Shown here piece by piece: positions 1-64,000 of a stretch of DNA of 64,000 bases. The notes under the pieces were generated by a model that was not told the origin of the DNA, did not search any database, and was given only the letters and a program-made list of their open reading frames with translations. Position 1 is the stretch's first letter. Every line of letters starts with the position of its first letter. Source of the stretch: Linnemannia hyalina (taxonomy: Eukaryota > Mortierellomycota > Mortierellomycetes > Mortierellales > Mortierellaceae); assembly GCA_019671135.1 (NCBI GenBank), contig JAHRHY010000013.1:1364001-1428000 (forward strand), in the 5' to 3' direction. Position numbers and translations under genes: made by a program.

Positions 1-358
1 CAGCAGCATACCTCAGGTCCCGATGGATCCGGATCTTGATCGAGCAAGGCACATTCACCCTGGCTTTAACCTGCCTAACCATATCCCTCACCGTCTCCGG
101 ATCCGACATTAAATGCGACCCAATCTTTTCCTGAATCGCCCATTTCTGAGGGCACCCACAATTGATATCGATCCCCGACACAAAGGGCGCTGCGAGTTCT
201 GCGGCGTTGGCGAGGTCGAAGCCGTTGGAGGCTGCGAATTGGATGACGACGGGGTCGTCGAGGATGTTTGTTGAGAATTCGCACTCCCGGGCATAGTTTG
301 AAGATGCGAAGACGTCGGCTAGGATCATGGGGGTGTAGACTAAGTCGCAGTTGTATCT

Positions 359-398
<40 letters not shown>

Positions 399-723
399 GG
401 TTGGAGGGTGTTTGAAGGAGCAGGAAGGAGGAGGGAGGTCAAGGTTAGTTTATAGGCTGCTAGATGTCCAATTTGAACTGTTTGAAAGAAGGCAGAGGCG
501 TCTGTTGCTGTTGTTGTTGCTTCTCTCTCTCTCCTCTCTCTCCTCTCTCTCTCTCTCTCCATGTCCTGTATGTATGTGAGAATTACCTCCGGACGAGTTC
601 CCGAAAGGGCAGCTTGCTGTATCTGACCATGGGGGCGCACACATTGAGAGGGCGGGTCTTTGTGGAGAAGAGTTGCATGATATCTGTCCTTGGAAGGGAC
701 CTACTGGCGTTCTCGTATGACAT
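1..723 (-). CDS. DUS4: tRNA-dihydrouridine synthase, DUS4 type (3' part beyond window)
   Basis: Reduces uridine to dihydrouridine in the D-loop of tRNAs (positions 20a/20b for the Dus4 branch) with an FMN cofactor. Read on the reverse strand as exon 1 (723-587) and exon 2 (356-1, open at the window edge); 164 residues are visible. The start ATG at 723 is the first in frame. Exon 1 ends with VRYSKLPFRELVR and splices in phase to RYNCDLVYTPMI, so residues match the family across the junction. The flavin-barrel signature NCGCPQKWA lies near residues 111-119, with C114 as the expected catalytic cysteine, followed by the IKIRIH strand near 152-157. The intron (586-357) carries a long T tract and a CT repeat on the plus strand. 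Assignment to Dus4 rather than Dus1-3 rests on the NCGCPQ.WA and YTPMI.ADVF motifs; I am confident of the family and fairly confident of the branch. Confidence 0.86.
361..560. repeat. Poly-T tract and CT microsatellite inside the DUS4 intron
   Basis: An uninterrupted run of T occupies 361-397, directly next to the intron 3' splice site (CCAG/ATAC on the reverse strand, so the transcript carries a long A tract just before the acceptor). A CT-rich microsatellite lies around 521-560. Both are simple-sequence tracts prone to length change. A purine-rich rather than pyrimidine-rich acceptor context is unusual. Confidence 0.8.
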
Positions 724-1408
724 GTTTGTTGATGTGTTTTTTTTAAGAGTGGATTCCTGAAAAGGTAAAGTGGAGAGTGATGGGTGGTTGCGGTGCTGAA
801 TGGGTTATAGGTAATGTCTAGTTTGCGCCAGTCTTGTCGAGCCTCGTCCTGAAGGTGGTTGGGCGTTTGAATGCGCTGTTGTATGAGTGAAGTGAATGTG
901 AAGGAATGAAGAAGAGTAAAATGGGGTGATCGTTCAAGGCAAAGGCCTTTTTGTTCTTTTGGACTTTTTGTGCTCAGGGATAGGTGGCTTAGGAAAGAGT
1001 GCTCGGCGCCACCAAATGTACTTTTTCCCAAGGAGACCAGACGAAGGAGAAGGAAGTGCCAAATCATCGCCCTTTCCGCCTCTCATTTTGGCAACCAAGA
1101 ATACCTGCATACACGTCAAGGGAAACCAAGAAAGAGCTATTGCATCGGTAGGATCTCGAGAGCACGTAAAAAAAGGTCCTTGTTCACTTCACCCTCGGTG
1201 TATCGACCATCTTTTTCTGGTTTATCGCAAGGTGTAAAGGCTAGCATGTAGAAATTTAAAGTTTTCAGTGGCTGAGGCAAGCCTCCTACTTTTCATTTTT
1301 TTTTTTTCAGCGGAGGCCAGGGAATGCTCTTTGCTCGCTAACTATTGCAATCAAGCAACTACCCTTGGCAGGATTCACAAACACGCCATCTGAATCAACA
1401 GAACCAGC
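724..1408. other. Intergenic, divergent promoter region
   Basis: This stretch lies between the reverse-strand DUS4 start and the forward F-box gene, so it should hold both promoters. Short overlapping reading frames occur on both strands but none has a recognisable domain or codon pattern. A T tract sits near 1298-1308, shortly before the F-box gene leader. Confidence 0.5.
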
Positions 1409-3334
1409 ATGGAGTCCGCATCAACAAGATTCTTCACCATCCCCGAGCTCCTCGCCATGCTGATACTACGCCTCAACCATAATGAGATTTCAAAACTGAT
1501 GCGAACAAGTAGGCTCATGCACCAACTCTGTACTCCTGCTCACTATCACAGCGTCGACTCCAACTTCAGACCTGGCCACAAGACCCTCCTTAGCTCCAAA
1601 CAATGCATCCGTGCGCTCTACAAGAACGTTAGCTTTGTTCGACAGCTCGTTCTCGGACTCGAGGACCTTATCTATTACTTTAATTGCGTCGTCGACTACC
1701 AGGATCGGCTCTCACACGAAACAGGACAACCTCTATTGGAACAGCCACGATGGCTTTACCCGCGAGACCGCCATACCTGCCCAGTACTGCCGATACCCCC
1801 CATGATGTTTCTAACCAGTCTTGAGATCGATATCCACTACCCATCCAAGACTGCGGAAATGAGCGTGTGCCCGTATTCTCTACCGACCTATCGTGACCCG
1901 AGGGCGACCACCACCAGGATCTGTTGGTTGTTACAACTCAACCCACATCTTACGCGTGTCACCATAGCAGGGTTCGTCTTCAAGGACAACCGGGATACCC
2001 TCCTGCTCACAACATCGATATTTGGTTTGGACAGGTTGCAGGATCTCTATATTTCAGCCATGTACTGGGAGCCCACCGATCTGAAGCTGATACCCAACAT
2101 TTTTTTCAGCTGCCCACCGTCTTTGCGGGTGTTGAGCATTGACCTATGTTGGGAAGACAGACAAGAATATTACGGCGTGCTCACGACCGAATATCAACGT
2201 CGACAACCAGGAAGGCTGCATTTATGGGAAGTGGAGGACAAGGAGTGTGGTCTGACAGCGGTGCCCCAACGAGAGGAGCCATTGGTGCGCTTGACGACGC
2301 TCATGCTAACGGATACGGACGAGTTTGTTGATCAGAGGGTTATGGGATCGATCCTGGCGCACTGTCCCAACCTCCGCAACATGAAGATGCCCTGCACCGA
2401 TAAGACCGAGGACAACGATGACAACAAGGCCCTAGCCACAGTAGTCGCCAGATCCTGCCCAAAGTTGCGCAACTTGACCTATCAGGATCACATCGACGGC
2501 GGTGCGAACGGTGCGCTGTTATTACGGATCATGGATGCACTGCCCCCACAGCAGGTTGAGCAGTTGACATGCGAGAGGAGACCATTTAAGATTCGTGGAC
2601 TGGATGTAACGACACTGTTCAAGAGGCATTCGACTACACTGCGTACTCTTTGTTTGGTTGGCTGTCGGAATGTGCGGTCCAAGGCGATTAAAATCCTTCT
2701 GGATGATTGTCGAGGTATTGAGAGGTTGGAGGTTTCTTGGGGTGGTGACCGACATGAGCTTTGTATTGACCTGGAAGATGCGGTCGAGATTCCATGGGCA
2801 TGTATCCGGGTCGAGTCACTTGTGCTCACGATTGCCGTTCCAGACGAGCCGTTACACTTGCACACTGGAACTGAGCCCTACTACAACCGCCCCCCACCAA
2901 CAACACTCTCGGAAGCGGAGAAGGAGCAGTTTGAGCAGCTGGAGGCCCTCTATCGTCAAATCGGAACACTCACGGAGCTGACGTGTCTCAACCTGGAAGT
3001 CTTCTACTACGACCCGCAAGGCGTCCGTCCGTTATCAAATTGTACAGGGTCCAACACATTCCCCGGTATGCTGAGCCTCGGCGACTGCAGATATGAACGT
3101 CCGGGATTCCTGCACCACTTGGCAGGGCTGACAAATCTGAGAGTCCTTGCCGGGTCGATCTCTGCGACGACTGACGAAACCAGCATGACGATGGGGCGGG
3201 CGGAGGCAGAGTGGATATATTCCAATTGGCCGGCCCTGGAAAAGGCGAATTTCTTTCCGAGAAATTGCCATATCCGCGCGCCTTACAAGTGGCTGCAGGA
3301 ACAGCGGGACAATTTGAAAATATCTCTTTTTTAG
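1409..3334 (+). CDS. F-box-like / leucine-rich-repeat-like protein, paralogue 1
   Basis: Intronless 641-residue protein. The N-terminus (about residues 7-50, with RFFTIPELLAMLI and LMRTSRLMHQLCTPAHYHSV) has the shape of an F-box, the module that binds Skp1 in SCF ubiquitin ligases. The rest has irregular leucine-rich segments such as CPNLRNMKM and CPKLRNLTY that resemble AMN1-type LRRs and would choose the substrate. It is clearly homologous along its length to the protein at 11329-13206 and to two broken copies nearby. The ATG at 1409 follows a leader rich in CAA/ACA and starts the F-box itself, so it is preferred. The substrate is unknown. Skp1 binding is inferred from family resemblance; the F-box is divergent. 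Confidence 0.82.
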   Translation: MESASTRFFTIPELLAMLILRLNHNEISKLMRTSRLMHQLCTPAHYHSVDSNFRPGHKTLLSSKQCIRALYKNVSFVRQLVLGLEDLIYYFNCVVDYQDRLSHETGQPLLEQPRWLYPRDRHTCPVLPIPPMMFLTSLEIDIHYPSKTAEMSVCPYSLPTYRDPRATTTRICWLLQLNPHLTRVTIAGFVFKDNRDTLLLTTSIFGLDRLQDLYISAMYWEPTDLKLIPNIFFSCPPSLRVLSIDLCWEDRQEYYGVLTTEYQRRQPGRLHLWEVEDKECGLTAVPQREEPLVRLTTLMLTDTDEFVDQRVMGSILAHCPNLRNMKMPCTDKTEDNDDNKALATVVARSCPKLRNLTYQDHIDGGANGALLLRIMDALPPQQVEQLTCERRPFKIRGLDVTTLFKRHSTTLRTLCLVGCRNVRSKAIKILLDDCRGIERLEVSWGGDRHELCIDLEDAVEIPWACIRVESLVLTIAVPDEPLHLHTGTEPYYNRPPPTTLSEAEKEQFEQLEALYRQIGTLTELTCLNLEVFYYDPQGVRPLSNCTGSNTFPGMLSLGDCRYERPGFLHHLAGLTNLRVLAGSISATTDETSMTMGRAEAEWIYSNWPALEKANFFPRNCHIRAPYKWLQEQRDNLKISLF

Positions 3335-3754
3335 TATTATTTTTTTTGCATTGCTTTTTTTTTTTTTTTGGAAGCTCTGTTCAATACAATTTTCATTTTG
3401 TCTTGCCTTTGAACAACAACGTGGCCGCGTTTGAGAAAAACACTTGTACTTTGAAGAAAATGCGTATTGTAGGTAATCTTGTTTGTCGTGGTGTGAAGGC
3501 GATGGGCCGGCGGAGGAAAAGAAAAGAGAAAAAATGAGCACTAGAAGGAGTGGCTTGAACTGGTTTGATGGTTTAAATTTCAACGACATTTTTTTTTTTG
3601 GGTGGCGCTTGATCAGAACCCGACACTTTGCTTTCACGAAACACAGGTAAAACGCGTTTCGGAAAACATTCGTGTAAAAGATAATAGATATGATTTATTA
3701 TTCAGAGCTTGATAAGTCTAATGGCTTCCCACCAAACTTTCTTTCGTCCACCCG
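3335..3754. other. Intergenic, convergent 3' ends
   Basis: Downstream region between the forward F-box gene and the reverse-strand pseudogene. It holds T tracts near 3340-3370 and 3588-3599 and no credible gene. Confidence 0.5.
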
Positions 3755-4955
3755 CTATTTGAACTCATCTTTCATAAGATCGACATTCTTCTTTGAATAG
3801 AACTGCGCTTTCTCTAACGCAGCCCAAATACCATCGTCACACAAGTCTCATGAATCACTTCCGAGACTGACCCAAACAGCTCCTTGAACTCTTCCTGTCC
3901 GGCAGGCGAAGGAGGCAGCCAGGGCGTCTCGATCTGTGGTTTACCGATGCTGAGCAAACCGGGGAAGGTGCTCGACTTGACATGCCAATATAATGGAAGA
4001 TTACCTTAGACGGTCATAGAAGAAGACCTTCAAGTTGAGATGCTCCAGGTCCGTGAGTTTTTCCAGTTGGCGAAAGAGACGTTCCAATTGATCGAACTGC
4101 TCCTTCTCGGTGGCTGACAATGTTGCCGGTGGTGATCGACTGTAATAGTGCTCGACGCTGGTGTGGAGATACAGGGGCTCATCTGGAATGCCCACGGTCA
4201 GTCTCAGTCGCCGCAGCCTAGTACAGACCCACAGGAACTTGATCGCGCCCTCCAGATCGATGATGAACTCATGCCGGTCACCCAACAAGACGATATCTAG
4301 CGCCTCAATAGTCGGGCACTCAACCAACAGGAATTGGATAGCCTTGTCTTTGATGCTCCGACAATTAGACAAGACAAGCTTCCGCAGAGTGTCGGAGTGT
4401 CTCCTGAATATCGTTCCTACGTGATCTTGGATCTCGGTTGACTGGCTTGTGCAATGAAACTCTTGCACCTGTTGCGGGGATAACGCCTCTATGACCTGCA
4501 GCACCAGCTCGCCATCCGTGAGCTCCTCATCATCGTCCCGATGGGTCAAGGAGTTTAGTTTCGGACATATCTTGGCGATCTCCTTTGCAAGACCCCTAGA
4601 GTCATTGATATCGACCAAGGGGTCGTAGCTCCCACTCGCGGATATTCAGGCAGCGTCGCAGAATCCGCAAAATTTGGTCGTTGGGGAGCTCTTTATCCAA
4701 TTTCCAGAGCGTGCCCTTCGCCAGACGGTCTTTGTCAAGCCGCACTCCTTGTCCTCCCTCTCCCAGGATTATTGTTCCCAGATGTCCGTATCGAGATAGT
4801 CTTTTGTGTATATTCCTTTCCAAGCAGCGTGTCTCCTCTCGGAAAAATCCAAACCCAATGTCTGGAGGGACGGCGGGCGATTGAAAATGATGTCCTGTCC
4901 CACATTCATATTCGCATCCAACCAAGTCCTGTAGTTGCTTCAATCCATATATGGA
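3755..4955 (-). pseudogene. Broken F-box/LRR-like paralogue
   Basis: Reverse-strand relic of the same family as the genes at 1409 and 11329. Homology begins near 4955 (SIYGLKQLQDL, matching SIFGLDRLQDL of paralogue 1) and ends at a stop at 3757-3755 after ALEKAQFYSKKN, which matches ALEKANFF near the C-terminus of paralogue 1. The F-box half is missing. The remainder is split over at least three frames. The best piece (4618-4001) keeps SPQQVQEFHC, GDRHEFIIDLEGAIKF and VGIPDEPLYLHT. In the 4602-4955 part, stops interrupt the parental frame. So it is both 5'-truncated and frameshifted. Confidence 0.85.
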
Positions 4956-5071
4956 GATAGAATGAATAATGAGAATATATATAGAACTAGATAAAATGTA
5001 AAAGGTCAAGGGTATTAGGGTGATGATGAAAAATGCAAAAGAGGAAAAGAGAAGCAAAAAAACGACTAAAT

Positions 5072-7290
5072 CTAAATCTTTAACTCCTCCTTCTCACCGC
5101 CCACCACAGACGTCGAAGACGAGCCCGGGAAGATCGTTGCGCCCGCACTTGCAACACCCGACGACCCCTTCATATCCGTCGCGATCTGGTCAATGCTCTC
5201 CGCATGTCCAATCTCTTCATCTCCATCACCGGAAGCAGTGGCAGCAACACCTTCAGCAGTGGTCTCGTGCATCTTGGCGGTATCGCTGTTGGCTGCGAAA
5301 ATGATGGTGACGACCAGACCTACACCGGCCATGATGGCATAGGTGTAGAAGGCGGAACGGTATCCGGGGAGGAGCTCTGCGCCCACGGCCAGTCGGCCGT
5401 TCTTGTTGTTCGCGACGATGTTTGCAACTGCGATTCCGATTGGTGCGCCGATTTGCAGGGCCACGTTGTATACTATCGACGGCGGCAGCAAGAAAGAAAG
5501 AAAGAAAGAAAGAAAGAACGAATGGTAAGTCATCAAACTTTGTAAGATACAATTGAGAACAATCCTTTTTCTGAAGATGCATCAGCAGGACAGTGTAGAG
5601 TAACGTACCAGCACCGACGACACCTTGATCATCGTCATCAGCGTCAGCAACGCAGTTGATCTGACAGCACAACCAGACGGGAGCCATGCCCATAAAGTTC
5701 AAGATCAATGAAGGGAAGGGGATCGACCAGTACGACGAGTCGGCCTTGATCTGAGCAAGTACGATACCCGAGGCGATAAAGAAAAACCAACCGACAATGG
5801 TAATAATCTTGGTGCGGACCTTGGCCACAATCCGGGTAATGATCACAATCGCGACGATAGCCCCCACACCATGAACAATATACGCCAAAGAAGTTTTCAG
5901 AGGAGTGTAACCCAGGACGTTCTGGAGAAGGAGCGAGGAGAAGTAAATCATGGCGTTTAAGGCGGCCGAGACGCAGAGAATAATCAAGCAGGACGCGATA
6001 AGACGCTGCGACTTCCAGATGCGGAGGGGCATGATCGGGTAGTCGATCTTGTGCTCGATAACGACAAAGGAAACAATAAGGACCAGACCGACAATCAGAG
6101 GAGCCAAGGTCTTTGCAGAGGCCCAGCCGCTGACGGGAGACTCGCTGAGGTAAAAAATGATACACACAATACCGGCGCAGAAGGCGCCGGCTCCAAAAAT
6201 GTCGATGCGACGGTCTTCGATCTTGGACACACCCTTCTCCGCAGGGATGACCACGAAACCGAGGATGGCCATAATAAAACCGAGGATGGCAGTGAAGTAG
6301 AAGATCCATCTCCAGCCTGTAGGGGGAAAAGGTAGTAAAGTGCCACACAGGATTAGCCTATCAACTTTCCTCAAACTCTAAAAAAAAAACAGATGCTTGT
6401 CGTGTTATTTACCAATGGTAGATCCAAGAATACCACCGAGCAAGACACCAACAACAGAACCAACGGCACCAGTGCCTCCAAACACAGACAGTGCAAAAGT
6501 GCGCTCAGGACCAACAGGATATGTAGTAGTCAAGATGGCCAAGGCACTAGGAACCGTGAACCCAGCACCCATTCCTTGGAGGGCACGACCGACGGACATG
6601 ATGACGGGGTCCTTGGCGAAACCATTGACGACAGACCAGATCGAGAACCAAGTGACTCCGAGGATGTAGATACGGCGATGGCCAAACAAGTCACCAAATC
6701 GACCACCAATCAAGAGGAAGGCGCCATAGGCCAAGGAATAGGCTGAGGTGACCCTGGAAACGAAAAAAAAAAGGATGATGCATAATAGTGTTAGAGTTGT
6801 GTTGCGTTGTGTCTGTGTGTTTTAGTCGATTCGAAGCTTTGCCTGCCTGCGTTCGCTTCTTTTAGTCCACTTCTGTGAATAGAAGATTGGGTGAGAAGAG
6901 GGAGTCATCATTTTAAAAAGGAGAGGAAGAAAGTGTGTTTGCTTACCACTGCAGCTGGTCAATCGAGTAGCCGACCTCCTTTAGGATGTCAGGAAGAGTA
7001 ATCGTCACACTAGCGACGTTGATAATATCCAGCATCTACACGGACAAGGAACGAAATAGATCGAGGAAGTCAGAAAAAAGGAGGTTTGCTGAATTGAACA
7101 ACAGATTGTGAGTTCCATGAACATACGTCGTGAGACATGTGTGGGGAAGGATGATGGTGAGTATAATAAGGAAGGGATCAAGTACCTGAGCCATGGAGAC
7201 GAGGGCGAGGAGGAGTCCCTTATTCTGGTTTAGCCGGCGGTACCAGGGGAGCAGGGGTTTTGTGGATGTTGCTATCGTTGTAGCTTCCAT
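5072..7290 (-). CDS. Major facilitator superfamily multidrug transporter (DHA2-like, 14 TM)
   Basis: Proton-coupled efflux transporter predicted in the plasma or vacuolar membrane. Five reverse-strand exons join in phase: 7290-7186, 7035-6947, 6753-6413, 6316-5609 and 5472-5072, giving 547 residues. All introns have GT..AG ends. The first exon ends LLALVSMAQ and continues MLDIINVASVTITLP in exon 2. Motif A is GGRFGDLFGHRR. The junction of exons 3 and 4 restores STIGWRWIFYF, which is typical of 14-TM drug:H+ antiporters. Exons 4 and 5 restore GAVYNVALQIGAPIGIAVA. The hydrophilic C-terminal tail of about 60 residues is Ala/Gly/Ser/Glu-rich. The substrate cannot be told from sequence. Intron 4 contains an AAGA microsatellite. 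Confidence 0.9.
5490..5519. repeat. (GAAA)n microsatellite in transporter intron
   Basis: About seven tandem copies of a GAAA/AAGA tetranucleotide on the plus strand lie inside intron 4 of the transporter gene, close to its 3' splice site at 5473. Confidence 0.85.
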
Positions 7291-10286
7291 TGCTGTGTGA
7301 TTTTAAGCGTTGAGGGTACAAGGGTTGGGTTGGGTGTAAAGAGGCGAGTGTGAAGGGAAAAATCAACTTGAGAATGAACAGTGGGATTAAAAAGTCGAAC
7401 GAGGAAAAGATGAAAGGGGTTGAAAGCAGCGTTGTCACCGAGTAAATATAAACGAAGAGGAGAACGCGAAAAGGGAGAACAGTAGCGGGATGGTGCGGTC
7501 GGTTGTATGAAAACCAAGAAAGTACTGAATGAAGAATGGACAGAAGAGAGAAATAAGCGATGGGGTTGAGGGGTTATATATGTTTTTCTGGCGGCTCATT
7601 CTTTGCTGACAGTACTTTTTTTTTCCTGTGCAGTGGTAACCGCAAGCGAACCGAAATAAAAAAACGTAAGTAAACGAACACCTGAGTAACCACACTGGTA
7701 ACAACAAGCGGTAACGAAGATTGGCTTAGTTGGATAGAAGAGTTACGCAAGGCAGAGGAAGAAAGAAGGCTGGGTGATCGGCAGGTTTTCTTCAAATAAA
7801 CAATTCACTTTCGTCTTCTTTTGTTTGTGTTGTCTCCATCTGTCATTGCCAGTGCGCTCCTTTTAGAACTACAGTAGCTGAACTCAGTAATCCGTCATGG
7901 TTCCCTGCTATGTTTTACTTAGCCGCACCAAAAGACGTGTACAATTTCTCTTTTCTCTTCCCTCTATTCTGCAAAACACAGACACGTAGGACAATACGTC
8001 TTTGCAGCACCTCACTCTTAGACAGAAGAAACTCCAAGGGTTCCATTATCCCCTATATACTTGCATTCAAACCAGCTCGAATCCACTCCCTACTCACCTC
8101 CCTCCCCCCCTTCTCCTCTTTCCCTTCCGGTGGGCATTCGTCTTGGAACTTGGCACAGGATTTTGGTGAAGCAATTTTTTTCGATCGGAGAGAAACGATG
8201 TTCCCGCTCCGGTCGAACAAGATCACAAGCAGGTGGTGCTGACGCGTACATTACTTTTTGACTTTTAGAAATGAAACCTCACCTTCATCTTGATAACAAC
8301 GAAAAAAAAGCACTATCACATCAAGGAATGGATGGTAGAAGAAAGGTAAGGGGCGACTTTAGCTTGTAGAATGATAAGAAGGTAAAATTAAGCTTGCTTC
8401 AATCTAACGGCTTTTTTGTTTGGACACCCAGGTTGACCACACAAAGGAATTCGTCATGCTCATGTTCAATTGACGGGTCTCTTTTCTACTTCCTTTTCCT
8501 CACTCCCTTCTACGCGCATATACCGAAACATGGACATCTTCATACTGGCTTGGTTGTATGAACTCATAGAAGTCCCACCTCCCTCTTTCGGTGCACAGGC
8601 AGAGAATAAACGTCGTTCAAAACAACAAAATTGATTGTGAAAAGCGAAAAGTGCAAAGCTATAACGCTTTCGATGAACGGTTGATTTTTCTGCCAGCACC
8701 GCCTGGTTGCCCAGGACCGTAATGACCATGCTGCACCTTGATGTTGTTCATTGGCTGACTTGACCAAGAGGGAAAAAAAAGGACTTGGTAATGCCAAGAG
8801 TGTGTGCGTGTACCAACTTGACGTCAAGCTACCTTGAGAGAAATAGATGAGGCTGAGAGTTAGCTACCTCTGGGGGCCAGAGAAAGAAAGCCAAGCACAA
8901 AAATTATATCTTGCTTTCCTTGCATTCGAATAGGTCGAGGACGTGGCATTTTTTGTTAGCTATTGGACCACTTCCTTCAACTGTGCTCATCAACGCACGT
9001 CGGCTTTTCTTTCCATACTTTGATCGTCCTTCCCTTTCACCTTTCCATATGCCCCAGGTAAAGAAAGACATACGTGCGCAGTTACCCTCAATACGTCCAT
9101 TCACCCGATCACTTTCCGATCTCTCCGCTAATTCTTATTTTTCTTCACACATTGACGACCCTTGTTGCGGTCAGCGCAATTGCCTTTTTTAGTGCAAAAT
9201 TTGTCCCCGCCTGCGTAGAACGATCAAAAACTCTGAACTCGGTTATTCTTTTTATCTGTCTTGTTCCTGAATGACTCTCACACATTTTTGTATGTCATCG
9301 CTGTGTTTTCTTCAGTAGTAGACGATCAACCCATAAACGAAATGAAAACCTTATTTTATTTTTGGTGTACGTGACCCAGCTCTTTGGTCTACCAACTCTG
9401 CCCCTGGACGGTCCGGCTTTTCTATCTACCTATCAAAGAGGAAAAAAAATATATCTACCTATCACCAATCACAGACTGAACCCAACTCTGGTCGTTCCCT
9501 GGTGTTATTGCAGCACCGGTATTTTTTTTACACATTAATTTGCGCATGTCAGTTGGTGCAAATTGATACGTTTGGTCGAAACGTCCAACTTCTCTCAGTC
9601 TCTCTCCTTCTCCTCTCCCTTGTTCTGCGAATTATGTATAGTCTTCTTTCTTTTCTTTTTCGCGTTATGGAAAAAGGGGAGAGGGACTGTTATAAAGGTA
9701 AAACAACACTACGCCACCCTTACATCGTGGCCCGTCTCTCTTTTTACCGCTTTTGCCTTCCTTTCCATCTCACAATTGTTTACTATGCATGATACCCGCC
9801 GATTCTCTTGATCCCCTCTCCCCTTTTTTGTCGTTCAATCGCCTTTTATTGTATTGTTACCTACTGTTTTGTTTGTTTTCATTGATTGCATGTTTTTGCA
9901 TCTCTCCTGCATTTTCATCCTATGCGAACCGGTGAATAAAAGGCAGCAAGAACGATGTGGCTTTGTGATCTTCAGAAAGAAGGGCGGTAGGATGGGGGCC
10001 AACCATGGTAGCCCTGCTTGTTTGTAGTACTGATAGGATAATGCAAGGTAGGACGAGGTATAGCGTGTGATGTCGAGAAATGAGTCTGGCATGAAGAAAA
10101 AAAATAGTAATAGGAAGCTTTCCTAGCCTCGCGTGTGTGTGTTTTGTGCAACCTGCGCATCCATTTTGGACTACTTCTATTTCATTGCCACCAATTTCGT
10201 CACTCCATCGGGCGAATAAAAGCGTTTGTATACGCTCATTGTGCATCAACCTCTCTTGATCCCTTCATCACTCCCGTCGATTCGCC
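7291..10286. other. 3-kb gene-poor intergenic region
   Basis: Upstream of the transporter start on one side and the F-box relic on the other. Reading frames here are short, overlap on both strands and are rich in Phe/Ser/Leu from CT-rich sequence. None shows a domain, and no spliced gene could be assembled by eye. The first few hundred bases must contain the transporter promoter. Confidence 0.45.
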
Positions 10287-10590
10287 ATGTCGTCTGCGTT
10301 TCGGGTCCTCCACATCCCCGAGCTTTTCCACGCGGTCCTCGACTCGAGCACTCGACTGTGGACATTGCAAGACTGAGCAAGACAAACATTCGATTGAACA
10401 CTCTCTGCACGCCTGTTCTCTACCGCTCGATCGATTTCGCTTGCAGCTATAGGCACCCCAGCTTGCTGCAGTTGCCGGATGCACGCCGAGGTCTTTGCCA
10501 GGAGCGTTCATCGTATCCGAAAGCTCACCATGTCTTGGTTCGAGTTTGAATATTTCGTCAGCTGTTTCTTGGTCCACCATAGCTACTTAA
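10287..10590 (+). pseudogene. F-box N-terminal relic
   Basis: Starts with an ATG at 10287 coding for MSSAFRVLHIPELFHAVLD, an F-box-like beginning, and hits a stop after about 29 codons. A shifted frame continues with LSKTNIRLNTLCTPVLYRSIDF, then a third frame with ARSVHRIRKLTMSWFEFEYFVSCFL. These three blocks follow the order of the neighbouring intact proteins (SKLMRTSR..LCTPAHY, then SKNVHHVRELDLGLIDLVYYFNC). After about 10590 the similarity ends. It is therefore a frameshifted 5' fragment of another member of the family. Confidence 0.75.
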
Positions 10591-11328
10591 ACGACAGACA
10601 CCCACCCCCGCCTCCACTTATCCTTTTGCGGGATATCATCAAGAAACAAAGGCGCCCTACAAAAAACGCGTTAAGAGAGTAAGTCGCCTCATTTTGTCCC
10701 CTTAGTTGACTACTACAACCCGTCCAAGTCGTCCCTTGCAACTCTCACATACCATCCCACGTTCACTTCCCTCTTACTCCAACCATTACAAAATTTACCA
10801 AAACTCTCTCCTTTCCTTATCTTAGCAACATAAAACGGTCCTGGTACCACACATCCACGCCGCCTGAGCAAGGTACCGCGTGACGAGATTCAACTTCTGT
10901 GTGTTTTTGTGAAGAGTCGAAGAGTCGAAAAATAAAAGATGCGCTGTCGTGGTAATCAATTGTCCTTTTTTTCGTTCACCCCATCTCATTCCACCTTCTC
11001 CATCAAAACACGCATACAACACCAATGTCACCCCAAAACTCGTATACTAAATAGCAGGACACCTAAACAGAGCCGACAGCTCTTGCCTCTCAAGAACAAG
11101 TCGACACCTTCATCTCTGCCTCGAACCCGCTTTGTACAAACACATCGTGGCGTACTACAGCGGCCAGTTCCTTAATCCCTTCAATACGCTCTCCTTTCAC
11201 AGATAAAAGATCACTCAGAAATGACATAGCGTTAAACCTGGATAAAAGCCACCTCCCTCACCTTTGTTCACCACTCTCGCTCGACCAACCCAGAATCCAG
11301 GAACCGGCATCGCAGCAACAGCACCACC
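10591..11328. other. Intergenic, upstream of F-box paralogue 2
   Basis: No domain-bearing reading frame was seen. The last 100 bases are a CA-rich, pyrimidine-rich leader typical of the genes here, so the promoter of the gene at 11329 lies in this stretch. Confidence 0.45.
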
Positions 11329-13206
11329 ATGGAACCTGCGACACAACGATTCTTCGCCATCACTGAGCTCGTCGCCTGCTTGACAGATCACCTCGACCGC
11401 AAGGGAATCTCTTGCTTGATGCGTACAAGTCGACACTTGCAGGAACTGTGCACCCCAGCGCACTATCGCAACGTCCCTGCCACTTACCGACTCGGTAAAA
11501 ACAACATCCTCGGTTCTGCTGAACCCATCCTCGCGCTCTCCAAAAACGTCCATCATGTGCGGGAACTCGACCTAGGCCTAATTGATCTTGTCTACTACTT
11601 TAACTGCATTGTCGTCCATCAGGATCGCCTCGCAGAAACAGCAGGACAACCCCCCTCACAACCATTATGGCTGGCACCACCAGACCCCCATTTGTGCCCA
11701 GTTCCACCAATTCCGCCAATGGTTCGTCTGACCAGGATTGTTATTGACATCGAGCCCACGCCAACATACGACAGTCTCGAGACCTGTCCTTATTTTCTTC
11801 CGAGCTGTCGTGATCCGAAGGCTATTTTTAATGAAGTCTGCTGGATCCTTCAACTCAGCCCTCACCTTCAACGGGTCGTCCTCAAAGGACTCAGATTCAA
11901 AGATGGCCGCGACATTGTTCTATTTACTACGTCAATCTTTGGTCTAGAAGAGTTGCAGGAACTCTCGCTTTCAGCCTCATACTGGACACCCATCGGACCC
12001 TCACTCGCACCGACTGTGTTTTTCAGCTGCCCGCCCTCTTTGCAGGCCTTGGACATGGAATTGGACGAATACTACGATCAGGAGGACGAATACGAAGATG
12101 ATTACGGTGTTTTGGATCCAAGAGAGCCGGAGTTGTGGGAGAGGGCGGATGAGGAGTGCGGCTTGACGACGACGCCTCGGCGACAGGGACCATTGCGACA
12201 TTTGACGAGTCTCAATCTCAAGGAGGTGGAGGAAATCATTCCTGAGGCTGAACTCATATCGATCCTGCAACATTGTCCGAACCTCCTCGACTTTGGGATG
12301 CCCGATATTGGCGAGACCCAGGATACAGACCAACTTGCAGCAGCGATTGTCGAGTCCTGCCCAGCCTTAAACGATTTAACCTATCGAAACCATTATCAGG
12401 ATCCTATGGACGGTGCGATGATGTTACGGATCATGAACCTGCTATCCCCGCAACAAGTCAGGCGCCTCCGTTGTCATGAAACTCCCTTCACGATCCCCGG
12501 ACTGGATGCAGCGTCGCTCTTCAGGAGACATTCTGTCACTCTGCAGACGCTGATCTTCCGCGGATGTCACAATGTCAACTCCAAGGCGCTCCAAGCACTT
12601 CTGGTGGAATGCCGAGGTCTTCAAGTGTTGTCAACTTGGTGGACAGGCGAGCGGCATGGATTGTGTATCGATTTGGATGACGCGATCGAGTTCCCGTGGA
12701 ATTGTACAAGCATGCGGACACTAAACCTCACCATTTGCGTTCCGGACGAGCCACTGAATCGACACCTCGGCGTGGAACCTTACTACAAGCGACCACCACT
12801 AACAGCACTGTCAGTAGCGGAGAAGTCGCAATTCGAGCAATTGGAAGTACTCTATCGCCAAGTCGGGACGCTGACACAAGTAGAGGTCCTTTGCTTGGGA
12901 GTGGTGTTCTACAACTCGGAGGGTCTACACCCACTGTCGAAAAAAGTCAAGCGCAACTCCTTTCCTGGGATGCTCAGCCTTGGCGACAAAAGAACTGGAC
13001 GACCAGGATACCTGCATCATTTGGCTGGGTTGGTAAAGTTGAGGAAGTTTAATGGATCGGTGTGGGCAGGGAATGACGAGACCAAGGTGACGGTGGGGCT
13101 GAAGGAAGCTGAATGGATGCGCAAGCATTGGCCGGCTCTGGAATTCAACCTCATCTTTCCGCTATGCTGTAGTTTCAATGATGTTATTAGATGGTTAGGC
13201 AATTGA
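11329..13206 (+). CDS. F-box-like / leucine-rich-repeat-like protein, paralogue 2
   Basis: Intronless, 625 residues, collinear with paralogue 1 at 1409. F-box-like region at about residues 7-50 (RFFAITELVACLTDHLD, LMRTSRHLQELCTPAHY). Shared blocks include VYYFNCIV, CPPSLQALDME, LSPQQVRRLRCH, HGLCIDLDDAIEFPW and CVPDEPLNRHL. A short acidic insertion with DEYYDQEDEYEDDYG near residue 250 is not matched in paralogue 1. The ATG at 11329 has a good context (accATGG). Likely role: substrate receptor of an SCF ubiquitin ligase; the target is unknown. The C-terminus ends at NDVIRWLGN, in the same relative position as paralogue 1. Confidence 0.83.
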   Translation: MEPATQRFFAITELVACLTDHLDRKGISCLMRTSRHLQELCTPAHYRNVPATYRLGKNNILGSAEPILALSKNVHHVRELDLGLIDLVYYFNCIVVHQDRLAETAGQPPSQPLWLAPPDPHLCPVPPIPPMVRLTRIVIDIEPTPTYDSLETCPYFLPSCRDPKAIFNEVCWILQLSPHLQRVVLKGLRFKDGRDIVLFTTSIFGLEELQELSLSASYWTPIGPSLAPTVFFSCPPSLQALDMELDEYYDQEDEYEDDYGVLDPREPELWERADEECGLTTTPRRQGPLRHLTSLNLKEVEEIIPEAELISILQHCPNLLDFGMPDIGETQDTDQLAAAIVESCPALNDLTYRNHYQDPMDGAMMLRIMNLLSPQQVRRLRCHETPFTIPGLDAASLFRRHSVTLQTLIFRGCHNVNSKALQALLVECRGLQVLSTWWTGERHGLCIDLDDAIEFPWNCTSMRTLNLTICVPDEPLNRHLGVEPYYKRPPLTALSVAEKSQFEQLEVLYRQVGTLTQVEVLCLGVVFYNSEGLHPLSKKVKRNSFPGMLSLGDKRTGRPGYLHHLAGLVKLRKFNGSVWAGNDETKVTVGLKEAEWMRKHWPALEFNLIFPLCCSFNDVIRWLGN

Positions 13207-13471
13207 CCGTAATTGAGTGGATCGTTCGAATCGCCTTGTAATAAACATTTTTATTGCTTTTTAGAGTCTCGTCCTCCGCCTGTCATTTTTTTGTCTTCTT
13301 CCACAACTTCACTCCCCACACTGCTGCAAGTAGTGTTACGTACTCTAAATAAACAAATCGCTCTGCCATCGAACATAATCTAGCTTGGAAATAATCCTCC
13401 AGCGTGTCCGATGACCCTCTCTTCCTATGATTCCGAGACAGCGTTTGCCGACAATAATATCACTTTGTTTA

Positions 13472-14646
13472 TTATAGCTCATAGACAACGTCGGTACGCA
13501 GGACATACTTGAACCCGCGCTGGACTATCAACGCCTCGTGCAACATACATTCATCTCCATGCTTATGCACCAACAACAGTCCTCTTTCAGGTTTCACAGC
13601 AACTCCGCCGTTCGGCAGCGTGTAACTCAGTCCTGACTCTCCTCCTGCCCCTGCAGCTCCTGTTCCTGGTGCTCCTCCAGCAGCAGCTGCATTTCCATTC
13701 CCTGAACCCTTAGCTCCGCCTCCCTTCTTACCGCCACCTCCTCTTGTCGGTGCAGTGGCGCCAGAAGTAGGGATAGGCTTCTTGCCCTTTGGATAAAATA
13801 CCGTTTCGCCGCCAATAAGGTCCGAATCACGTTCGCCATTAAGGTAGATGAGGACAGTGTATTCAGAAACGACATCGTCGCCTGCGTCGTCCTTTTCGAT
13901 GACGGATTCGTCATAGTGTGCTCCGAAAGATTGACCTTGTTGGTATCTGTACATCCTGATGTTGCGGCTTAGGCCTACGGCACGGCGGATCCTTTTGTTG
14001 TTCCTAGTTCCCGATGTCTGCATATATCGTGTCCAGCAGTTGTTGAGTTGGTACGAGATGTTGAGCAATTGGCGTGAACAGGATTGAAGACAGATCAAAA
14101 GGACATTAATTAGAGAGTTGTTTGATTTGTACACTCAATTGACCTTGTCGTCTTCCCTACCTATCGTCTCAAATGCTGCAACACAAAAAAAGACAAAAAA
14201 AAATTGAAAACACCTACAATACTCTGACCCTGAACAGTCTCAAGCCCATACTTAGGATGGTCCCAAAGCTCCTTCCACCTATCCCTCAACCCACACTTAT
14301 TCCAAACCATACTCGCAAACTCTGGTGAATCAAACTGGATCCTGTCATTATCCCGGAACGCATAACCTGGGCGAGGGATCTTGACGGGTCGAGGTTTTGT
14401 CGGGTCGAGTTTATCGTCGATTTGAAGTTTCATTTCTTGAAGGAGGTAGTCTGTGAGGGCGCGAGTGTCGGGGAGGGAGAGGAAGTTTGGGAAGACGAGA
14501 ACTTGGCAGGGGCCGAGGATTGCCGTCCACCGGGGAGCTGGGCGGGAGGAGGAGAATGAGGAGGAGGAAAGGCGGGGCCACTCTAAGAAGGACTCGTGCT
14601 CGTCGTTGTTCATTCCCTCGTCGTCGTTACAGGATGGAATTGCCAT
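13472..14646 (-). CDS. 2-oxoglutarate/Fe(II)-dependent oxygenase, prolyl 4-hydroxylase-like
   Basis: Two reverse-strand exons (14646-14214 and 13974-13472) give 311 residues. The junction is supported by frame continuity: QSIV then GLSRNIRMYRYQQGQSFG. The core carries the iron triad: H164 and D166 in AHYDES, and H290 in MLHEALIV. K300 ten residues later (GFKYVLRTD) is the expected 2-oxoglutarate carboxylate ligand. This fits the P4Hc double-stranded beta-helix fold. Between the two metal-binding parts sits a Gly/Ala/Lys-rich low-complexity insert (about residues 215-260). No signal peptide is seen, so a cytosolic or nuclear enzyme is more likely than a secretory collagen-type one. The substrate is unknown. 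Confidence 0.87.
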
Positions 14647-15525
14647 TGCGATTGTCTGCCTGTGTTCAGGCGTGGGATGTAGATTGCTCTGGGTTGTTAT
14701 AGGTATTAGGTTGGCTGATTCTTGTGCCTCGTTTTGCAGATTGATTCCTTGTGACGAAGGTGTAGACGTTGTTGATGGTTACTCCTGATTCCTAGTGAGG
14801 TTGGTTGTGGTCAAACTGTGAGTTCTGGGTCATTCGCTCCTTGTATCAAAAAGTAGAAAAAGTGGCACTGTGTGAGTGCAAGCCACAAATTTTCTCAGAG
14901 ACAAAATAAAAACGGTGATCGTTGGAATGGTTCCAGATAACTTTAAAAAGTGCGTATGGGACTGATGTTCCAACAGGGCGATAAGCTGATGGTTCCACTC
15001 CCCCCACTCTTTACTGATAACGGGTCGTCGTCGAACGTCGGGGCGCGCCGATGCGCCGACGCATCAAAGACGATTGATCAGAACAATCATAACAACATGA
15101 AAATGGAAAGGGTCACTTTTTCGCCAAAAAGTTAACCGTGAATGCGACGAATGCGGGGTCTCGTGCTGACATGTCGGAGTTAGATGATTAAGATGACAGG
15201 CACCAGGGTCCAGGGGACATACTTCTCTCTCTTCTTTTTTCCCACGAGGGGATGAGATATGAGATATCGCGGGGCATTCCAACAAAGAGAGTCCCACATG
15301 CTCCTTTTGCTGAGCAGACTGACAGAGAGTGCATGGACCATGTTCGATCTCTATCAAATGGCAGCACTGCCCGAGCGATCGATCCCGTTCCCACCTTTTG
15401 ATTTTTGTTTGTTTCTTTATGAGCCGATAGATCAAAAATCAAAGTGAACACTCCACTTTTTTTCTTTACTTTCTGCATTTCACATTCACCCATTCATTCC
15501 TAGCCCTCCCTAATCACCAAAAACC
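14647..15525. other. Divergent promoter region with a GC-rich inverted repeat
   Basis: Lies between the oxygenase start (reverse) and the F-box-like gene (forward). At 15050-15065 a perfect 6-bp inverted repeat, GATGCG with CGCATC around CCGA, sits in a GC-rich patch within otherwise AT-rich sequence. It could be a regulator site, but no factor can be named. Confidence 0.45.
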
Positions 15526-17286
15526 ATGGCCTCGATCCTCCTCCCGGAGTTGTCAGCACTCATCGCCTCCCACTTGCACCAACACGACCTTTCACCCCTC
15601 GTCCGCGTCAACTCTGAATACCGCAGAGCATACACCCCGTACCTCTGGAAAACCCTCAACGTCTCTGGTCACTCCCACGCCACCACCTTCAAGACCCCCG
15701 AGACCCAACAAGCACTCCACCGATACTGTCACCATATCCGTACCATTCGTTCTCGACCGCCTGATATGCACTTCTTGGCTGTCTTGCACGATATCCCGGC
15801 CCTGTGTAACTTGACGAGATTTACGTTCCTGCCACAGTATTGGTATGAGCAGAGTGTTGTCTCGCTGGTCTTGGTGTTGAGAAGGAATGTGGGGTTGCGC
15901 TTTTTGACGGTGCAGTGTCCAAGTCTGCAGCATGGGGATGGGGAGCGGTTGTTGTTGTCTGTTGCAGAGTCGCTACCGAGGTTGAGGGAGTTGGATCTGT
16001 CGATGGCGCATGATAAGGTGTTGAGGCCGGATGCTGTTAGGACGTTTTTGGAGAATCTTTCGGCGGATCTTGAGACTTTGACCCTGAGCGTCTCCTTCTG
16101 CGGGGGCATGCAGAGCAACCCCAACTTTGAGACACTAGGAAGACCCGTGGAGGGAAGTAGATCACATCCAAAACTTCGGATACTCAATCTGTCAACCCGT
16201 TGCGATGCCGACAAGGATCTGATGATTGTCCCTGCAGTCCTATTAACGTTTCTTCGAGGATGCCAGAACCTTGAGACTGTCGACGACGATCTGATTACGC
16301 TGAAAAACTATCGATCCTGGATTTTCTCCTACCCAGTCATCCTTGACGTCTTACTTCAGAGAACCACGGAGCTGACACACCTGCGACAAGAGTGCAACAT
16401 CCCTCTCGGATTCAACTACAATAATCCACGGCGCGACACAGAAATGGCCCAAATCATCTCCAGCCTGGGAAAACGGAACGGGATCCAGGAAGGATGGAAC
16501 ATTTTATCACTCATGACAGGTCAACAACCCCGCCCGGCCTGTGGACGTGCACTCGTCAAGGCATCCAAACATGGACTTCGCAAACTGGTCCTAGACGGTG
16601 GCGCCGGCATCTCAAGTCAGGACATACAATCCATTTTTCAGCACGGCCGATCTCTACGCGTCTTCCGCCCTTATGCCCTTCCGCCACTCCTGGCCTCAGA
16701 CTGCATCCGCTGCCCCTGGTCATGTACAAAACTCACAACCCTCAACCTCCAAATATCAGGGATCCCCAGACCCGATATCCAGATCGACTTTATGGGCCGC
16801 CCCATCCCTCCTGGGACATCACCTCTCCACAACGGAACCATGGAAGAAAGTCGAGTTCTCCAACGAAAAGTCTACACCCAACTCGGCTCTCTGACTTGCC
16901 TCCGCGAGCTGACTTTAGGAAACGATAGTTTCGTCTCCAGCCTAATCGTGGACGACAACGGCAAGGACGGACCCGTTTATTTTGACCCTCGCTTCCAATC
17001 TGACTGCCTCGAGATGAGTCTCGCCAGTGGACTCGCCCTCCTCTCAGGATTACAAGCACTCCAAAAATTAAGAGTGAACAACATGGACCACCGATTAGGC
17101 GCAGAGGAAGTACAATGGATCGATAAGACGCTGCCGAATTTACAGATCCTAGGAGGGCTGAGAACGACAGCGTGGCCAGGATCGTCGATTAGTCAGTCGA
17201 GGTCGAATGATATGATCCCCTTTGGACGGCCCTTTGGAGCTGGACCTGCCGCCCTGCAATGCAACGTCGGCTTCAAATTTGAATAG
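15526..17286 (+). CDS. F-box-like / LRR-like protein, distant family member
   Basis: Intronless, 586 residues. It begins with an F-box-like segment (residues 4-46: ILLPELSALIASHLHQHDLS, LVRVNSEYRRAYTPYLWKTL). Leucine-rich stretches follow, such as LPRLRELDLSM, DLETLTLSV, HPKLRILNLS and CTKLTTLNLQIS, consistent with AMN1-like repeats. It is not a close relative of the two paralogues at 1409 and 11329, although the architecture is the same. The start ATG at 15526 has a strong context (aaaccATGG) after a CA-rich leader. Probable SCF substrate receptor by architecture; the target is unknown. Confidence 0.8.
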   Translation: MASILLPELSALIASHLHQHDLSPLVRVNSEYRRAYTPYLWKTLNVSGHSHATTFKTPETQQALHRYCHHIRTIRSRPPDMHFLAVLHDIPALCNLTRFTFLPQYWYEQSVVSLVLVLRRNVGLRFLTVQCPSLQHGDGERLLLSVAESLPRLRELDLSMAHDKVLRPDAVRTFLENLSADLETLTLSVSFCGGMQSNPNFETLGRPVEGSRSHPKLRILNLSTRCDADKDLMIVPAVLLTFLRGCQNLETVDDDLITLKNYRSWIFSYPVILDVLLQRTTELTHLRQECNIPLGFNYNNPRRDTEMAQIISSLGKRNGIQEGWNILSLMTGQQPRPACGRALVKASKHGLRKLVLDGGAGISSQDIQSIFQHGRSLRVFRPYALPPLLASDCIRCPWSCTKLTTLNLQISGIPRPDIQIDFMGRPIPPGTSPLHNGTMEESRVLQRKVYTQLGSLTCLRELTLGNDSFVSSLIVDDNGKDGPVYFDPRFQSDCLEMSLASGLALLSGLQALQKLRVNNMDHRLGAEEVQWIDKTLPNLQILGGLRTTAWPGSSISQSRSNDMIPFGRPFGAGPAALQCNVGFKFE

Positions 17287-17809
17287 CAGCAACAAAATAA
17301 ACGATGCAGACCGGCTCATCGTACAATCACGCCCATGCATGTGAGGTCTGAGGAGACAGACGGACCAAGTTCTTTTCTTCTAAACGATACCCCCCTTAGC
17401 CCTCTTTTTAATTCCAAGGGCGAAGTAGTTCTTGGCCGGTGGGTGAAGATTTACAGTATGCCTGGAAGATAAAGAGCCGACCATAAATAAACATACGCAC
17501 AACACTACCAGAGGGGCGAGCGCTGTAAAATTAGAGAATCCACTGAAAGAAGTGAAATATGCAAGTAAAGATGTTGCTGTTACAAGGGAAAATATGATGT
17601 TGTTGATGATACAAGTATTTAGGTTAAGAATTAAGACGTGGATGATGTTGCTGCTATTGCTGCTGCTGTTCATGTTGCTTTTGTTGTTGTTGACAGTGCT
17701 GTTGGCGTTAACGTTTCTGCTGCGGGTTATATGTTGTTGGCCAAAGGCGACTGAAAGACGATGCTGAGATGTGTGTTGAAAGTGATAATAGTAAAAGGGG
17801 TGAGAATAG
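17287..17809. other. Intergenic with GCTGTT-rich simple sequence
   Basis: The segment around 17640-17720 is rich in TGCTG/TTGTTG triplets (trinucleotide simple sequence). No gene was recognised. Confidence 0.45.
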
Positions 17810-18438
17810 GTGTCCATAAAGGATTGCAAGATCAATAACGTCGAGATGAAGGTCGGCGACTTCAACACTCTGATCACCCGTGCCCTGCGCGGCAACCAGT
17901 TCGCCAATGTCCCGATCATCATGCAGGACATGCAAGAACGCGGGGTCCTACCGAACGTCACCACCTTCATAGCCATGATTGACGTCAACATCAAGATGAG
18001 CAAGCTCACAGAGGCAAGGAAGGTCTTTCGAGCAATGGAACAGGCCAACATTCAGCCGGACGTGATCGCATACACGGCTATTCCCCCTCTACTGCCCAGG
18101 AATCGATCGAGATCCTCAAGAACATAATCAACGGCGAGATCCTCCCAAACCGCATCTCTCTCCTGTCAGCAAGTATGGGCGAGATTGAATCTGACGGATT
18201 GATGGTCATCCGCGAGACCATGGCCGCATTGGGACTCCAGCCCGACCAAATCAATCCGGATGCCTTGACCTACTCGGTCGTGATCTCTGTATATCCTCAG
18301 AACGGTGACCTGCGCTACGTGATGGAATGGTACTACACGATGCTCGATGGAGGATTCAAGCCAGCGCCTTTTATGATGAACAATTTGATGTCGGCTCTCC
18401 ATGGATCGGGACAAGGCATGCAGATTCTAGCACTCTAG
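17810..18438 (+). pseudogene. Pentatricopeptide-repeat (PPR) protein relic
   Basis: Contains recognisable PPR units: DFNTLITRALRGNQ, MQERGVLPNVTTFIAMID, then EARKVFRAMEQANIQPDVIAYTA. PPR proteins bind organellar RNA. The frame changes near 18080-18175 and continues with MAALGLQPDQINPDALTYSV and MLDGGFKPAPFMMNNLMSAL, ending at a stop at 18438. There is no plausible start, and no intron consensus repairs the shift, so it is best read as a broken internal fragment. A spliced functional gene extending upstream cannot be fully excluded but is unlikely given its length. Confidence 0.7.
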
Positions 18439-18714
18439 CGTTTGCGACGAGTACAACTTTGGCGAGTAGCTTCCTGCGATTGAGGAAGAATGCAAGACCT
18501 TATCTTACCCATCGCCTTGAATAATCCACAAGCAACGTTCAACGTCAGCATTGTTTTGTGCATTTGTTTTTATTTTTATTAGTGTTGACTTGCCGTTAGC
18601 CTACGCTCTCCAGCAGAAGAAGCATAGTTGCCCGGGGTACATCGCGAGGAGATCGCAAGCCGGGTACCCCAACAAACCCCGCTCTCCTTCTTACAACCCC
18701 CAAGGAGAACGAGT
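18439..18714. other. Short spacer
   Basis: Between the PPR relic and the repeat region. A GGGTAC/GTACCC inverted pair occurs at about 18636-18667. No gene was seen. Confidence 0.4.
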
Positions 18715-19065
18715 AACCAAAGTGGCCACCATCCCCACCCGAAGGTAGAGACCCACTTTGCGTTCTTCTATCTAGCTATCTACTATCTAGCTATCTAGCT
18801 GCCACAATTGGCTTTATTTTTCTACTCTATCGCTCTTCGTTCTTGATTTCCTTGGCTTTCGAGATTGTCTTGTGGGGGAGGGTACAAATAAGCGGCCACC
18901 ATTCCCACCCGAAGGTAGAGACCCACTTTGCCTTCTTCTATCTAGCTGTCTAGCTATCTAGCTATCTGGGTGGCCATAATTGACTTTATTTTTCTATTCT
19001 ATCGCTCTTCGTTCTTTTTTTCCTTGGCTTCCGAGTCTTGATTACTTGATTATCTTGAGGGGAGG
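18715..19065. repeat. Two-copy ~170-bp direct repeat with TAGC/TATC tracts
   Basis: Two adjacent copies share a block that begins with GCCACCAT.CCCACCCGAAG, followed by a pyrimidine-rich segment and a run of TATCTAGC motifs. Both then share ATTG.CTTTATTTTTCTA and TCGCTCTTCGTTCTT. The copies start near 18722 and 18895, so the spacing is about 173 bp. The copies differ by substitutions and by the length of the TAGC tract. Confidence 0.8.
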
Positions 19066-19099
19066 GTACAGATATTCTCGCTTTCATTTTATTCTTTTC

Positions 19100-20180
19100 T
19101 CGAAGCGATTTCTGTTCGATGCTCTGCCCTCCCACTCGTAGCATTTTCTCCCTTTAGCACTGGAGTCTTTTAGTTGACTAATTCAGTTTCCTTCCTAGAT
19201 AATTTTGCTGCCCACCCTCCCTCCCACCCCGGGCAGCATATGATCCACAATGAATTATTTTTTTTTCCTTGACTTATCATTTTTCGTTCACGATGTTGCT
19301 CCGCCCTTTGGCACTCGAGTCTTTGAGCTGCCTAACTCAGTTTCTTCCTTGATACCTTTGCTGCCTTCCCTCCCACCCACCCCGGGCAGCATATGATCCA
19401 CAATGAATTTTTGCATCCTTGGCTTATCATTGTTCGTTGACAATGTTGCTCCGCCCTTTGGCACTCGAGTCTTTGAGCTGCCTAGTTCAGTTTCTTCCTT
19501 GATACCTTTGCTGCCTTCCCTCCCACCCACCCCGGGCAGCATATGATCCACAATGAATTTTTGCATCCTTGGCTTATCATTGTTCGTTCACGATGTTGCT
19601 CCGCCCTTTGGCACTCGAGTCTTTGAGCTGCCTAGTTCAGTTTCTTCCTTGATACCTTTGCTGCCCACCCTCCCTCCCACCCCGGGCAGCATATGATCCA
19701 CAATGAATTATTTTTTTTCCTTGACTTATCATTTTTCGCTCACGATGTTGCTCCGCCCTTTGGCACTCGAGTCTTTGAGCTGCCTAGTTCAGTTTCCTTC
19801 CTTGATAACTTTGCTGCCCACCCTCCCTCCCACCCCGGGCAGCATATGATCCACAATGAATTATTTTTTTTCCTTGACTTATCATTTTCGTTCACGATGT
19901 TGCTCCGCCCTTTGGTCGAGTCTTTGAGCTGCCTAATTCAGTTTCTTCCTTGATACCTTTGCTGCCCTCCCTCCCACCCACCCCGGGCAGCGTATAGTCC
20001 ACAACGATATTTTGTTTTGTTCTTGACCGATCATTGTTCGTTGATAATGTCATGTCGCTCCCTCCCTCCCTGGGCAGCATATAAATCCACAATGATTTTT
20101 TTTGTTTTAGCTGGTCATTGTTCGTTGATAATGTCGCTCCGCTCCTTGAAGTTTTTTGATATCAAGACTTTGCCCTTTTT
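19100..20180. repeat. Minisatellite array with ~150-bp units
   Basis: The landmark GGGCAGC(A/G)TAT occurs at 19231, 19384, 19534, 19684, 19837 and 19985, with a shortened copy at 20072. The unit lengths are therefore 153, 150, 150, 153, 148 and 87. A diverged copy precedes 19231. Each unit holds a CCCACCCCGGGCAGC block, a T tract before CTTGACTTATC, then CACGATGTTGCTCCGCCC and GCACTCGAGTCTTTGAGC. Copies are highly similar in the middle and decayed at both edges, the usual pattern for arrays that grow by unequal exchange. It is not protein-coding as far as can be seen. Confidence 0.9.
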
Positions 20181-20974
20181 TTTTTTCTTTTCTTGATGCC
20201 GTCATCCCCCTCTTCCCCTCCTTCCTCCTTGTTTTTCATCGCTAGGAAGTTTTTTTCGGCCCTTTCTTTAACATTCATCTTGTGGTAGTACTTTCTTTTT
20301 CAACCAGTAACAGAAAAAAAAAAAAAAAGGCGTAGCAGGGAAACACAGTCACGAAAGAGGTCACAGGAAGGTACGAGAAAAATGGTGAACCACAACCACC
20401 GCTGACACGCGTCCTGAGGCAGTTGTTGCCGTGGGAAAAGGAGCAAAAAGAGAAGAAAATCGCCACGCAAAACAAGAATCAACTTGCAAATGGAAAAAGG
20501 AGCAACGAGACAATGCAAAGGGAATCAAGACGCACACGAGAGGAAGTTGCCTCCAAAGGAAAAGAGCAAAAAACAGCAAAAGAGGGGAACCGTGACCCAA
20601 AGAGGAGGGGAATCAGCAAAAACAACAAAATGAAGCAAGCAAGAACGAGGACCCTTTTGTAAGAATTAACTGTCGTTTGACAGCCTCCCCAACAATTGGT
20701 ATGTCCTCGCTCGAACGTGCTTGAACGAAAGAATGAAAGACGCGAAAAGGGGATGAGGATTAGGCGTTGAAGGTGTGGGGAATGGAGGATTAGAGGGATG
20801 AAGAGTAGTATACTTTTTTGTTGACAATGTGAGTTACCGATGAAGTCTGGCTCGAGTTGAGTGGTTAGGAAAGTCGAGGGAGGTGATTGTTGGGAAAGAG
20901 AAAGAGAGGAAGAAAGTGAGGGCGTACTTCCTCCTTATGTAGTGGAGGCAACGCCACCCTCTCTAATTGAACAT
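20181..20974. other. Intergenic, purine-rich
   Basis: Purine-rich sequence with a 13-base A tract near 20314. A single forward frame (20423-20662) is Lys/Glu/Asn-rich from the base bias and shows no domain. I see no gene. Confidence 0.4.
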
Positions 20975-21169
20975 TCAATTAAATAAAGAGGTAATCACGT
21001 ATCCACCACCAGGTGACCAAGCGACACAGCCAACAGAACTGGTTTGACGTGGAGGAGTGCAAAGGCTCTCCAGTTGTACAATCCCAGTGTAGTCTTGACT
21101 GCTCGAGGCAACTTGCAGACCACCAGGCGATAACACCACTTTCGTCACCATCCCTATGTGCCCTTCCAA
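20975..21169 (-). pseudogene. WD40-repeat relic
   Basis: A reverse-strand piece of about one and a half WD40 repeats: GHIGMVTKVVLSPGGLQVAS and SVGCVAWSPGGGYVITS. It resembles GHSGIVTNVVFSPDGTQVAT in the intact protein at 23068-25173. It has no start or further repeats and stops at 20975. Confidence 0.7.
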
Positions 21170-21572
21170 GACACTTTAAGCGGAAATACTAGACTTGAGA
21201 TGGTACCGACGTAACCCATCAACGACATATGTAGAATTATCTTAGAATCCCAGTGGAGTGAAAGATACAGGGAAAGTTTTCAGGTTGCCCGTAGAACGCA
21301 TTGAGCTTCTGGTATTAAAATAAACAGCTTGACATGTGCCAAACCCATGTAAAATCATGCATATAGGTCAAGCGCAAGATACTTCGAGCAGGGACTCCAA
21401 ACTTTCATAGAAGGTCATATAGGATTGAGGGAGTAACTCATTGAGTTTGAAGGTAGAGAGAAACTATAAAGCCTCGCATGTTGAAAAAGAAGATCGTGAT
21501 ACATTCGATCCAATTAAATGATCAAGCGATTCAGGCATTTTGATTCCAGCGATGATTCAATGTCGGTCCATG

Positions 21573-21599
21573 CAAAAAAAAAAAAAAAAAAAAAAAAAA
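21573..21599. repeat. Poly-A tract
   Basis: About 27 consecutive A residues on the plus strand, upstream of the forward WD40 relic. It could be the tail of an old retroposed insertion, but no element was recognised before it. Confidence 0.8.
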
Positions 21600-21619
21600 G
21601 TTGGAATCGCGAATCGACT

Positions 21620-22603
21620 AATCATTTATTTATTCATGACGATAACTCTATCCAGTTATGGTATTTCACCTCAGGAACCTCTGGTGCTGTTCTGAGTGGA
21701 TACACCGACATTATCACTAGCGTACGCTTTTGGACTGAATCAGACGGACCCCTATTTGCACACGTCTCGTTCCTTGGAGTCAGGCTCTTTTGTCTCAGAC
21801 GTCCAATTTTGAGCAGGTCCTCTCAATAGTATCAGATGGAACTCTTCGGCTCTGGGATCCAAAGACTGATGAAAGCGACACTGTCATTAGAGACAACTAA
21901 AGAATTTCCACCGTCTCGATTTCTCAATAAATGGCCAGGTTGTAAAAGCAAACAGCGATTTTACTATCCGCTTCTAGGATGCCTCGGGAACCCAAGGGAT
22001 GATATCGCGGGACCACGCCATCAGTATCTCAAGGTTCGCATTTTCACCAGTTGGAGATTTACTGGTCTCGGCTAGTGAGGACAAAAGAGTGCGACTCTGG
22101 AGTTTGAGCACCGTAAAAGTACTCACCGTCTTGGAGTGTGACACTGACAGGGTGACAGCAGTGGTATTCTCGAGAAATGGTCGGCACGTTTCTTCAACCA
22201 GTGTGGACCACACTGCTACAGCACGGGATTGCGCCACAAGAGAGCCTTCACACAACCTGGCCAGTCATAACAACTATGTTTATTGCATCGTCTATTCCCC
22301 ATGCAATCGATCTATTGCCACTGGAAGCGACGATAAAATGATGCGATTGAGGGACGCGGTCATGAGACAACGTTTGGCAGGAGCTGATGATTTATGGTGG
22401 GAGTGTGGTCTGTCACTTGGATGTAAAACGGGTTGGAGTTGTACGCCGTTCGTGGTGCCGTTAAAGCGGTACATGTCTGACAACTGGTTGAGCAAGGGGA
22501 CGGCGGGGTTCAAGCTCAGCAGATCTGTACGTCGGAGAGTGGTGGGATTTGGATGTCAGGCGCCAAGTTCAACGGTGTCAACGATCTCAGTACTCTCAAT
22601 ATA
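21620..22603 (+). pseudogene. Degenerate WD40-repeat protein relic
   Basis: Forward-strand remnants of several WD40 repeats in different frames. The first is DNSIQLWYFTSGTSG near 21640. SDGTLRLWDPKTDES follows near 21833. In the frame from 21999 come SRFAFSPVGDLLVSASEDKR, VRLWSLSTVKVLTVL, VTAVVFSRNGRHV and VYCIVYSPCNRSIATGSDDK. Stops and shifts separate the blocks, and the C-terminal part after 22370 loses repeat character. It lies tail to tail with the intact WD40 gene. Confidence 0.8.
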
Positions 22604-23067
22604 ACTTTGCTTCGCCAACGACGCGCTTTTTTGGAATAATTCGTTGTCTCAGATTTGGTGGATCTGAGACGAATAAACGTGTTGATCAAATAAAAATTAT
22701 TCGTTGTACCTTATTTTTTGCCCAGCCATTGGACGCGTTTCTGACAATATCACTTTTCATCCCCTTTGTCATGTCCCCGATTCTTCCGCTTCTTCACAAT
22801 CTTGCAACGCATCCCCTTTTTGAATCTCATTTTCATCGCTGCATCCTCTCACCTCTACCGATCCCTTTCTTGCTTCTTCGACCATACAACCAGCAGACTC
22901 GTCTGTCTCTTGACGACACTGAAAAAGATGCCGCCAACCCCAATTCTTGTCCAATGTGGGACCGATTCATGCAACCAATATAAACGGGCCGCTTGTTTTG
23001 TTTTAATATTTTTTTTATGCAAAATGCGAATAAAAAGTTCAAGCGATAAGGAAAGAACAGAATACGA
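22604..23067. other. Intergenic
   Basis: Downstream of both the forward WD40 relic and the reverse WD40 gene. Pyrimidine-rich around 22740-22880. No gene was seen; 3' ends of the flanking genes are expected here. Confidence 0.4.
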
Positions 23068-25173
23068 CTACGCTACAGACAGTGCTCCTTTTTGCCTCAA
23101 AAGCGCTTGAACAATCGGACTCAATCCATGGTTCTCTCCAAAGCGGGCATCCGAGATCGCTAAAGCCTCCGCGCCAGTTGCTCCCCATCGTCTTCGAAGC
23201 TGATACCGACGGCACATGTTTTCGTTCCATTCCACCAACTCCCACACCCGCAGCGGATTCTCCTTGCATCCAGTCACCAAAATTAGCTCACCTTGAGCCG
23301 ACTTCTTCCATTGAATAGTCTTGACCCCGACCGCAAAGTCTCTCACCACCGCCAAATGATCTCCAGTGAGAGGATCCCATAACTGCATCGTTCGGTCTTC
23401 GCTGCCAGAGGCAAGGAACCTCCCATCAGGCGAATAGGCAATACAGAGGACCGGGGCTGTATGATGTAACAAAACCTGACCGATCGCTTGTTGATTTGGT
23501 GTGTTGGCTGCGACGTCCCAGAGCCGAATGCTCCTGTCAGCACTACTGGTGGCAAGTTGATAGCAAAAGGGGGAAAAGGCGACACTGGTGACACTGCTCT
23601 CGTGTCCCACGAACTTGAAGAGTTCGTTGCCTGTCTCTGGGTCCCATATGCGCGCTGTCCCATCCTCGCTGCTGGTCGCGATCATACCGCCAGAAGGCGA
23701 GTAGGCGATGCAAGTGGCCGTAGCCGTGTGACCAACCAACGCTGGGCGAGGAGCTTTGGATAGAGTGTCGAACCGCAAGACGCCGTGCTCTATGCTGATG
23801 ACCGAGATCTCGTTCCCATCCGGGGAATACACTGGAGCATGGAAAAGTCCTGAATCATCATGGACATAAATTCCATCGGCCGACCCGTGTGTTCTATGCA
23901 TCGAAGTTCCTGTGTTGTCCGTCTGCATTATCGAAATAGGAACCAATGCGCGCACCTCCGATTGCGAAACCAAGGCTCCGCCACCTTCTATCGAAAGTGA
24001 TTCGGACCTAGGGACCGACAACTTCCACCAGCGCAACGTTTGGTCCAAGCCAGACGTTGCAACCTGCGTGCCATCGGGAGAGAACACCACATTGGTGACA
24101 ATGCCGCTGTGACCCTCTAGCAGAAAAAGGAAATCTCCTGTCACCGTGTCCCAGATCCGAACCGTGCCATCGCTGCTGGCTGTTGCGATGAAGTCATCAA
24201 CTGGGGAAAACGAAACAGAATCGATGGAGGCAGAATGACCATACATAATGGGTCCTGGTTCTCCTGATTCAGTGTCCCAGAGCCTAACCACGTTCCTACC
24301 AAGACTTGAAGCGACACGCTGACCGTCCCTTGAAAACGCAGACGTATATGTTAAGGCTGTCTCCTGACAAGTGGAAGCCCAGATCCAGCCGTGAACCTTG
24401 TAGTCGTTTGTGCCCGTCCAAAGCTGTGCGCCGTCCGAGGAAAATGAAACTGTCGTGACTCCATGCTTCTGATCCAAAATCGATTCGAGAACTCCAGCCG
24501 CGACATTCCAAATTCTCATGCTGCAATCGTCACTGCCAGACACGATGCGCTCACCTGATGGAGAGAAGGCTAGACACCTCACAGGATCTATATGCCCCTT
24601 TAAGACATGCACTTCCGCTTCCGTGATAATGTCCCAGATCCTAACCGTGTTGTCATCTCCTCCTGAGGCGATGTGAATGCCGTCCGGTGAAAAAGCGATG
24701 CTGTTGACAGTGCAGCTGTGACCATCATCGAAAACCGGTCCAGGAATGAGGTTGACGGGGTCCCACAGCCTCACCGCCCCATCCTCGCCTCCGGACGCAA
24801 TCCAACTGCCACTTGGGGAGAAAGTGACACACTGGATCTCCCAACCTTCGGCGTCAAAGCTGTGGATAATGTTTCCTGTCGATGCTTCCCAAAGTCGAAC
24901 AGTGCCATCCTCACCGCTGGAGATGATTTGTTCCCCATTCGAAGAGTACGCGATCCTCATAACCTTGCCGTCGTGTTCTTTCCGATTCCAGATATCATCG
25001 CCGGATTGAGCGTCCCAGACGCGCAAGGCCCCACTGAAGTCCCCAGATGCAATGGTCTGGCTGTCGGGCGAAAAGGTGATACTGGAGATCTTCCTCGCGT
25101 GACCATTCAAAGCATACCGATGCTGTGAGGTAGTTCCGAACGAAACGCTGATAGTAGGGGTGCCGCCATTCAT
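23068..25173 (-). CDS. WD40-repeat protein, 14 repeats (possibly headless NLR-type gene)
   Basis: 701 residues, almost entirely WD40 repeats. I count 14 units, starting with SSITFSPDSQTIASGDFSGA and ending near ENPLRVWELVEW, which fits two seven-bladed propellers for protein-protein binding. The C-terminal ~50 residues (CRRYQLRRRWGATG and on) are outside the propellers. Fungal proteins with this repeat style usually carry an N-terminal NACHT NTPase; none is found here. The frame stays open for only about 14 codons before the ATG at 25173 and then meets a stop, 0.5 kb from the truncated LINE. The gene may be a genuine short WD40 protein or an NLR-like gene that lost its front half. Confidence 0.8.
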   Translation of the reverse strand: MNGGTPTISVSFGTTSQHRYALNGHARKISSITFSPDSQTIASGDFSGALRVWDAQSGDDIWNRKEHDGKVMRIAYSSNGEQIISSGEDGTVRLWEASTGNIIHSFDAEGWEIQCVTFSPSGSWIASGGEDGAVRLWDPVNLIPGPVFDDGHSCTVNSIAFSPDGIHIASGGDDNTVRIWDIITEAEVHVLKGHIDPVRCLAFSPSGERIVSGSDDCSMRIWNVAAGVLESILDQKHGVTTVSFSSDGAQLWTGTNDYKVHGWIWASTCQETALTYTSAFSRDGQRVASSLGRNVVRLWDTESGEPGPIMYGHSASIDSVSFSPVDDFIATASSDGTVRIWDTVTGDFLFLLEGHSGIVTNVVFSPDGTQVATSGLDQTLRWWKLSVPRSESLSIEGGGALVSQSEVRALVPISIMQTDNTGTSMHRTHGSADGIYVHDDSGLFHAPVYSPDGNEISVISIEHGVLRFDTLSKAPRPALVGHTATATCIAYSPSGGMIATSSEDGTARIWDPETGNELFKFVGHESSVTSVAFSPFCYQLATSSADRSIRLWDVAANTPNQQAIGQVLLHHTAPVLCIAYSPDGRFLASGSEDRTMQLWDPLTGDHLAVVRDFAVGVKTIQWKKSAQGELILVTGCKENPLRVWELVEWNENMCRRYQLRRRWGATGAEALAISDARFGENHGLSPIVQALLRQKGALSVA

Positions 25174-25573
25174 CGACGCCGAGGCAACCAGAAAGGCGTC
25201 AGGAGGCCTTTCAGGTCCAAGTTATCATATGGTGTTTGTTACATCTCTGTAGATCTCGACAATATCCAAAGCGACTATGGGATGAGAATGTATATATGAT
25301 ACCAAGCATATAAGACAACCATTGTAACATTTTTTGTTCAACTATCCTACTAAACACCAACCTATTCTCCAAACAACAAAGTCTTCTTATTTTTCGCACA
25401 CCACACTCTTGAATATGTCCATCTACTATTAACCTGTAACCCTCACTGCAAGATTCGCCAGAGTAGTTCTTGTATGTCATCATCTAAAGCACTTGTACTC
25501 TCAACTGTATCTTTGGGGCGAAATACAGGGGAGAGATTACATTTTAAAAAAACATGTGCTGTCTATTGCTATT
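25174..25573. other. Unassigned segment between the WD40 gene and LINE ORF2
   Basis: AT-rich. It includes a reverse-strand frame of 90 codons (25483-25211) with no recognised domain. On the reverse strand a TATAAAAAGG motif lies near 25663-25672, just upstream, where LINE similarity ends. This segment may be the promoter of the WD40 gene, remains of a deleted 5' part, or foreign sequence at the LINE break. Confidence 0.35.
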
Positions 25574-28048
25574 TTATTCTGTGTTCTGTTGCCCACTATG
25601 AAGAGATATGTCAGTCATGGAAGTAAACACTCCGTTCCTTGGGCTTTGGATATTTTTTATATGCCTTTTTATATCCTCTGCACATGAAGGGGCCGCATTG
25701 GTCTTGTTTCTCGCGACGTAAAGGCACAGGTCGATGAACCCCTGTGGGATCTTGAGATGTCGCAGACCGAGTTCCAGCATTCCACCTCTCTGACACGATA
25801 CCGAATCAAAGCACCGCTTCATGTCCTGCAGCAGCACCCAGACCTCTTTCTTGTACTCTCTGGCGTCCTCGAGAACCGCGTTCAGGATATGGATCGGGTC
25901 CTTGGTCATGGTTCCCTTGAGCACTGAGAAGTTGGGGCCGCGAAAGATGGAGTGGCGAGACAGCACCACGGTAAGCCGTTTCACCATGATGGAGAAGAAT
26001 ATCTTCCTGCCGTGCTCCAAAAGTGTGATAGGGCGTACCTCACTAATCCTTCCCGACCACACCGGCCCTTTCGGTATGCAATAGATCACCCCCTTCAGCC
26101 AATCCTCCGGCATCGCTCCTTGTACAAAGCACGCCTGAACTAGGACGACAAAAAGTGCTTGGGCAAGGGGGCCAAGCCGCTTCAAAAGATCTCCTGACAC
26201 CTTCGAATGTCCTGGTGCCTTGCCTGTTGGAGCCGCCGTCACCGCTGCACACACTTCTGCATAATCCGGTATCTCCATCACAGTGTCGTACCATTCCGTC
26301 CGAATGTCCTCCCTCGGTTGGTACGCCTCCTCCCATTCTTCGCTCGATGGTTGTGTAGGCCGTTCCTTGTGAAAAGTATCGCAAAAATACTGACGAACTC
26401 GTGCTTTGATCTCGCTTGGATCGTCAATGACATAGGTGACAGGAGAGACGTTTCCAGCAGCGTCAGGGTTGATAGGGTCATCATCGACAATGAGGTGGTC
26501 GAGGTTCACACGTCCTGCGACGATGTCGAGTATTCCTCGAATCGTCTGCCTTGTATGTGTCTGAAACCGGAGGTCGCGGTTCTCTATATGGGTGTTGATG
26601 ATATCCTGCACGTTGGCGGCATAATACTCCTGATGGTCCAGTCTCGCTTGCCGCCAAGGCCTTTGCACTTCTCGTACCCAGCCGTCCCACGTCTGCGTCG
26701 TTGCCTCCATGTCCGGTACATCGCTCAGTCCTAGTTGCTCTCCGTTCATTTGGTGCCAGTCGACAATCTTGCCATGTACACCCTCCTTGGTCGTCCCCTC
26801 CGCCAGCTGTAGTTCGATGAATGTCACTCGTGCGGACCAAATGACACCCCCGATCTCATGGATCTTGTTGAGTAGGAGCTCTTCGCCTTCGGGGGGAGGG
26901 GGCCGACCACCGGTGCGGGCGCTAGGGAGATGTGCAAATGCGGAGGACATGACAGTATTACGGAGTAGCTCCCAGGCAGCATTCAGAGGGAATCGTTGCA
27001 AATCACTCTTCGAAAAGGGATTCATCGCTTCACCGAGTTGAAAGGCGGCTGGGAACTGGGGGACATTATCCAGCCGTCCGTAGGAGCGGAGACAGCGTTC
27101 TATTTGTTCCGCAAAGGACTCCCAAGCCTCATTGTCGGCGTCTTCCGGTAGGAGCTTTTTGTCCTTTGGCCGCTGTGCGGCCAGTTCCGCTTGGTTTGCT
27201 GGCCGGATCTGGGTGTGGAGGTCAAAGGTTGCTAGAAACATGGAGTGGTCGCTGCTTTCAAAGTCGTCGGGTTCATAAGTGTTGGTGCGGAGTAGGTATG
27301 AAGCCAAACCCGAGGATGCCCATACCATATCTATACGACTGACGTCTGGACTGTCTGGAAGGTGGAATGTGAATAGAGGAGTAGTTGGATGTAGGGAGCG
27401 GAAAGTGTCGACAAAGCCACGACTCGACAGCCATGGGTACAAGCTGAGCTCTGGAGTCGAGGTCGTTCTGGTGGTGGAGTTGCGGTCGATGGCCGGATTG
27501 ACAGCGCCATTGAAATCGCCTAGCAGAAGGACGTGAGCGCCGTCTACTCTGTGCTTGTCGATCTGAGCGGTGACCCAGTCGTGGAGTTGTTGGAAGTCGG
27601 CTGGGTATGTTTTGGAGCCCTTGGGAGGGAAGTAACAGTTGATGACTGCCAGTTGGAATCCATGCTTGAAACCGAAACGGACACCGATGCCACGTCCGTT
27701 CTTATCCGAGAATGTTGCTGTGAGGTATGTTGCCCATGATTTGTGGATGAGAAGGCCGACTCCCTTCCCATTAAAGTGTGTTGATGTGTGGTTCCAGAGA
27801 CCAGTGTAGTGGTTGCTGCAGCGACGATGAAGAAGATGCTGCTGCTTGTCTGCCTGAATCTTGGTCTCCTGCACACCGAGAATACTGATATTGTGTTGGT
27901 TTGCGCGTTGCGTTAAATAATTGAAATAGTTGGTCTTGTTGCCACCTCGGACATTAAACGTTGCCACTGTGAAAGTGCGGAAGGGGTCGTGAAAAGGACT
28001 GGGATCGTAGCGCCCAGGGGTGTATGTTGGTATTGGTGTGTCAGACAT
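25574..28048 (-). CDS. LINE ORF2: APE endonuclease and truncated reverse transcriptase
   Basis: 825-codon frame. N-terminal endonuclease-exonuclease-phosphatase domain (about residues 25-270): ATFNVRGGN, GVQETKI, LLGDFNGAVNP and the SSDHSMF histidine motif that nicks target DNA. After a linker, reverse-transcriptase blocks begin near residue 610: PTGKAPGHSKVSGDLLKRL, then DMKRCFDSV, which holds the first catalytic aspartate. After FIDLCLYVARNKTNA (about 25700) the sequence no longer resembles a reverse transcriptase, and a stop follows at 25574. The F/YxDD motif, thumb and C-terminal part are absent. The ATG at 28048 shares its A with the ORF1 stop. Confidence 0.87.
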   Translation of the reverse strand: MSDTPIPTYTPGRYDPSPFHDPFRTFTVATFNVRGGNKTNYFNYLTQRANQHNISILGVQETKIQADKQQHLLHRRCSNHYTGLWNHTSTHFNGKGVGLLIHKSWATYLTATFSDKNGRGIGVRFGFKHGFQLAVINCYFPPKGSKTYPADFQQLHDWVTAQIDKHRVDGAHVLLLGDFNGAVNPAIDRNSTTRTTSTPELSLYPWLSSRGFVDTFRSLHPTTPLFTFHLPDSPDVSRIDMVWASSGLASYLLRTNTYEPDDFESSDHSMFLATFDLHTQIRPANQAELAAQRPKDKKLLPEDADNEAWESFAEQIERCLRSYGRLDNVPQFPAAFQLGEAMNPFSKSDLQRFPLNAAWELLRNTVMSSAFAHLPSARTGGRPPPPEGEELLLNKIHEIGGVIWSARVTFIELQLAEGTTKEGVHGKIVDWHQMNGEQLGLSDVPDMEATTQTWDGWVREVQRPWRQARLDHQEYYAANVQDIINTHIENRDLRFQTHTRQTIRGILDIVAGRVNLDHLIVDDDPINPDAAGNVSPVTYVIDDPSEIKARVRQYFCDTFHKERPTQPSSEEWEEAYQPREDIRTEWYDTVMEIPDYAEVCAAVTAAPTGKAPGHSKVSGDLLKRLGPLAQALFVVLVQACFVQGAMPEDWLKGVIYCIPKGPVWSGRISEVRPITLLEHGRKIFFSIMVKRLTVVLSRHSIFRGPNFSVLKGTMTKDPIHILNAVLEDAREYKKEVWVLLQDMKRCFDSVSCQRGGMLELGLRHLKIPQGFIDLCLYVARNKTNAAPSCAEDIKRHIKNIQSPRNGVFTSMTDISLHSGQQNTE

Positions 28049-28050
28049 TA
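28046..28050 (-). promoter_or_regulatory. TAATG stop-start overlap between LINE ORF1 and ORF2
   Basis: The ORF1 stop TAA (28050-28048) and the ORF2 start ATG (28048-28046) share one base. A UAAUG overlap is the known arrangement for termination-reinitiation in some LINEs such as silkworm SART1. Use here is inferred. Confidence 0.75.
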
Positions 28051-29719
28051 CAGTTCGGGGTCGCTTTGGGGTTCCTGCGTCTCCTCGACGGTGTTGTGAT
28101 AGCCATGTGGGGTGGCGCTATCGTAATGGTCGACCTCTCCATACTGTTCCTCTGTGCCAGATTGTTGAGACTGGCTGTTCGAAAAGTACTGATCAAATCG
28201 ATTCATAAGCTGTTTGTTCTCGTTGCGGAGGTCCGTGATCTGCTGTTCATAGGTTTCGCGTTGTCTTGCAAGGTCTGCACGGAGTTCCTGGATGGTCTCG
28301 TTCAACGTGTTGAGAATTTCGTTCATGTCTGTTGAGGCGGAGCGATTGTCCTGGGGGGCATCACGAACGACCGCCTTGCCCTTGCGGCTTGGTCCTCTCT
28401 CAGTAAACGCGCTCTCCTCGCGTTGGCTGTCGCCCTTGGCAAACGACTTGCCGCCGTGGTTGTTGGGGCGAAGGCTGTTGACTGAATATGCTAACAGTTT
28501 CGCAGGTGGTGTTACTGGGCGACCTTGGGCTTTCGCAGCGTCAAGTGCCGTCTCAGCAATGGAAAAGGCGACCAAAGCTGGGTCCGGAGTCTGGGAGTCC
28601 AGGACGATGACATGGGTGGGGGCGTCCATGAGTTCAACGTCTTCATCCATCGACCCACCGTCTTCCTCCCTCACTTCTGCCACCTGGACTGGTGCCGTCA
28701 AGTTGTTGTTTGGGTGTGTTCCGGTTCCCTGGAGTGAAGACAGAAAATGGGTAAACATGGCCTGCATATCCGCACGGAGAGAGGCATTGTTGGCTTGCAT
28801 GTCTGCGCGGATAGAAGCGATGGAGTCCTGTTGTTGTTGTTCCAGTTTGGCCATCTGAGCTTGAATAGGAGTTGATCTGTTTGTGGAGTTACCAGTTTGA
28901 GCAACCAAAGGGGTAGTAGCCGATGCTGCCCTTGACGAGGAGGTGGCCACCGCCGGAGGGGTCGAGGTGCCAATGGTGATTGGGTTGGATACAGCCGAAC
29001 CTCGGTTCTTAGGGACAGCTGCGGCCGACGCATAGCTCATTCCTGGGGTCGAACGAGTCGCTGTCGATTGTTTCCTGGCAGGCGCCGAGGCGCCACTGTT
29101 CTGAACTTGAGTAAAAGGGCGGGGGGCAGTGGATCGAGTCTGAGTACGTGCCTTGATGGTTTGGATGTTGGAAAGACGTCCGATGGTTGCGGAGACATTG
29201 GTTGATCTAATGTAACATTCGCTAACAAAGTGGGTCGGGTCTCCACAGTGGCGGCAAGTTGGTTGACTGGCGTTAACCCAGCATGTCTTGTGAGAACCGA
29301 TAATGACAGAGGCACTGGTGGCAATTTGCTGTTGGGGGGGGGATGAGAACAGGATGTGCGCCTCAGGCTGGCGCTTGCTGGTGTAAATGTTCCGGGGCAT
29401 GACAATCGAGTGGAAAGGTATCGGGGTAGCATTGGGGTCGCTTGGGTCCGGGTTGCAGAATAACTGGGCGATCTCGACCGGAGTAATGCCGGTAGGGAGA
29501 AGCGCAAGCTTCTTTGTAAGGGAGCTGTCGTACTGGACTGGCTCGTTGCCCAGCCAGGTCACCGTGGCGATGTCGTCTCGTACCTGTACGTAGGTCGTAT
29601 TAACGCTCTTGATGGCCTTAATGGCCTGGTCGGATTCGTAGATGACAGTAGCCGTGGCCATAGTGGCTTTGGCATTTAGAGCGACTTTTACCCGTTCGAT
29701 TATACCGTATTTGCTCAAT

Positions 29720-29724
29720 GCTGC
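29720..29724. repeat. Target-site duplication GCTGC, left copy (element A)
   Basis: GCTGC directly flanks LTR A and is repeated at 35928-35932 beyond LTR C. Removing the element and one copy restores the LINE ORF1 frame. Confidence 0.9.
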
Positions 29725-29931
29725 TGCAACAGGCGAAGACTGGGACAGAGAAGTATAGAACGGGGACGAGAGTTGAAGCAGTGATGATTGATGTTATTAC
29801 TATGGTACAACTAAATATATATACAAAGTCGCCAACTAGGTTTCTAGGTGTAGTGTCATAGTGAGTCAGAGATGATAGAGAGTGACAAGGAATGACTAAC
29901 TAGAGAGCAATGATAAACCTAATATGTTGCA
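29725..29931 (-). repeat. LTR A (3' LTR of element A)
   Basis: 207 bp, beginning TGCAACA and ending TGTTGCA. It matches LTR B and LTR C along its length by eye and holds an internal TATATATA stretch. Confidence 0.93.
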
Positions 29932-29943
29932 CCTTCCCCTCTT
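29932..29943 (-). promoter_or_regulatory. Polypurine tract of element A
   Basis: On the reverse strand AAGAGGGGAAGG directly precedes the 3' LTR, the position of the plus-strand DNA primer in LTR retrotransposons. Confidence 0.85.
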
Positions 29944-29956
29944 AAAAAAAAATCCG

Positions 29957-32900
29957 CTAAGTCCTAAGGCCATGGTCGCGCTTGTACTTGTTGAGGATGT
30001 CCTTACAGTGTGCCAGTTCACTCTCTGGTTCCCATGTCCAGTCCTCGCGCGGGTATCCTTGCCATTGTAGAAGGTACTCCATGTTGTTGTTAACCTTCCT
30101 ATGATCTGCAATGGCCTCGACCTCATACTCTTCCTCGTCTTCAACGATAACCGGTGGTGGCCGTGCTGGTGTTCTTGGTCCTAGCGTCGCAGGTGATGGT
30201 TGGTAGCGTCGGAATCGGTCGACGTGGAAGACGGGGTGAATCTTCATGGACGGTGGAAGATCAAGGCGGAAGGAGACCGGGGACAGCTGTTCAACAATGG
30301 TGTGGGGGCCGGCAAAGCGAGCCAAGAGTTTCTGCGACGTGCGGGTGCGGTCCGAGGGTAAGGTGATATTCTCAAGGTTAAGGAGAACGTGGTCACCAAC
30401 CTTGAAATCATGCTCTCGCCGATGGATGTCGGCGTTGGCTGCTTGACGTTCTTGGGCGGCAGCAAGGGACTCCTTAGCGAGGGTGAGGGCTTCGCTTCGA
30501 GATTGCACGAACTCGTTAACCGATGGGTTGGGGCCGGGAGTAGGGGTCAACAATGACATGGGCATGTTGGGATGGGCTCCGGAGTTCAAGAAGAACGGGG
30601 AGACTCCAGTGGAGGCATTGGTGGCGTTGTTCGTGGCAAATTCGGCGGCGGAAAGTAAGAGGTCCCAGTTAGACTGCCGTTGGTCGACAAAGTTACGGAG
30701 CATGGTGATAAGGGTGCGGTTGGCACGCTCGGTCTGGCCATCGGTCTGAGGGTGGAAGGCAGTCGACATGGCAAGGTGGACGTCCATCAGACGGCTCAAT
30801 TCTTTCCAAAAGCGGCTCGTGAACTTGGTATCGCGGTCGGAGACAATGGTGGTTGGCATGCCGTGCAAGCGGAAAACATGGTCGAAAAAAATGCGTGCAA
30901 CTTGCGAGGCGGAGTCGGTGGTGTGGCAGGGGGCAAAGTGCACTTGCTTTGTGAGTTTGTCAACAAAGACCGTAATGGAGTCAAAGCCGCGTGGGGTCTT
31001 GGGTAGGGGGCCGACAAAGTCCATTGTCACCGTTTGCCAGGGTCGATCGGGAATGGGTAGGGGCTGGAGGAGGCCAGCAGGTGGTTGGTTGCTGGGCTTA
31101 GTCCTTTGGCACGACTCACAGGTCTGCACATACAGCCGGGTGTCCTTCGCCATAGATGGCCAGAAGAACCGCGAGTGGAGATGACCGTACGTCTTCTCGA
31201 AACCGAAGTGACCAGCTATAGCGGAGTCGTGTGCATCGTGAAGAAGAGAAAGCCGAAGGTCAGAGTTCGAGGGGATACAAACAAGTAAAAGATCATTACG
31301 TTGAATGCAAAGAACACCATCAACAAGAGAGTAATTAGACGGTGGACTTCCCTGGAGGCAGCTTTCATAGATCGGTTTGAGGCGGTGATCCTCTTTGTAA
31401 CCATCCATCAGGCGCTGCCGGAGCCTGGGGTCGAGCTGTACTGAGAGTGTGTTAATCTCTCTATGGTCCGGTCGGCGAGACAGGGCATCTGGGACAATGT
31501 TGTCGGCTCCTTTCTTGTACTTGAAGGTGAAGTTGTATTCCTGCAACAGTTCCATCCAGCGGGCCTGACGGCGGGTGAGTTTGGGTTGAGTGGGGAAGTG
31601 TTGGAGGGTGGCATGGTCGGTGTATACGATGAAGTGGGATCCGTCCAGATAGTAGCGCCATGTCTTCAATGCATGTACAACAGCCAACAGTTCCTGTTCG
31701 TGTGTTGGGTAGTTGCGTTCGGCAGAGTTCAGCTTGCGGGAGGTGAAGGCGACGGGGCGCGACTCGCCATGCTCATCGGTCTGAAAGAGAACGGCACCGA
31801 GAGCAAAGCCGGAGGCATCGGTTTCGACGGTTGTTAGAAGGTCGGGGTCGAAGATACGTAGAACAGGTGCTTTACTGATGGCCTCCTTCAGAGTCGTAAA
31901 CGCTACTTCCTGCTCCTGAGACCAAGAGAAAGGAACGCCTTCACCTAAGAGAGCGGTCAACGGTAGGGCGATCGAGGCAAAGTTAGCGATGTACTGATGA
32001 TAGAACTGTGCAAGACCAACAAACTGCTGAACATCTTTCTGCTTCTGGGGACGGGGCCATTCACGGATGGCACGAACGAGACCGCCGCTCGTATGGATAC
32101 CGTCCTTGGAGATGACGTGGCCGAGGAACTCGGTCTCTTTCTGCATAAAGGAGCACTTGCTCAACTTGGCGTAGAGACCGTACTTGCGGAGGAGCGTGAG
32201 GACGGATCGGAGATGTTGTAGATGTTCGGCCTCGGTGCGCGAGTAGATAAGAATGTCGTCGAGGTAAACAACAACCCACTTGTCGAGAACAGGGTCTAAT
32301 ACTCGTAGCATCATATTGGAGAAGGACGCCGGTGCATTCGTTAACCCGAAAGGGACCACATTAAATTCGAAATGGCCGTAGCGGCAACGGAAGGCTGTCT
32401 TGTGTGTGTCCTCTTCTGCTATACGTTGCTGATGGTAACCGGAGAGGAGGTCAAGTTTGGTAAAGTAGCGTGCCCCGCGGAAACGGTCGATAAGTTCATC
32501 AATGCGGGGAAGGGGGTGTCTGTTCTTTTTTGTAATCCGGTTTAACCCTCTGTAATCAACACACATACGCAAGGAACCATCCTTCTTTTTCACAAACAAT
32601 ACAGGGGCACCATAAGGGGAGGTAGAGGGTTTGATAAAGCCTTTGCCAAGTAGGTCGTCGAGTTGCTTCCTTAGTTCATCCAATTCAGCAATCGAGAGAC
32701 GTATAACAGGGCGAAAGGGGGGATCAGCGCTCGGATCAGTTTCGATCTTCATTGCATCGCCTCTGTCAGGGGGAAGGCCAGAGGGGAGGGAGGAAGGGAA
32801 AACGTCGGGGAACTCGTTGTGGACGATGTTGTGAATGTCGGGTGAGAGTGGAGGGGAGGTCGGTTTGTTGTCATTACTGTTGTTGTCGTTGGTCTTTTTA

Positions 32901-33901
32901 GCGATGTTGACGAGGGCGAGGTAGACAGCGTTTCCAGGTTGGGTAGCAAGGGAGTGAAAGTGAAGGTGAGAGAGGAGTTTCCCTTGTGTGCGAGCGGAGA
33001 TGGAGTTGGCGTTGGCACCACGACAGCGCCAGAGAACAGTGTGTCCATTGTGGGTGAAGTGAAGGTCGTTGTTTCGCCAGTTGATGAAAGGGTTGATGGT
33101 CGTTAGCCAGGGTTTTCCAAGGATGAGGTCGTAGTTGGAGAGGGGGTAAATGAGTGCTTCCAGTTTGTCGGAGTAGTGGTCGCGGTCGATGGTAAAGGTG
33201 GAGGTGGATGATGAAATGGAAGAGGAACCGTTTGGAAGGATGATGGGGATGGAGGGGCCAGGAGTGCGAGTGAGGGAGTGTTGTTTGCAAAAAGAAGAAC
33301 TGATGACGTTCCCTTCCGCACCGCAATCGATTAAAATACGCGCAGGGGCACCAGCCACATTACCAATAAACGACAAGAGTGTACGGGAGGCTTTCTCAGC
33401 CGTGAAAGCGTGCAGACGGACGGATTTGTGTCGCAAGCGTTTGGTCCTGCGCTTGGACATGGGTTGGTCTAAAGCAGCAGGAGAGGAGAGTGGGTCCAGG
33501 TCCACTTCTTCTGATGGGCTAAGACCAACAGGCGAGGTATCAGATACGTCGTCGGTGAGTTGTAACTCATCGTCAAAGGGTACCGTGGTGGAGTGAGTGT
33601 TGGGGGCAGTGGTGGTCGAGTCGATGGCAATTGAGGAGGGAGTACGAGGCGAGGCAGGGATGGATGAGGGAAAAAGGGAGAGTGGAGGAGGAGAGAAGGA
33701 GAGTTTGTGTAGGCTACGAGGTGCGGATGTGGTAGTGCGAATAATGGATACAGAGGGGGGAGTGTTTTTGATAGCAGAATTTTTATTCTTGGAACTGTAA
33801 CTTAACTCTGGTAAGGAAACACTCCCTTTGTCCAGAGGAGAAAGGGAGGGAACGTCGACGATCAAGTCCTGGACTAAGCCTGATCGTCGGAGGCTTTTCC
33901 C
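29957..33901 (-). CDS. Pol polyprotein of element A (PR-RT-RH-IN-chromodomain)
   Basis: Single frame of about 1300 residues. Numbers count from 33865. Protease site LIDCGAEGN near 180 (DCGA in place of the usual DSGA/DTGA). Reverse transcriptase about 390-600 with [16 protein letters not shown] and VVYLDDILIYS. RNase H about 680-800 with VETDASGFALGAVLF. Integrase zinc finger about 876-920 (H..H..CESC). Catalytic residues D949 (TMDFVGPLP), D1010 (VSDRDTKF) and E1046 (GQTERANR). A C-terminal chromodomain at about 1245-1300 (EVEAIADHRKVNNNMEYLLQ, then WTWEPESEL) is expected to guide insertion to modified histones. There is no ATG near the start. The frame is open back to the slippery site at 33901-33895, so expression by a -1 shift from gag is likely. 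Confidence 0.93.
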   Translation of the reverse strand, partial: GKSLRRSGLVQDLIVDVPSLSPLDKGSVSLPELSYSSKNKNSAIKNTPPSVSIIRTTTSAPRSLHKLSFSPPPLSLFPSSIPASPRTPSSIAIDSTTTAPNTHSTTVPFDDELQLTDDVSDTSPVGLSPSEEVDLDPLSSPAALDQPMSKRRTKRLRHKSVRLHAFTAEKASRTLLSFIGNVAGAPARILIDCGAEGNVISSSFCKQHSLTRTPGPSIPIILPNGSSSISSSTSTFTIDRDHYSDKLEALIYPLSNYDLILGKPWLTTINPFINWRNNDLHFTHNGHTVLWRCRGANANSISARTQGKLLSHLHFHSLATQPGNAVYLALVNIAKKTNDNNSNDNKPTSPPLSPDIHNIVHNEFPDVFPSSLPSGLPPDRGDAMKIETDPSADPPFRPVIRLSIAELDELRKQLDDLLGKGFIKPSTSPYGAPVLFVKKKDGSLRMCVDYRGLNRITKKNRHPLPRIDELIDRFRGARYFTKLDLLSGYHQQRIAEEDTHKTAFRCRYGHFEFNVVPFGLTNAPASFSNMMLRVLDPVLDKWVVVYLDDILIYSRTEAEHLQHLRSVLTLLRKYGLYAKLSKCSFMQKETEFLGHVISKDGIHTSGGLVRAIREWPRPQKQKDVQQFVGLAQFYHQYIANFASIALPLTALLGEGVPFSWSQEQEVAFTTLKEAISKAPVLRIFDPDLLTTVETDASGFALGAVLFQTDEHGESRPVAFTSRKLNSAERNYPTHEQELLAVVHALKTWRYYLDGSHFIVYTDHATLQHFPTQPKLTRRQARWMELLQEYNFTFKYKKGADNIVPDALSRRPDHREINTLSVQLDPRLRQRLMDGYKEDHRLKPIYESCLQGSPPSNYSLVDGVLCIQRNDLLLVCIPSNSDLRLSLLHDAHDSAIAGHFGFEKTYGHLHSRFFWPSMAKDTRLYVQTCESCQRTKPSNQPPAGLLQPLPIPDRPWQTVTMDFVGPLPKTPRGFDSITVFVDKLTKQVHFAPCHTTDSASQVARIFFDHVFRLHGMPTTIVSDRDTKFTSRFWKELSRLMDVHLAMSTAFHPQTDGQTERANRTLITMLRNFVDQRQSNWDLLLSAAEFATNNATNASTGVSPFFLNSGAHPNMPMSLLTPTPGPNPSVNEFVQSRSEALTLAKESLAAAQERQAANADIHRREHDFKVGDHVLLNLENITLPSDRTRTSQKLLARFAGPHTIVEQLSPVSFRLDLPPSMKIHPVFHVDRFRRYQPSPATLGPRTPARPPPVIVEDEEEYEVEAIADHRKVNNNMEYLLQWQGYPREDWTWEPESELAHCKDILNKYKRDHGLRT

Positions 33902-34872
33902 GACTCGGGGGAATCACCCACGGCTACTTGATAAACCCATCGTCCTTGGCGGTTGTTGTTGTTGCCACGGTTGGTATTGTTGTTGTCGCCGTAGATGGGG
34001 CACTCCTTTGCATAATGTCCAGGTTGGCGACAGCGACGGCAAGCATTGTTGTTTTTACACCATTCGCGTTCCTGAGGGGTCAGGGAAGGGGGATTACCGT
34101 TGTTGTTGTTTCGGGGGCCGTTGTTGTTATTGTTGTTGCGGTTGTAGTTATTGTTATGACCCATGTTTCTCTCTAGGCGATTAAATCGTTGGGTGATATT
34201 GTTGAGGGCGATCTGGATGTTGTCGATTTCCATGGGGGTGGCTTGAGAGAGAGCGGAGGAAGAGGTGAAGGAAGAAATGATGGGGGCGGAGGCGATGGCG
34301 AGCGAGTTGGTCTTGGGGCCGGTGTCGGGTTTGAAGGAGTAAATGCGGTCCATCTCTTGGGCGTATTGAAAGATCTGAATGAGGGTGATATTGGGGTTTT
34401 GAATAATGTGTCCTTCGATCATCTGTTGAAGAACCAAGGGGCAGTTGTCGATAAAGGATGTTTGGGCGAACTCGTTGACCGTGGTCTTGGCAGCGTCGGT
34501 GGAGGCATAACCAAGAAGGGCGCCCAAAAGTTCCTTGAATGTAGATAAGTAGGTCGAAAAGTTGGTGGTCATGCGAAGATTGGTGAGGTGTCGTCGACAG
34601 GAGCCCGCAAAGTTGTTGGGAATGTACTCTAGCTTAAAAGCAGGAGTAAACTCGGTCTCGAAGTTGCAAGTATCAGGGAGCCCACATCCATCAAACCATC
34701 GGGCAGGGCCAGGCGTGCCCAAGTACGAGAGAGCGTGGGGTGTTCGTTCAGTCTCACTTATCTTAGCAAGGTTGAAGTAGCGGTTAACCGCAACGAGCCA
34801 GGCCAAGGCAGAGAAACCGTCGCGGGCGCCTGTAAAGACAGGAGGGGGGTTAAGGCGGGCAGGGGTAACCAT
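33874..34872 (-). CDS. Gag of element A
   Basis: 332 residues from the ATG at 34872 (MVTPARLNPPPVFTG), which suits a Ty3/gypsy capsid start; the frame is open upstream but without another ATG. The capsid-like region includes ALAWLVAVNRYFN and LGTPGPARWFDG. A CCHC zinc knuckle CRRCRQPGHYAKEC lies near the C-terminus after an Asn-rich stretch. The stop is at 33876-33874, and a -1 slippery heptamer lies about 20 bases before it. Forms the particle that packages element RNA. Confidence 0.88.
   Translation of the reverse strand: MVTPARLNPPPVFTGARDGFSALAWLVAVNRYFNLAKISETERTPHALSYLGTPGPARWFDGCGLPDTCNFETEFTPAFKLEYIPNNFAGSCRRHLTNLRMTTNFSTYLSTFKELLGALLGYASTDAAKTTVNEFAQTSFIDNCPLVLQQMIEGHIIQNPNITLIQIFQYAQEMDRIYSFKPDTGPKTNSLAIASAPIISSFTSSSALSQATPMEIDNIQIALNNITQRFNRLERNMGHNNNYNRNNNNNNGPRNNNNGNPPSLTPQEREWCKNNNACRRCRQPGHYAKECPIYGDNNNTNRGNNNNRQGRWVYQVAVGDSPESGKASDDQA
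33895..33901 (-). promoter_or_regulatory. Putative -1 ribosomal frameshift site GGGAAAA
   Basis: In the gag frame the codons read G-GGA-AAA, a textbook X-XXY-YYZ heptamer. Slipping back one base moves directly into the pol frame (GGG AAA AGC CTC), which is open from here through the protease. The gag stop follows 19 bases after the heptamer. A downstream RNA structure was not assessed. Confidence 0.7.
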
Positions 34873-35064
34873 GACTGGTAGTGCAGAGAGAAGTGCGGAG
34901 AGGTCAAAAATGTCCAGAGTGTAAGAGGGTACGAAGGAAAATAGGGGCAGGGAATGAAATTCAGGGCTGGTGTGCAGAGAGAGCTGGGACGAGGGAAAAT
35001 TAAAGTAAAACGCGGGCAGTGAAAACGAGGAGGGAAAAATCAAGAGGTCAGTGGAACGAGGGAA

Positions 35065-35076
35065 CCTTTGCTACCA
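35065..35076 (-). promoter_or_regulatory. Primer-binding site next to LTR B (element A)
   Basis: TGGTAGCAAAGG on the reverse strand directly follows LTR B. It would pair with a tRNA ending CCTTTGCTACCA; the TGGTAGC start resembles initiator tRNA-Met primers used by Ty1/Ty3. Confidence 0.75.
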
Positions 35077-35283
35077 TGCAACAGGCGAAGACTGGGACAG
35101 AGAAGTATAGAACGGGGACGAGAGTTGAAGCAGTGATGATTGATGTTATTACTATGGTACAACTAAATATATATACAAAGTCGCCAACTAGGTTTCTAGG
35201 TGTAGTGTCATAGTGAGTCAGAGATGATAGAGAGTGACAAGGAATGACTAACTAGAGAGCAATGATAAACCTAATATGTTGCA
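35077..35283 (-). repeat. LTR B (internal LTR of element A)
   Basis: 207 bp, same ends as LTR A and C. It is not flanked by a target duplication of its own: CCA on one side and GCAGG on the other. This supports origin by internal duplication rather than by separate insertion. Confidence 0.92.
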
Positions 35284-35516
35284 GCAGGAGTAAACTCGGT
35301 CTCGAAGTTGCAAGTATCAGGGAGCCCACATCCATCAAACCATCGGGCAGGGCCAGGCGTGCCCAAGTACGAGAGAGCGTGGGGTGTTCGTTCAGTCTCA
35401 CTTATCTTAGCAAGGTTGAAGTAGCGGTTAACCGCAACGAGCCAGGCCAAGGCAGAGAAACCGTCGCGGGCGCCTGTAAAGACAGGAGGGGGGTTAAGGC
35501 GGGCAGGGGTAACCAT
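35284..35516 (-). pseudogene. Duplicated 5' fragment of element A gag
   Basis: Starts with an ATG at 35516, exactly 644 bases from the full gag ATG at 34872, and codes for the same residues up to CNFETEFTPA. It then runs into LTR B and stops at 35271. This is the truncated gag copy between LTR C and LTR B. Confidence 0.9.
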
Positions 35517-35708
35517 GACTGGTAGTGCAGAGAGAAGTGCGGAGAGGTCAAAAATGTCCAGAGTGTAAGAGGGTACGAAGGAAAATAGGGGCAGGGAATG
35601 AAATTCAGGGCTGGTGTGCAGAGAGAGCTGGGACGAGGGAAAATTAAAGTAAAACGCGGGCAGTGAAAACGAGGAGGGAAAAATCAAGAGGTCAGTGGAA
35701 CGAGGGAA

Positions 35709-35720
35709 CCTTTGCTACCA
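35709..35720 (-). promoter_or_regulatory. Primer-binding site next to LTR C (element A)
   Basis: Same 12 bases, TGGTAGCAAAGG, as beside LTR B, with no gap to the LTR. This is the outer, functional position for starting minus-strand DNA synthesis. Confidence 0.78.
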
Positions 35721-35927
35721 TGCAACAGGCGAAGACTGGGACAGAGAAGTATAGAACGGGGACGAGAGTTGAAGCAGTGATGATTGATGTTATTACTATG
35801 GTACAACTAAATATATATACAAAGTCGCCAACTAGGTTTCTAGGTGTAGTGTCATAGTGAGTCAGAGATGATAGAGAGTGACAAGGAATGACTAACTAGA
35901 GAGCAATGATAAACCTAATATGTTGCA
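35721..35927 (-). repeat. LTR C (outer 5' LTR of element A)
   Basis: 207 bp, TGCAACA..TGTTGCA, and appears identical to LTR B. It is flanked outside by the target duplication GCTGC and LINE ORF1 sequence. Confidence 0.93.
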
Positions 35928-35932
35928 GCTGC
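35928..35932. repeat. Target-site duplication GCTGC, right copy (element A)
   Basis: Partner of 29720-29724. The LINE ORF1 frame reads through this copy into the LTR. Confidence 0.9.
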
Positions 35933-36496
35933 TCTAATATGGTCCTCGGTTGTGTCGTACGACAGGGAGATGATATGGAGAATCCGTCCCTGGTGCAAGG
36001 CCTGGGCCTCGGGGGTGTACATTGCAAAATGTGTGACGTGGCCATTCTCGTTCTTGCTTCCGTGCTCACATGCGGCTTCGGCCTCATGGGTTGTATAAAC
36101 CTGGAAGATGAGGTACTGCTCCTTGGTGCTGGTAGCCGTGGATTTCCCGGTGCTGTTTTCGGTGGACTCCTTGGGCTTGGCATCAATGGAGAGCGTTACT
36201 ATGGCGAAGGACTTGGGCTTGATGCTGGCTATCTTCTGAAGGGTGCCGACAGCCCAATCAGACATGAATGGCATGGAAGTATCTTTGTCGAAGCAAGAGA
36301 TGGGGAATTTAAGCCAGTGGGTAGCCTTTGAACGGGAGACCAGGACGAACTCTGGCTCAATCCCGGCCTGGAGAGCAACCACTGAGGTGTCGAAGGCCTG
36401 AGTCGAGAGTATTGGGGATGCCACCTCGACACCGTCCATGCTCCCTTCCTCTTTGGGGTCAGGGTGGTACGGCTCAGGGCCGCGTTTGGGAGGCAT

Positions 36497-37787
36497 TTTG
36501 GGTGTATTTTTTGTTTAAGTTGGGTTTTTTTTGGAAAGTTGATATGAGAGTGAATAAAAAATTTGATATTTAGAAGCAAAAAAGTAAGGGGGATTGGAAA
36601 TACTCAAGCAGCCGGGATGGATACTTGAGGAATAGGGGTAAAAATGCGAATAACTGTTTTGGAGCAGACAGCACTTTTGTGGTGTAAAGGAAAGAAAAGT
36701 AAAATTTTTTTTTTTTTTTTTGTCCACGATTTTATTTCTCTAAAGAACAATTCATGTAGGTAATCCAAAAATAAAAGGGCTATTTGTGAGGACCCCTTCC
36801 CAGTACACCATCCCTTAGTCACAGTCCGGTTCTAATAACGCTGGCTCTGCGCAACAATCGTTGTCGCTCTTCACGACAAAAACGGAAGAAAATACAAAAG
36901 CGATCTATCCAGTTATTACTCTCAACTAAAACACCTTCATCTGAACAACCAGGAGATAGCAAAAGTACTTTCTTCCCAGTGCCGTTTTTCAAGTGTTCGA
37001 CGTCACCTCCATCCATGCACATGTGTGCAACGCAACAACCCAAAAAAATAAAAATGGTTGTCACGCGCCTCCTGGACAGGGGAGACTAGCGCGAAAAGAG
37101 GGGGGGTTGCCATTGTGCTTGCGCACTTGTGTGGGAAAAAAACAAAAGTTTCGCTCCTCGTTTCCCACACACCTTCAAGGCAGAAAGGTTGGAACGTTAG
37201 CCATCCAGGCCTGGGGTTCTTTTTATACTGTGAGGGACTGACAGCGGTGCTCTAAGACGCTTAAGGCAGAACTCATAGAGACTGCGCGAATACTCATATC
37301 ACCAAGTAGTTCCAACATGGCACCTCATGAGCAAAGATCCATCCATGCACTTCCGTGCTTCGCAAGGGAAGTCAACCCTCGCACCGACCTGGACAGGGGG
37401 GCCGGGTCTTGAATCCGTCAAATCCGTAGCGTATCTCCTTGTGGGTGGGACCAAGGACCTCTCGCAAAGAGGATGGAAAGGCAGACGACCAACTCCATTC
37501 GACTGACATTCCGTGCGGCGATGGGGGACCATCTCTCTCTCATCTCGCTCCAGGGACCGACCTGCCGACCTCATAACACCCGCCTTGAAACTTCCAAGCT
37601 CTCCTTGCATGTCGCTGACCCGGGGTGGTAGGCGCCTTGGCAACACTGACGCCAACGGTGGTCCTGCTCAAGGGCCTTGTCGGTTTAATGGTTGGATGGA
37701 TGGATAGCCCCGACGTGTGGATGGAGGAAGGCGTGACTGTTCTTGGAGACGAAAAATGGGAATTGGGAAAGAAAGATCAAAGAAAAG
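36497..37787. other. Upstream of LINE ORF1 and unassigned sequence
   Basis: The first part is probably the LINE 5' leader. An 18-base T tract at 36704-36721 is an A tract in the LINE's sense direction and could mark the 3' tail of another reverse-strand insertion. Reverse-strand TATAAAAAG near 37220 is followed by small frames, one of 81 codons (37064-36819) with no known domain. A reverse-strand frame at 37655-37299 is Arg/Pro-rich without a domain. I cannot assign a gene. Confidence 0.4.
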
Positions 37788-37897
37788 TAAAAGGGAAAAC
37801 GCAAACAAAGAGAGCAAAAAAGAAGGGAAAGGAAGGAAAGTAGTGGGAAAGAAGAAAAAAGGGAAAGTGGTGAATATAGGGGTGGCAATTCACGACA
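37788..37897 (-). repeat. LTR remnant (LTR0) of the element B family
   Basis: About 110 bp matching the last part (plus-strand sense) of the element B LTR, from GTAAAAGGGAAAACGC to the terminal CACGACA, with a small A-tract length difference. The rest of that LTR is missing. It is followed by TTTC and then by LTR1 of element B. In the site before element B inserted, its end would have been 18 bp from the tRNA gene. Confidence 0.88.
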
Positions 37898-37901
37898 TTT
37901 C
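37898..37901. repeat. Target-site duplication TTTC, left copy (element B)
   Basis: TTTC between LTR0 and LTR1, repeated at 44543-44546 after LTR2. The base before it is A on both sides, so the duplication could be 5 bp (ATTTC). Confidence 0.75.
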
Positions 37902-38728
37902 TGTGGGTGCCTCGAGCAACGTCTGCAGGAGATACCACGCAGTCTCAACTAGACTGGCAAAGAAGTGGAGGAAGAGGAAGAGGAAGAGGAAGTGATCTCA
38001 ACTAGATCACGCTCAGGGACGACAGGGGAATGAATGCGGATCTTCGGCGCAAAAAGGGGACAACGGGTTCGAGGTTCTCAACCTAGAATGGTATGATTAA
38101 CAGTGGGGGGAAGATGTTTATTTAGTGGCTGTTCGGACAACGAGAACAGCCGTTGACAGGGGAGGGGGAGAGGAACTTACCTAGAATGGTATGATTAACA
38201 GTGGGGGGAAGATACTGTTCAATCATCCATTCCAGGTGTCCTTTTATACTATCTGACTAAGGTCGCTAAACTACTACTTGTGGGGTCACTGAATGAAAGA
38301 GAATAAGATGAAGACGTAAAAAAAGAGATGGCCCGGGGGAGCTACTACTAACTGGTGTAAGAGTTAACAACTTGATGAACAACGAAAGGAAGTAGGAAGG
38401 GGCCATCAACAACAAAGAAAGGGCCTTTGACAAAGAGGGTCTTTGTCAAAGGGATGAACAACATAAAAGACAAGAAGAGGAAATAATAAAAGTGACTCGG
38501 GGCGATGGCTCCTTGTGTCACTGGGTGTTGAGAGCGAGCGGGGCGACGATAGTTGTCATCAACAAAGGGGAAAGGTGTAAACGAAAGTGTAAAAGAGGTA
38601 GGAGTCGCGTTTGCGGGTAAAAGGGAAAACGCAAACAAAGAGAGCAAAAAAGAAGGGAAAGGAAGGAAAGTAGTGGGAAAGAAGAAAAAAAGGGAAAGTG
38701 GTGAATATAGGGGTGGCAATTCACGACA
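37902..38728 (-). repeat. LTR1 (3' LTR of element B)
   Basis: 827 bp, starting TGTGGGTGCC and ending CACGACA on the plus strand. It holds a duplicated 35-bp block (38081-38115 and 38179-38213, beginning ACCTAGAATGG) and a reverse-strand TATAAAAG at 38248-38241. Confidence 0.93.
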
Positions 38729-38739
38729 CTCCCCAACTT
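38729..38739 (-). promoter_or_regulatory. Polypurine tract of element B
   Basis: Reverse strand AAGTTGGGGAG directly precedes the 3' LTR. It is shorter and less pure than the tract of element A. Confidence 0.7.
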
Positions 38740-38760
38740 AAATTGGAGCCGTCCCGGCGA

Positions 38761-41700
38761 CTAAGCTAGTGCGGTGCATTCGTGGAGGCAGTAGGCGGGG
38801 ACGCTCGGAGAAGACGACTGTTGAGGGGGGAGCTGCATCATTTGCAGCTGCTGGTTACGACGGAAGCGGCGAGTGGGAGGAACTCTTGTCAGTTCTTCTC
38901 TGTAAACTCGTGCTGCGTCAGCGGCGGATCCCATCATGGGCGCTTGATAGTCGGGACCGCGGCGGATGTGATACTCTTCGGTGGCGCGCTGCTGCGTGCG
39001 CATGTCGGCTACGCGACGGCTTTCGGTATCCGAGAGGAAATCGTCAGGCAGCCCATCATCATCGTTGTCGCGGGCGGCCTCCATAGTGTGTTTGGTCCTG
39101 GCAAACCACACTTTTCGCTGAGCCTCATCGCTAGGGGCTGTTGCGATCTTCAGACGGTCTTGGTGCACCAAATCCTCCTTGGGCGTACCATCTCCCCAAC
39201 GGAGCTGATAGGTGGACAGTGGCGTAACGCGAACCACTTCTAGGGGACCATACCAGTGGGGTTGCAGCTTCTTGCGACCATAATTCTTGACGAAGACGAA
39301 ATCACCGACTGCGAACTTCGCATCCTCGACGACGTGCGACTCTGCGTGTGCTTTGACCATGGATGACGCTGCATCTTGCTGCGTCTGAAGGTGGGCTTCT
39401 CGGAGTTCGTCAATCTCCTTAAACGTCTTTCTGCGATGTTCCAAAAAATCGCTCGGATCGGAGAAATCAAACAGAAAGGGACGGACGGGGTCTTGAGGGA
39501 TACGCGGTTCAATACCGTATACCAACTTGAAGGGGGAGAGCTGAGTGCGCTGTGAGATGTGCACACGACAAGCAAAGAGGGACTGGTGCAGGTACTGGTC
39601 CCAGCGGACGCGATGAGTACCGACATACTTGTTGAGCATATGTCCGATAACACCATTAAGGCGCTCGCATTTGCCATTGGATCGGGGGTGGTAGGCGGAG
39701 GTAGCCATGTGCTTGATGTTCAGCTTCTGGAGATAGCGCTGCAGAACGTCAGACATAAAGTTGGCGCCTCGGTCGCTAACAATCTCGGAGGGACAACCAA
39801 ACTGAAGGAAGATTTCCTCATACAGGAAAATGGCGACTGCTTCGGCAGTGGCATCGGGAAGGGCGCGAGCAATTGGCCAGTTGGTTGCGTAGTCGATGGC
39901 AGTGACGATCCATCGATTGCCTTGCTTGGTGAGCGGCATGCGTCCTATGAAATCGATTCCCCATCGTTCAAAAGGGCGCGCCGGAGCCAAGGGGTGGAGA
40001 GGAGCCACAGATCGGCTTCCAGGCTTCACGAGCTGGCAGGGTTGACATTCTCGAGTCAACATCTTGATATCGGAGCGGAGGGTTGGCCACCACATGCGCG
40101 TCTTGGCCAAGTTGTAGGTGCCAGACTGTCCAAGATGACCCAGATCGGCGTGCAACTCTGAAAGGCGATCCAAGCGCTCGACATAGGGCACGAAGGGAAC
40201 TGAGGCTTCTTCAACTAAGCGGAACAATTCACCTTCTTCAATGACGAAGAGAAGAGCTTGATGGCGTACAAGCTTCTTGATGGCAGGGTCGGTGTCAGGA
40301 GGAAAAGTGCCTGACAATAAAAATTCAGGAACAAGGAGAGGCCAGTCCCAGGTGTCGATGTGTCGAACTTGGTGGACATTGTTGATCTCGAGACGGGATA
40401 AGGCATCGGCGGCGACATTGGTTTTGCCGGGCTTGTACTGGATGGAGAGGTTATAAGGGGCCAGGAACTCGACCCATCGAGTTAATCTCTGGCTGAGATG
40501 AGGCTGAGAAAAGATGAACCTCAGGCTGGCGTGATCCGTAAAGACGACGTTCTCGGGTGCTCCCAGCACATACGATCGCCAGGCTCTACAGGCATGTACG
40601 ATCGCCAACATCTCTCTCTCGTGGACCGGATAGTTTCGTTCAGCAGCTTTAAGCTTGCGGGATTCGTAGGCGACTGGATGTCTCTTGCCGTTTACTTCTT
40701 GATACAGCACTCCACCGGTTGCGTCGTCAGATGCATCAGTCTCCATGGTGTATGGCTTATCTGGATCTCCGCAAAGTAAGGTCGGGGGGGTCGTCAATAC
40801 GAGACGGACTCCATCGAAGGCGGCTTGCTCGACTGGGCCCCACGAGGCAAGCGGTCGAGTCTTAAACTTGTTGTGGTCGGGTCCATCTTTTAATAGCTTG
40901 AAGAGGGGACCGGCGACTTGGACCAAGTGATACACAAAGCGGCGGTAGTAGTTGATGAAGCCAATAAACGATCTCAGCTGCTGGACGTTCTTGGGTATCG
41001 GCCAGTTGTCGAGGGCCTTGGTCTTGGCAGGGTCGACTTGAATGCCTTGACTGGATATAACATGACCAACAAAGGTAATGGAGGAAGTGCCGAACTCGCA
41101 CTTGCTCCTCTTGGCGTGCAGCTTATGCTGTCGAAGGAGGTCGAGGGCAATACGGATGTGCTCGAGGTGGTCTTCAAAAGTCTTGGAGAAGACGAGAATG
41201 TCATCGAGAAATACGACGATGTACTTGTCCAGGTGATCGCGGAAGATGTCGTTCATGAGGCCTTGAAAAGAGGCCGGGGCGTTGGTTAAACCAAAGGACA
41301 TGACGCGGTACTCGAAATGGCCGTATCGAGTGGAGAACGCTGTCTTGGGGATGTCAGGTTCGGCGATCCGGAGCTGATGGTAACCTTGCTGTAGATCCAT
41401 CTTGCTGAAATATTTGGCGCCTTGAAAACGATCAAAAAACTCGTCTAGAAGGGGTAGCGGGTACTTGTTCTTGGTGGTGATAGCGTTAAGCCCTCGGTAG
41501 TCAATGCACAGTCTTAGAGAACCGTCCTTCTTCTTGACAAATAATACCGGGGCGGCCCAGGGTGACGTGGACGGCTGTATATATCCAAGCTCGAGCAGTT
41601 CATCCAACTGCTCTCGCAGAACGCGGAGTTCCAGCGGCGACATCTTGTAGGCCTTCTTGGCCACCGGCGCTGCGTCTCCAGTAGGGATCTCGTGGTCAAA

Positions 41701-43443
41701 ACCAGGACGTGGAATGGGGAGATCGGTCAAAGGTGCAAACACGTCATTGGCATACTCTTCGACCAGGGCATCAACTTGTTGCCGTTGCTCAACGGTCAGG
41801 GGAGCGATAGGGTCCTCAACTTGGACGGGCTCGGATTGAGTGTCTGGTACTGCCGTTTGCATTACCCAAACCACTCCTGCGTCGATCGTGTCTTTCGCCT
41901 CGACGGTCTTGATAAACTTCTGCACATCATCGTGCACGGTGCCTAAGCGGGGCTCTTCCAGCTCGGCGAGTAGTTGTGGCGAAGGCTTCGACATAGCCTT
42001 GACCTCAAAGTCCTGACCTTCGTAGGCCCAGGATAAAGTGTATTGCTCCCAGTCCATGTGGGGCTTAAACTTGGCCATCCATGGAATACCGAGGAAGAAA
42101 TCGCGCGCCAACTTGCGGACGATGGTAGCTCGGATGGAATGGGCCATAGTTCCAACGGTAATTCGGACGACAACTTGTCCGAGGGCACTGCTGTCTTTGC
42201 TCTCCCCGAGCGCAAGACGTAGCGGCAGTGGTTGGCTGACCCGCTCCTCGCTTTCAACAGCGGTGGGGTCCAGCAGACGAATTCTTTTAAGTGCCTCCTC
42301 TGAGACGACATTAACGTTCGCGCCATTATCTACAAGGGCTTCGAACTGAGTTCCGGCAGCATTAAGCGGAACAACGACAAGGGGGAAGGCGTGAGGGTCA
42401 AACTCGTGAGCCTCGACGACGGTCATGTGGGCGGCGGTTGGTTGGCGGCCATTGTGGTGACGACGGTAGTTCTGGGGTACCGACGAGTGAGATGAACCTC
42501 TCATAGGGCAGTCGGCTCTGTAGTGACCGGCTTGTCCGCACTCGTGGCAGATTGTTGGCCTCTTGCAATCAGCGGCCTTGTGATCGCCACGGCAATTGAA
42601 GCAGGAGATAGTGTCAACCTCCATAGGGGTGGGACCAGAGTCGCGACGGCCAGCGTTGCTGTCGCGGCGGAAGCTCACTTGCGGGGGGCCGTTTGGTCTC
42701 GAAAACGGGTGCACAGCACTCTGCCGGCGGTTGGTAAAGAAACCAGTATTGGTGTTGCCTGAGATTGAGTTGCGGGGGGCGGGGGCAAAAGGAGCAGGGT
42801 TGTTTCTTGGTGCTCGGTTAGGGTTGTACGTGGGCGCAATCATGGGAGGATTGGGACGGCCTCTCTGGCGCGTCAAGGACGACTGGGTTGTGATGCCCAT
42901 CTGTTGAGCCATCTGCGATTTAATTTCGCAAGCGGTTTTAACGTCATCCCACGTCTTGACTTGTCTCTCGATCAGGTAACGCGACAGGAAAAGAGGACCT
43001 TGTGACTTAAACTGGTGTATCTTCTCACCATCAGTCAGCTTGGAGGCGATGGGGGCAGCAGCGAACTCGTAACGCTGAAAGTACGAATTCGGTGTATCGT
43101 TCCTATCCCAGACGACGGCTGCAAGGTTGTTGCGATGTGTAGACTCCAGCTCGTCAGTGCCAAACTGGCGACTGAAGGCGGCCTTGAACTCGGTCCAGGT
43201 GAGTTCAGGGTGGGCCTCGTCCAAGTTCTGTCCCCAGACTTGGGCAACACCTCGGAGCTTGAGGATAGATGCTGTCGGCCAGTCAGTGTCGGGCAACTTA
43301 CACAGCTTGGCAGTCATCTCGATCTGCTTTAGCCATGTCTTGGCCGTGTAAGGGTCGTTCTGACTGAAGTCGAACGTCTCGGTATCGGACGGGAGGGTGG
43401 TCCTTCGAAGAGAGCTGGCCACTGGGATAACTTCATCGACCAT
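38761..43443 (-). CDS. Gag-Pol polyprotein of element B (single frame)
   Basis: 1560 residues from the ATG at 43443 ([11 protein letters not shown]; context ccaccATGG). The frame is open upstream into the LTR, but this ATG starts a typical capsid. Gag capsid about 20-190. Two zinc knuckles at 281-312 ([13 protein letters not shown] and [14 protein letters not shown]). Protease DNGA at about 372-375, unusual for DSGA/DTGA. Reverse transcriptase about 610-790 with FLDD at 745-748. RNase H with TDASDD from 902. Integrase zinc finger H1098, H1103, C1134, C1137. Catalytic D1164 (IDFIGRMP), D1224 (VSDRGANF) and E1260 (GKCERLNG). The integrase tail holds [20 protein letters not shown] and no clear chromodomain. 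Gag and Pol are fused without a frame change. Confidence 0.94.
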
Positions 43444-43700
43444 GGTGGGAAAACGTAACGGGTAGAGAAGGGAAAAGAAAAAATGAGAGGGAGGGAAAAA
43501 AGGTAAAATAAAGTTGATCCGGAGGAATAGGGTTTTTCGTGATTTAGGAGAGGTAAAAAAAATGAATAGAGGGTGTAGGCTTGTAGTAAGAGCAAAAGAA
43601 AAAAAGAAAGAGAGCAAAGCTAAAGTAAAATAAAGTATGGATGTGGGGCTAATAATTGTGGAGAGCGGGAAAGAAAGAGAAACGTAGTGGAATGAAGGTG

Positions 43701-43712
43701 CCTTTGCTACCA
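43701..43712 (-). promoter_or_regulatory. Primer-binding site of element B
   Basis: TGGTAGCAAAGG on the reverse strand, three bases after the 5' LTR. The same 12 bases occur in element A although the two elements differ elsewhere, pointing to the same tRNA primer. An initiator tRNA-Met ending CTTTGCTACCA is the likely one. Confidence 0.75.
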
Positions 43713-43715
43713 ATT

Positions 43716-44542
43716 TGTGGGTGCCTCGAGCAACGTCTGCAGGAGATACCACGCAGTCTCAACTAGACTGGCAAAGAAGTGGAGGAAGAGGAAGAGGAAG
43801 AGGAAGTGATCTCAACTAGATCACGCTCAGGGACGACAGGGGAATGAATGCGGATCTTCGGCGCAAAAAGGGGACAACGGGTTCGAGGTTCTCAACCTAG
43901 AATGGTATGATTAACAGTGGGGGGAAGATGTTTATTTAGTGGCTGTTCGGACAACGAGAACAGCCGTTGACAGGGGAGGGGGAGAGGAACTTACCTAGAA
44001 TGGTATGATTAACAGTGGGGGGAAGATACTGTTCAATCATCCATTCCAGGTGTCCTTTTATACTATCTGACTAAGGTCGCTAAACTACTACTTGTGGGGT
44101 CACTGAATGAAAGAGAATAAGATGAAGACGTAAAAAAAGAGATGGCCCGGGGGAGCTACTACTAACTGGTGTAAGAGTTAACAACTTGATGAACAACGAA
44201 AGGAAGTAGGAAGGGGCCATCAACAACAAAGAAAGGGCCTTTGACAAAGAGGGTCTTTGTCAAAGGGATGAACAACATAAAAGACAAGAAGAGGAAATAA
44301 TAAAAGTGACTCGGGGCGATGGCTCCTTGTGTCACTGGGTGTTGAGAGCGAGCGGGGCGACGATAGTTGTCATCAACAAAGGGGAAAGGTGTAAACGAAA
44401 GTGTAAAAGAGGTAGGAGTCGCGTTTGCGGGTAAAAGGGAAAACGCAAACAAAGAGAGCAAAAAAGAAGGGAAAGGAAGGAAAGTAGTGGGAAAGAAGAA
44501 AAAAAGGGAAAGTGGTGAATATAGGGGTGGCAATTCACGATA
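43716..44542 (-). repeat. LTR2 (5' LTR of element B)
   Basis: 827 bp, matching LTR1 throughout by eye, except that the plus-strand end reads CACGATA instead of CACGACA. In the element's sense the conserved 5' TG has become TA, or one base belongs to the target duplication. The LTR TATA box is at 44062-44055. Confidence 0.93.
44055..44062 (-). promoter_or_regulatory. TATA box in the 5' LTR of element B
   Basis: TATAAAAG on the reverse strand within LTR2, suited to drive transcription of the element's genomic RNA about 30 bases downstream. Confidence 0.55.
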
Positions 44543-44560
44543 TTTCTATCAAGCAAATAC

Positions 44561-44641
44561 GTCAATATGGCCGAGCGGTTAAGGCGTGTGACTAGAAATC
44601 ACATGGGTTCTCCCGCGCAGGTTCAAATCCTGCTGTTGACG
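44561..44641 (+). tRNA. tRNA-Ser (anticodon AGA)
   Basis: 81-base cloverleaf without an intron. The acceptor arm GTCAATA pairs with TGTTGAC with one G-T pair, and the discriminator base is G at 44641. D-arm/A box TGGCCGAGCGGTTAAGG. The anticodon stem TGTGA/TCACA encloses loop CTAGAAA, with AGA at 44594-44596. A long variable arm (TGGGTTCTCCC) is typical of tRNA-Ser. T arm/B box GGTTCAAATCC. A TTTT Pol III terminator follows at 44647-44650. The insertion edge of element B lies 18 bp upstream, close to where Pol III transcription should start. Confidence 0.95.
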
Positions 44642-44646
44642 CTATC

Positions 44647-44650
44647 TTTT
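44647..44650 (+). terminator. Pol III terminator of tRNA-Ser
   Basis: TTTT, six bases after the mature tRNA 3' end, with a second T run shortly after. This is the simple termination signal of RNA polymerase III. Confidence 0.8.
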
Positions 44651-46411
44651 GCTCTTTTTATTCGGATACGAGTTTTTTTTTTGGTCGTGGTCGACACATT
44701 CTTTTGCCTGTCATCAGTAACACCATGGCCACCCCCAGTTCAATTTTGACGCGCTACTTGACTTTTGTTCCTTGGTTGAACGAGGATTTGTGTCATGATA
44801 CGTTTGTTTCCAAGCGTGTCAATTAATACGTTTCTTCCTGCTCGGACTTTATCGTTGTGTTTAGCTCGCTGCTTTCATCTCCATGCTCTCTTCACATCCT
44901 TGCCGCGTTCTCTGCCTTCAGCGTTTGTTAGTGTGTCTCTGACCGGTTGGCGGTGGATGTGTTGAGTGAGCAGGGATTGGTTCTCTTTCCGTAGGTGCTC
45001 GTTCGAGTGCTACCTGAAAGATTCGCGCGTCATTGAATGACACCCGCTATGTCACAGCATAGTGCATTAAGGTAACCAGCCTAAAAGAGGCGCAGGTAAT
45101 GGCGAACACTAAACAATATTACTGATCAAGAATCAGAGAGCCATATCTCCTCATCGTCTTGGAGTCTTGGATAACATGGGCAACAAATGAATAGTAGCGT
45201 ACAATGCTTACTCCACTTTTATTTTCTGTTAGAGGGCCGGTTTAGTTTGCTTTCACTTTATTCGTTCTTTAGAAGTTTGGCTATGTACTTGTTTCCATTT
45301 TTATGCACGGTGCCTTTCGACACCTATAAGCTCGTGCATGCAGCACCCACTTCTCATTTCGCATGTCCCTTTCTTCTCTTTTTCTTCCTCACTTTTCTCT
45401 TCATTTCTCCTCTTTTCTTCTTTTCTTTACTGTTGAACAGCCCTCCAGAAAATCTTGGAGTGTAAAGTAGACCCACTGCCTTTTCTTGCTCGAGATAGGA
45501 CAGGACGCGTTTTAATTGATCCCTTTGGCTTTGACGAAAGACAAACACGTCTTTATCAACGATCAATGCTATTAAGGCAACGCGTTATCACTCAACAGCA
45601 AGGACAAAGTATACAACACCCTCTTCCTTCCCCACGTTCTTTCTTTTTTTCCTTCCTTTCTTCTCTCTTCTTTCTTCTTTCATCTTTCTTCTTTCCTTTG
45701 TTCCTTTTTTCTTTTTTCTTTTTTCTTTTTTCTTTTTTCTTTCCTTCCTTCTTCCTTTTTTACCCTCTTTCCTCTTTCCTCCTTCCTTTCTTTTTTTCTA
45801 CACTTCCTTGCTCTTACACCCATTGTGTTGTTATTGTGGAGAGGCCAAAAGACAGGCTGCTTTGTAGGATGGACATGTGAAGAATGCGGAGAAGACGGTG
45901 CAGAAATGGCGGCGATCCCTTGGAGGGCCGGAAGATGTCGAGGTCAAAACACAATAACACGATGAGCTCAACAAAAGCCGAGGCCTATTAACACGTTTTG
46001 ACCAGATCTCTCTCTCTCTCTATATATATCGCCACAGAGTCACTACTGCGAGCAATGTGTTGTATGTACACCCATCTACGACGCAAGGGATAGAAAGAAG
46101 ATTATGAGGCTGACCGCCCGTGCGATGCGGCGGGGTAACTGGGTTTGGGAGGCGGGTGAATAAGTTGGTGAGACGAGGGAAGGAGCACGTGGCCAATAAT
46201 CCCCTTTCCCCGTCAAGGAAAAAAAAAAGAAATGAAAACCGGAGATTGAAAAAAACTTCCAAGGAAAGGGAGGAGAGGGGGCGACCACCAAAACACAACA
46301 TACCCGCACCTTCTCTCTCACAAACACAAAAAAAAGTGAGAGCACATAAACACCGAGAAGTGGCTGGTTGAGTTAAGGAAAGGACGGAAATGGAGAAATG
46401 AGAAGACAATC

Positions 46412-46474
46412 AACGGCAAACAGACAACGGCAAACAGGCAGCGGCAAACAGGCAACGGCAAAAGCAAACAACGG
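46412..46474. repeat. Short tandem repeat, ~14-bp unit
   Basis: Four imperfect copies of ACGGCAAACAGGCA in a row, differing by single bases. Confidence 0.8.
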
Positions 46475-46804
46475 CCATTGCCATTCATTTTGAAACAAAA
46501 AAAAAGGAGTCATGTTTATTGGGAAAACGTGGTCGTATTATGTCAGAAAAAACAAATGAGCGGATAGAAGGAAATGGAGAGAGAAAGAAAGGGGTATAGT
46601 ACAGTAGGTGGTTGCCGTTAGCGACTTGTCGACTTTAAATTGAGAGTTAGAAAAGCAAAAGGCATGAAAATATAGAAAAGTAAGCAAAGCGAATAAAGAA
46701 AGTAGTAGAAATATAAGCGTAAAAAGACACTGTTGCAGCTCTGCATGAAGACAGTCAGCCATTGAAATCCTGCAGTCCATCTGCTAATGTCTAGAGGTAG
46801 AGAT

Positions 46805-46842
46805 GGAGGAGGAGGAGGAGGAGGAGGAGGAGGAGGAGGAGG
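46805..46842. repeat. (GGA)n trinucleotide tract
   Basis: About twelve GGA/GAG triplets without interruption, a slippage-prone microsatellite. Confidence 0.85.
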
Positions 46843-47398
46843 GAGAGCGCTTCTGGTAGGATTGTGAGCCCTTCTGTCCTCCAAAAAGCATCCTCCTTCA
46901 GAAAGACAACCCAGACTCGCCTCGTGCATGACTGTGTCCGTATGTCTGTTGTTTGTTTGTTCATTGCTGTATGAGATAGCGATGGTATGATGTCTCTGCC
47001 ATCGGTCGCCCCTGTCGTCATCGTTGTCATTGTCGTCGTTTGTTGTTGTATGTATGAAAGCGTTGTCATTGTTGTTGTATAAGGGTGTTGTGTTCATGTA
47101 TCCATCGTAATCCGCCCATCATCCTTTAATCCGCCTGTCCGCCTCTCCGTCCTCCCTCCCCCATCTGGACCGGGGTCTCTTGACTTCCTGCAACCTCATA
47201 TTGTGTCTAGACCTTCCTTCTTTTTTTCTTTCAGGGCAAAAGTGAAAAAAGAGAGGGAAAAGGAAAAGCCCATGCGGCGGTGGTGAGGCGCGGTCGATTG
47301 TCGTTTTGTCGTTGCTGGTCCGGATGCTGACGGTGAGAGAAAGATGTAAATGCTGAGACCTTGTAGGCTGGGGCAGGCTGTGTATGTGTGGGTAGGAC

Positions 47399-49432
47399 TC
47401 AGAGGTTCTTGAGTCGAGCGACTTCTTGTCTCAGCATATCTATCTCCTTGTTCATCGCCTCATGGTTCTCCCTCATTCCAGAGATATAATCCACCGCTAA
47501 AACAAATGAAATGAAAAATGACGACAGAAAGGAGAAATAAGGTCAGATCACAAAGTGAGCTCAATTGGCAAAAAAAAAAGAGGGCTATCGTGGATTCGAG
47601 TTGTCATAGATGGTAGAAAGGGTGGTGTGATATTTCGATTTTTCCCTCTGCCTGCTCTTATGAGTGTGTGCAGTTGGTGTCAGTGTCGGTGTCGGTGTTT
47701 TCTGTGGGTCGTTGCGTGTGTGTGAAGGCGCACACATCATTTTTGTAGATTTACCTTTGCTCAGAATTTCCCACTTGCTGGTCTTCAAACTGCGGTCGAC
47801 AGGCAGGGCGTCGCGGAGCTCATCGAAGAGCTCCTTCATCTCCTTGCGGCGCTTACGCTCCGCCAGCTTGTGAGATACCCTGAGCTCAGGCGATCGAGAA
47901 TACGGCGTATCGCCCTTGTGCCCATTTTCTCCACCAGGGTAGCCTGCGGGGTACCCCGGATACAAATGGCTGCCGGGCTGGCCACCAGGGCCTAAAGGTG
48001 CTGGTGGCTGCTGTTGAGGGTGGTCTGGTGGTCCGTGGAGGTGCATCCTCTCCATGTCCATGTCCATGTTGTGGTCGTAATCCTGGTTGTGTGAAGACGA
48101 CGAAGAGGGTTGGTAGTGCGATGGGTAGTGATGGTTGTCGGCGACCGAGGAACGTCTGGAGAGACTAGCATCAGATAGGAGCGAGGGTCGACGGGGTTGG
48201 TGGAGCGGGAAATGAGGACGGACATGGTCCATGACCAAGGGTCCACCAGGTCCGTTATGCAAGGCAGAGGCAGAAGAGGAAGGCGTCATGGACGACTTGA
48301 TCTCGGCAGCAGGCTGCAGGTTGAGAGTGGGGACAGCACCATGTATCATTGCATTCGAACCCCGTCGAGGCGGACTTGATGGCGCCGAGAATGAGCTTCT
48401 GGGTGGGTAAGGATGGTGATGATGGTGGAGTGGGTGAGCTGCGTCGGGGATAGAGTCTCGACGTTTTGCAGGGTGTTCGAGTTCGCTGGACGAGTGCATC
48501 TGTGACAGAGGGGTGGAGGATGTTTTCCGCTTGAGAGGGCCTATCATCTGGTCACCATGGGCGATAGAGTGGCGCCGTTGTGGTTCCTGCGCAAGGAGCT
48601 GGCCAAGAGGGCCGGCACTGCTGTGAATCGAGGGGAGGGACTCTCGACGGCCCGAAACATGCTCGGATTGGCGAAGTTGCATGGGAGAGGTCGACGGATG
48701 GGGGTAGGGAGGATAATGAGGCTCCGAGTTGGACGGGGCAACGGATGAAGGCGACGAGTTGGTATAGAGTCTAGACTCTTGGCCACCGGGGCCACTACTA
48801 CCGTTGGTGTTGCTGTTACCGTTACTGTTACCGTTACTGTTGTAGAAGGAGGAGCTGTCCATGGCAGAGATAGACGACCGCTTGTGAACATCGGGAGCAG
48901 AAGTATGGTAATCGGCGGGGTCGGTGACAGAGCCGCGACGAGAGTTGCTCATATAAGAGTGGAGAGGGTGAGAAGGTTCAATTGGCGGAAGAGGGCGCCC
49001 TTGGAAGCCGTCAGCGGGCGAGGGCAAAGGAGGAGAGGGGGTGAGCTGTGAAGAAGGGGGAGCAGTTTGCTGAGAAGGGTATGGCTGTGAGGGGTAGTGT
49101 TGGTCCTTGTTATAATGATGGTCAGGAGAAGGGGCACTTGTGGGGTGACCGTTGGAGTAACGTTGCTGCTGATAGGACGAGGGCTGCTGGTGGTGGTCTG
49201 GGGTAATTGAGGACGAGGGTGGTTGAGGGGGGTAGTCGGCAGAGGAGGCCGAGGAGGGCCGACCATGGGGGGAAGGGGCAGGGGTGGTCAGGGAGCCGGA
49301 CTGGTGACTTCCTTGATGGTACTGGTGGCTGTAGTGGTGGTTGTCAGGGATGGATCCCCGCCTGGCGCCGTCGTGGTCTCCGGGGCGCTTTGTTCCTTCG
49401 TGGACCGCAGTCCCGGTACTTGCAGTGTTCAT
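47399..49432 (-). CDS. bHLH transcription factor
   Basis: Two reverse-strand exons (49432-47755 and 47496-47399) give 591 residues. The long N-terminal part is rich in Ser, Pro, His, Gln and Tyr and looks disordered. The bHLH domain lies at the C-terminus. Its basic region [13 protein letters not shown] (about 520-532) has H521, E525 and R529, the H-E-R pattern that reads CACGTG-type E-boxes. Helix 1, [14 protein letters not shown], and SKWEILSK continue across the splice into AVDYISGM, and a short leucine-rich coiled-coil tail ([20 protein letters not shown]) follows. The start ATG at 49432 follows a CAACAACAACAGAGACG leader; the frame is open further upstream but in CT-rich leader-like sequence. 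Nuclear regulator; targets unknown. Confidence 0.9.
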
Positions 49433-51506
49433 CGTCTCTGTTGTTGTTGATTGAAGGAGTTGGAGTTTGGGGTTAGGTTGAAATGAGTTGAGATCCAATT
49501 GAGTCAGACAAAAGTGGGAAGGAAAGGGGAGGTGGTCAAGGCAGATGATGATGGAGTGTGAAGAAATAGAAAGTAGAGTGGGGAGGGGGTGAGGGGAGAG
49601 GGAAAGATGATGAAAAAAAAGAAAAGAAGAAAAAAAAGATGAGGAGGAAGAGTGTGAGTAAAAGATTGTTTGCAAAGAGGGAGGTGGTCAATAAGGTGAT
49701 GAGGACCGAGATTCTCTTTTCGTTGTAGTTGGCACCACTTTGTGGACACAGAAAACAACAACAAAGGAAAAAAAAAAAAACAATCCGGCTCTGTATGTTG
49801 TGTGTATCGTGTGTTATGTGTTATGCTATGAAAAGTGTTGTGCGTGTGTTGTGTGCGTGCGTGCAAAGTGTGGTGGAGTTGAATTGAAATGAATGAGCGG
49901 GGAGGAAAGAAGGGAGAGGAAGAGCAAGCGAGCGGAGAAACTCTCTTTGTGCATTGCCTACATGTGTATGTGTTTGTGCCCATTTTTCCTCTCCTACTCA
50001 CACACACGTATCCCCATCCAATTGAACGACCCTTCCGTTGTCATTCGCCCTGTTCCTTGTCTCAGACAGACACACACTCCTCAACAATTTTTTCTTTCTT
50101 TCTACTCTTCTGATATCGACAATCAACGGGTCTTTTTTGTTCTTAACTGAAAGTATCCTTGAGTCTCCTTGGAAATAACACCATCTAGTGTTCCTTCTCC
50201 ATATGATTATCATCGCCTCTTGCCTTCCCTCGCGTAATATGACTCCATCTCTTTCATCAAATCCCCACATGGTAATCCCCATTACCCTCTACTATACTTC
50301 CCAATCCAAGACAATGGTGGATCCATCAATCCATCAATCAATCAATGATTTTTGATCACTGATGACCTTATTTGTCTCTTCTTTTTTTTCTCTTTTCTTT
50401 GCTTTGGTCATGCCTTATATCTATCTCCTTCCCCTTTCTCTTTCTCTGTCCCCTTGTGCTTGTTGTTCAACAGAGAATAAAGCATGCATACATGGAGACC
50501 CTTTCTCCTTTCTTTTCCTTCCATCCTTTCTTTCCCTTCCTTAGTCAATCCCTACGCATACCATACCACATCCCTTTTCCCATCATCATAGCATGCCACA
50601 TTATCGGGGGACAGAAGGGCTACAATTTGTTTCGTTGCCCTGTTGTTGTTCACTTTTGCACACACATTCAAACGCTAATTCCTCAGAGTGAGTGGTGTTG
50701 TTGTTTGCATACGTATTGTTTTGTTGAGTACCCAAATGTGCCTGTGTGGACCTGTTTGTGTGTGCATGTGTTATCTTTCACAAAAAAGAGTGTAAAGTAT
50801 TGTCCGAACAAGAAGTGATTACACAGAGGGGCAGAAGGGGATGAGCTCCCGTTTTGGGTCCAGCTCAATACAAGAAAAAAAATGGGATGGCTCGGATGAT
50901 GGAACGTGGTTCGTGGTTGGGCACAGAGTCTGGTTTGTGCGCTTTGCTCACTTTTTTTATCTTTCTTTTCTTCTCTGTATGTGTGGGTGTGCTCTGATGC
51001 AGGCGAAGGAAGGGAGGAAGGGAGGGGAGGGAGAAAAGGATAGAGCAAATGCAAAAGGCAAAGCGAGCATGAATGAAGTGAGGAAGGGAATGGTATGGAT
51101 GAACCCCATTGGTCTGCTTGAGTGAGCATGTCCAGTGGGTGCATGCTGTGCCATCATGAACAGGCGGCTGACATGATAACTCCTCTCCCTATCTTTTTGC
51201 TCCCACACCCCCACCCAAGAAAGCAGAAGCTCTCTGTTTTTCTGTACCCAACAAAGACTACACGAGAAATCCCAAAGTAACGACCACAAACCCAACCCAC
51301 ACATGTTACAGACAGGCACACGGATAAAAAAACAAAAAGTGCTCTCTCCACAATCCTGTGTGGTCGTCTCACACCTCCGCCTCCGCCGTGCTTTCCCTCC
51401 TCTTTCTATCTCCTCCTCCGCTCTGCTGTTGATGTTGTGGATGGAAGATTCTGGTTCACTCCGTGAAATATGGTAAAAACAATCAAAAAAAGTGGCAAAC
51501 TGCTTT
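49433..51506. other. Leader/promoter of bHLH gene and unassigned sequence
   Basis: The first 300 bases on the reverse strand are a pyrimidine-rich leader. The rest has CT-, CA- and GT-rich simple sequence with overlapping short frames on both strands and no domain. Downstream exons of the reverse-strand gene at 51507-52106 may lie here but could not be identified. Confidence 0.4.
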
Positions 51507-52106
51507 TTAGTGTATGCGTAACTTACCCTGGGAGTGTGAGTGGTCAAAGAGGGGGGAGGTAGTAGAAGAAGCAACAGTTGACAAAGTAGACGACAACGTG
51601 GCCAGTGAGGAGGTGGATGAAGTGGGCTGGTGCAGGTTCAGGAGGTGACTGCTACTGCTCCCAGGGGAAGGCAACTGGGGCCGTGATCCTCCTCCTCCTT
51701 CCTTGAAGCTGTTGCCACTGCCTAGACTTGTTCCTGTCAATTTAGATATAGTCGAAGAAGGAGTAGGATTTGAGCTTGTCGTCATAGGATGTCCTGGATG
51801 ATAACGATTGTGACGATCTCGCCCCATATGATGCTGTTGCTGTTGTTGTTGGACGGCAGAGGAGATGGCAGCTGCTGCCTCGGACAGACAGTCAAGTGGT
51901 GGCAACGGGATGTTGCTGTTGACGGAATGGGTCCCATGTATGACTCCATCCATGGATGAAGAGGAGGAAGTGCCATTGCTACTCGAGGAAGAGGTGGTAG
52001 TGGCGAGACTGAAGGGGTGATGAGGGTGGAGGGACTCTTGGAGGACGTGATGTTGGTGCGGGTATCCTGGTCGAATACTCTGGTCCATCCTTGACGAGGT
52101 CGTCAT
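51507..52106 (-). CDS. Low-complexity protein, probably first exon only
   Basis: Starts at an ATG (52106) after an AAC/AAA-rich leader, with MTTSSRMDQSIRPGYPHQHH. The 199 residues are rich in Ser, Thr, His, Pro and Gln (a Q7 run near residue 90) and no domain is visible. Just before the stop a good donor, CAG/gtaagt, occurs near 51524, after FDHSHSQ. The unspliced ending is therefore probably intron sequence and this is likely a first exon. The style resembles the disordered N-terminus of the neighbouring bHLH factor, so a transcription regulator is possible, but that is only a resemblance. The following exons were not found. Confidence 0.5.
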   Translation of the reverse strand: MTTSSRMDQSIRPGYPHQHHVLQESLHPHHPFSLATTTSSSSSNGTSSSSSMDGVIHGTHSVNSNIPLPPLDCLSEAAAAISSAVQQQQQQHHMGRDRHNRYHPGHPMTTSSNPTPSSTISKLTGTSLGSGNSFKEGGGGSRPQLPSPGSSSSHLLNLHQPTSSTSSLATLSSTLSTVASSTTSPLFDHSHSQGKLRIH

Positions 52107-55100
52107 ATTCGCTTTGTTATTTTGTTTGTTTTTGTTTTTTTGTTGAACTTGTTGAGTTTGTTGTTCGTTATTGTTGTCTCTTTATGCAGACAGAGAGCAA
52201 AGTGAAGGAAAGACAGGGCTTGTGTCTGTGTGTTGTGTTGTCGGTTGTTTGCCACGAGGGAAAAAGTGAGGTATTATTGTCCTGGTAAAGGTCGATAGTC
52301 GATAGGGGGATAGGACGTCGAGTGCCGAGGCGATATATAGAAAGCTAATGTACGAAAAGATCGGTGGTGGATATGAGTGGGGTGAGTAGACAGAGGAGAA
52401 GAGAAGAGAACAGGAAGGAAGGAAAGAGAAGGGAGAAAGAAGAAGGAAAGAGAAAGGGAGTGGATGCAATGTTACCAAGTGTGTAGTCTACTTTTAGCCT
52501 CGCGCCCATGCTTCGTCGTCGTCATCTCTTTTTTCCTTTGTGTAGCGTGGAGTAGATGAGATCCTGCATTGCCACCAAAAAACAAACAGTTACAAAAACA
52601 AGCTCATCACAACAACAACAACATAACGAACAGACACGTAGCAAACAACACGAACCCACAACAGCCGACAACAAGGTCGCCCAGGAAAAGTGGAACAAAC
52701 TTGAAGAGAGCCACCATCCTCTGCTTATTCCACCGTTGTTGTCCATGAACAAAAGAAAACTTGTGTTCGGCTCATGGTGTAAACGAACCCCTTTACACAA
52801 CGGCACGACTAGTACAAACGCCAACCTATAACGACAAAACTGACCGCCTTGTTTTTCTTATTCTTCTCTTTTCCTCCTTCTATTGCCCCTCTCAATCCTC
52901 CTCTCCTACGCCTCCTTCTCCTCCCTATTCTTACTCTCCGTTACCCGTTATGTGTACGAGAGCACTCACTCCCTTCTTACACATGTAAGAATGAAGCAGA
53001 ACCATAGAGAACAAACTCCCCATCCCCCCTTGGTTTGCATGGTTCGTTGATGTTGTTTTGGCCCCCCTCCTTTTTTTTGAGCCGATCGCACCTTGTTATG
53101 GACAGAAATAGGAAAAAAAAAGACAAGCAAACACACAGTGGGAGAATGAAGGGAGGAAGGAAGGATGCGCGTAAACAACTATTGACCGAAGCGCGGAAAA
53201 GGACGAAGGAAAAACGCGTATGAAGAAGTCTAAAGCAAAAGACGACGTACTGTGTGTTGTACGACAGAGGAAGAAGAGAAAAAAGGGACGGATGGACGGA
53301 GGATGGTGACGACAATTGTGTTTGTTTGATGGATGGGATAGTGTCTGGATTACAAGGGCAAAGCTACAAGCGTCAGGACACACATGGTTGTGGTAAAAGG
53401 GGATGGTGCGGTCGTAATTTCTCTCATCATCGCGCATTGCTCCGTGTGCCACTCCAGAACAAAAAAAAACACGGTATATTTCATCGAACAAGCAAACATC
53501 AACCCTAACAATAGTCGATCCCTTACACAAACTCCAACCCCCTACTCTCAATTGATCTCTCGATCCATAAGGCGGAACCACATGGATGGTGAAACGCGCA
53601 AGTGCTCAAATTAGAAATGGAGCGCAAAATCAATGTTGAAATAAAGGGTGTTGGTAGTAGCATAGAGTATGTACGCTTTTCTTGTTTATGAGCGAGAAAA
53701 TGAAAAGTAGGGGCCAATTGGAGGGAAATGAAAAGTCAAGAACAGAAGTATTGCTGCCCCTGCTTGATTGATATAGGGTGCTTGCGGAGATGGCATTACC
53801 TTTAGGGCTGAGAACTAGTGAGAGTAAAATAAATATGAGAGAGTGGTGTCGGGAAGGGGAGAGAGGAGGGTGTGGGTGAGCACCTAATATATTAGATGGT
53901 AGGATAGAAATGTGAGAGGGAGGAACTAGAGTGAAGGGCGAGAGTGTGAGAAAGGGCAGATCGAGGCTGTAGATCAGAAGATGAAAAGGCGATCGATTGG
54001 GAAAGAAAGGAAGAAGAGGCAAGGAAGTAAGGTATGATCAAGGGACGGAAGGAAAAAAGAAGAGAAGAGAAGAATAAGAAGGAAGAATGGAAAGAGAAAA
54101 AAAGAGACGAAGAAAAACGAGGGCGATAAAGGGGGAGATGCCAACAAACTCGACAATTGAAATTGATCCATTTCTACTCTTTGCACCTTTACCTTACTTC
54201 CATTCGTTCCACCCACTGGATGCGGTTTGACGACTTGCCCCCGCCCCGCCCGGAGAGCGGGCTATGCTGTCGACATGCATGCTCTGCAATCCATGCATCA
54301 TGCGTGTCTGTGTGTATGTACTTCGGCGTATACATCTGCTGTATACATCGAGAGAGAGAACCCTTTTCCTTCTTTTGCTTCTATTTTACTTCTTTCTACC
54401 TGACAATGCCTTGGCATGCATATTTACATACATTAGTGTATCACATACACTCTCCCCCTTTAATTGTCCCTCTTCCATTGGTCACTCCATGACGACAATA
54501 ATTGCCTGCCTATTGCCCCATGGATTCTGAATGAACAAAAGAGGGGATACCTCCTTCCCACAGGCATTAGCACGGCTCACGCTTCAACATTGTTTTACTT
54601 CATTCGTCTTCGTCCTTGCCCTTATTCATCAACCTTCATCCCTTTTTCTCCACTGTCCTTTCTCCCTTCTCCACCCTCTCTCCCTTACCCCGAGGCGAAG
54701 AAAGAATAAAAGAGAGTTGAACAGCTTTATTTCTATCACAACCAGCAGAACGAAAGTAGCCTCATAATTCAGTGATTTCTCTTCTCTTTGACTCCCGTTC
54801 CGGAAGCAAGATAGAAAGCGAGATAGATAGAGAGAGAAAATGGCCCCCTGACGCGAATTGGTCTATTACTGTTGCAAATTCGGTTTGTGATGCTGGTCCT
54901 AATCGTGATTCCTCCTCCTTTTCGTTTTCTCTCGTTCTTTCTTGTCTCGCTTTTGTAGCCCCTGACCCTGACCCTGACAGACAGACACTCAATATGTCCT
55001 TAAAATAAAGACGAGATTAAAGCAATAAGCTGTTTTGACACTGTAGCCAAACAATTGACATGGCAGAGCAACAGAGGATGAATGAAAACGTGTTTTTGCG

Positions 55101-57366
55101 TGAGTGCGCGTGGGTGCGCGTACTGTTCCTTTAGGGTTCACAAGATGTGGTACAAATGGACAAAACCATGGCTTCTCCCTCACCCATCCTCCTCATCATC
55201 TCTACTCCTCCTTTGTGGACACATGTTACCTCTTCTCCTCCACGTCCATACCGCAATATTCACTGCGCGGTTGGTGTATTCTACATTGCATTGAGTATGT
55301 CGACTCCTGCTTTGTATTTCTGGTGGAAGGTGGACCCTTGTCCCATGGCATTTCAACATTCCTTGCTTTCCTTTACTCATTCCCTTACCTTTCTCCTTTA
55401 ACCACATTTTGACTCCGCATTGGCCCTGGCTCTAGTCCCTGAGCATGTCTGTGACACTCTTGTTCCTTTCTTCCTCTCCCTATCTTTGTTTTTTGTCGCG
55501 ATGGCCCAAAAAAATGTGGGCGACTTGAATATTGCTACCCTGCCGATTGGGTGGATCCCATCCTCCCTCCTTCCCTCATCCTTTTTCACCTTGTCGACCA
55601 TTGTTTGTATGCAAACAGAAGATGAAGAACCATCCTTGTGTCGGACAAAAGAACTGTGTGGAACATCCATGCATGTGGATGAATATATTGGCTGGAGGGA
55701 GTGTGTGACAAAATACAAGGACGTAATGTGTTTTACTTGTTCAGGGAACTGACCATGGTCCTTCCTCCTTTTTCTTTTTGCCCCTCCTCTCGTGTTCTTC
55801 CCGCTCGCTGCAGGTTTTTGTTTCTCCCTTCATGCCCCTTCTCTTCTTCCCGCTCTCGCACGGGCACACCCCTTACACCCTTTGCTGTCTCTTTCCAAAA
55901 TCAATTCTTTCAGTGGACTATTTGTCCAGCTTAGCCCCCCACGTACACTCCATCGTGCGCCTCCAAGAATCCATTGCTTATTATCGAGTTGTCATGTCCC
56001 TCTGTTATCGTACTTTGCCTACCCTTTATCCTCAAAAGAGGTTGACCATTGTCGCCTCCTTCTCAATCGGTTAGTTATTCAAGAATGGACCGCGTAAATC
56101 GAGAAAAAGGTGACCCTTCCCCTTCCCTCCTTTTTTTTTGTGCGACCAAGAAACAAAAGAAAAGAGAGGGTGTGGACGAGTGGACGCAACAACAGGGAAG
56201 GAGCGACGCTCTAGAATGTTCAAGATTCAATATATAGGCAAGAGTGATTTTTAGAAAAGAGGTTCCTATTGAAGAGTGGCGCAATACTTGATGAGGAACG
56301 GATGAGAAGGAACGGTGTAGAAAAATAAAACAGGGCATATCTGTCAAGGAGACAAATGGTGAAGGAAGGGGACGATTGTGACACGTTTGCTTGTGTTCAA
56401 TGAGTTTGTTGTTGTTGTTGTTGTTGTTATTGATGTTGTGGACAATTATGCGCATTTTCAAATCCATTTTTTTGTCTTTCTCTTGCATTGCATCGCATTC
56501 CTATGATGGATGTGGTAAGAATACAAAGAAATAAGGGGACCCTATTCGAAGGAATAGAAGGGAGAAAGGGTACACCTGTGGCCGCGTTTGTGTGTTGCTT
56601 GTAACTCCTAGTGACATGTCGTTCTAAGGCACAGCCATCGCTGGTGAGGGCATGTGTACATACGGCAGGATGAGTACATGGAGTAGATATGCATGGATAA
56701 GTAAAGGTCCCTGGGGAAAGAGACGTGTGTGTGAGCAAAATAGAGAGATTTACACTGTGACTATGCCACGTTTTTTCGTGTCTGTTGATGGACGACGCGT
56801 CGAGAATAAGTGACCAATCAGACACCGGGGAAATCAGAGTGAGTGAAAGAAGTGAGCTTGTCATGAATAAGAGATGGCGAGAACGATGTTAGGTACGCAA
56901 GTGAGATTATTTGAAGGTTCGATGGTCTGGGCGGGGGGTGACAAGCGAATAGCAGTTCGAGAGATGTGGGTCGATGACTCCTTTGCAATGCGAAAAGGAT
57001 ATGTCGTTCCTTTGAAAGCATTGGCCATGGGATTGTGCCTTGATATGGTAGGGAGTGCACAGTCAGGCCCTTGAGCAAGTTGTAAGAGCGTGTATTTTTG
57101 CAGTGTGTGCCACCAATTTTTTTTTGATATGGCGCAAAAAAAGAAGACAAATCGATCGCATGCGCTGCAGAAGACGAAGCCCATCATCAGCCGATACACT
57201 TACCTTGCTACTGCTGGCTTGTTGATACATAAGCCCTTTACTCCATCATCGTTCCTTTTTCTCACACCTCACACAGCTCCTTATTTCTCGTTCTCTTCTC
57301 TCCTTCTCCATCATTACTCGTCGTCATAGATTCCGGATCTCCTTTTTCTTCTTCCCCTTTTTCGCT

Positions 57367-57423
<57 letters not shown>

Positions 57424-58084
57424 GCTACGCACCCACCGCCCCGCCACCAGCTTTTTTTGTCTCCTGTTGTTCTGTCTCCATTCCAACGGAACAACATTCA
57501 CACTTCTCTCTTACTCTCCTCTTCACTCTTTCGTATACCAGTCAGCGCCTACTCTCTTACACTTTGCCAACTAGCCCTTCGCCTTCTTCCTGTTCGGGTG
57601 AACACGACTGACTTGACTCCGTGGTAGCTCTTCTTCCCTTTCCTTCCTTACCCCTCTCTCCCCTTTGGGGCTCACTCACTCACTCACTCCACTCACTCCT
57701 TCCCAAGCAAAAAACACATATATCCAGCCTGGGCCTCCCTTGTACTCATAGCTGAACATCACCCTTTTTTTTTTTTTTTTTTTTTCATTCTTCGTCCTCA
57801 CTCTCTGCCTCTCACTTGACCACAGCATTTTTTCCTTTTCTCTTCGTTCCTTTCACTAACCAACAAGAACAACAAACACACTCTGCAACGAACGTCGCAC
57901 CCTTTTCAGCCCTCGAAAACAACAACCTCTTCTATTCAAGTAACCAAGCAACAACAAGCAGGCACGGAAAACAAGGCATATAGCCACGGGACACAAAACA
58001 CACATACACCTCTATCTAGTAGTGCACCAAAACCCACACAGCACAACAAACAACTCACAAGAGGAAACACAAATCGACGATAAA
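52107..58084. other. 6-kb gene-free region
   Basis: Strand-asymmetric low-complexity sequence: purine-rich patches (53100-53300, 53990-54130) alternate with pyrimidine-rich patches (54580-54680, 57240-57890). Frames are short, overlap on both strands and have no domains. A TTG repeat lies at about 56405-56430, a pure TC tract at 57368-57421 and a T tract near 57765-57786. The last part is the promoter and CA-rich leader of the TMEM184-type gene. Confidence 0.5.
57368..57421. repeat. (TC)n microsatellite
   Basis: More than 25 uninterrupted TC dinucleotides about 0.7 kb upstream of the TMEM184-type start. Such polypyrimidine tracts can adopt non-B DNA and are common in promoters. Confidence 0.9.
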
Positions 58085-61078
58085 ATGGACCCTCACACTG
58101 CACCAGAAGACGGTGGAGGATCCGGCGCAGAGTTACCCTCGATTGCTGTCTGGTCCGCTGGCTTCTTTGCCTTCAGCGCCACTCTGATATCTTTGGTCGC
58201 CATCTGGATGCAACTCAAGAACTACCGCAAGCCTGTAAGTCTCTTGAAGAGCCTTGCTTATTATATTTCTTTTGAAAGGGTGGGTGGGTGGGGAGGAAAA
58301 GGGTGAAGGGGATGAATAGGCAGGAAAGCAACAGTGACAACAAGCTCTGATGACCACCCCTACCACTCACGCGAGCACACACCCCAACCATTTTGTTACT
58401 GTGATTGTTTGTTTGCGCAACCTCCCTTGCCTTTTTCCCGTTCCTCTTTCTCTCTTGCTCATTTCCATTTTATTTTCGTGCCTGTTTTGCCAACTGTTTA
58501 TGCACTCATGCGCATTCTCATTTTGCGTTGGGTAGGCCTCGCATAGCACTAATTTTTTTTTCCTTTTCCTCGTTTGCCCTCATGCAACCAATAGTTACTT
58601 CAACGTTCCGTTGTCAGGATCTTGTGGATGTAAGTCAGCATACACCAACAATAGGCGCATGTTGTTTATCAATAAGCACAGATCCAGGATCACGACCATA
58701 CGAACAAAGGAACCGGATACAAATGGCACATTGGAATTTACCTATTTCTTTACCTTCATTTTTGTGTGGCAGGGTCCCAATCTTTGCGATATCATCGTGG
58801 ATCTCGCTGGTCTCTCTAGACATGGCCTTCTACGTGGACGCCTTCCGTGACATTTACGAGGTACGTCTCACCGCCAAGCCCTTCTTTTCCTGTTCCCTCG
58901 TTTGCATGTCCATGATTCATATGGCTCATGCTGACAGAAACCAGACGCATTCCCCCCTCGCCACAACCAACATGTACTCTTCATTTGTGTGTGTGTCTTG
59001 GCATTTTTTTATTATTCCTGCCAATCAATGAAGTCGACCGCAGTTCTCTTAATTTTTCCTGCATGGCTGATAATCCTCTTTACTTGGGTGTTATGCTGAC
59101 TAAATCTGGTTAGGCCTTTGTGATCTACTGCTTCTTCAGTTTGCTGGTGTGCTATCTGGGCGGAGAACGCTCCCTGCTGGTCATGTTGCACGGACGCCCT
59201 TACACCAGGCATGTCTGGCCCGTCAGTATGTGGTCAAAGGAGATGGACGTAAGTTGCCTCTAGTTACAGCTTGACTGACTCGCATTTCATAGTGGAAAAC
59301 TTGGTCAAGATTCCTGGCTTACACTTCATTCACCTCTGACACGACCTCCCGCCATCCCCTGTCACTTTTTTTTTTTCAAATAGGTGGGCGACCCATACAC
59401 GTTTCTGTTCATCAAGAGAGGCATTCTGCAGTATGTCTACGTCAAGCCCGTCCTTGCGGCGGTTACCATGTTGCTCAAATCCAATGGTGCCTACAATGAC
59501 GGATCAATCTCGTTGAGTTCAGGATACTTTTGGGTCTCGTTCGTTTACAATCTCAGCGTCTGTCTTAGTCTCTACTGCCTCGGCATGTTCTTCATGGCCA
59601 CCCAGGGCGACCTTGAGGAGTTCCGGTAAGCATCTCACCTCCTTTCAATTTCAATTTCAATTTGCACCTTGTGATTTTCGTTACTCATTTGAGACCGCAA
59701 CAAAGAACTGACTGTGAGACTTCAATGCATGTGAAATAGACCGATCCCAAAGTTCCTGTGCGTGAAGGCGGTTATTTTCTTTTCGTTCTGGCAAGGATTC
59801 GCAATCTCGGTGCTGATTGCTATGGGCGTCATGAGTAACACGACACCCGACACTGCAGTGGCGATTCAGGATTTCTTGATTTGCTTCGAGATGGTCTTTG
59901 CCTCTGTTGGACATTGGTACGCCTTCTCGCACAAGGATTACACGGAACTAGATATCCACTCTGCCAGAATGCCAATCTATTATGCCACCAGAGATGCAAG
60001 CGGGATCAAGGATATCATCCAGGATTCGCTGGAAACCCTCAAGGGCACTCGGTTCACATACAGGACCTTTGAGCCTTCGGAGGGTGTTGCTACGGTCGGA
60101 ATGAGTCGGTCTGGCAGAATCATGGCTGGTTTGAGATACACTGGTGGTGGGACTTCGAAATACTGGTTGCCCGATGCCAACAAGATTGGAGCCTCTGGAA
60201 ATGGCAGCATATCTGGCGTAGAAGGATTAGGAGGACTGGCGACCAATATGTCGGAGCATCAGCGACCAGAGCACCTACGGAACCCTAATTCCTATAGCCA
60301 ACAAGTTCTGGGCAGCAGTTATCAGGATCGGGCACCAAGTCTTTACTTTGCAGATGTGGATGAGCACGATGATGATGGGGTGGAGGAGCTGTATGATGCG
60401 TCGAAACAGTTGGAGTTTGGCGATTACAATTTCCCGGCGATTGATGTCTATGACCCCAAGCGATCCAAGGAGAGCGACCGGCGGAAAATGGCTAGGAAGA
60501 ACAAGAAGAAGGCAAGACAGTATGATGAGGGGTCGTCGTTGTTGAGGGCTGAGAGCGGGTTTGCTGGCGATGAAGCGAGGCCGTTGATGACTGAGTCTTC
60601 GAATGGAGGAGCTACGTTTGGCAAATCTGGATGGGATCATCAGGCATCACGGCATTCTCAGCAGCAACAGCAGCAGGATTCGTACCACGTTGGGCGAGCA
60701 GGAGCTGGGCGGGATAAGGAGTCCTCTTCATCTTCAGGGCAGCAGGTTGCCTCGCGGGAAGGTTGTATCGACAACGTCAATGGATATGTCCCGGACAAGA
60801 AGAAGAAGAAGAAGGGAGGAGCCTCACACACACCCGTCAGCACTCATGGTCACGGGCATCAGCAGCAGTATCAGCAACAGGCAGCAGCACCGACGACGAC
60901 GCAGAACCATCTTGGGAGTGGGTATGATACCTATGGTTATGGGTACCAGTCCTACCAGACGGATTCGTCGGCGAGTCAGTGGGGCGGCGGATATAACCAG
61001 GGTCAGGGTAGCAATGGCCAGCAGCAGCAGCCCTCTCCTGAGGAAGAACATCGCGGACCCATGTTCTTTTTCTTGTAA
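58085..61078 (+). CDS. TMEM184 / DUF300-family membrane protein (organic solute transporter-like)
   Basis: Six forward exons join in phase: 58085-58234, 58595-58629, 58773-58860, 59114-59248, 59384-59625 and 59740-61078, giving 662 residues. All introns have GT..AG ends. The 35-base exon 2 restores LLQRSVVRI, leading into MVPIFAISSWISLVSLDMAF, a hallmark of the family. Exon 4 gives AFVIYCFFSLLVCYLGGERS, exon 5 FIKRGILQYVYVKPVLA, and exon 6 PIPKFLCVKAVIFFSFWQGF and VGHWYAFSHKDY. About seven membrane spans are expected in the first half. The cytosolic tail is long, with a KKKKKK stretch and Gln-rich runs near the end. Fungal homologues are vacuolar or endomembrane proteins of unclear function; transport activity is not shown by sequence. 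Confidence 0.9.
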
Positions 61079-61187
61079 CAACACTTTCTTTTTCATTCTT
61101 CAGTGCGATATCAGAGTATGGAAAAATAAACAACATTCCAAAAAGGGCTTATCACGATTCGTTATTCTTTTATTCCCATGGATCATG

Positions 61188-64000
61188 CTATGGGTCGTGA
61201 CTGTCATGGTGCACATTCGTCTCATCCTCCAATAGAAATCCGGTTGTACAGCGTTCAATCCCTATCTTTGCTTCGTTTTTTACACGACGACCAGGTCCTA
61301 CAAACCACATCGAGTCGTCCTCGGTAACATTCTTGCTATTCAGTGACCATTGCCGCCAGTTAGTCCATCCCTCTCGCATATTCTCATCCCATGTCGACAA
61401 GTTGTCTTCTTTGCCCTCACGGCTTGAACCATTTCCTAGAGCCCAAATAACTTCCTCCTTTCTCCTCTCTTCATGGTCGTCATCAAAGAAAGACCAACCG
61501 GGTTTCCCACCGCACTGCCTCAACAGTTTGCCATTGCTTGGGTCAAGGTCAATGGCGTCCTCGATGTCGACGTTTACGGGAAAGAGCCGGCCAGTATTGG
61601 AACCCCAAACCAACTCGATACGGACAATCTTCTCAACACTCACCACTCTCCAAACGCAGATGGAGCCATCCGAACACCCAGTTGCAAACTGCAAGTGGTC
61701 CTCCTTCGGATTCCAGGCGATACTCTCAACCCTCCCAAACAGCCCTTGAACCATTGCCATCCAAGAATGACATTCCGCCATGCCTATGCACTGGAGATCC
61801 CAGAGACGGATCGACTTGTCGCCGCTGCCAGCTGCAATCCATCGACCGCACGGCGAGTAAGAGACACAGTAGATTTGGTCGGTTCCTCCAAAGAGTGCAC
61901 CCTGTGGCGTTTCAGACGACGTGTTCCATAGGTAGATCGAGCCGCGTATGGTACCAATGGCCAACTGCTCTCCTCTTGGTGAGTAGGTCAATGTCTTGAC
62001 GATTCCTGGCCCCAAGTAAGCGGTCTCCCAAGGAGGTGCCTCTAACCGTAATGTCGTGAGTGGTTCCATTGTTTGCCGATTAAACGTGCGAATGAACCTT
62101 GTACTAGCCGTCGTAAATTGATTGCCTGTGGGTGAGAATACCAGGTCATCAAGGCTGCGATTGCTCAGTAGGTGAGCGATACGACGCTCGCCGGTGTGAG
62201 AATCCCATAGCCTCACAAATCCGTCCTGACCCGCAAATGCGATCCACCGGCCGCATGGTGACAAGGCCAGGCAGTCTACAAATGCAGTGAGCTCCCTCAA
62301 GGCAGGCCCTGGTTGGCAGGTTCGAAAGTTCCAGAGTTGAACGACTCCATCGTCAGATCCTGTTGCGAACATCGTGGCGCCGGGCGAAAATGCAATAGAG
62401 GTAATCCGAAGAGCGTTATTGCGTTGCTCCATTTGAGGAACACCCTTCAGTGCATCCCACTGACTCACAACTCCCTTTGTGTTGACTGTGAAAATCTGCT
62501 GGCCATCGGGAGTGTAGGTTACGATCGGAGCAGTGCCAGAGACATCCTCCGAGTCAAGGGGTATTGCTCCGCTCTTCTTGACGTCCCATAATCGCACAAT
62601 GTGGTCTCTATCTCCGGAAGCAATCTGTAGACCATCTGGAGAAAAGGAAAGGCCCGTGATACCGCCGGTGTGACCAGGGAAAACGGAAACGAAGGCACCA
62701 GTCAAGACGTCCCACAGTCTCACGGTGCTGTCTTCGCCCGAGGAGGCAAGAAGGAGATTATTCGGTGAGAATGCGGTTCTTGTTACGATTCCTGTGTGGC
62801 CGCACAGAACTAACCCAGGCTCTCCGGTGGTCGCATCCCAGAGCTGAATATTGCCTTGCAAATGACCAGTCCCGATCCATAGTCCATCAGAAGAGTACGC
62901 CAAGCACATTACCTCCCCATGAAGAGCAGCTCTAACAGCGACTTGCTCTCCTAACAGTGCATCCCAGAACCGAATCGTCCCATCCAAGCTCCCTGACACA
63001 ACCAGTCGTCCATCAGGTGAGTACACGACCGCCTCGATTTCCTTAGTATGACCCATCAAAGTAAAAAGGATCGTCCCGTTCTCCGCATCCCACAGCCGCG
63101 TCTCCAAATAACCGGCCGACGCGAATCGTTTACCGCAAGGTGAAAACGCCATCGACCTTAAATGCCGAGTGTGACCCTGCATGTACGATAACACCCTGCC
63201 GCTGGCGCAATCCCATAGTCGCGCAGTGCTGTCCCTGTTCCCGGTGACAAACTGGCGACTGTCGGGTGAAAACGCAAGGCAAAACGTGTCGGTCGCCACC
63301 TTGATGTGTTGAGTACTTGTCCAGGTAATGGTGTCGTAAATACTTATGCTTCCATCTTCCAGGGCCAGCGCGAGGTATTTCCCGTCAGATGAGTAGGTGC
63401 AGGCATTGACACCGCAGGTTGCCTTCAAATAGGGAAGCTCTCCGAACCGAACCCCTTCCATCCGTGCCTGACCAAAATCCGCCTGTCTCAGCCAAGTCCT
63501 CGCAAGATTGACTTCCCTCAAGTCAGCGCCTTGAAACTGACCACAATCAAACTGGCCGCCGGAGAGATCGGCCCCAGGGATGCGGATACCTCGGAGATCT
63601 GCGCCATTAAATCGCACTCTAGCTCGAACCAGGATCGTAATGGCGTTAGCGGCGGCGGTGGTGGCACTGGTCTTCGTTTTGGACATCTCCACGACTGCTC
63701 GGAGTTGCTTCTCAAAGGTTGGGCTCTGCTTGACGCGCTCGCACAGGAACTGGATGATGGAGGGCTCGTTGAGGAGACTACGGGTGAACAAGGGGCCATT
63801 GTGGTCGAGTGACTGCACGTCAGAGAGGCTGTTGTGCGGTTTCGGACCAAAATCATCGTCGTTTTTGTGAGTGTCGGGATCGAAAATATTACGGGAGAAG
63901 AAATATTCCTGTACGGATCGATGGATAAACTGGTAAAGACTACCGGTGCGAGTCAATGGGCTCGACTCTCGCAAGAATATGACCTCGGGATCGAACCCAA
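61188..64000 (-). CDS. NLR-like protein: NACHT C-terminal part, pentapeptide repeats, 14 WD40 repeats (5' end beyond window)
   Basis: The frame is open to the window end, so the N-terminus and the NTPase proper are not seen; 937 residues are visible. The first residues include LYQFIHRSVQEYFFSRNIFD, typical of the helical end of STAND/NACHT modules. A pentapeptide-repeat block follows (FNGADLRGIRIPGADLSG, then FQGADLREVNL and QADFGQARMEGVRF). I count 14 WD40 repeats from ACTYSSDGKYLALALEDGSI to DGSICVWRV, enough for two propellers. The last ~150 residues have no repeats and are Asp/Glu/Trp-rich. By family, such fungal receptors are thought to sense non-self or pathogen cues and can trigger cell death; that role is inferred here. 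Confidence 0.87.
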   Translation of the reverse strand, partial: GFDPEVIFLRESSPLTRTGSLYQFIHRSVQEYFFSRNIFDPDTHKNDDDFGPKPHNSLSDVQSLDHNGPLFTRSLLNEPSIIQFLCERVKQSPTFEKQLRAVVEMSKTKTSATTAAANAITILVRARVRFNGADLRGIRIPGADLSGGQFDCGQFQGADLREVNLARTWLRQADFGQARMEGVRFGELPYLKATCGVNACTYSSDGKYLALALEDGSISIYDTITWTSTQHIKVATDTFCLAFSPDSRQFVTGNRDSTARLWDCASGRVLSYMQGHTRHLRSMAFSPCGKRFASAGYLETRLWDAENGTILFTLMGHTKEIEAVVYSPDGRLVVSGSLDGTIRFWDALLGEQVAVRAALHGEVMCLAYSSDGLWIGTGHLQGNIQLWDATTGEPGLVLCGHTGIVTRTAFSPNNLLLASSGEDSTVRLWDVLTGAFVSVFPGHTGGITGLSFSPDGLQIASGDRDHIVRLWDVKKSGAIPLDSEDVSGTAPIVTYTPDGQQIFTVNTKGVVSQWDALKGVPQMEQRNNALRITSIAFSPGATMFATGSDDGVVQLWNFRTCQPGPALRELTAFVDCLALSPCGRWIAFAGQDGFVRLWDSHTGERRIAHLLSNRSLDDLVFSPTGNQFTTASTRFIRTFNRQTMEPLTTLRLEAPPWETAYLGPGIVKTLTYSPRGEQLAIGTIRGSIYLWNTSSETPQGALFGGTDQIYCVSYSPCGRWIAAGSGDKSIRLWDLQCIGMAECHSWMAMVQGLFGRVESIAWNPKEDHLQFATGCSDGSICVWRVVSVEKIVRIELVWGSNTGRLFPVNVDIEDAIDLDPSNGKLLRQCGGKPGWSFFDDDHEERRKEEVIWALGNGSSREGKEDNLSTWDENMREGWTNWRQWSLNSKNVTEDDSMWFVGPGRRVKNEAKIGIERCTTGFLLEDETNVHHDSHDP

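Follow-up and report, generated by a model that had tools for sequence, protein, structure and literature searches.

A Ty3/gypsy element lies mostly just upstream of tRNA and 5S rRNA genes, in one fixed orientation, in a probable Mortierellaceae genome

The window, the whole stretch of 64,000 nucleotides that was analysed, contains a Ty3/gypsy element (element B; 37902-44542, coding strand minus) directly in front of a tRNA gene and beside a fragment of a related LTR. Is this position accidental, or is the element directed to genes transcribed by RNA polymerase III (Pol III)? Sequence comparison defined two 827-bp LTRs on the minus strand, the 3' LTR (LTR1, 37902..38728) and the 5' LTR (LTR2, 43716..44542), the latter with its U3 end towards the tRNA gene. 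They are 100% identical over 825 aligned bp of 827, and the element is enclosed by a TTTC target-site duplication (left copy 37898..37901, right copy 44543..44546). The terminus of LTR2 is TA and not CA; RIP was considered as the origin of this end and rejected, being without any other support. Because ARAGORN places the Pol III target gene, a tRNA-Ser(AGA) divergent from element B, at 44561-44642 on the plus strand and LTR2 ends at 44542, the 18-bp spacer described in the earlier note was confirmed.

The LTR fragment (LTR0, 37788..37897, minus strand) is a truncated LTR of the same family, a 110-bp U3 end that covers LTR position 716 onwards only. It aligns to the element B LTR with 99.1% identity and one gap, its left edge falls at 37787/8, and its terminus, CACGACA, directly adjoins TTTC. 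It is a real piece of this LTR family, as previously proposed, and if element B is removed, simple arithmetic puts it at the same 18-bp distance from the tRNA gene. The description of LTR0 as an older relative held with respect to insertion order, in which it comes earlier, but not by sequence, which places it in the same subfamily (99%). Alternatively, LTR0 could have arisen as a by-product, either when element B inserted or when elements recombined, as its 99% identity to the element B LTRs, its position on the same TTTC and the absence of the remaining part of its LTR from the window might suggest. However, nothing is missing from element B, which has both LTRs and a TTTC duplication of its own; most simply, LTR0 was already present when it inserted. 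A similar layering of element B copies with solo LTRs of another family (family X) was found at three other loci (L022, L017 and L019). We consider a by-product unlikely. Use of the same insertion base twice was seen for LTR0 and element B in the window and at L022, where B and X have a common GATC.

Element B has a single uninterrupted gag-pol ORF of 1560 aa (38761..43443, minus strand) in which Pfam searches gave the order Gag, RT, RNase H and integrase, flanked by LTRs, which is the Ty3/gypsy (Metaviridae) layout. RT, RNase H and integrase exceeded the Pfam cut-offs, whereas Gag (23.5 vs 24.1 bits required) and the zinc knuckle fell below them, and no aspartic protease was matched in the ORF at E<=1e-3. 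Two further Ty3/gypsy (Metaviridae) features were present: a purine-rich tract, found by eye, adjoining the 3' LTR (38729..38735, minus strand), and a primer-binding site beside the 5' LTR (43701..43712, minus strand), whose 12 nt can pair with the 3' end plus CCA of a tRNA-Met from the same genome (L058; anticodon CAT). We take this tRNA to be the initiator tRNA. No chromodomain was matched by Pfam in element B at E<=1, whereas the same search gave Chromo at 1e-13 for element A, another element of the window. The predicted structure of the integrase region (491 aa; 38764..40236, minus strand) would comprise N-terminal, core and SH3-like C-terminal domains followed by low-confidence helices; it contained no chromodomain, though the tail of the model is of low confidence. 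Ty3 integrase (7q5b), which we take to be the one retrotransposon among the PDB matches listed, was found there together with a higher-scoring foamy virus integrase. Judged by sequence, element B would fall outside the chromoviruses as defined by an integrase chromodomain. Four copies of element B encode a 100% identical, stop-free integrase, and the LTR pairs were identical within each of the four elements compared.

To place these observations in a genomic context, the LTR family of element B was collected across the 51.5 Mb genome and the gap to Pol III genes was measured, with distances taken to the mature RNA start. The counted set consisted of 17 insertions with a preserved U3 end; LTR0 was left out, and a 53-bp piece (L068) and a copy that had lost its U3 end (L069) were dropped before counting. 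Twelve of the 17 insertions lie upstream of a Pol III gene with 6-23 bp in between (6, 7, 8, 8, 8, 11, 15, 15, 17, 18, 21 and 23 bp). Ten of these lie at tRNA genes, at 8-23 bp, and two at 5S rRNA genes, at 6 and 7 bp. Two other insertions have been pushed away from their Pol III gene by a second solo LTR, and Pol III proximity reaches 15/18 if these displaced copies and LTR0 are counted. For the diverged copies L020 and L066, no Pol III gene was present in the ~1 kb read on the U3 side. The genome census that the earlier note had called for showed no scattered pattern, with 12/17 insertions at Pol III genes; of the peak predicted at 15-20 bp, the upstream clustering was borne out, but the spread is broader (6-23 bp). 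With 1552 tRNA genes, a first-look candidate number, the chance of at least 10 tRNA matches in 17 is 1e-27, and a chance origin of the clustering at Pol III genes is excluded.

For the intact copy L018, the distance to the gene, a tRNA-Arg, is 102 bp. A hidden Pol III gene between its LTR and the tRNA was considered and rejected, as visual inspection gave A- and B-box-like words with a spacing of just ~13 bp, and the tRNA was the sole Rfam entry there. We keep this copy as an exception to the short distances.

Orientation was likewise constrained. In all copies that have a Pol III gene beyond their U3 end (15/15; 13 at tRNA genes, the rest at 5S genes; two-sided p 6e-5), the 5' LTR faces the gene and transcription is divergent. 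Since a tRNA-His also lies ~140 bp away on the U5 side at L009 and L013, and a second 5S gene ~97 bp away on that side at L010, orientation was judged against the nearer gene. A fixed orientation of this kind implies that the integrase complex sits asymmetrically on the promoter. Target-site duplications were exact and 4 bp long in 9/11 insertions whose two ends were compared, comprising nine different words, and had one mismatch each in the remaining 2/11.

Taken together, we consider it very likely that element B, a Ty3/gypsy element that looks autonomous and has been active recently, has its integrase complex directed to the region of Pol III initiation. The Ty3-like targeting proposed in the earlier note is thereby supported; the fixed orientation, the use of 5S genes, the lack of a detected chromodomain and the other families at these sites go beyond it. 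At tRNA and 5S genes the integrase would most likely bind an initiation factor of Pol III, either TFIIIB or TFIIIB together with TFIIIC/TFIIIA. It would insert the cDNA with a 4-bp stagger, 6-23 bp before the mature RNA begins, the complex being held asymmetrically such that the 5' LTR would always point towards the gene. A Pol III factor is thus the probable tether; because no chromodomain is detectable in element B, contact with TFIIIB is put forward as a prediction.

Another possibility is that the integrase, with no protein tether, responds to the DNA ahead of tRNA genes, be it a local motif or an open A/T-rich stretch. TATCAAG/CATCAAG-like bases do occur near the junction in several targets. 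Nevertheless, the nine words show that the 4-bp targets vary, 5S genes are used at a similar distance, and position tracks the gene with a fixed orientation, which makes a DNA preference of this kind improbable. The pattern could also reflect survival, if element B integrated widely and purifying selection spared just those copies that lie immediately upstream of Pol III genes, and our data do come from a single genome in which no de novo insertions were seen. Against this, the four copies with identical integrase, which must for that reason be very young, all lie at Pol III genes (three within 18 bp, one at 102 bp), and a 6-23 bp window with one orientation is not readily explained by selection. 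Moreover, the copies sampled from two control gypsy families of this genome lie elsewhere: no tRNA or 5S gene was found at 19 outer flanks of the chromodomain gypsy element A (29726..35931, minus strand, in the window; 12 elements, a small sample), nor at 12 LTRs and one full element of family C (also a small sample), which occupies many dispersed genomic places. We therefore infer targeting and not selection, and regard survivorship as very improbable. Finally, that a few insertions were copied along with tRNA genes, so that sites are not independent, is hardly credible: two divergent His/Phe pair sites (L009, L013/L014) and two tRNA-Ser(AGA) sites (the window, L016) would fit, but flanking letters differ even within these pairs, the insertions occupy eleven gene contexts (Ser AGA, Ser CGA, Phe, Gly, Leu, Asn, Ala, Thr CGT, Thr AGT, Arg and 5S), and the nine distinct exact duplications rule out segmental duplication for most sites.

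Targeted integration by element B would not be the only layer at these genes. The solo LTRs of family X lie 15-19 bp upstream of tRNA genes, with exact 4-bp duplications by eye at L022 (GATC) and L027 (AATT), a duplication with one mismatch at L026 and no clear one at L019. An A-box-like word near its start raised the possibility that family X is itself a Pol III gene, which was rejected given its TG...CA ends, 4-bp duplications and position upstream of tRNA genes. A LINE-type family has its 5' end 119-174 bp upstream of tRNA genes, in divergent orientation. In the window, a LINE-like stretch with a poly-T start (36705..37771, minus strand) ends ~16 bp from the left edge of LTR0; its first 339 bp are 99% identical to part of an insert in L011, and its last 41 bp are identical to a stretch in L037, the matches covering these two ends. 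In this fungus, which probably belongs to an early-diverging lineage, the Pol III promoter probably serves the three families as a ruler, with a distance particular to each and a single orientation (B 6-23 bp, divergent; X 15-19 bp; LINE-type 119-174 bp, divergent). There is also a good likelihood that later arrivals settled inside or beside earlier ones, so that the layers in front of a single tRNA gene can be read as a record. If true, one of the three would be a fungal LINE with Pol III targeting. The stacked families are a natural experiment on how tRNA genes keep working with crowded fronts.

In the literature searched (titles and abstract openings, most subscription journals lying outside), we found no report on Mortierella or Mucoromycota retroelements that target tRNA genes or Pol III. 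Pol III-targeted gypsy elements have so far come from ascomycete yeasts and social amoebae, whereas the host of element B is a probable member of the Mortierellaceae. With its orientation opposite to that of Tj1 (see below) and no detectable chromodomain, element B in such a host allows a repeated origin of this targeting, with different integrase surfaces, to be tested. Ty3 uses a methionine tRNA as primer and makes 5-bp target duplications. In Saccharomyces cerevisiae, insertions of Ty3 lie a few bp ahead of the sites where Pol III starts and, with TFIIIC, take either orientation (PMC5911963), and its integrase contacts Brf1 through a vestigial chromodomain (PMC8632968). Element B resembles Ty3 in being Ty3/gypsy, in its short upstream distance to Pol III genes (within ~20 bp of tRNA genes, with 5S genes used too) and in its methionine tRNA primer site, and differs in its single orientation (15/15), 4-bp duplication, lack of a detected chromodomain, wider distance spread (6-23 bp) and distant host. 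The Dictyostelium element DGLT-A, a gypsy element with a single ORF and no chromodomain located ~15 bp (13-33) upstream of tRNA genes (PMC5006619), is similar to B in these respects but, as summarised in PMC5911963, inserts in either orientation, and its host is amoebozoan. The gypsy-type elements Tyl3, Ylt1 and Tyl6 of Yarrowia and beta and Tca8 of Candida (PMC5911963) also lie near tRNA genes, but in ascomycete yeasts. The LINE-type family shares with the non-LTR element TRE5 of Dictyostelium a set distance upstream of tRNA genes, about 50 bp in the account of PMC5006619 as opposed to 119-174 bp here, in a fungal host. Tj1 of Schizosaccharomyces japonicus uses tRNA and 5S genes 5-11 bp upstream of mature tRNA ends in a fixed orientation, the sole such case known to its authors (PMC4600332). 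Element B likewise uses both gene types in one orientation, but transcription of Tj1 runs with that of its target gene and transcription of B against it, and Gag and Pol are separated by a stop codon in Tj1 where B has one open frame. The pattern of element B is thus Ty3-like, yet with a fixed orientation that is the reverse of Tj1, 4-bp duplications and no detectable chromodomain, and comparing Tj1 with B and Ty3 could help to dissect how integrase is placed asymmetrically on the promoter.

The complete gypsy-type element B occupies positions 37902-44542 on the minus strand. Its 827-bp LTRs are 100% identical over 825 aligned bp, it is flanked by the 4-bp duplication TTTC, and its gag-pol is a single uninterrupted frame of 1560 aa. 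Pfam matches to RT, RNase H and integrase exceeded the respective cut-offs, those to Gag and a zinc knuckle fell short of them, and no protease was matched. In agreement with the earlier note, the tRNA-Ser(AGA) gene (44561-44642) is separated from the end of the 5' LTR by a spacer of 18 bp.

That note had read this arrangement as Ty3-like Pol III targeting and had proposed measuring the distance and orientation of all LTRs of the family relative to Pol III genes, which we did across the 51.5-Mb assembly (50 contigs, window included). DNA searches with LTR0, an LTR piece adjoining B, and LTR1 as queries gave 34 matched pieces, and the most diverged long copy gave 31; together, they defined 20 B insertions. 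A 53-bp piece (L068) and a copy lacking its U3 end (L069) were excluded before counting, leaving 18, and LTR0 was set apart, its distance being reconstructed, leaving 17 measured insertions. In 12 of these, a Pol III gene lies 6-23 bp from the U3 end, which bears out the proposed targeting. Ten are tRNA genes: tRNA-Ser AGA (window B, 18 bp; L016, 17 bp), tRNA-Ser CGA (L023, 15 bp), tRNA-Phe (L009 and L013/L014, 8 bp each), tRNA-Leu (L012, 8 bp), tRNA-Thr CGT (L021, 11 bp), tRNA-Ala (L017, 15 bp), tRNA-Gly (L011, 21 bp), and tRNA-Asn (L015, 23 bp). The other two are 5S rRNA genes, at 6 bp (L010) and 7 bp (L067) as counted from the Rfam match. Three further insertions have a tRNA gene farther away: tRNA-Arg at 102 bp (L018), and tRNA-Thr at 513 bp (L019) and tRNA-Gly at 387 bp (L022), where a copy of the solo-LTR family X lies between a diverged B copy and the tRNA, itself 15 and 18 bp from the gene, respectively. 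The U3-side DNA of L020 (about 70% identical) and L066 (76%), read over ~1 kb or more, contained neither tRNA nor 5S genes nor any other Rfam match. By chance, a single U3 end would lie ≤25 bp upstream of a correctly stranded tRNA gene with a probability of 7.5e-4, and at least 10 of 17 insertions would do so with one of 1e-27; both values assume 1552 tRNA genes, which are first-look candidates, 63 of them scored. At L010:898-8866 (contig C22), 5S genes lie close to the 3' part of an LSU rRNA, and B sits between two 5S copies.

Orientation was equally uniform. Scored relative to the nearer Pol III gene, the U3 end of the 5' LTR points towards the gene in all 15 insertions with such a gene on the U3 side (13 tRNA, 2 5S; two-sided sign test, 6e-5), and therefore transcription of B and of the gene is divergent. 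Three of the 15 have a second, farther Pol III gene on the U5 side, namely a tRNA-His at ~140 bp (L009, L013) or a 5S gene at ~97 bp (L010).

Exact 4-bp duplications, nine different words, were present in 9 of the 11 B insertions with both ends compared, and the other two showed a duplication with one mismatch. The LTRs of the C48 element (L013/L014, C48:1759720-1778960), flanked by TATC on both sides, lie 18 kb from each other, as the element harbours other retroelements: an element A (C48:1770203-1775761) and another gypsy integrase (C48:1763433). Judging from sequence, B is recently active, since four integrase copies (C1, C5, C22, C48) are 100% identical and stop-free and LTR pairs are identical in all four elements compared.

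LTR0 (37788-37897) comprises the last 110 bp, the U3 end, of a B-family LTR (99.1% identity). It abuts the left TTTC, which sustains the claim that LTR0 and B used the same end base. LTR0 starts at LTR position 716, and the rest of its LTR is absent from the window. It is best read, on sequence grounds, as a B LTR cut by a LINE-type insert, because B LTRs in L011, L012, and L017 are interrupted at positions 706-729 by such inserts, whose poly-T lies distal to the tRNA, and LINE-like DNA (36705-37771) ends within about 16 bp of LTR0.

As control families, we used the chromodomain gypsy element A (29726-35931, minus strand; Pfam Chromo 1e-13) and gypsy family C, whose integrase was the next-scoring one after B (31% identity); both controls are samples of copies. 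No tRNA or Rfam match was found in 19 outer flanks (~280 bp each) of 12 A elements. With 40 of 111 candidates scored, family C yielded at least 53 matching LTR pieces, and no tRNA or 5S gene was found at 12 LTRs (140 bp each side), which may include non-solo ones, or at one full element with flanks. About 81 bp separate the start of one family C element (L090:1-718) from the 3' end of a preceding LSU rRNA match. In the window, the 5' end of A carries a 647-bp direct tandem duplication (34639-35931) with an extra A LTR copy of ~210 bp. LINE ORFs (endonuclease, partial reverse transcriptase) lie directly left of A (25574-29718), possibly a LINE cut by A.

Two other families also lie upstream of tRNA genes. 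X, a solo LTR of 365 bp, was found at four places when one copy served as query, each upstream of a tRNA gene, and a fifth copy was seen in L017. The five copies (L017, L019, L022, L026, L027) share one orientation and end 15, 16, 17, 18, and 19 bp upstream, the 16-bp value (L017) being reconstructed without B. The second family consists of LINE-type poly-A elements that carry an RNase H domain, whose 3' end gave at least 54 matches (40 of 276 candidates scored). Among 30 loci (L036-L065), a tRNA lies 5' of the element in 13, always divergent, and 11 are uninformative, as the element runs to the locus end. The other six have a flank without an ARAGORN tRNA. In L044, an inserted B separates LINE and tRNA, which would be 144 bp apart in its absence; L055 and L057 share their displayed flank, in which a B-box word occupies the position expected for a tRNA ~150 bp away; in L051 and L052, the flank continues as further LINE sequence; L046 is an unexplained exception. 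At 16 sites (the 13 loci plus L011, L017, and L023; L012 is L036), all divergent, the element has its 5' end upstream of the tRNA at a distance of 119-174 bp (mean 141, s.d. 15); these distances were taken to where similarity to a single reference copy stops and are accurate to some tens of bases. With later arrivals subtracted, older inserts beyond B or X lie at 144 (L011, the same insert as L044), 129 (L012), 132 (L019), and 121 bp (L017). Inspection by eye also showed a tiny poly-T insert inside X of L019, at ~120 bp. This family may represent a Pol III-targeted LINE in a fungus.

The B integrase matched foamy-virus and Ty3 integrases in sequence (7q5b_A, 1.6e-20) and, in fold, foamy virus first and Ty3 from rank 10. 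Its AlphaFold model (mean pLDDT 78) predicts N-terminal, core, and SH3-like C-terminal domains, named from secondary structure, a long connecting helix (261-300), and a tail of helices of falling confidence with no second small barrel. As described in PMC8632968, Ty3 engages TFIIIB through its C-terminal domain, which contacts TBP, and a vestigial chromodomain, which contacts Brf1. Pfam found no chromodomain in B at E≤1, so the tether would lie on another surface, unless a degenerate domain escaped detection. As B uses both tRNA and 5S genes, our data suggest a factor common to both, with TFIIIB as first candidate. The integrase has named relatives that match at 79% over 64% of the query in Entomortierella parvispora, at 96% over 32% in Mortierella sp. 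GBA39, and at 91% over 23% in Haplosporangium gracile, so that the host probably belongs to the Mortierellaceae.

In the literature searched, we found no report of Pol III-targeted retroelements in this fungal lineage, and B departs from the Ty3 pattern in its fixed divergent orientation. According to the authors of the Tj1 study, a fixed orientation was not known to them from any further wild-type LTR element or retrovirus (PMC4600332). Tj1 is described there as co-directional with its target gene, whereas B is opposite to its own.
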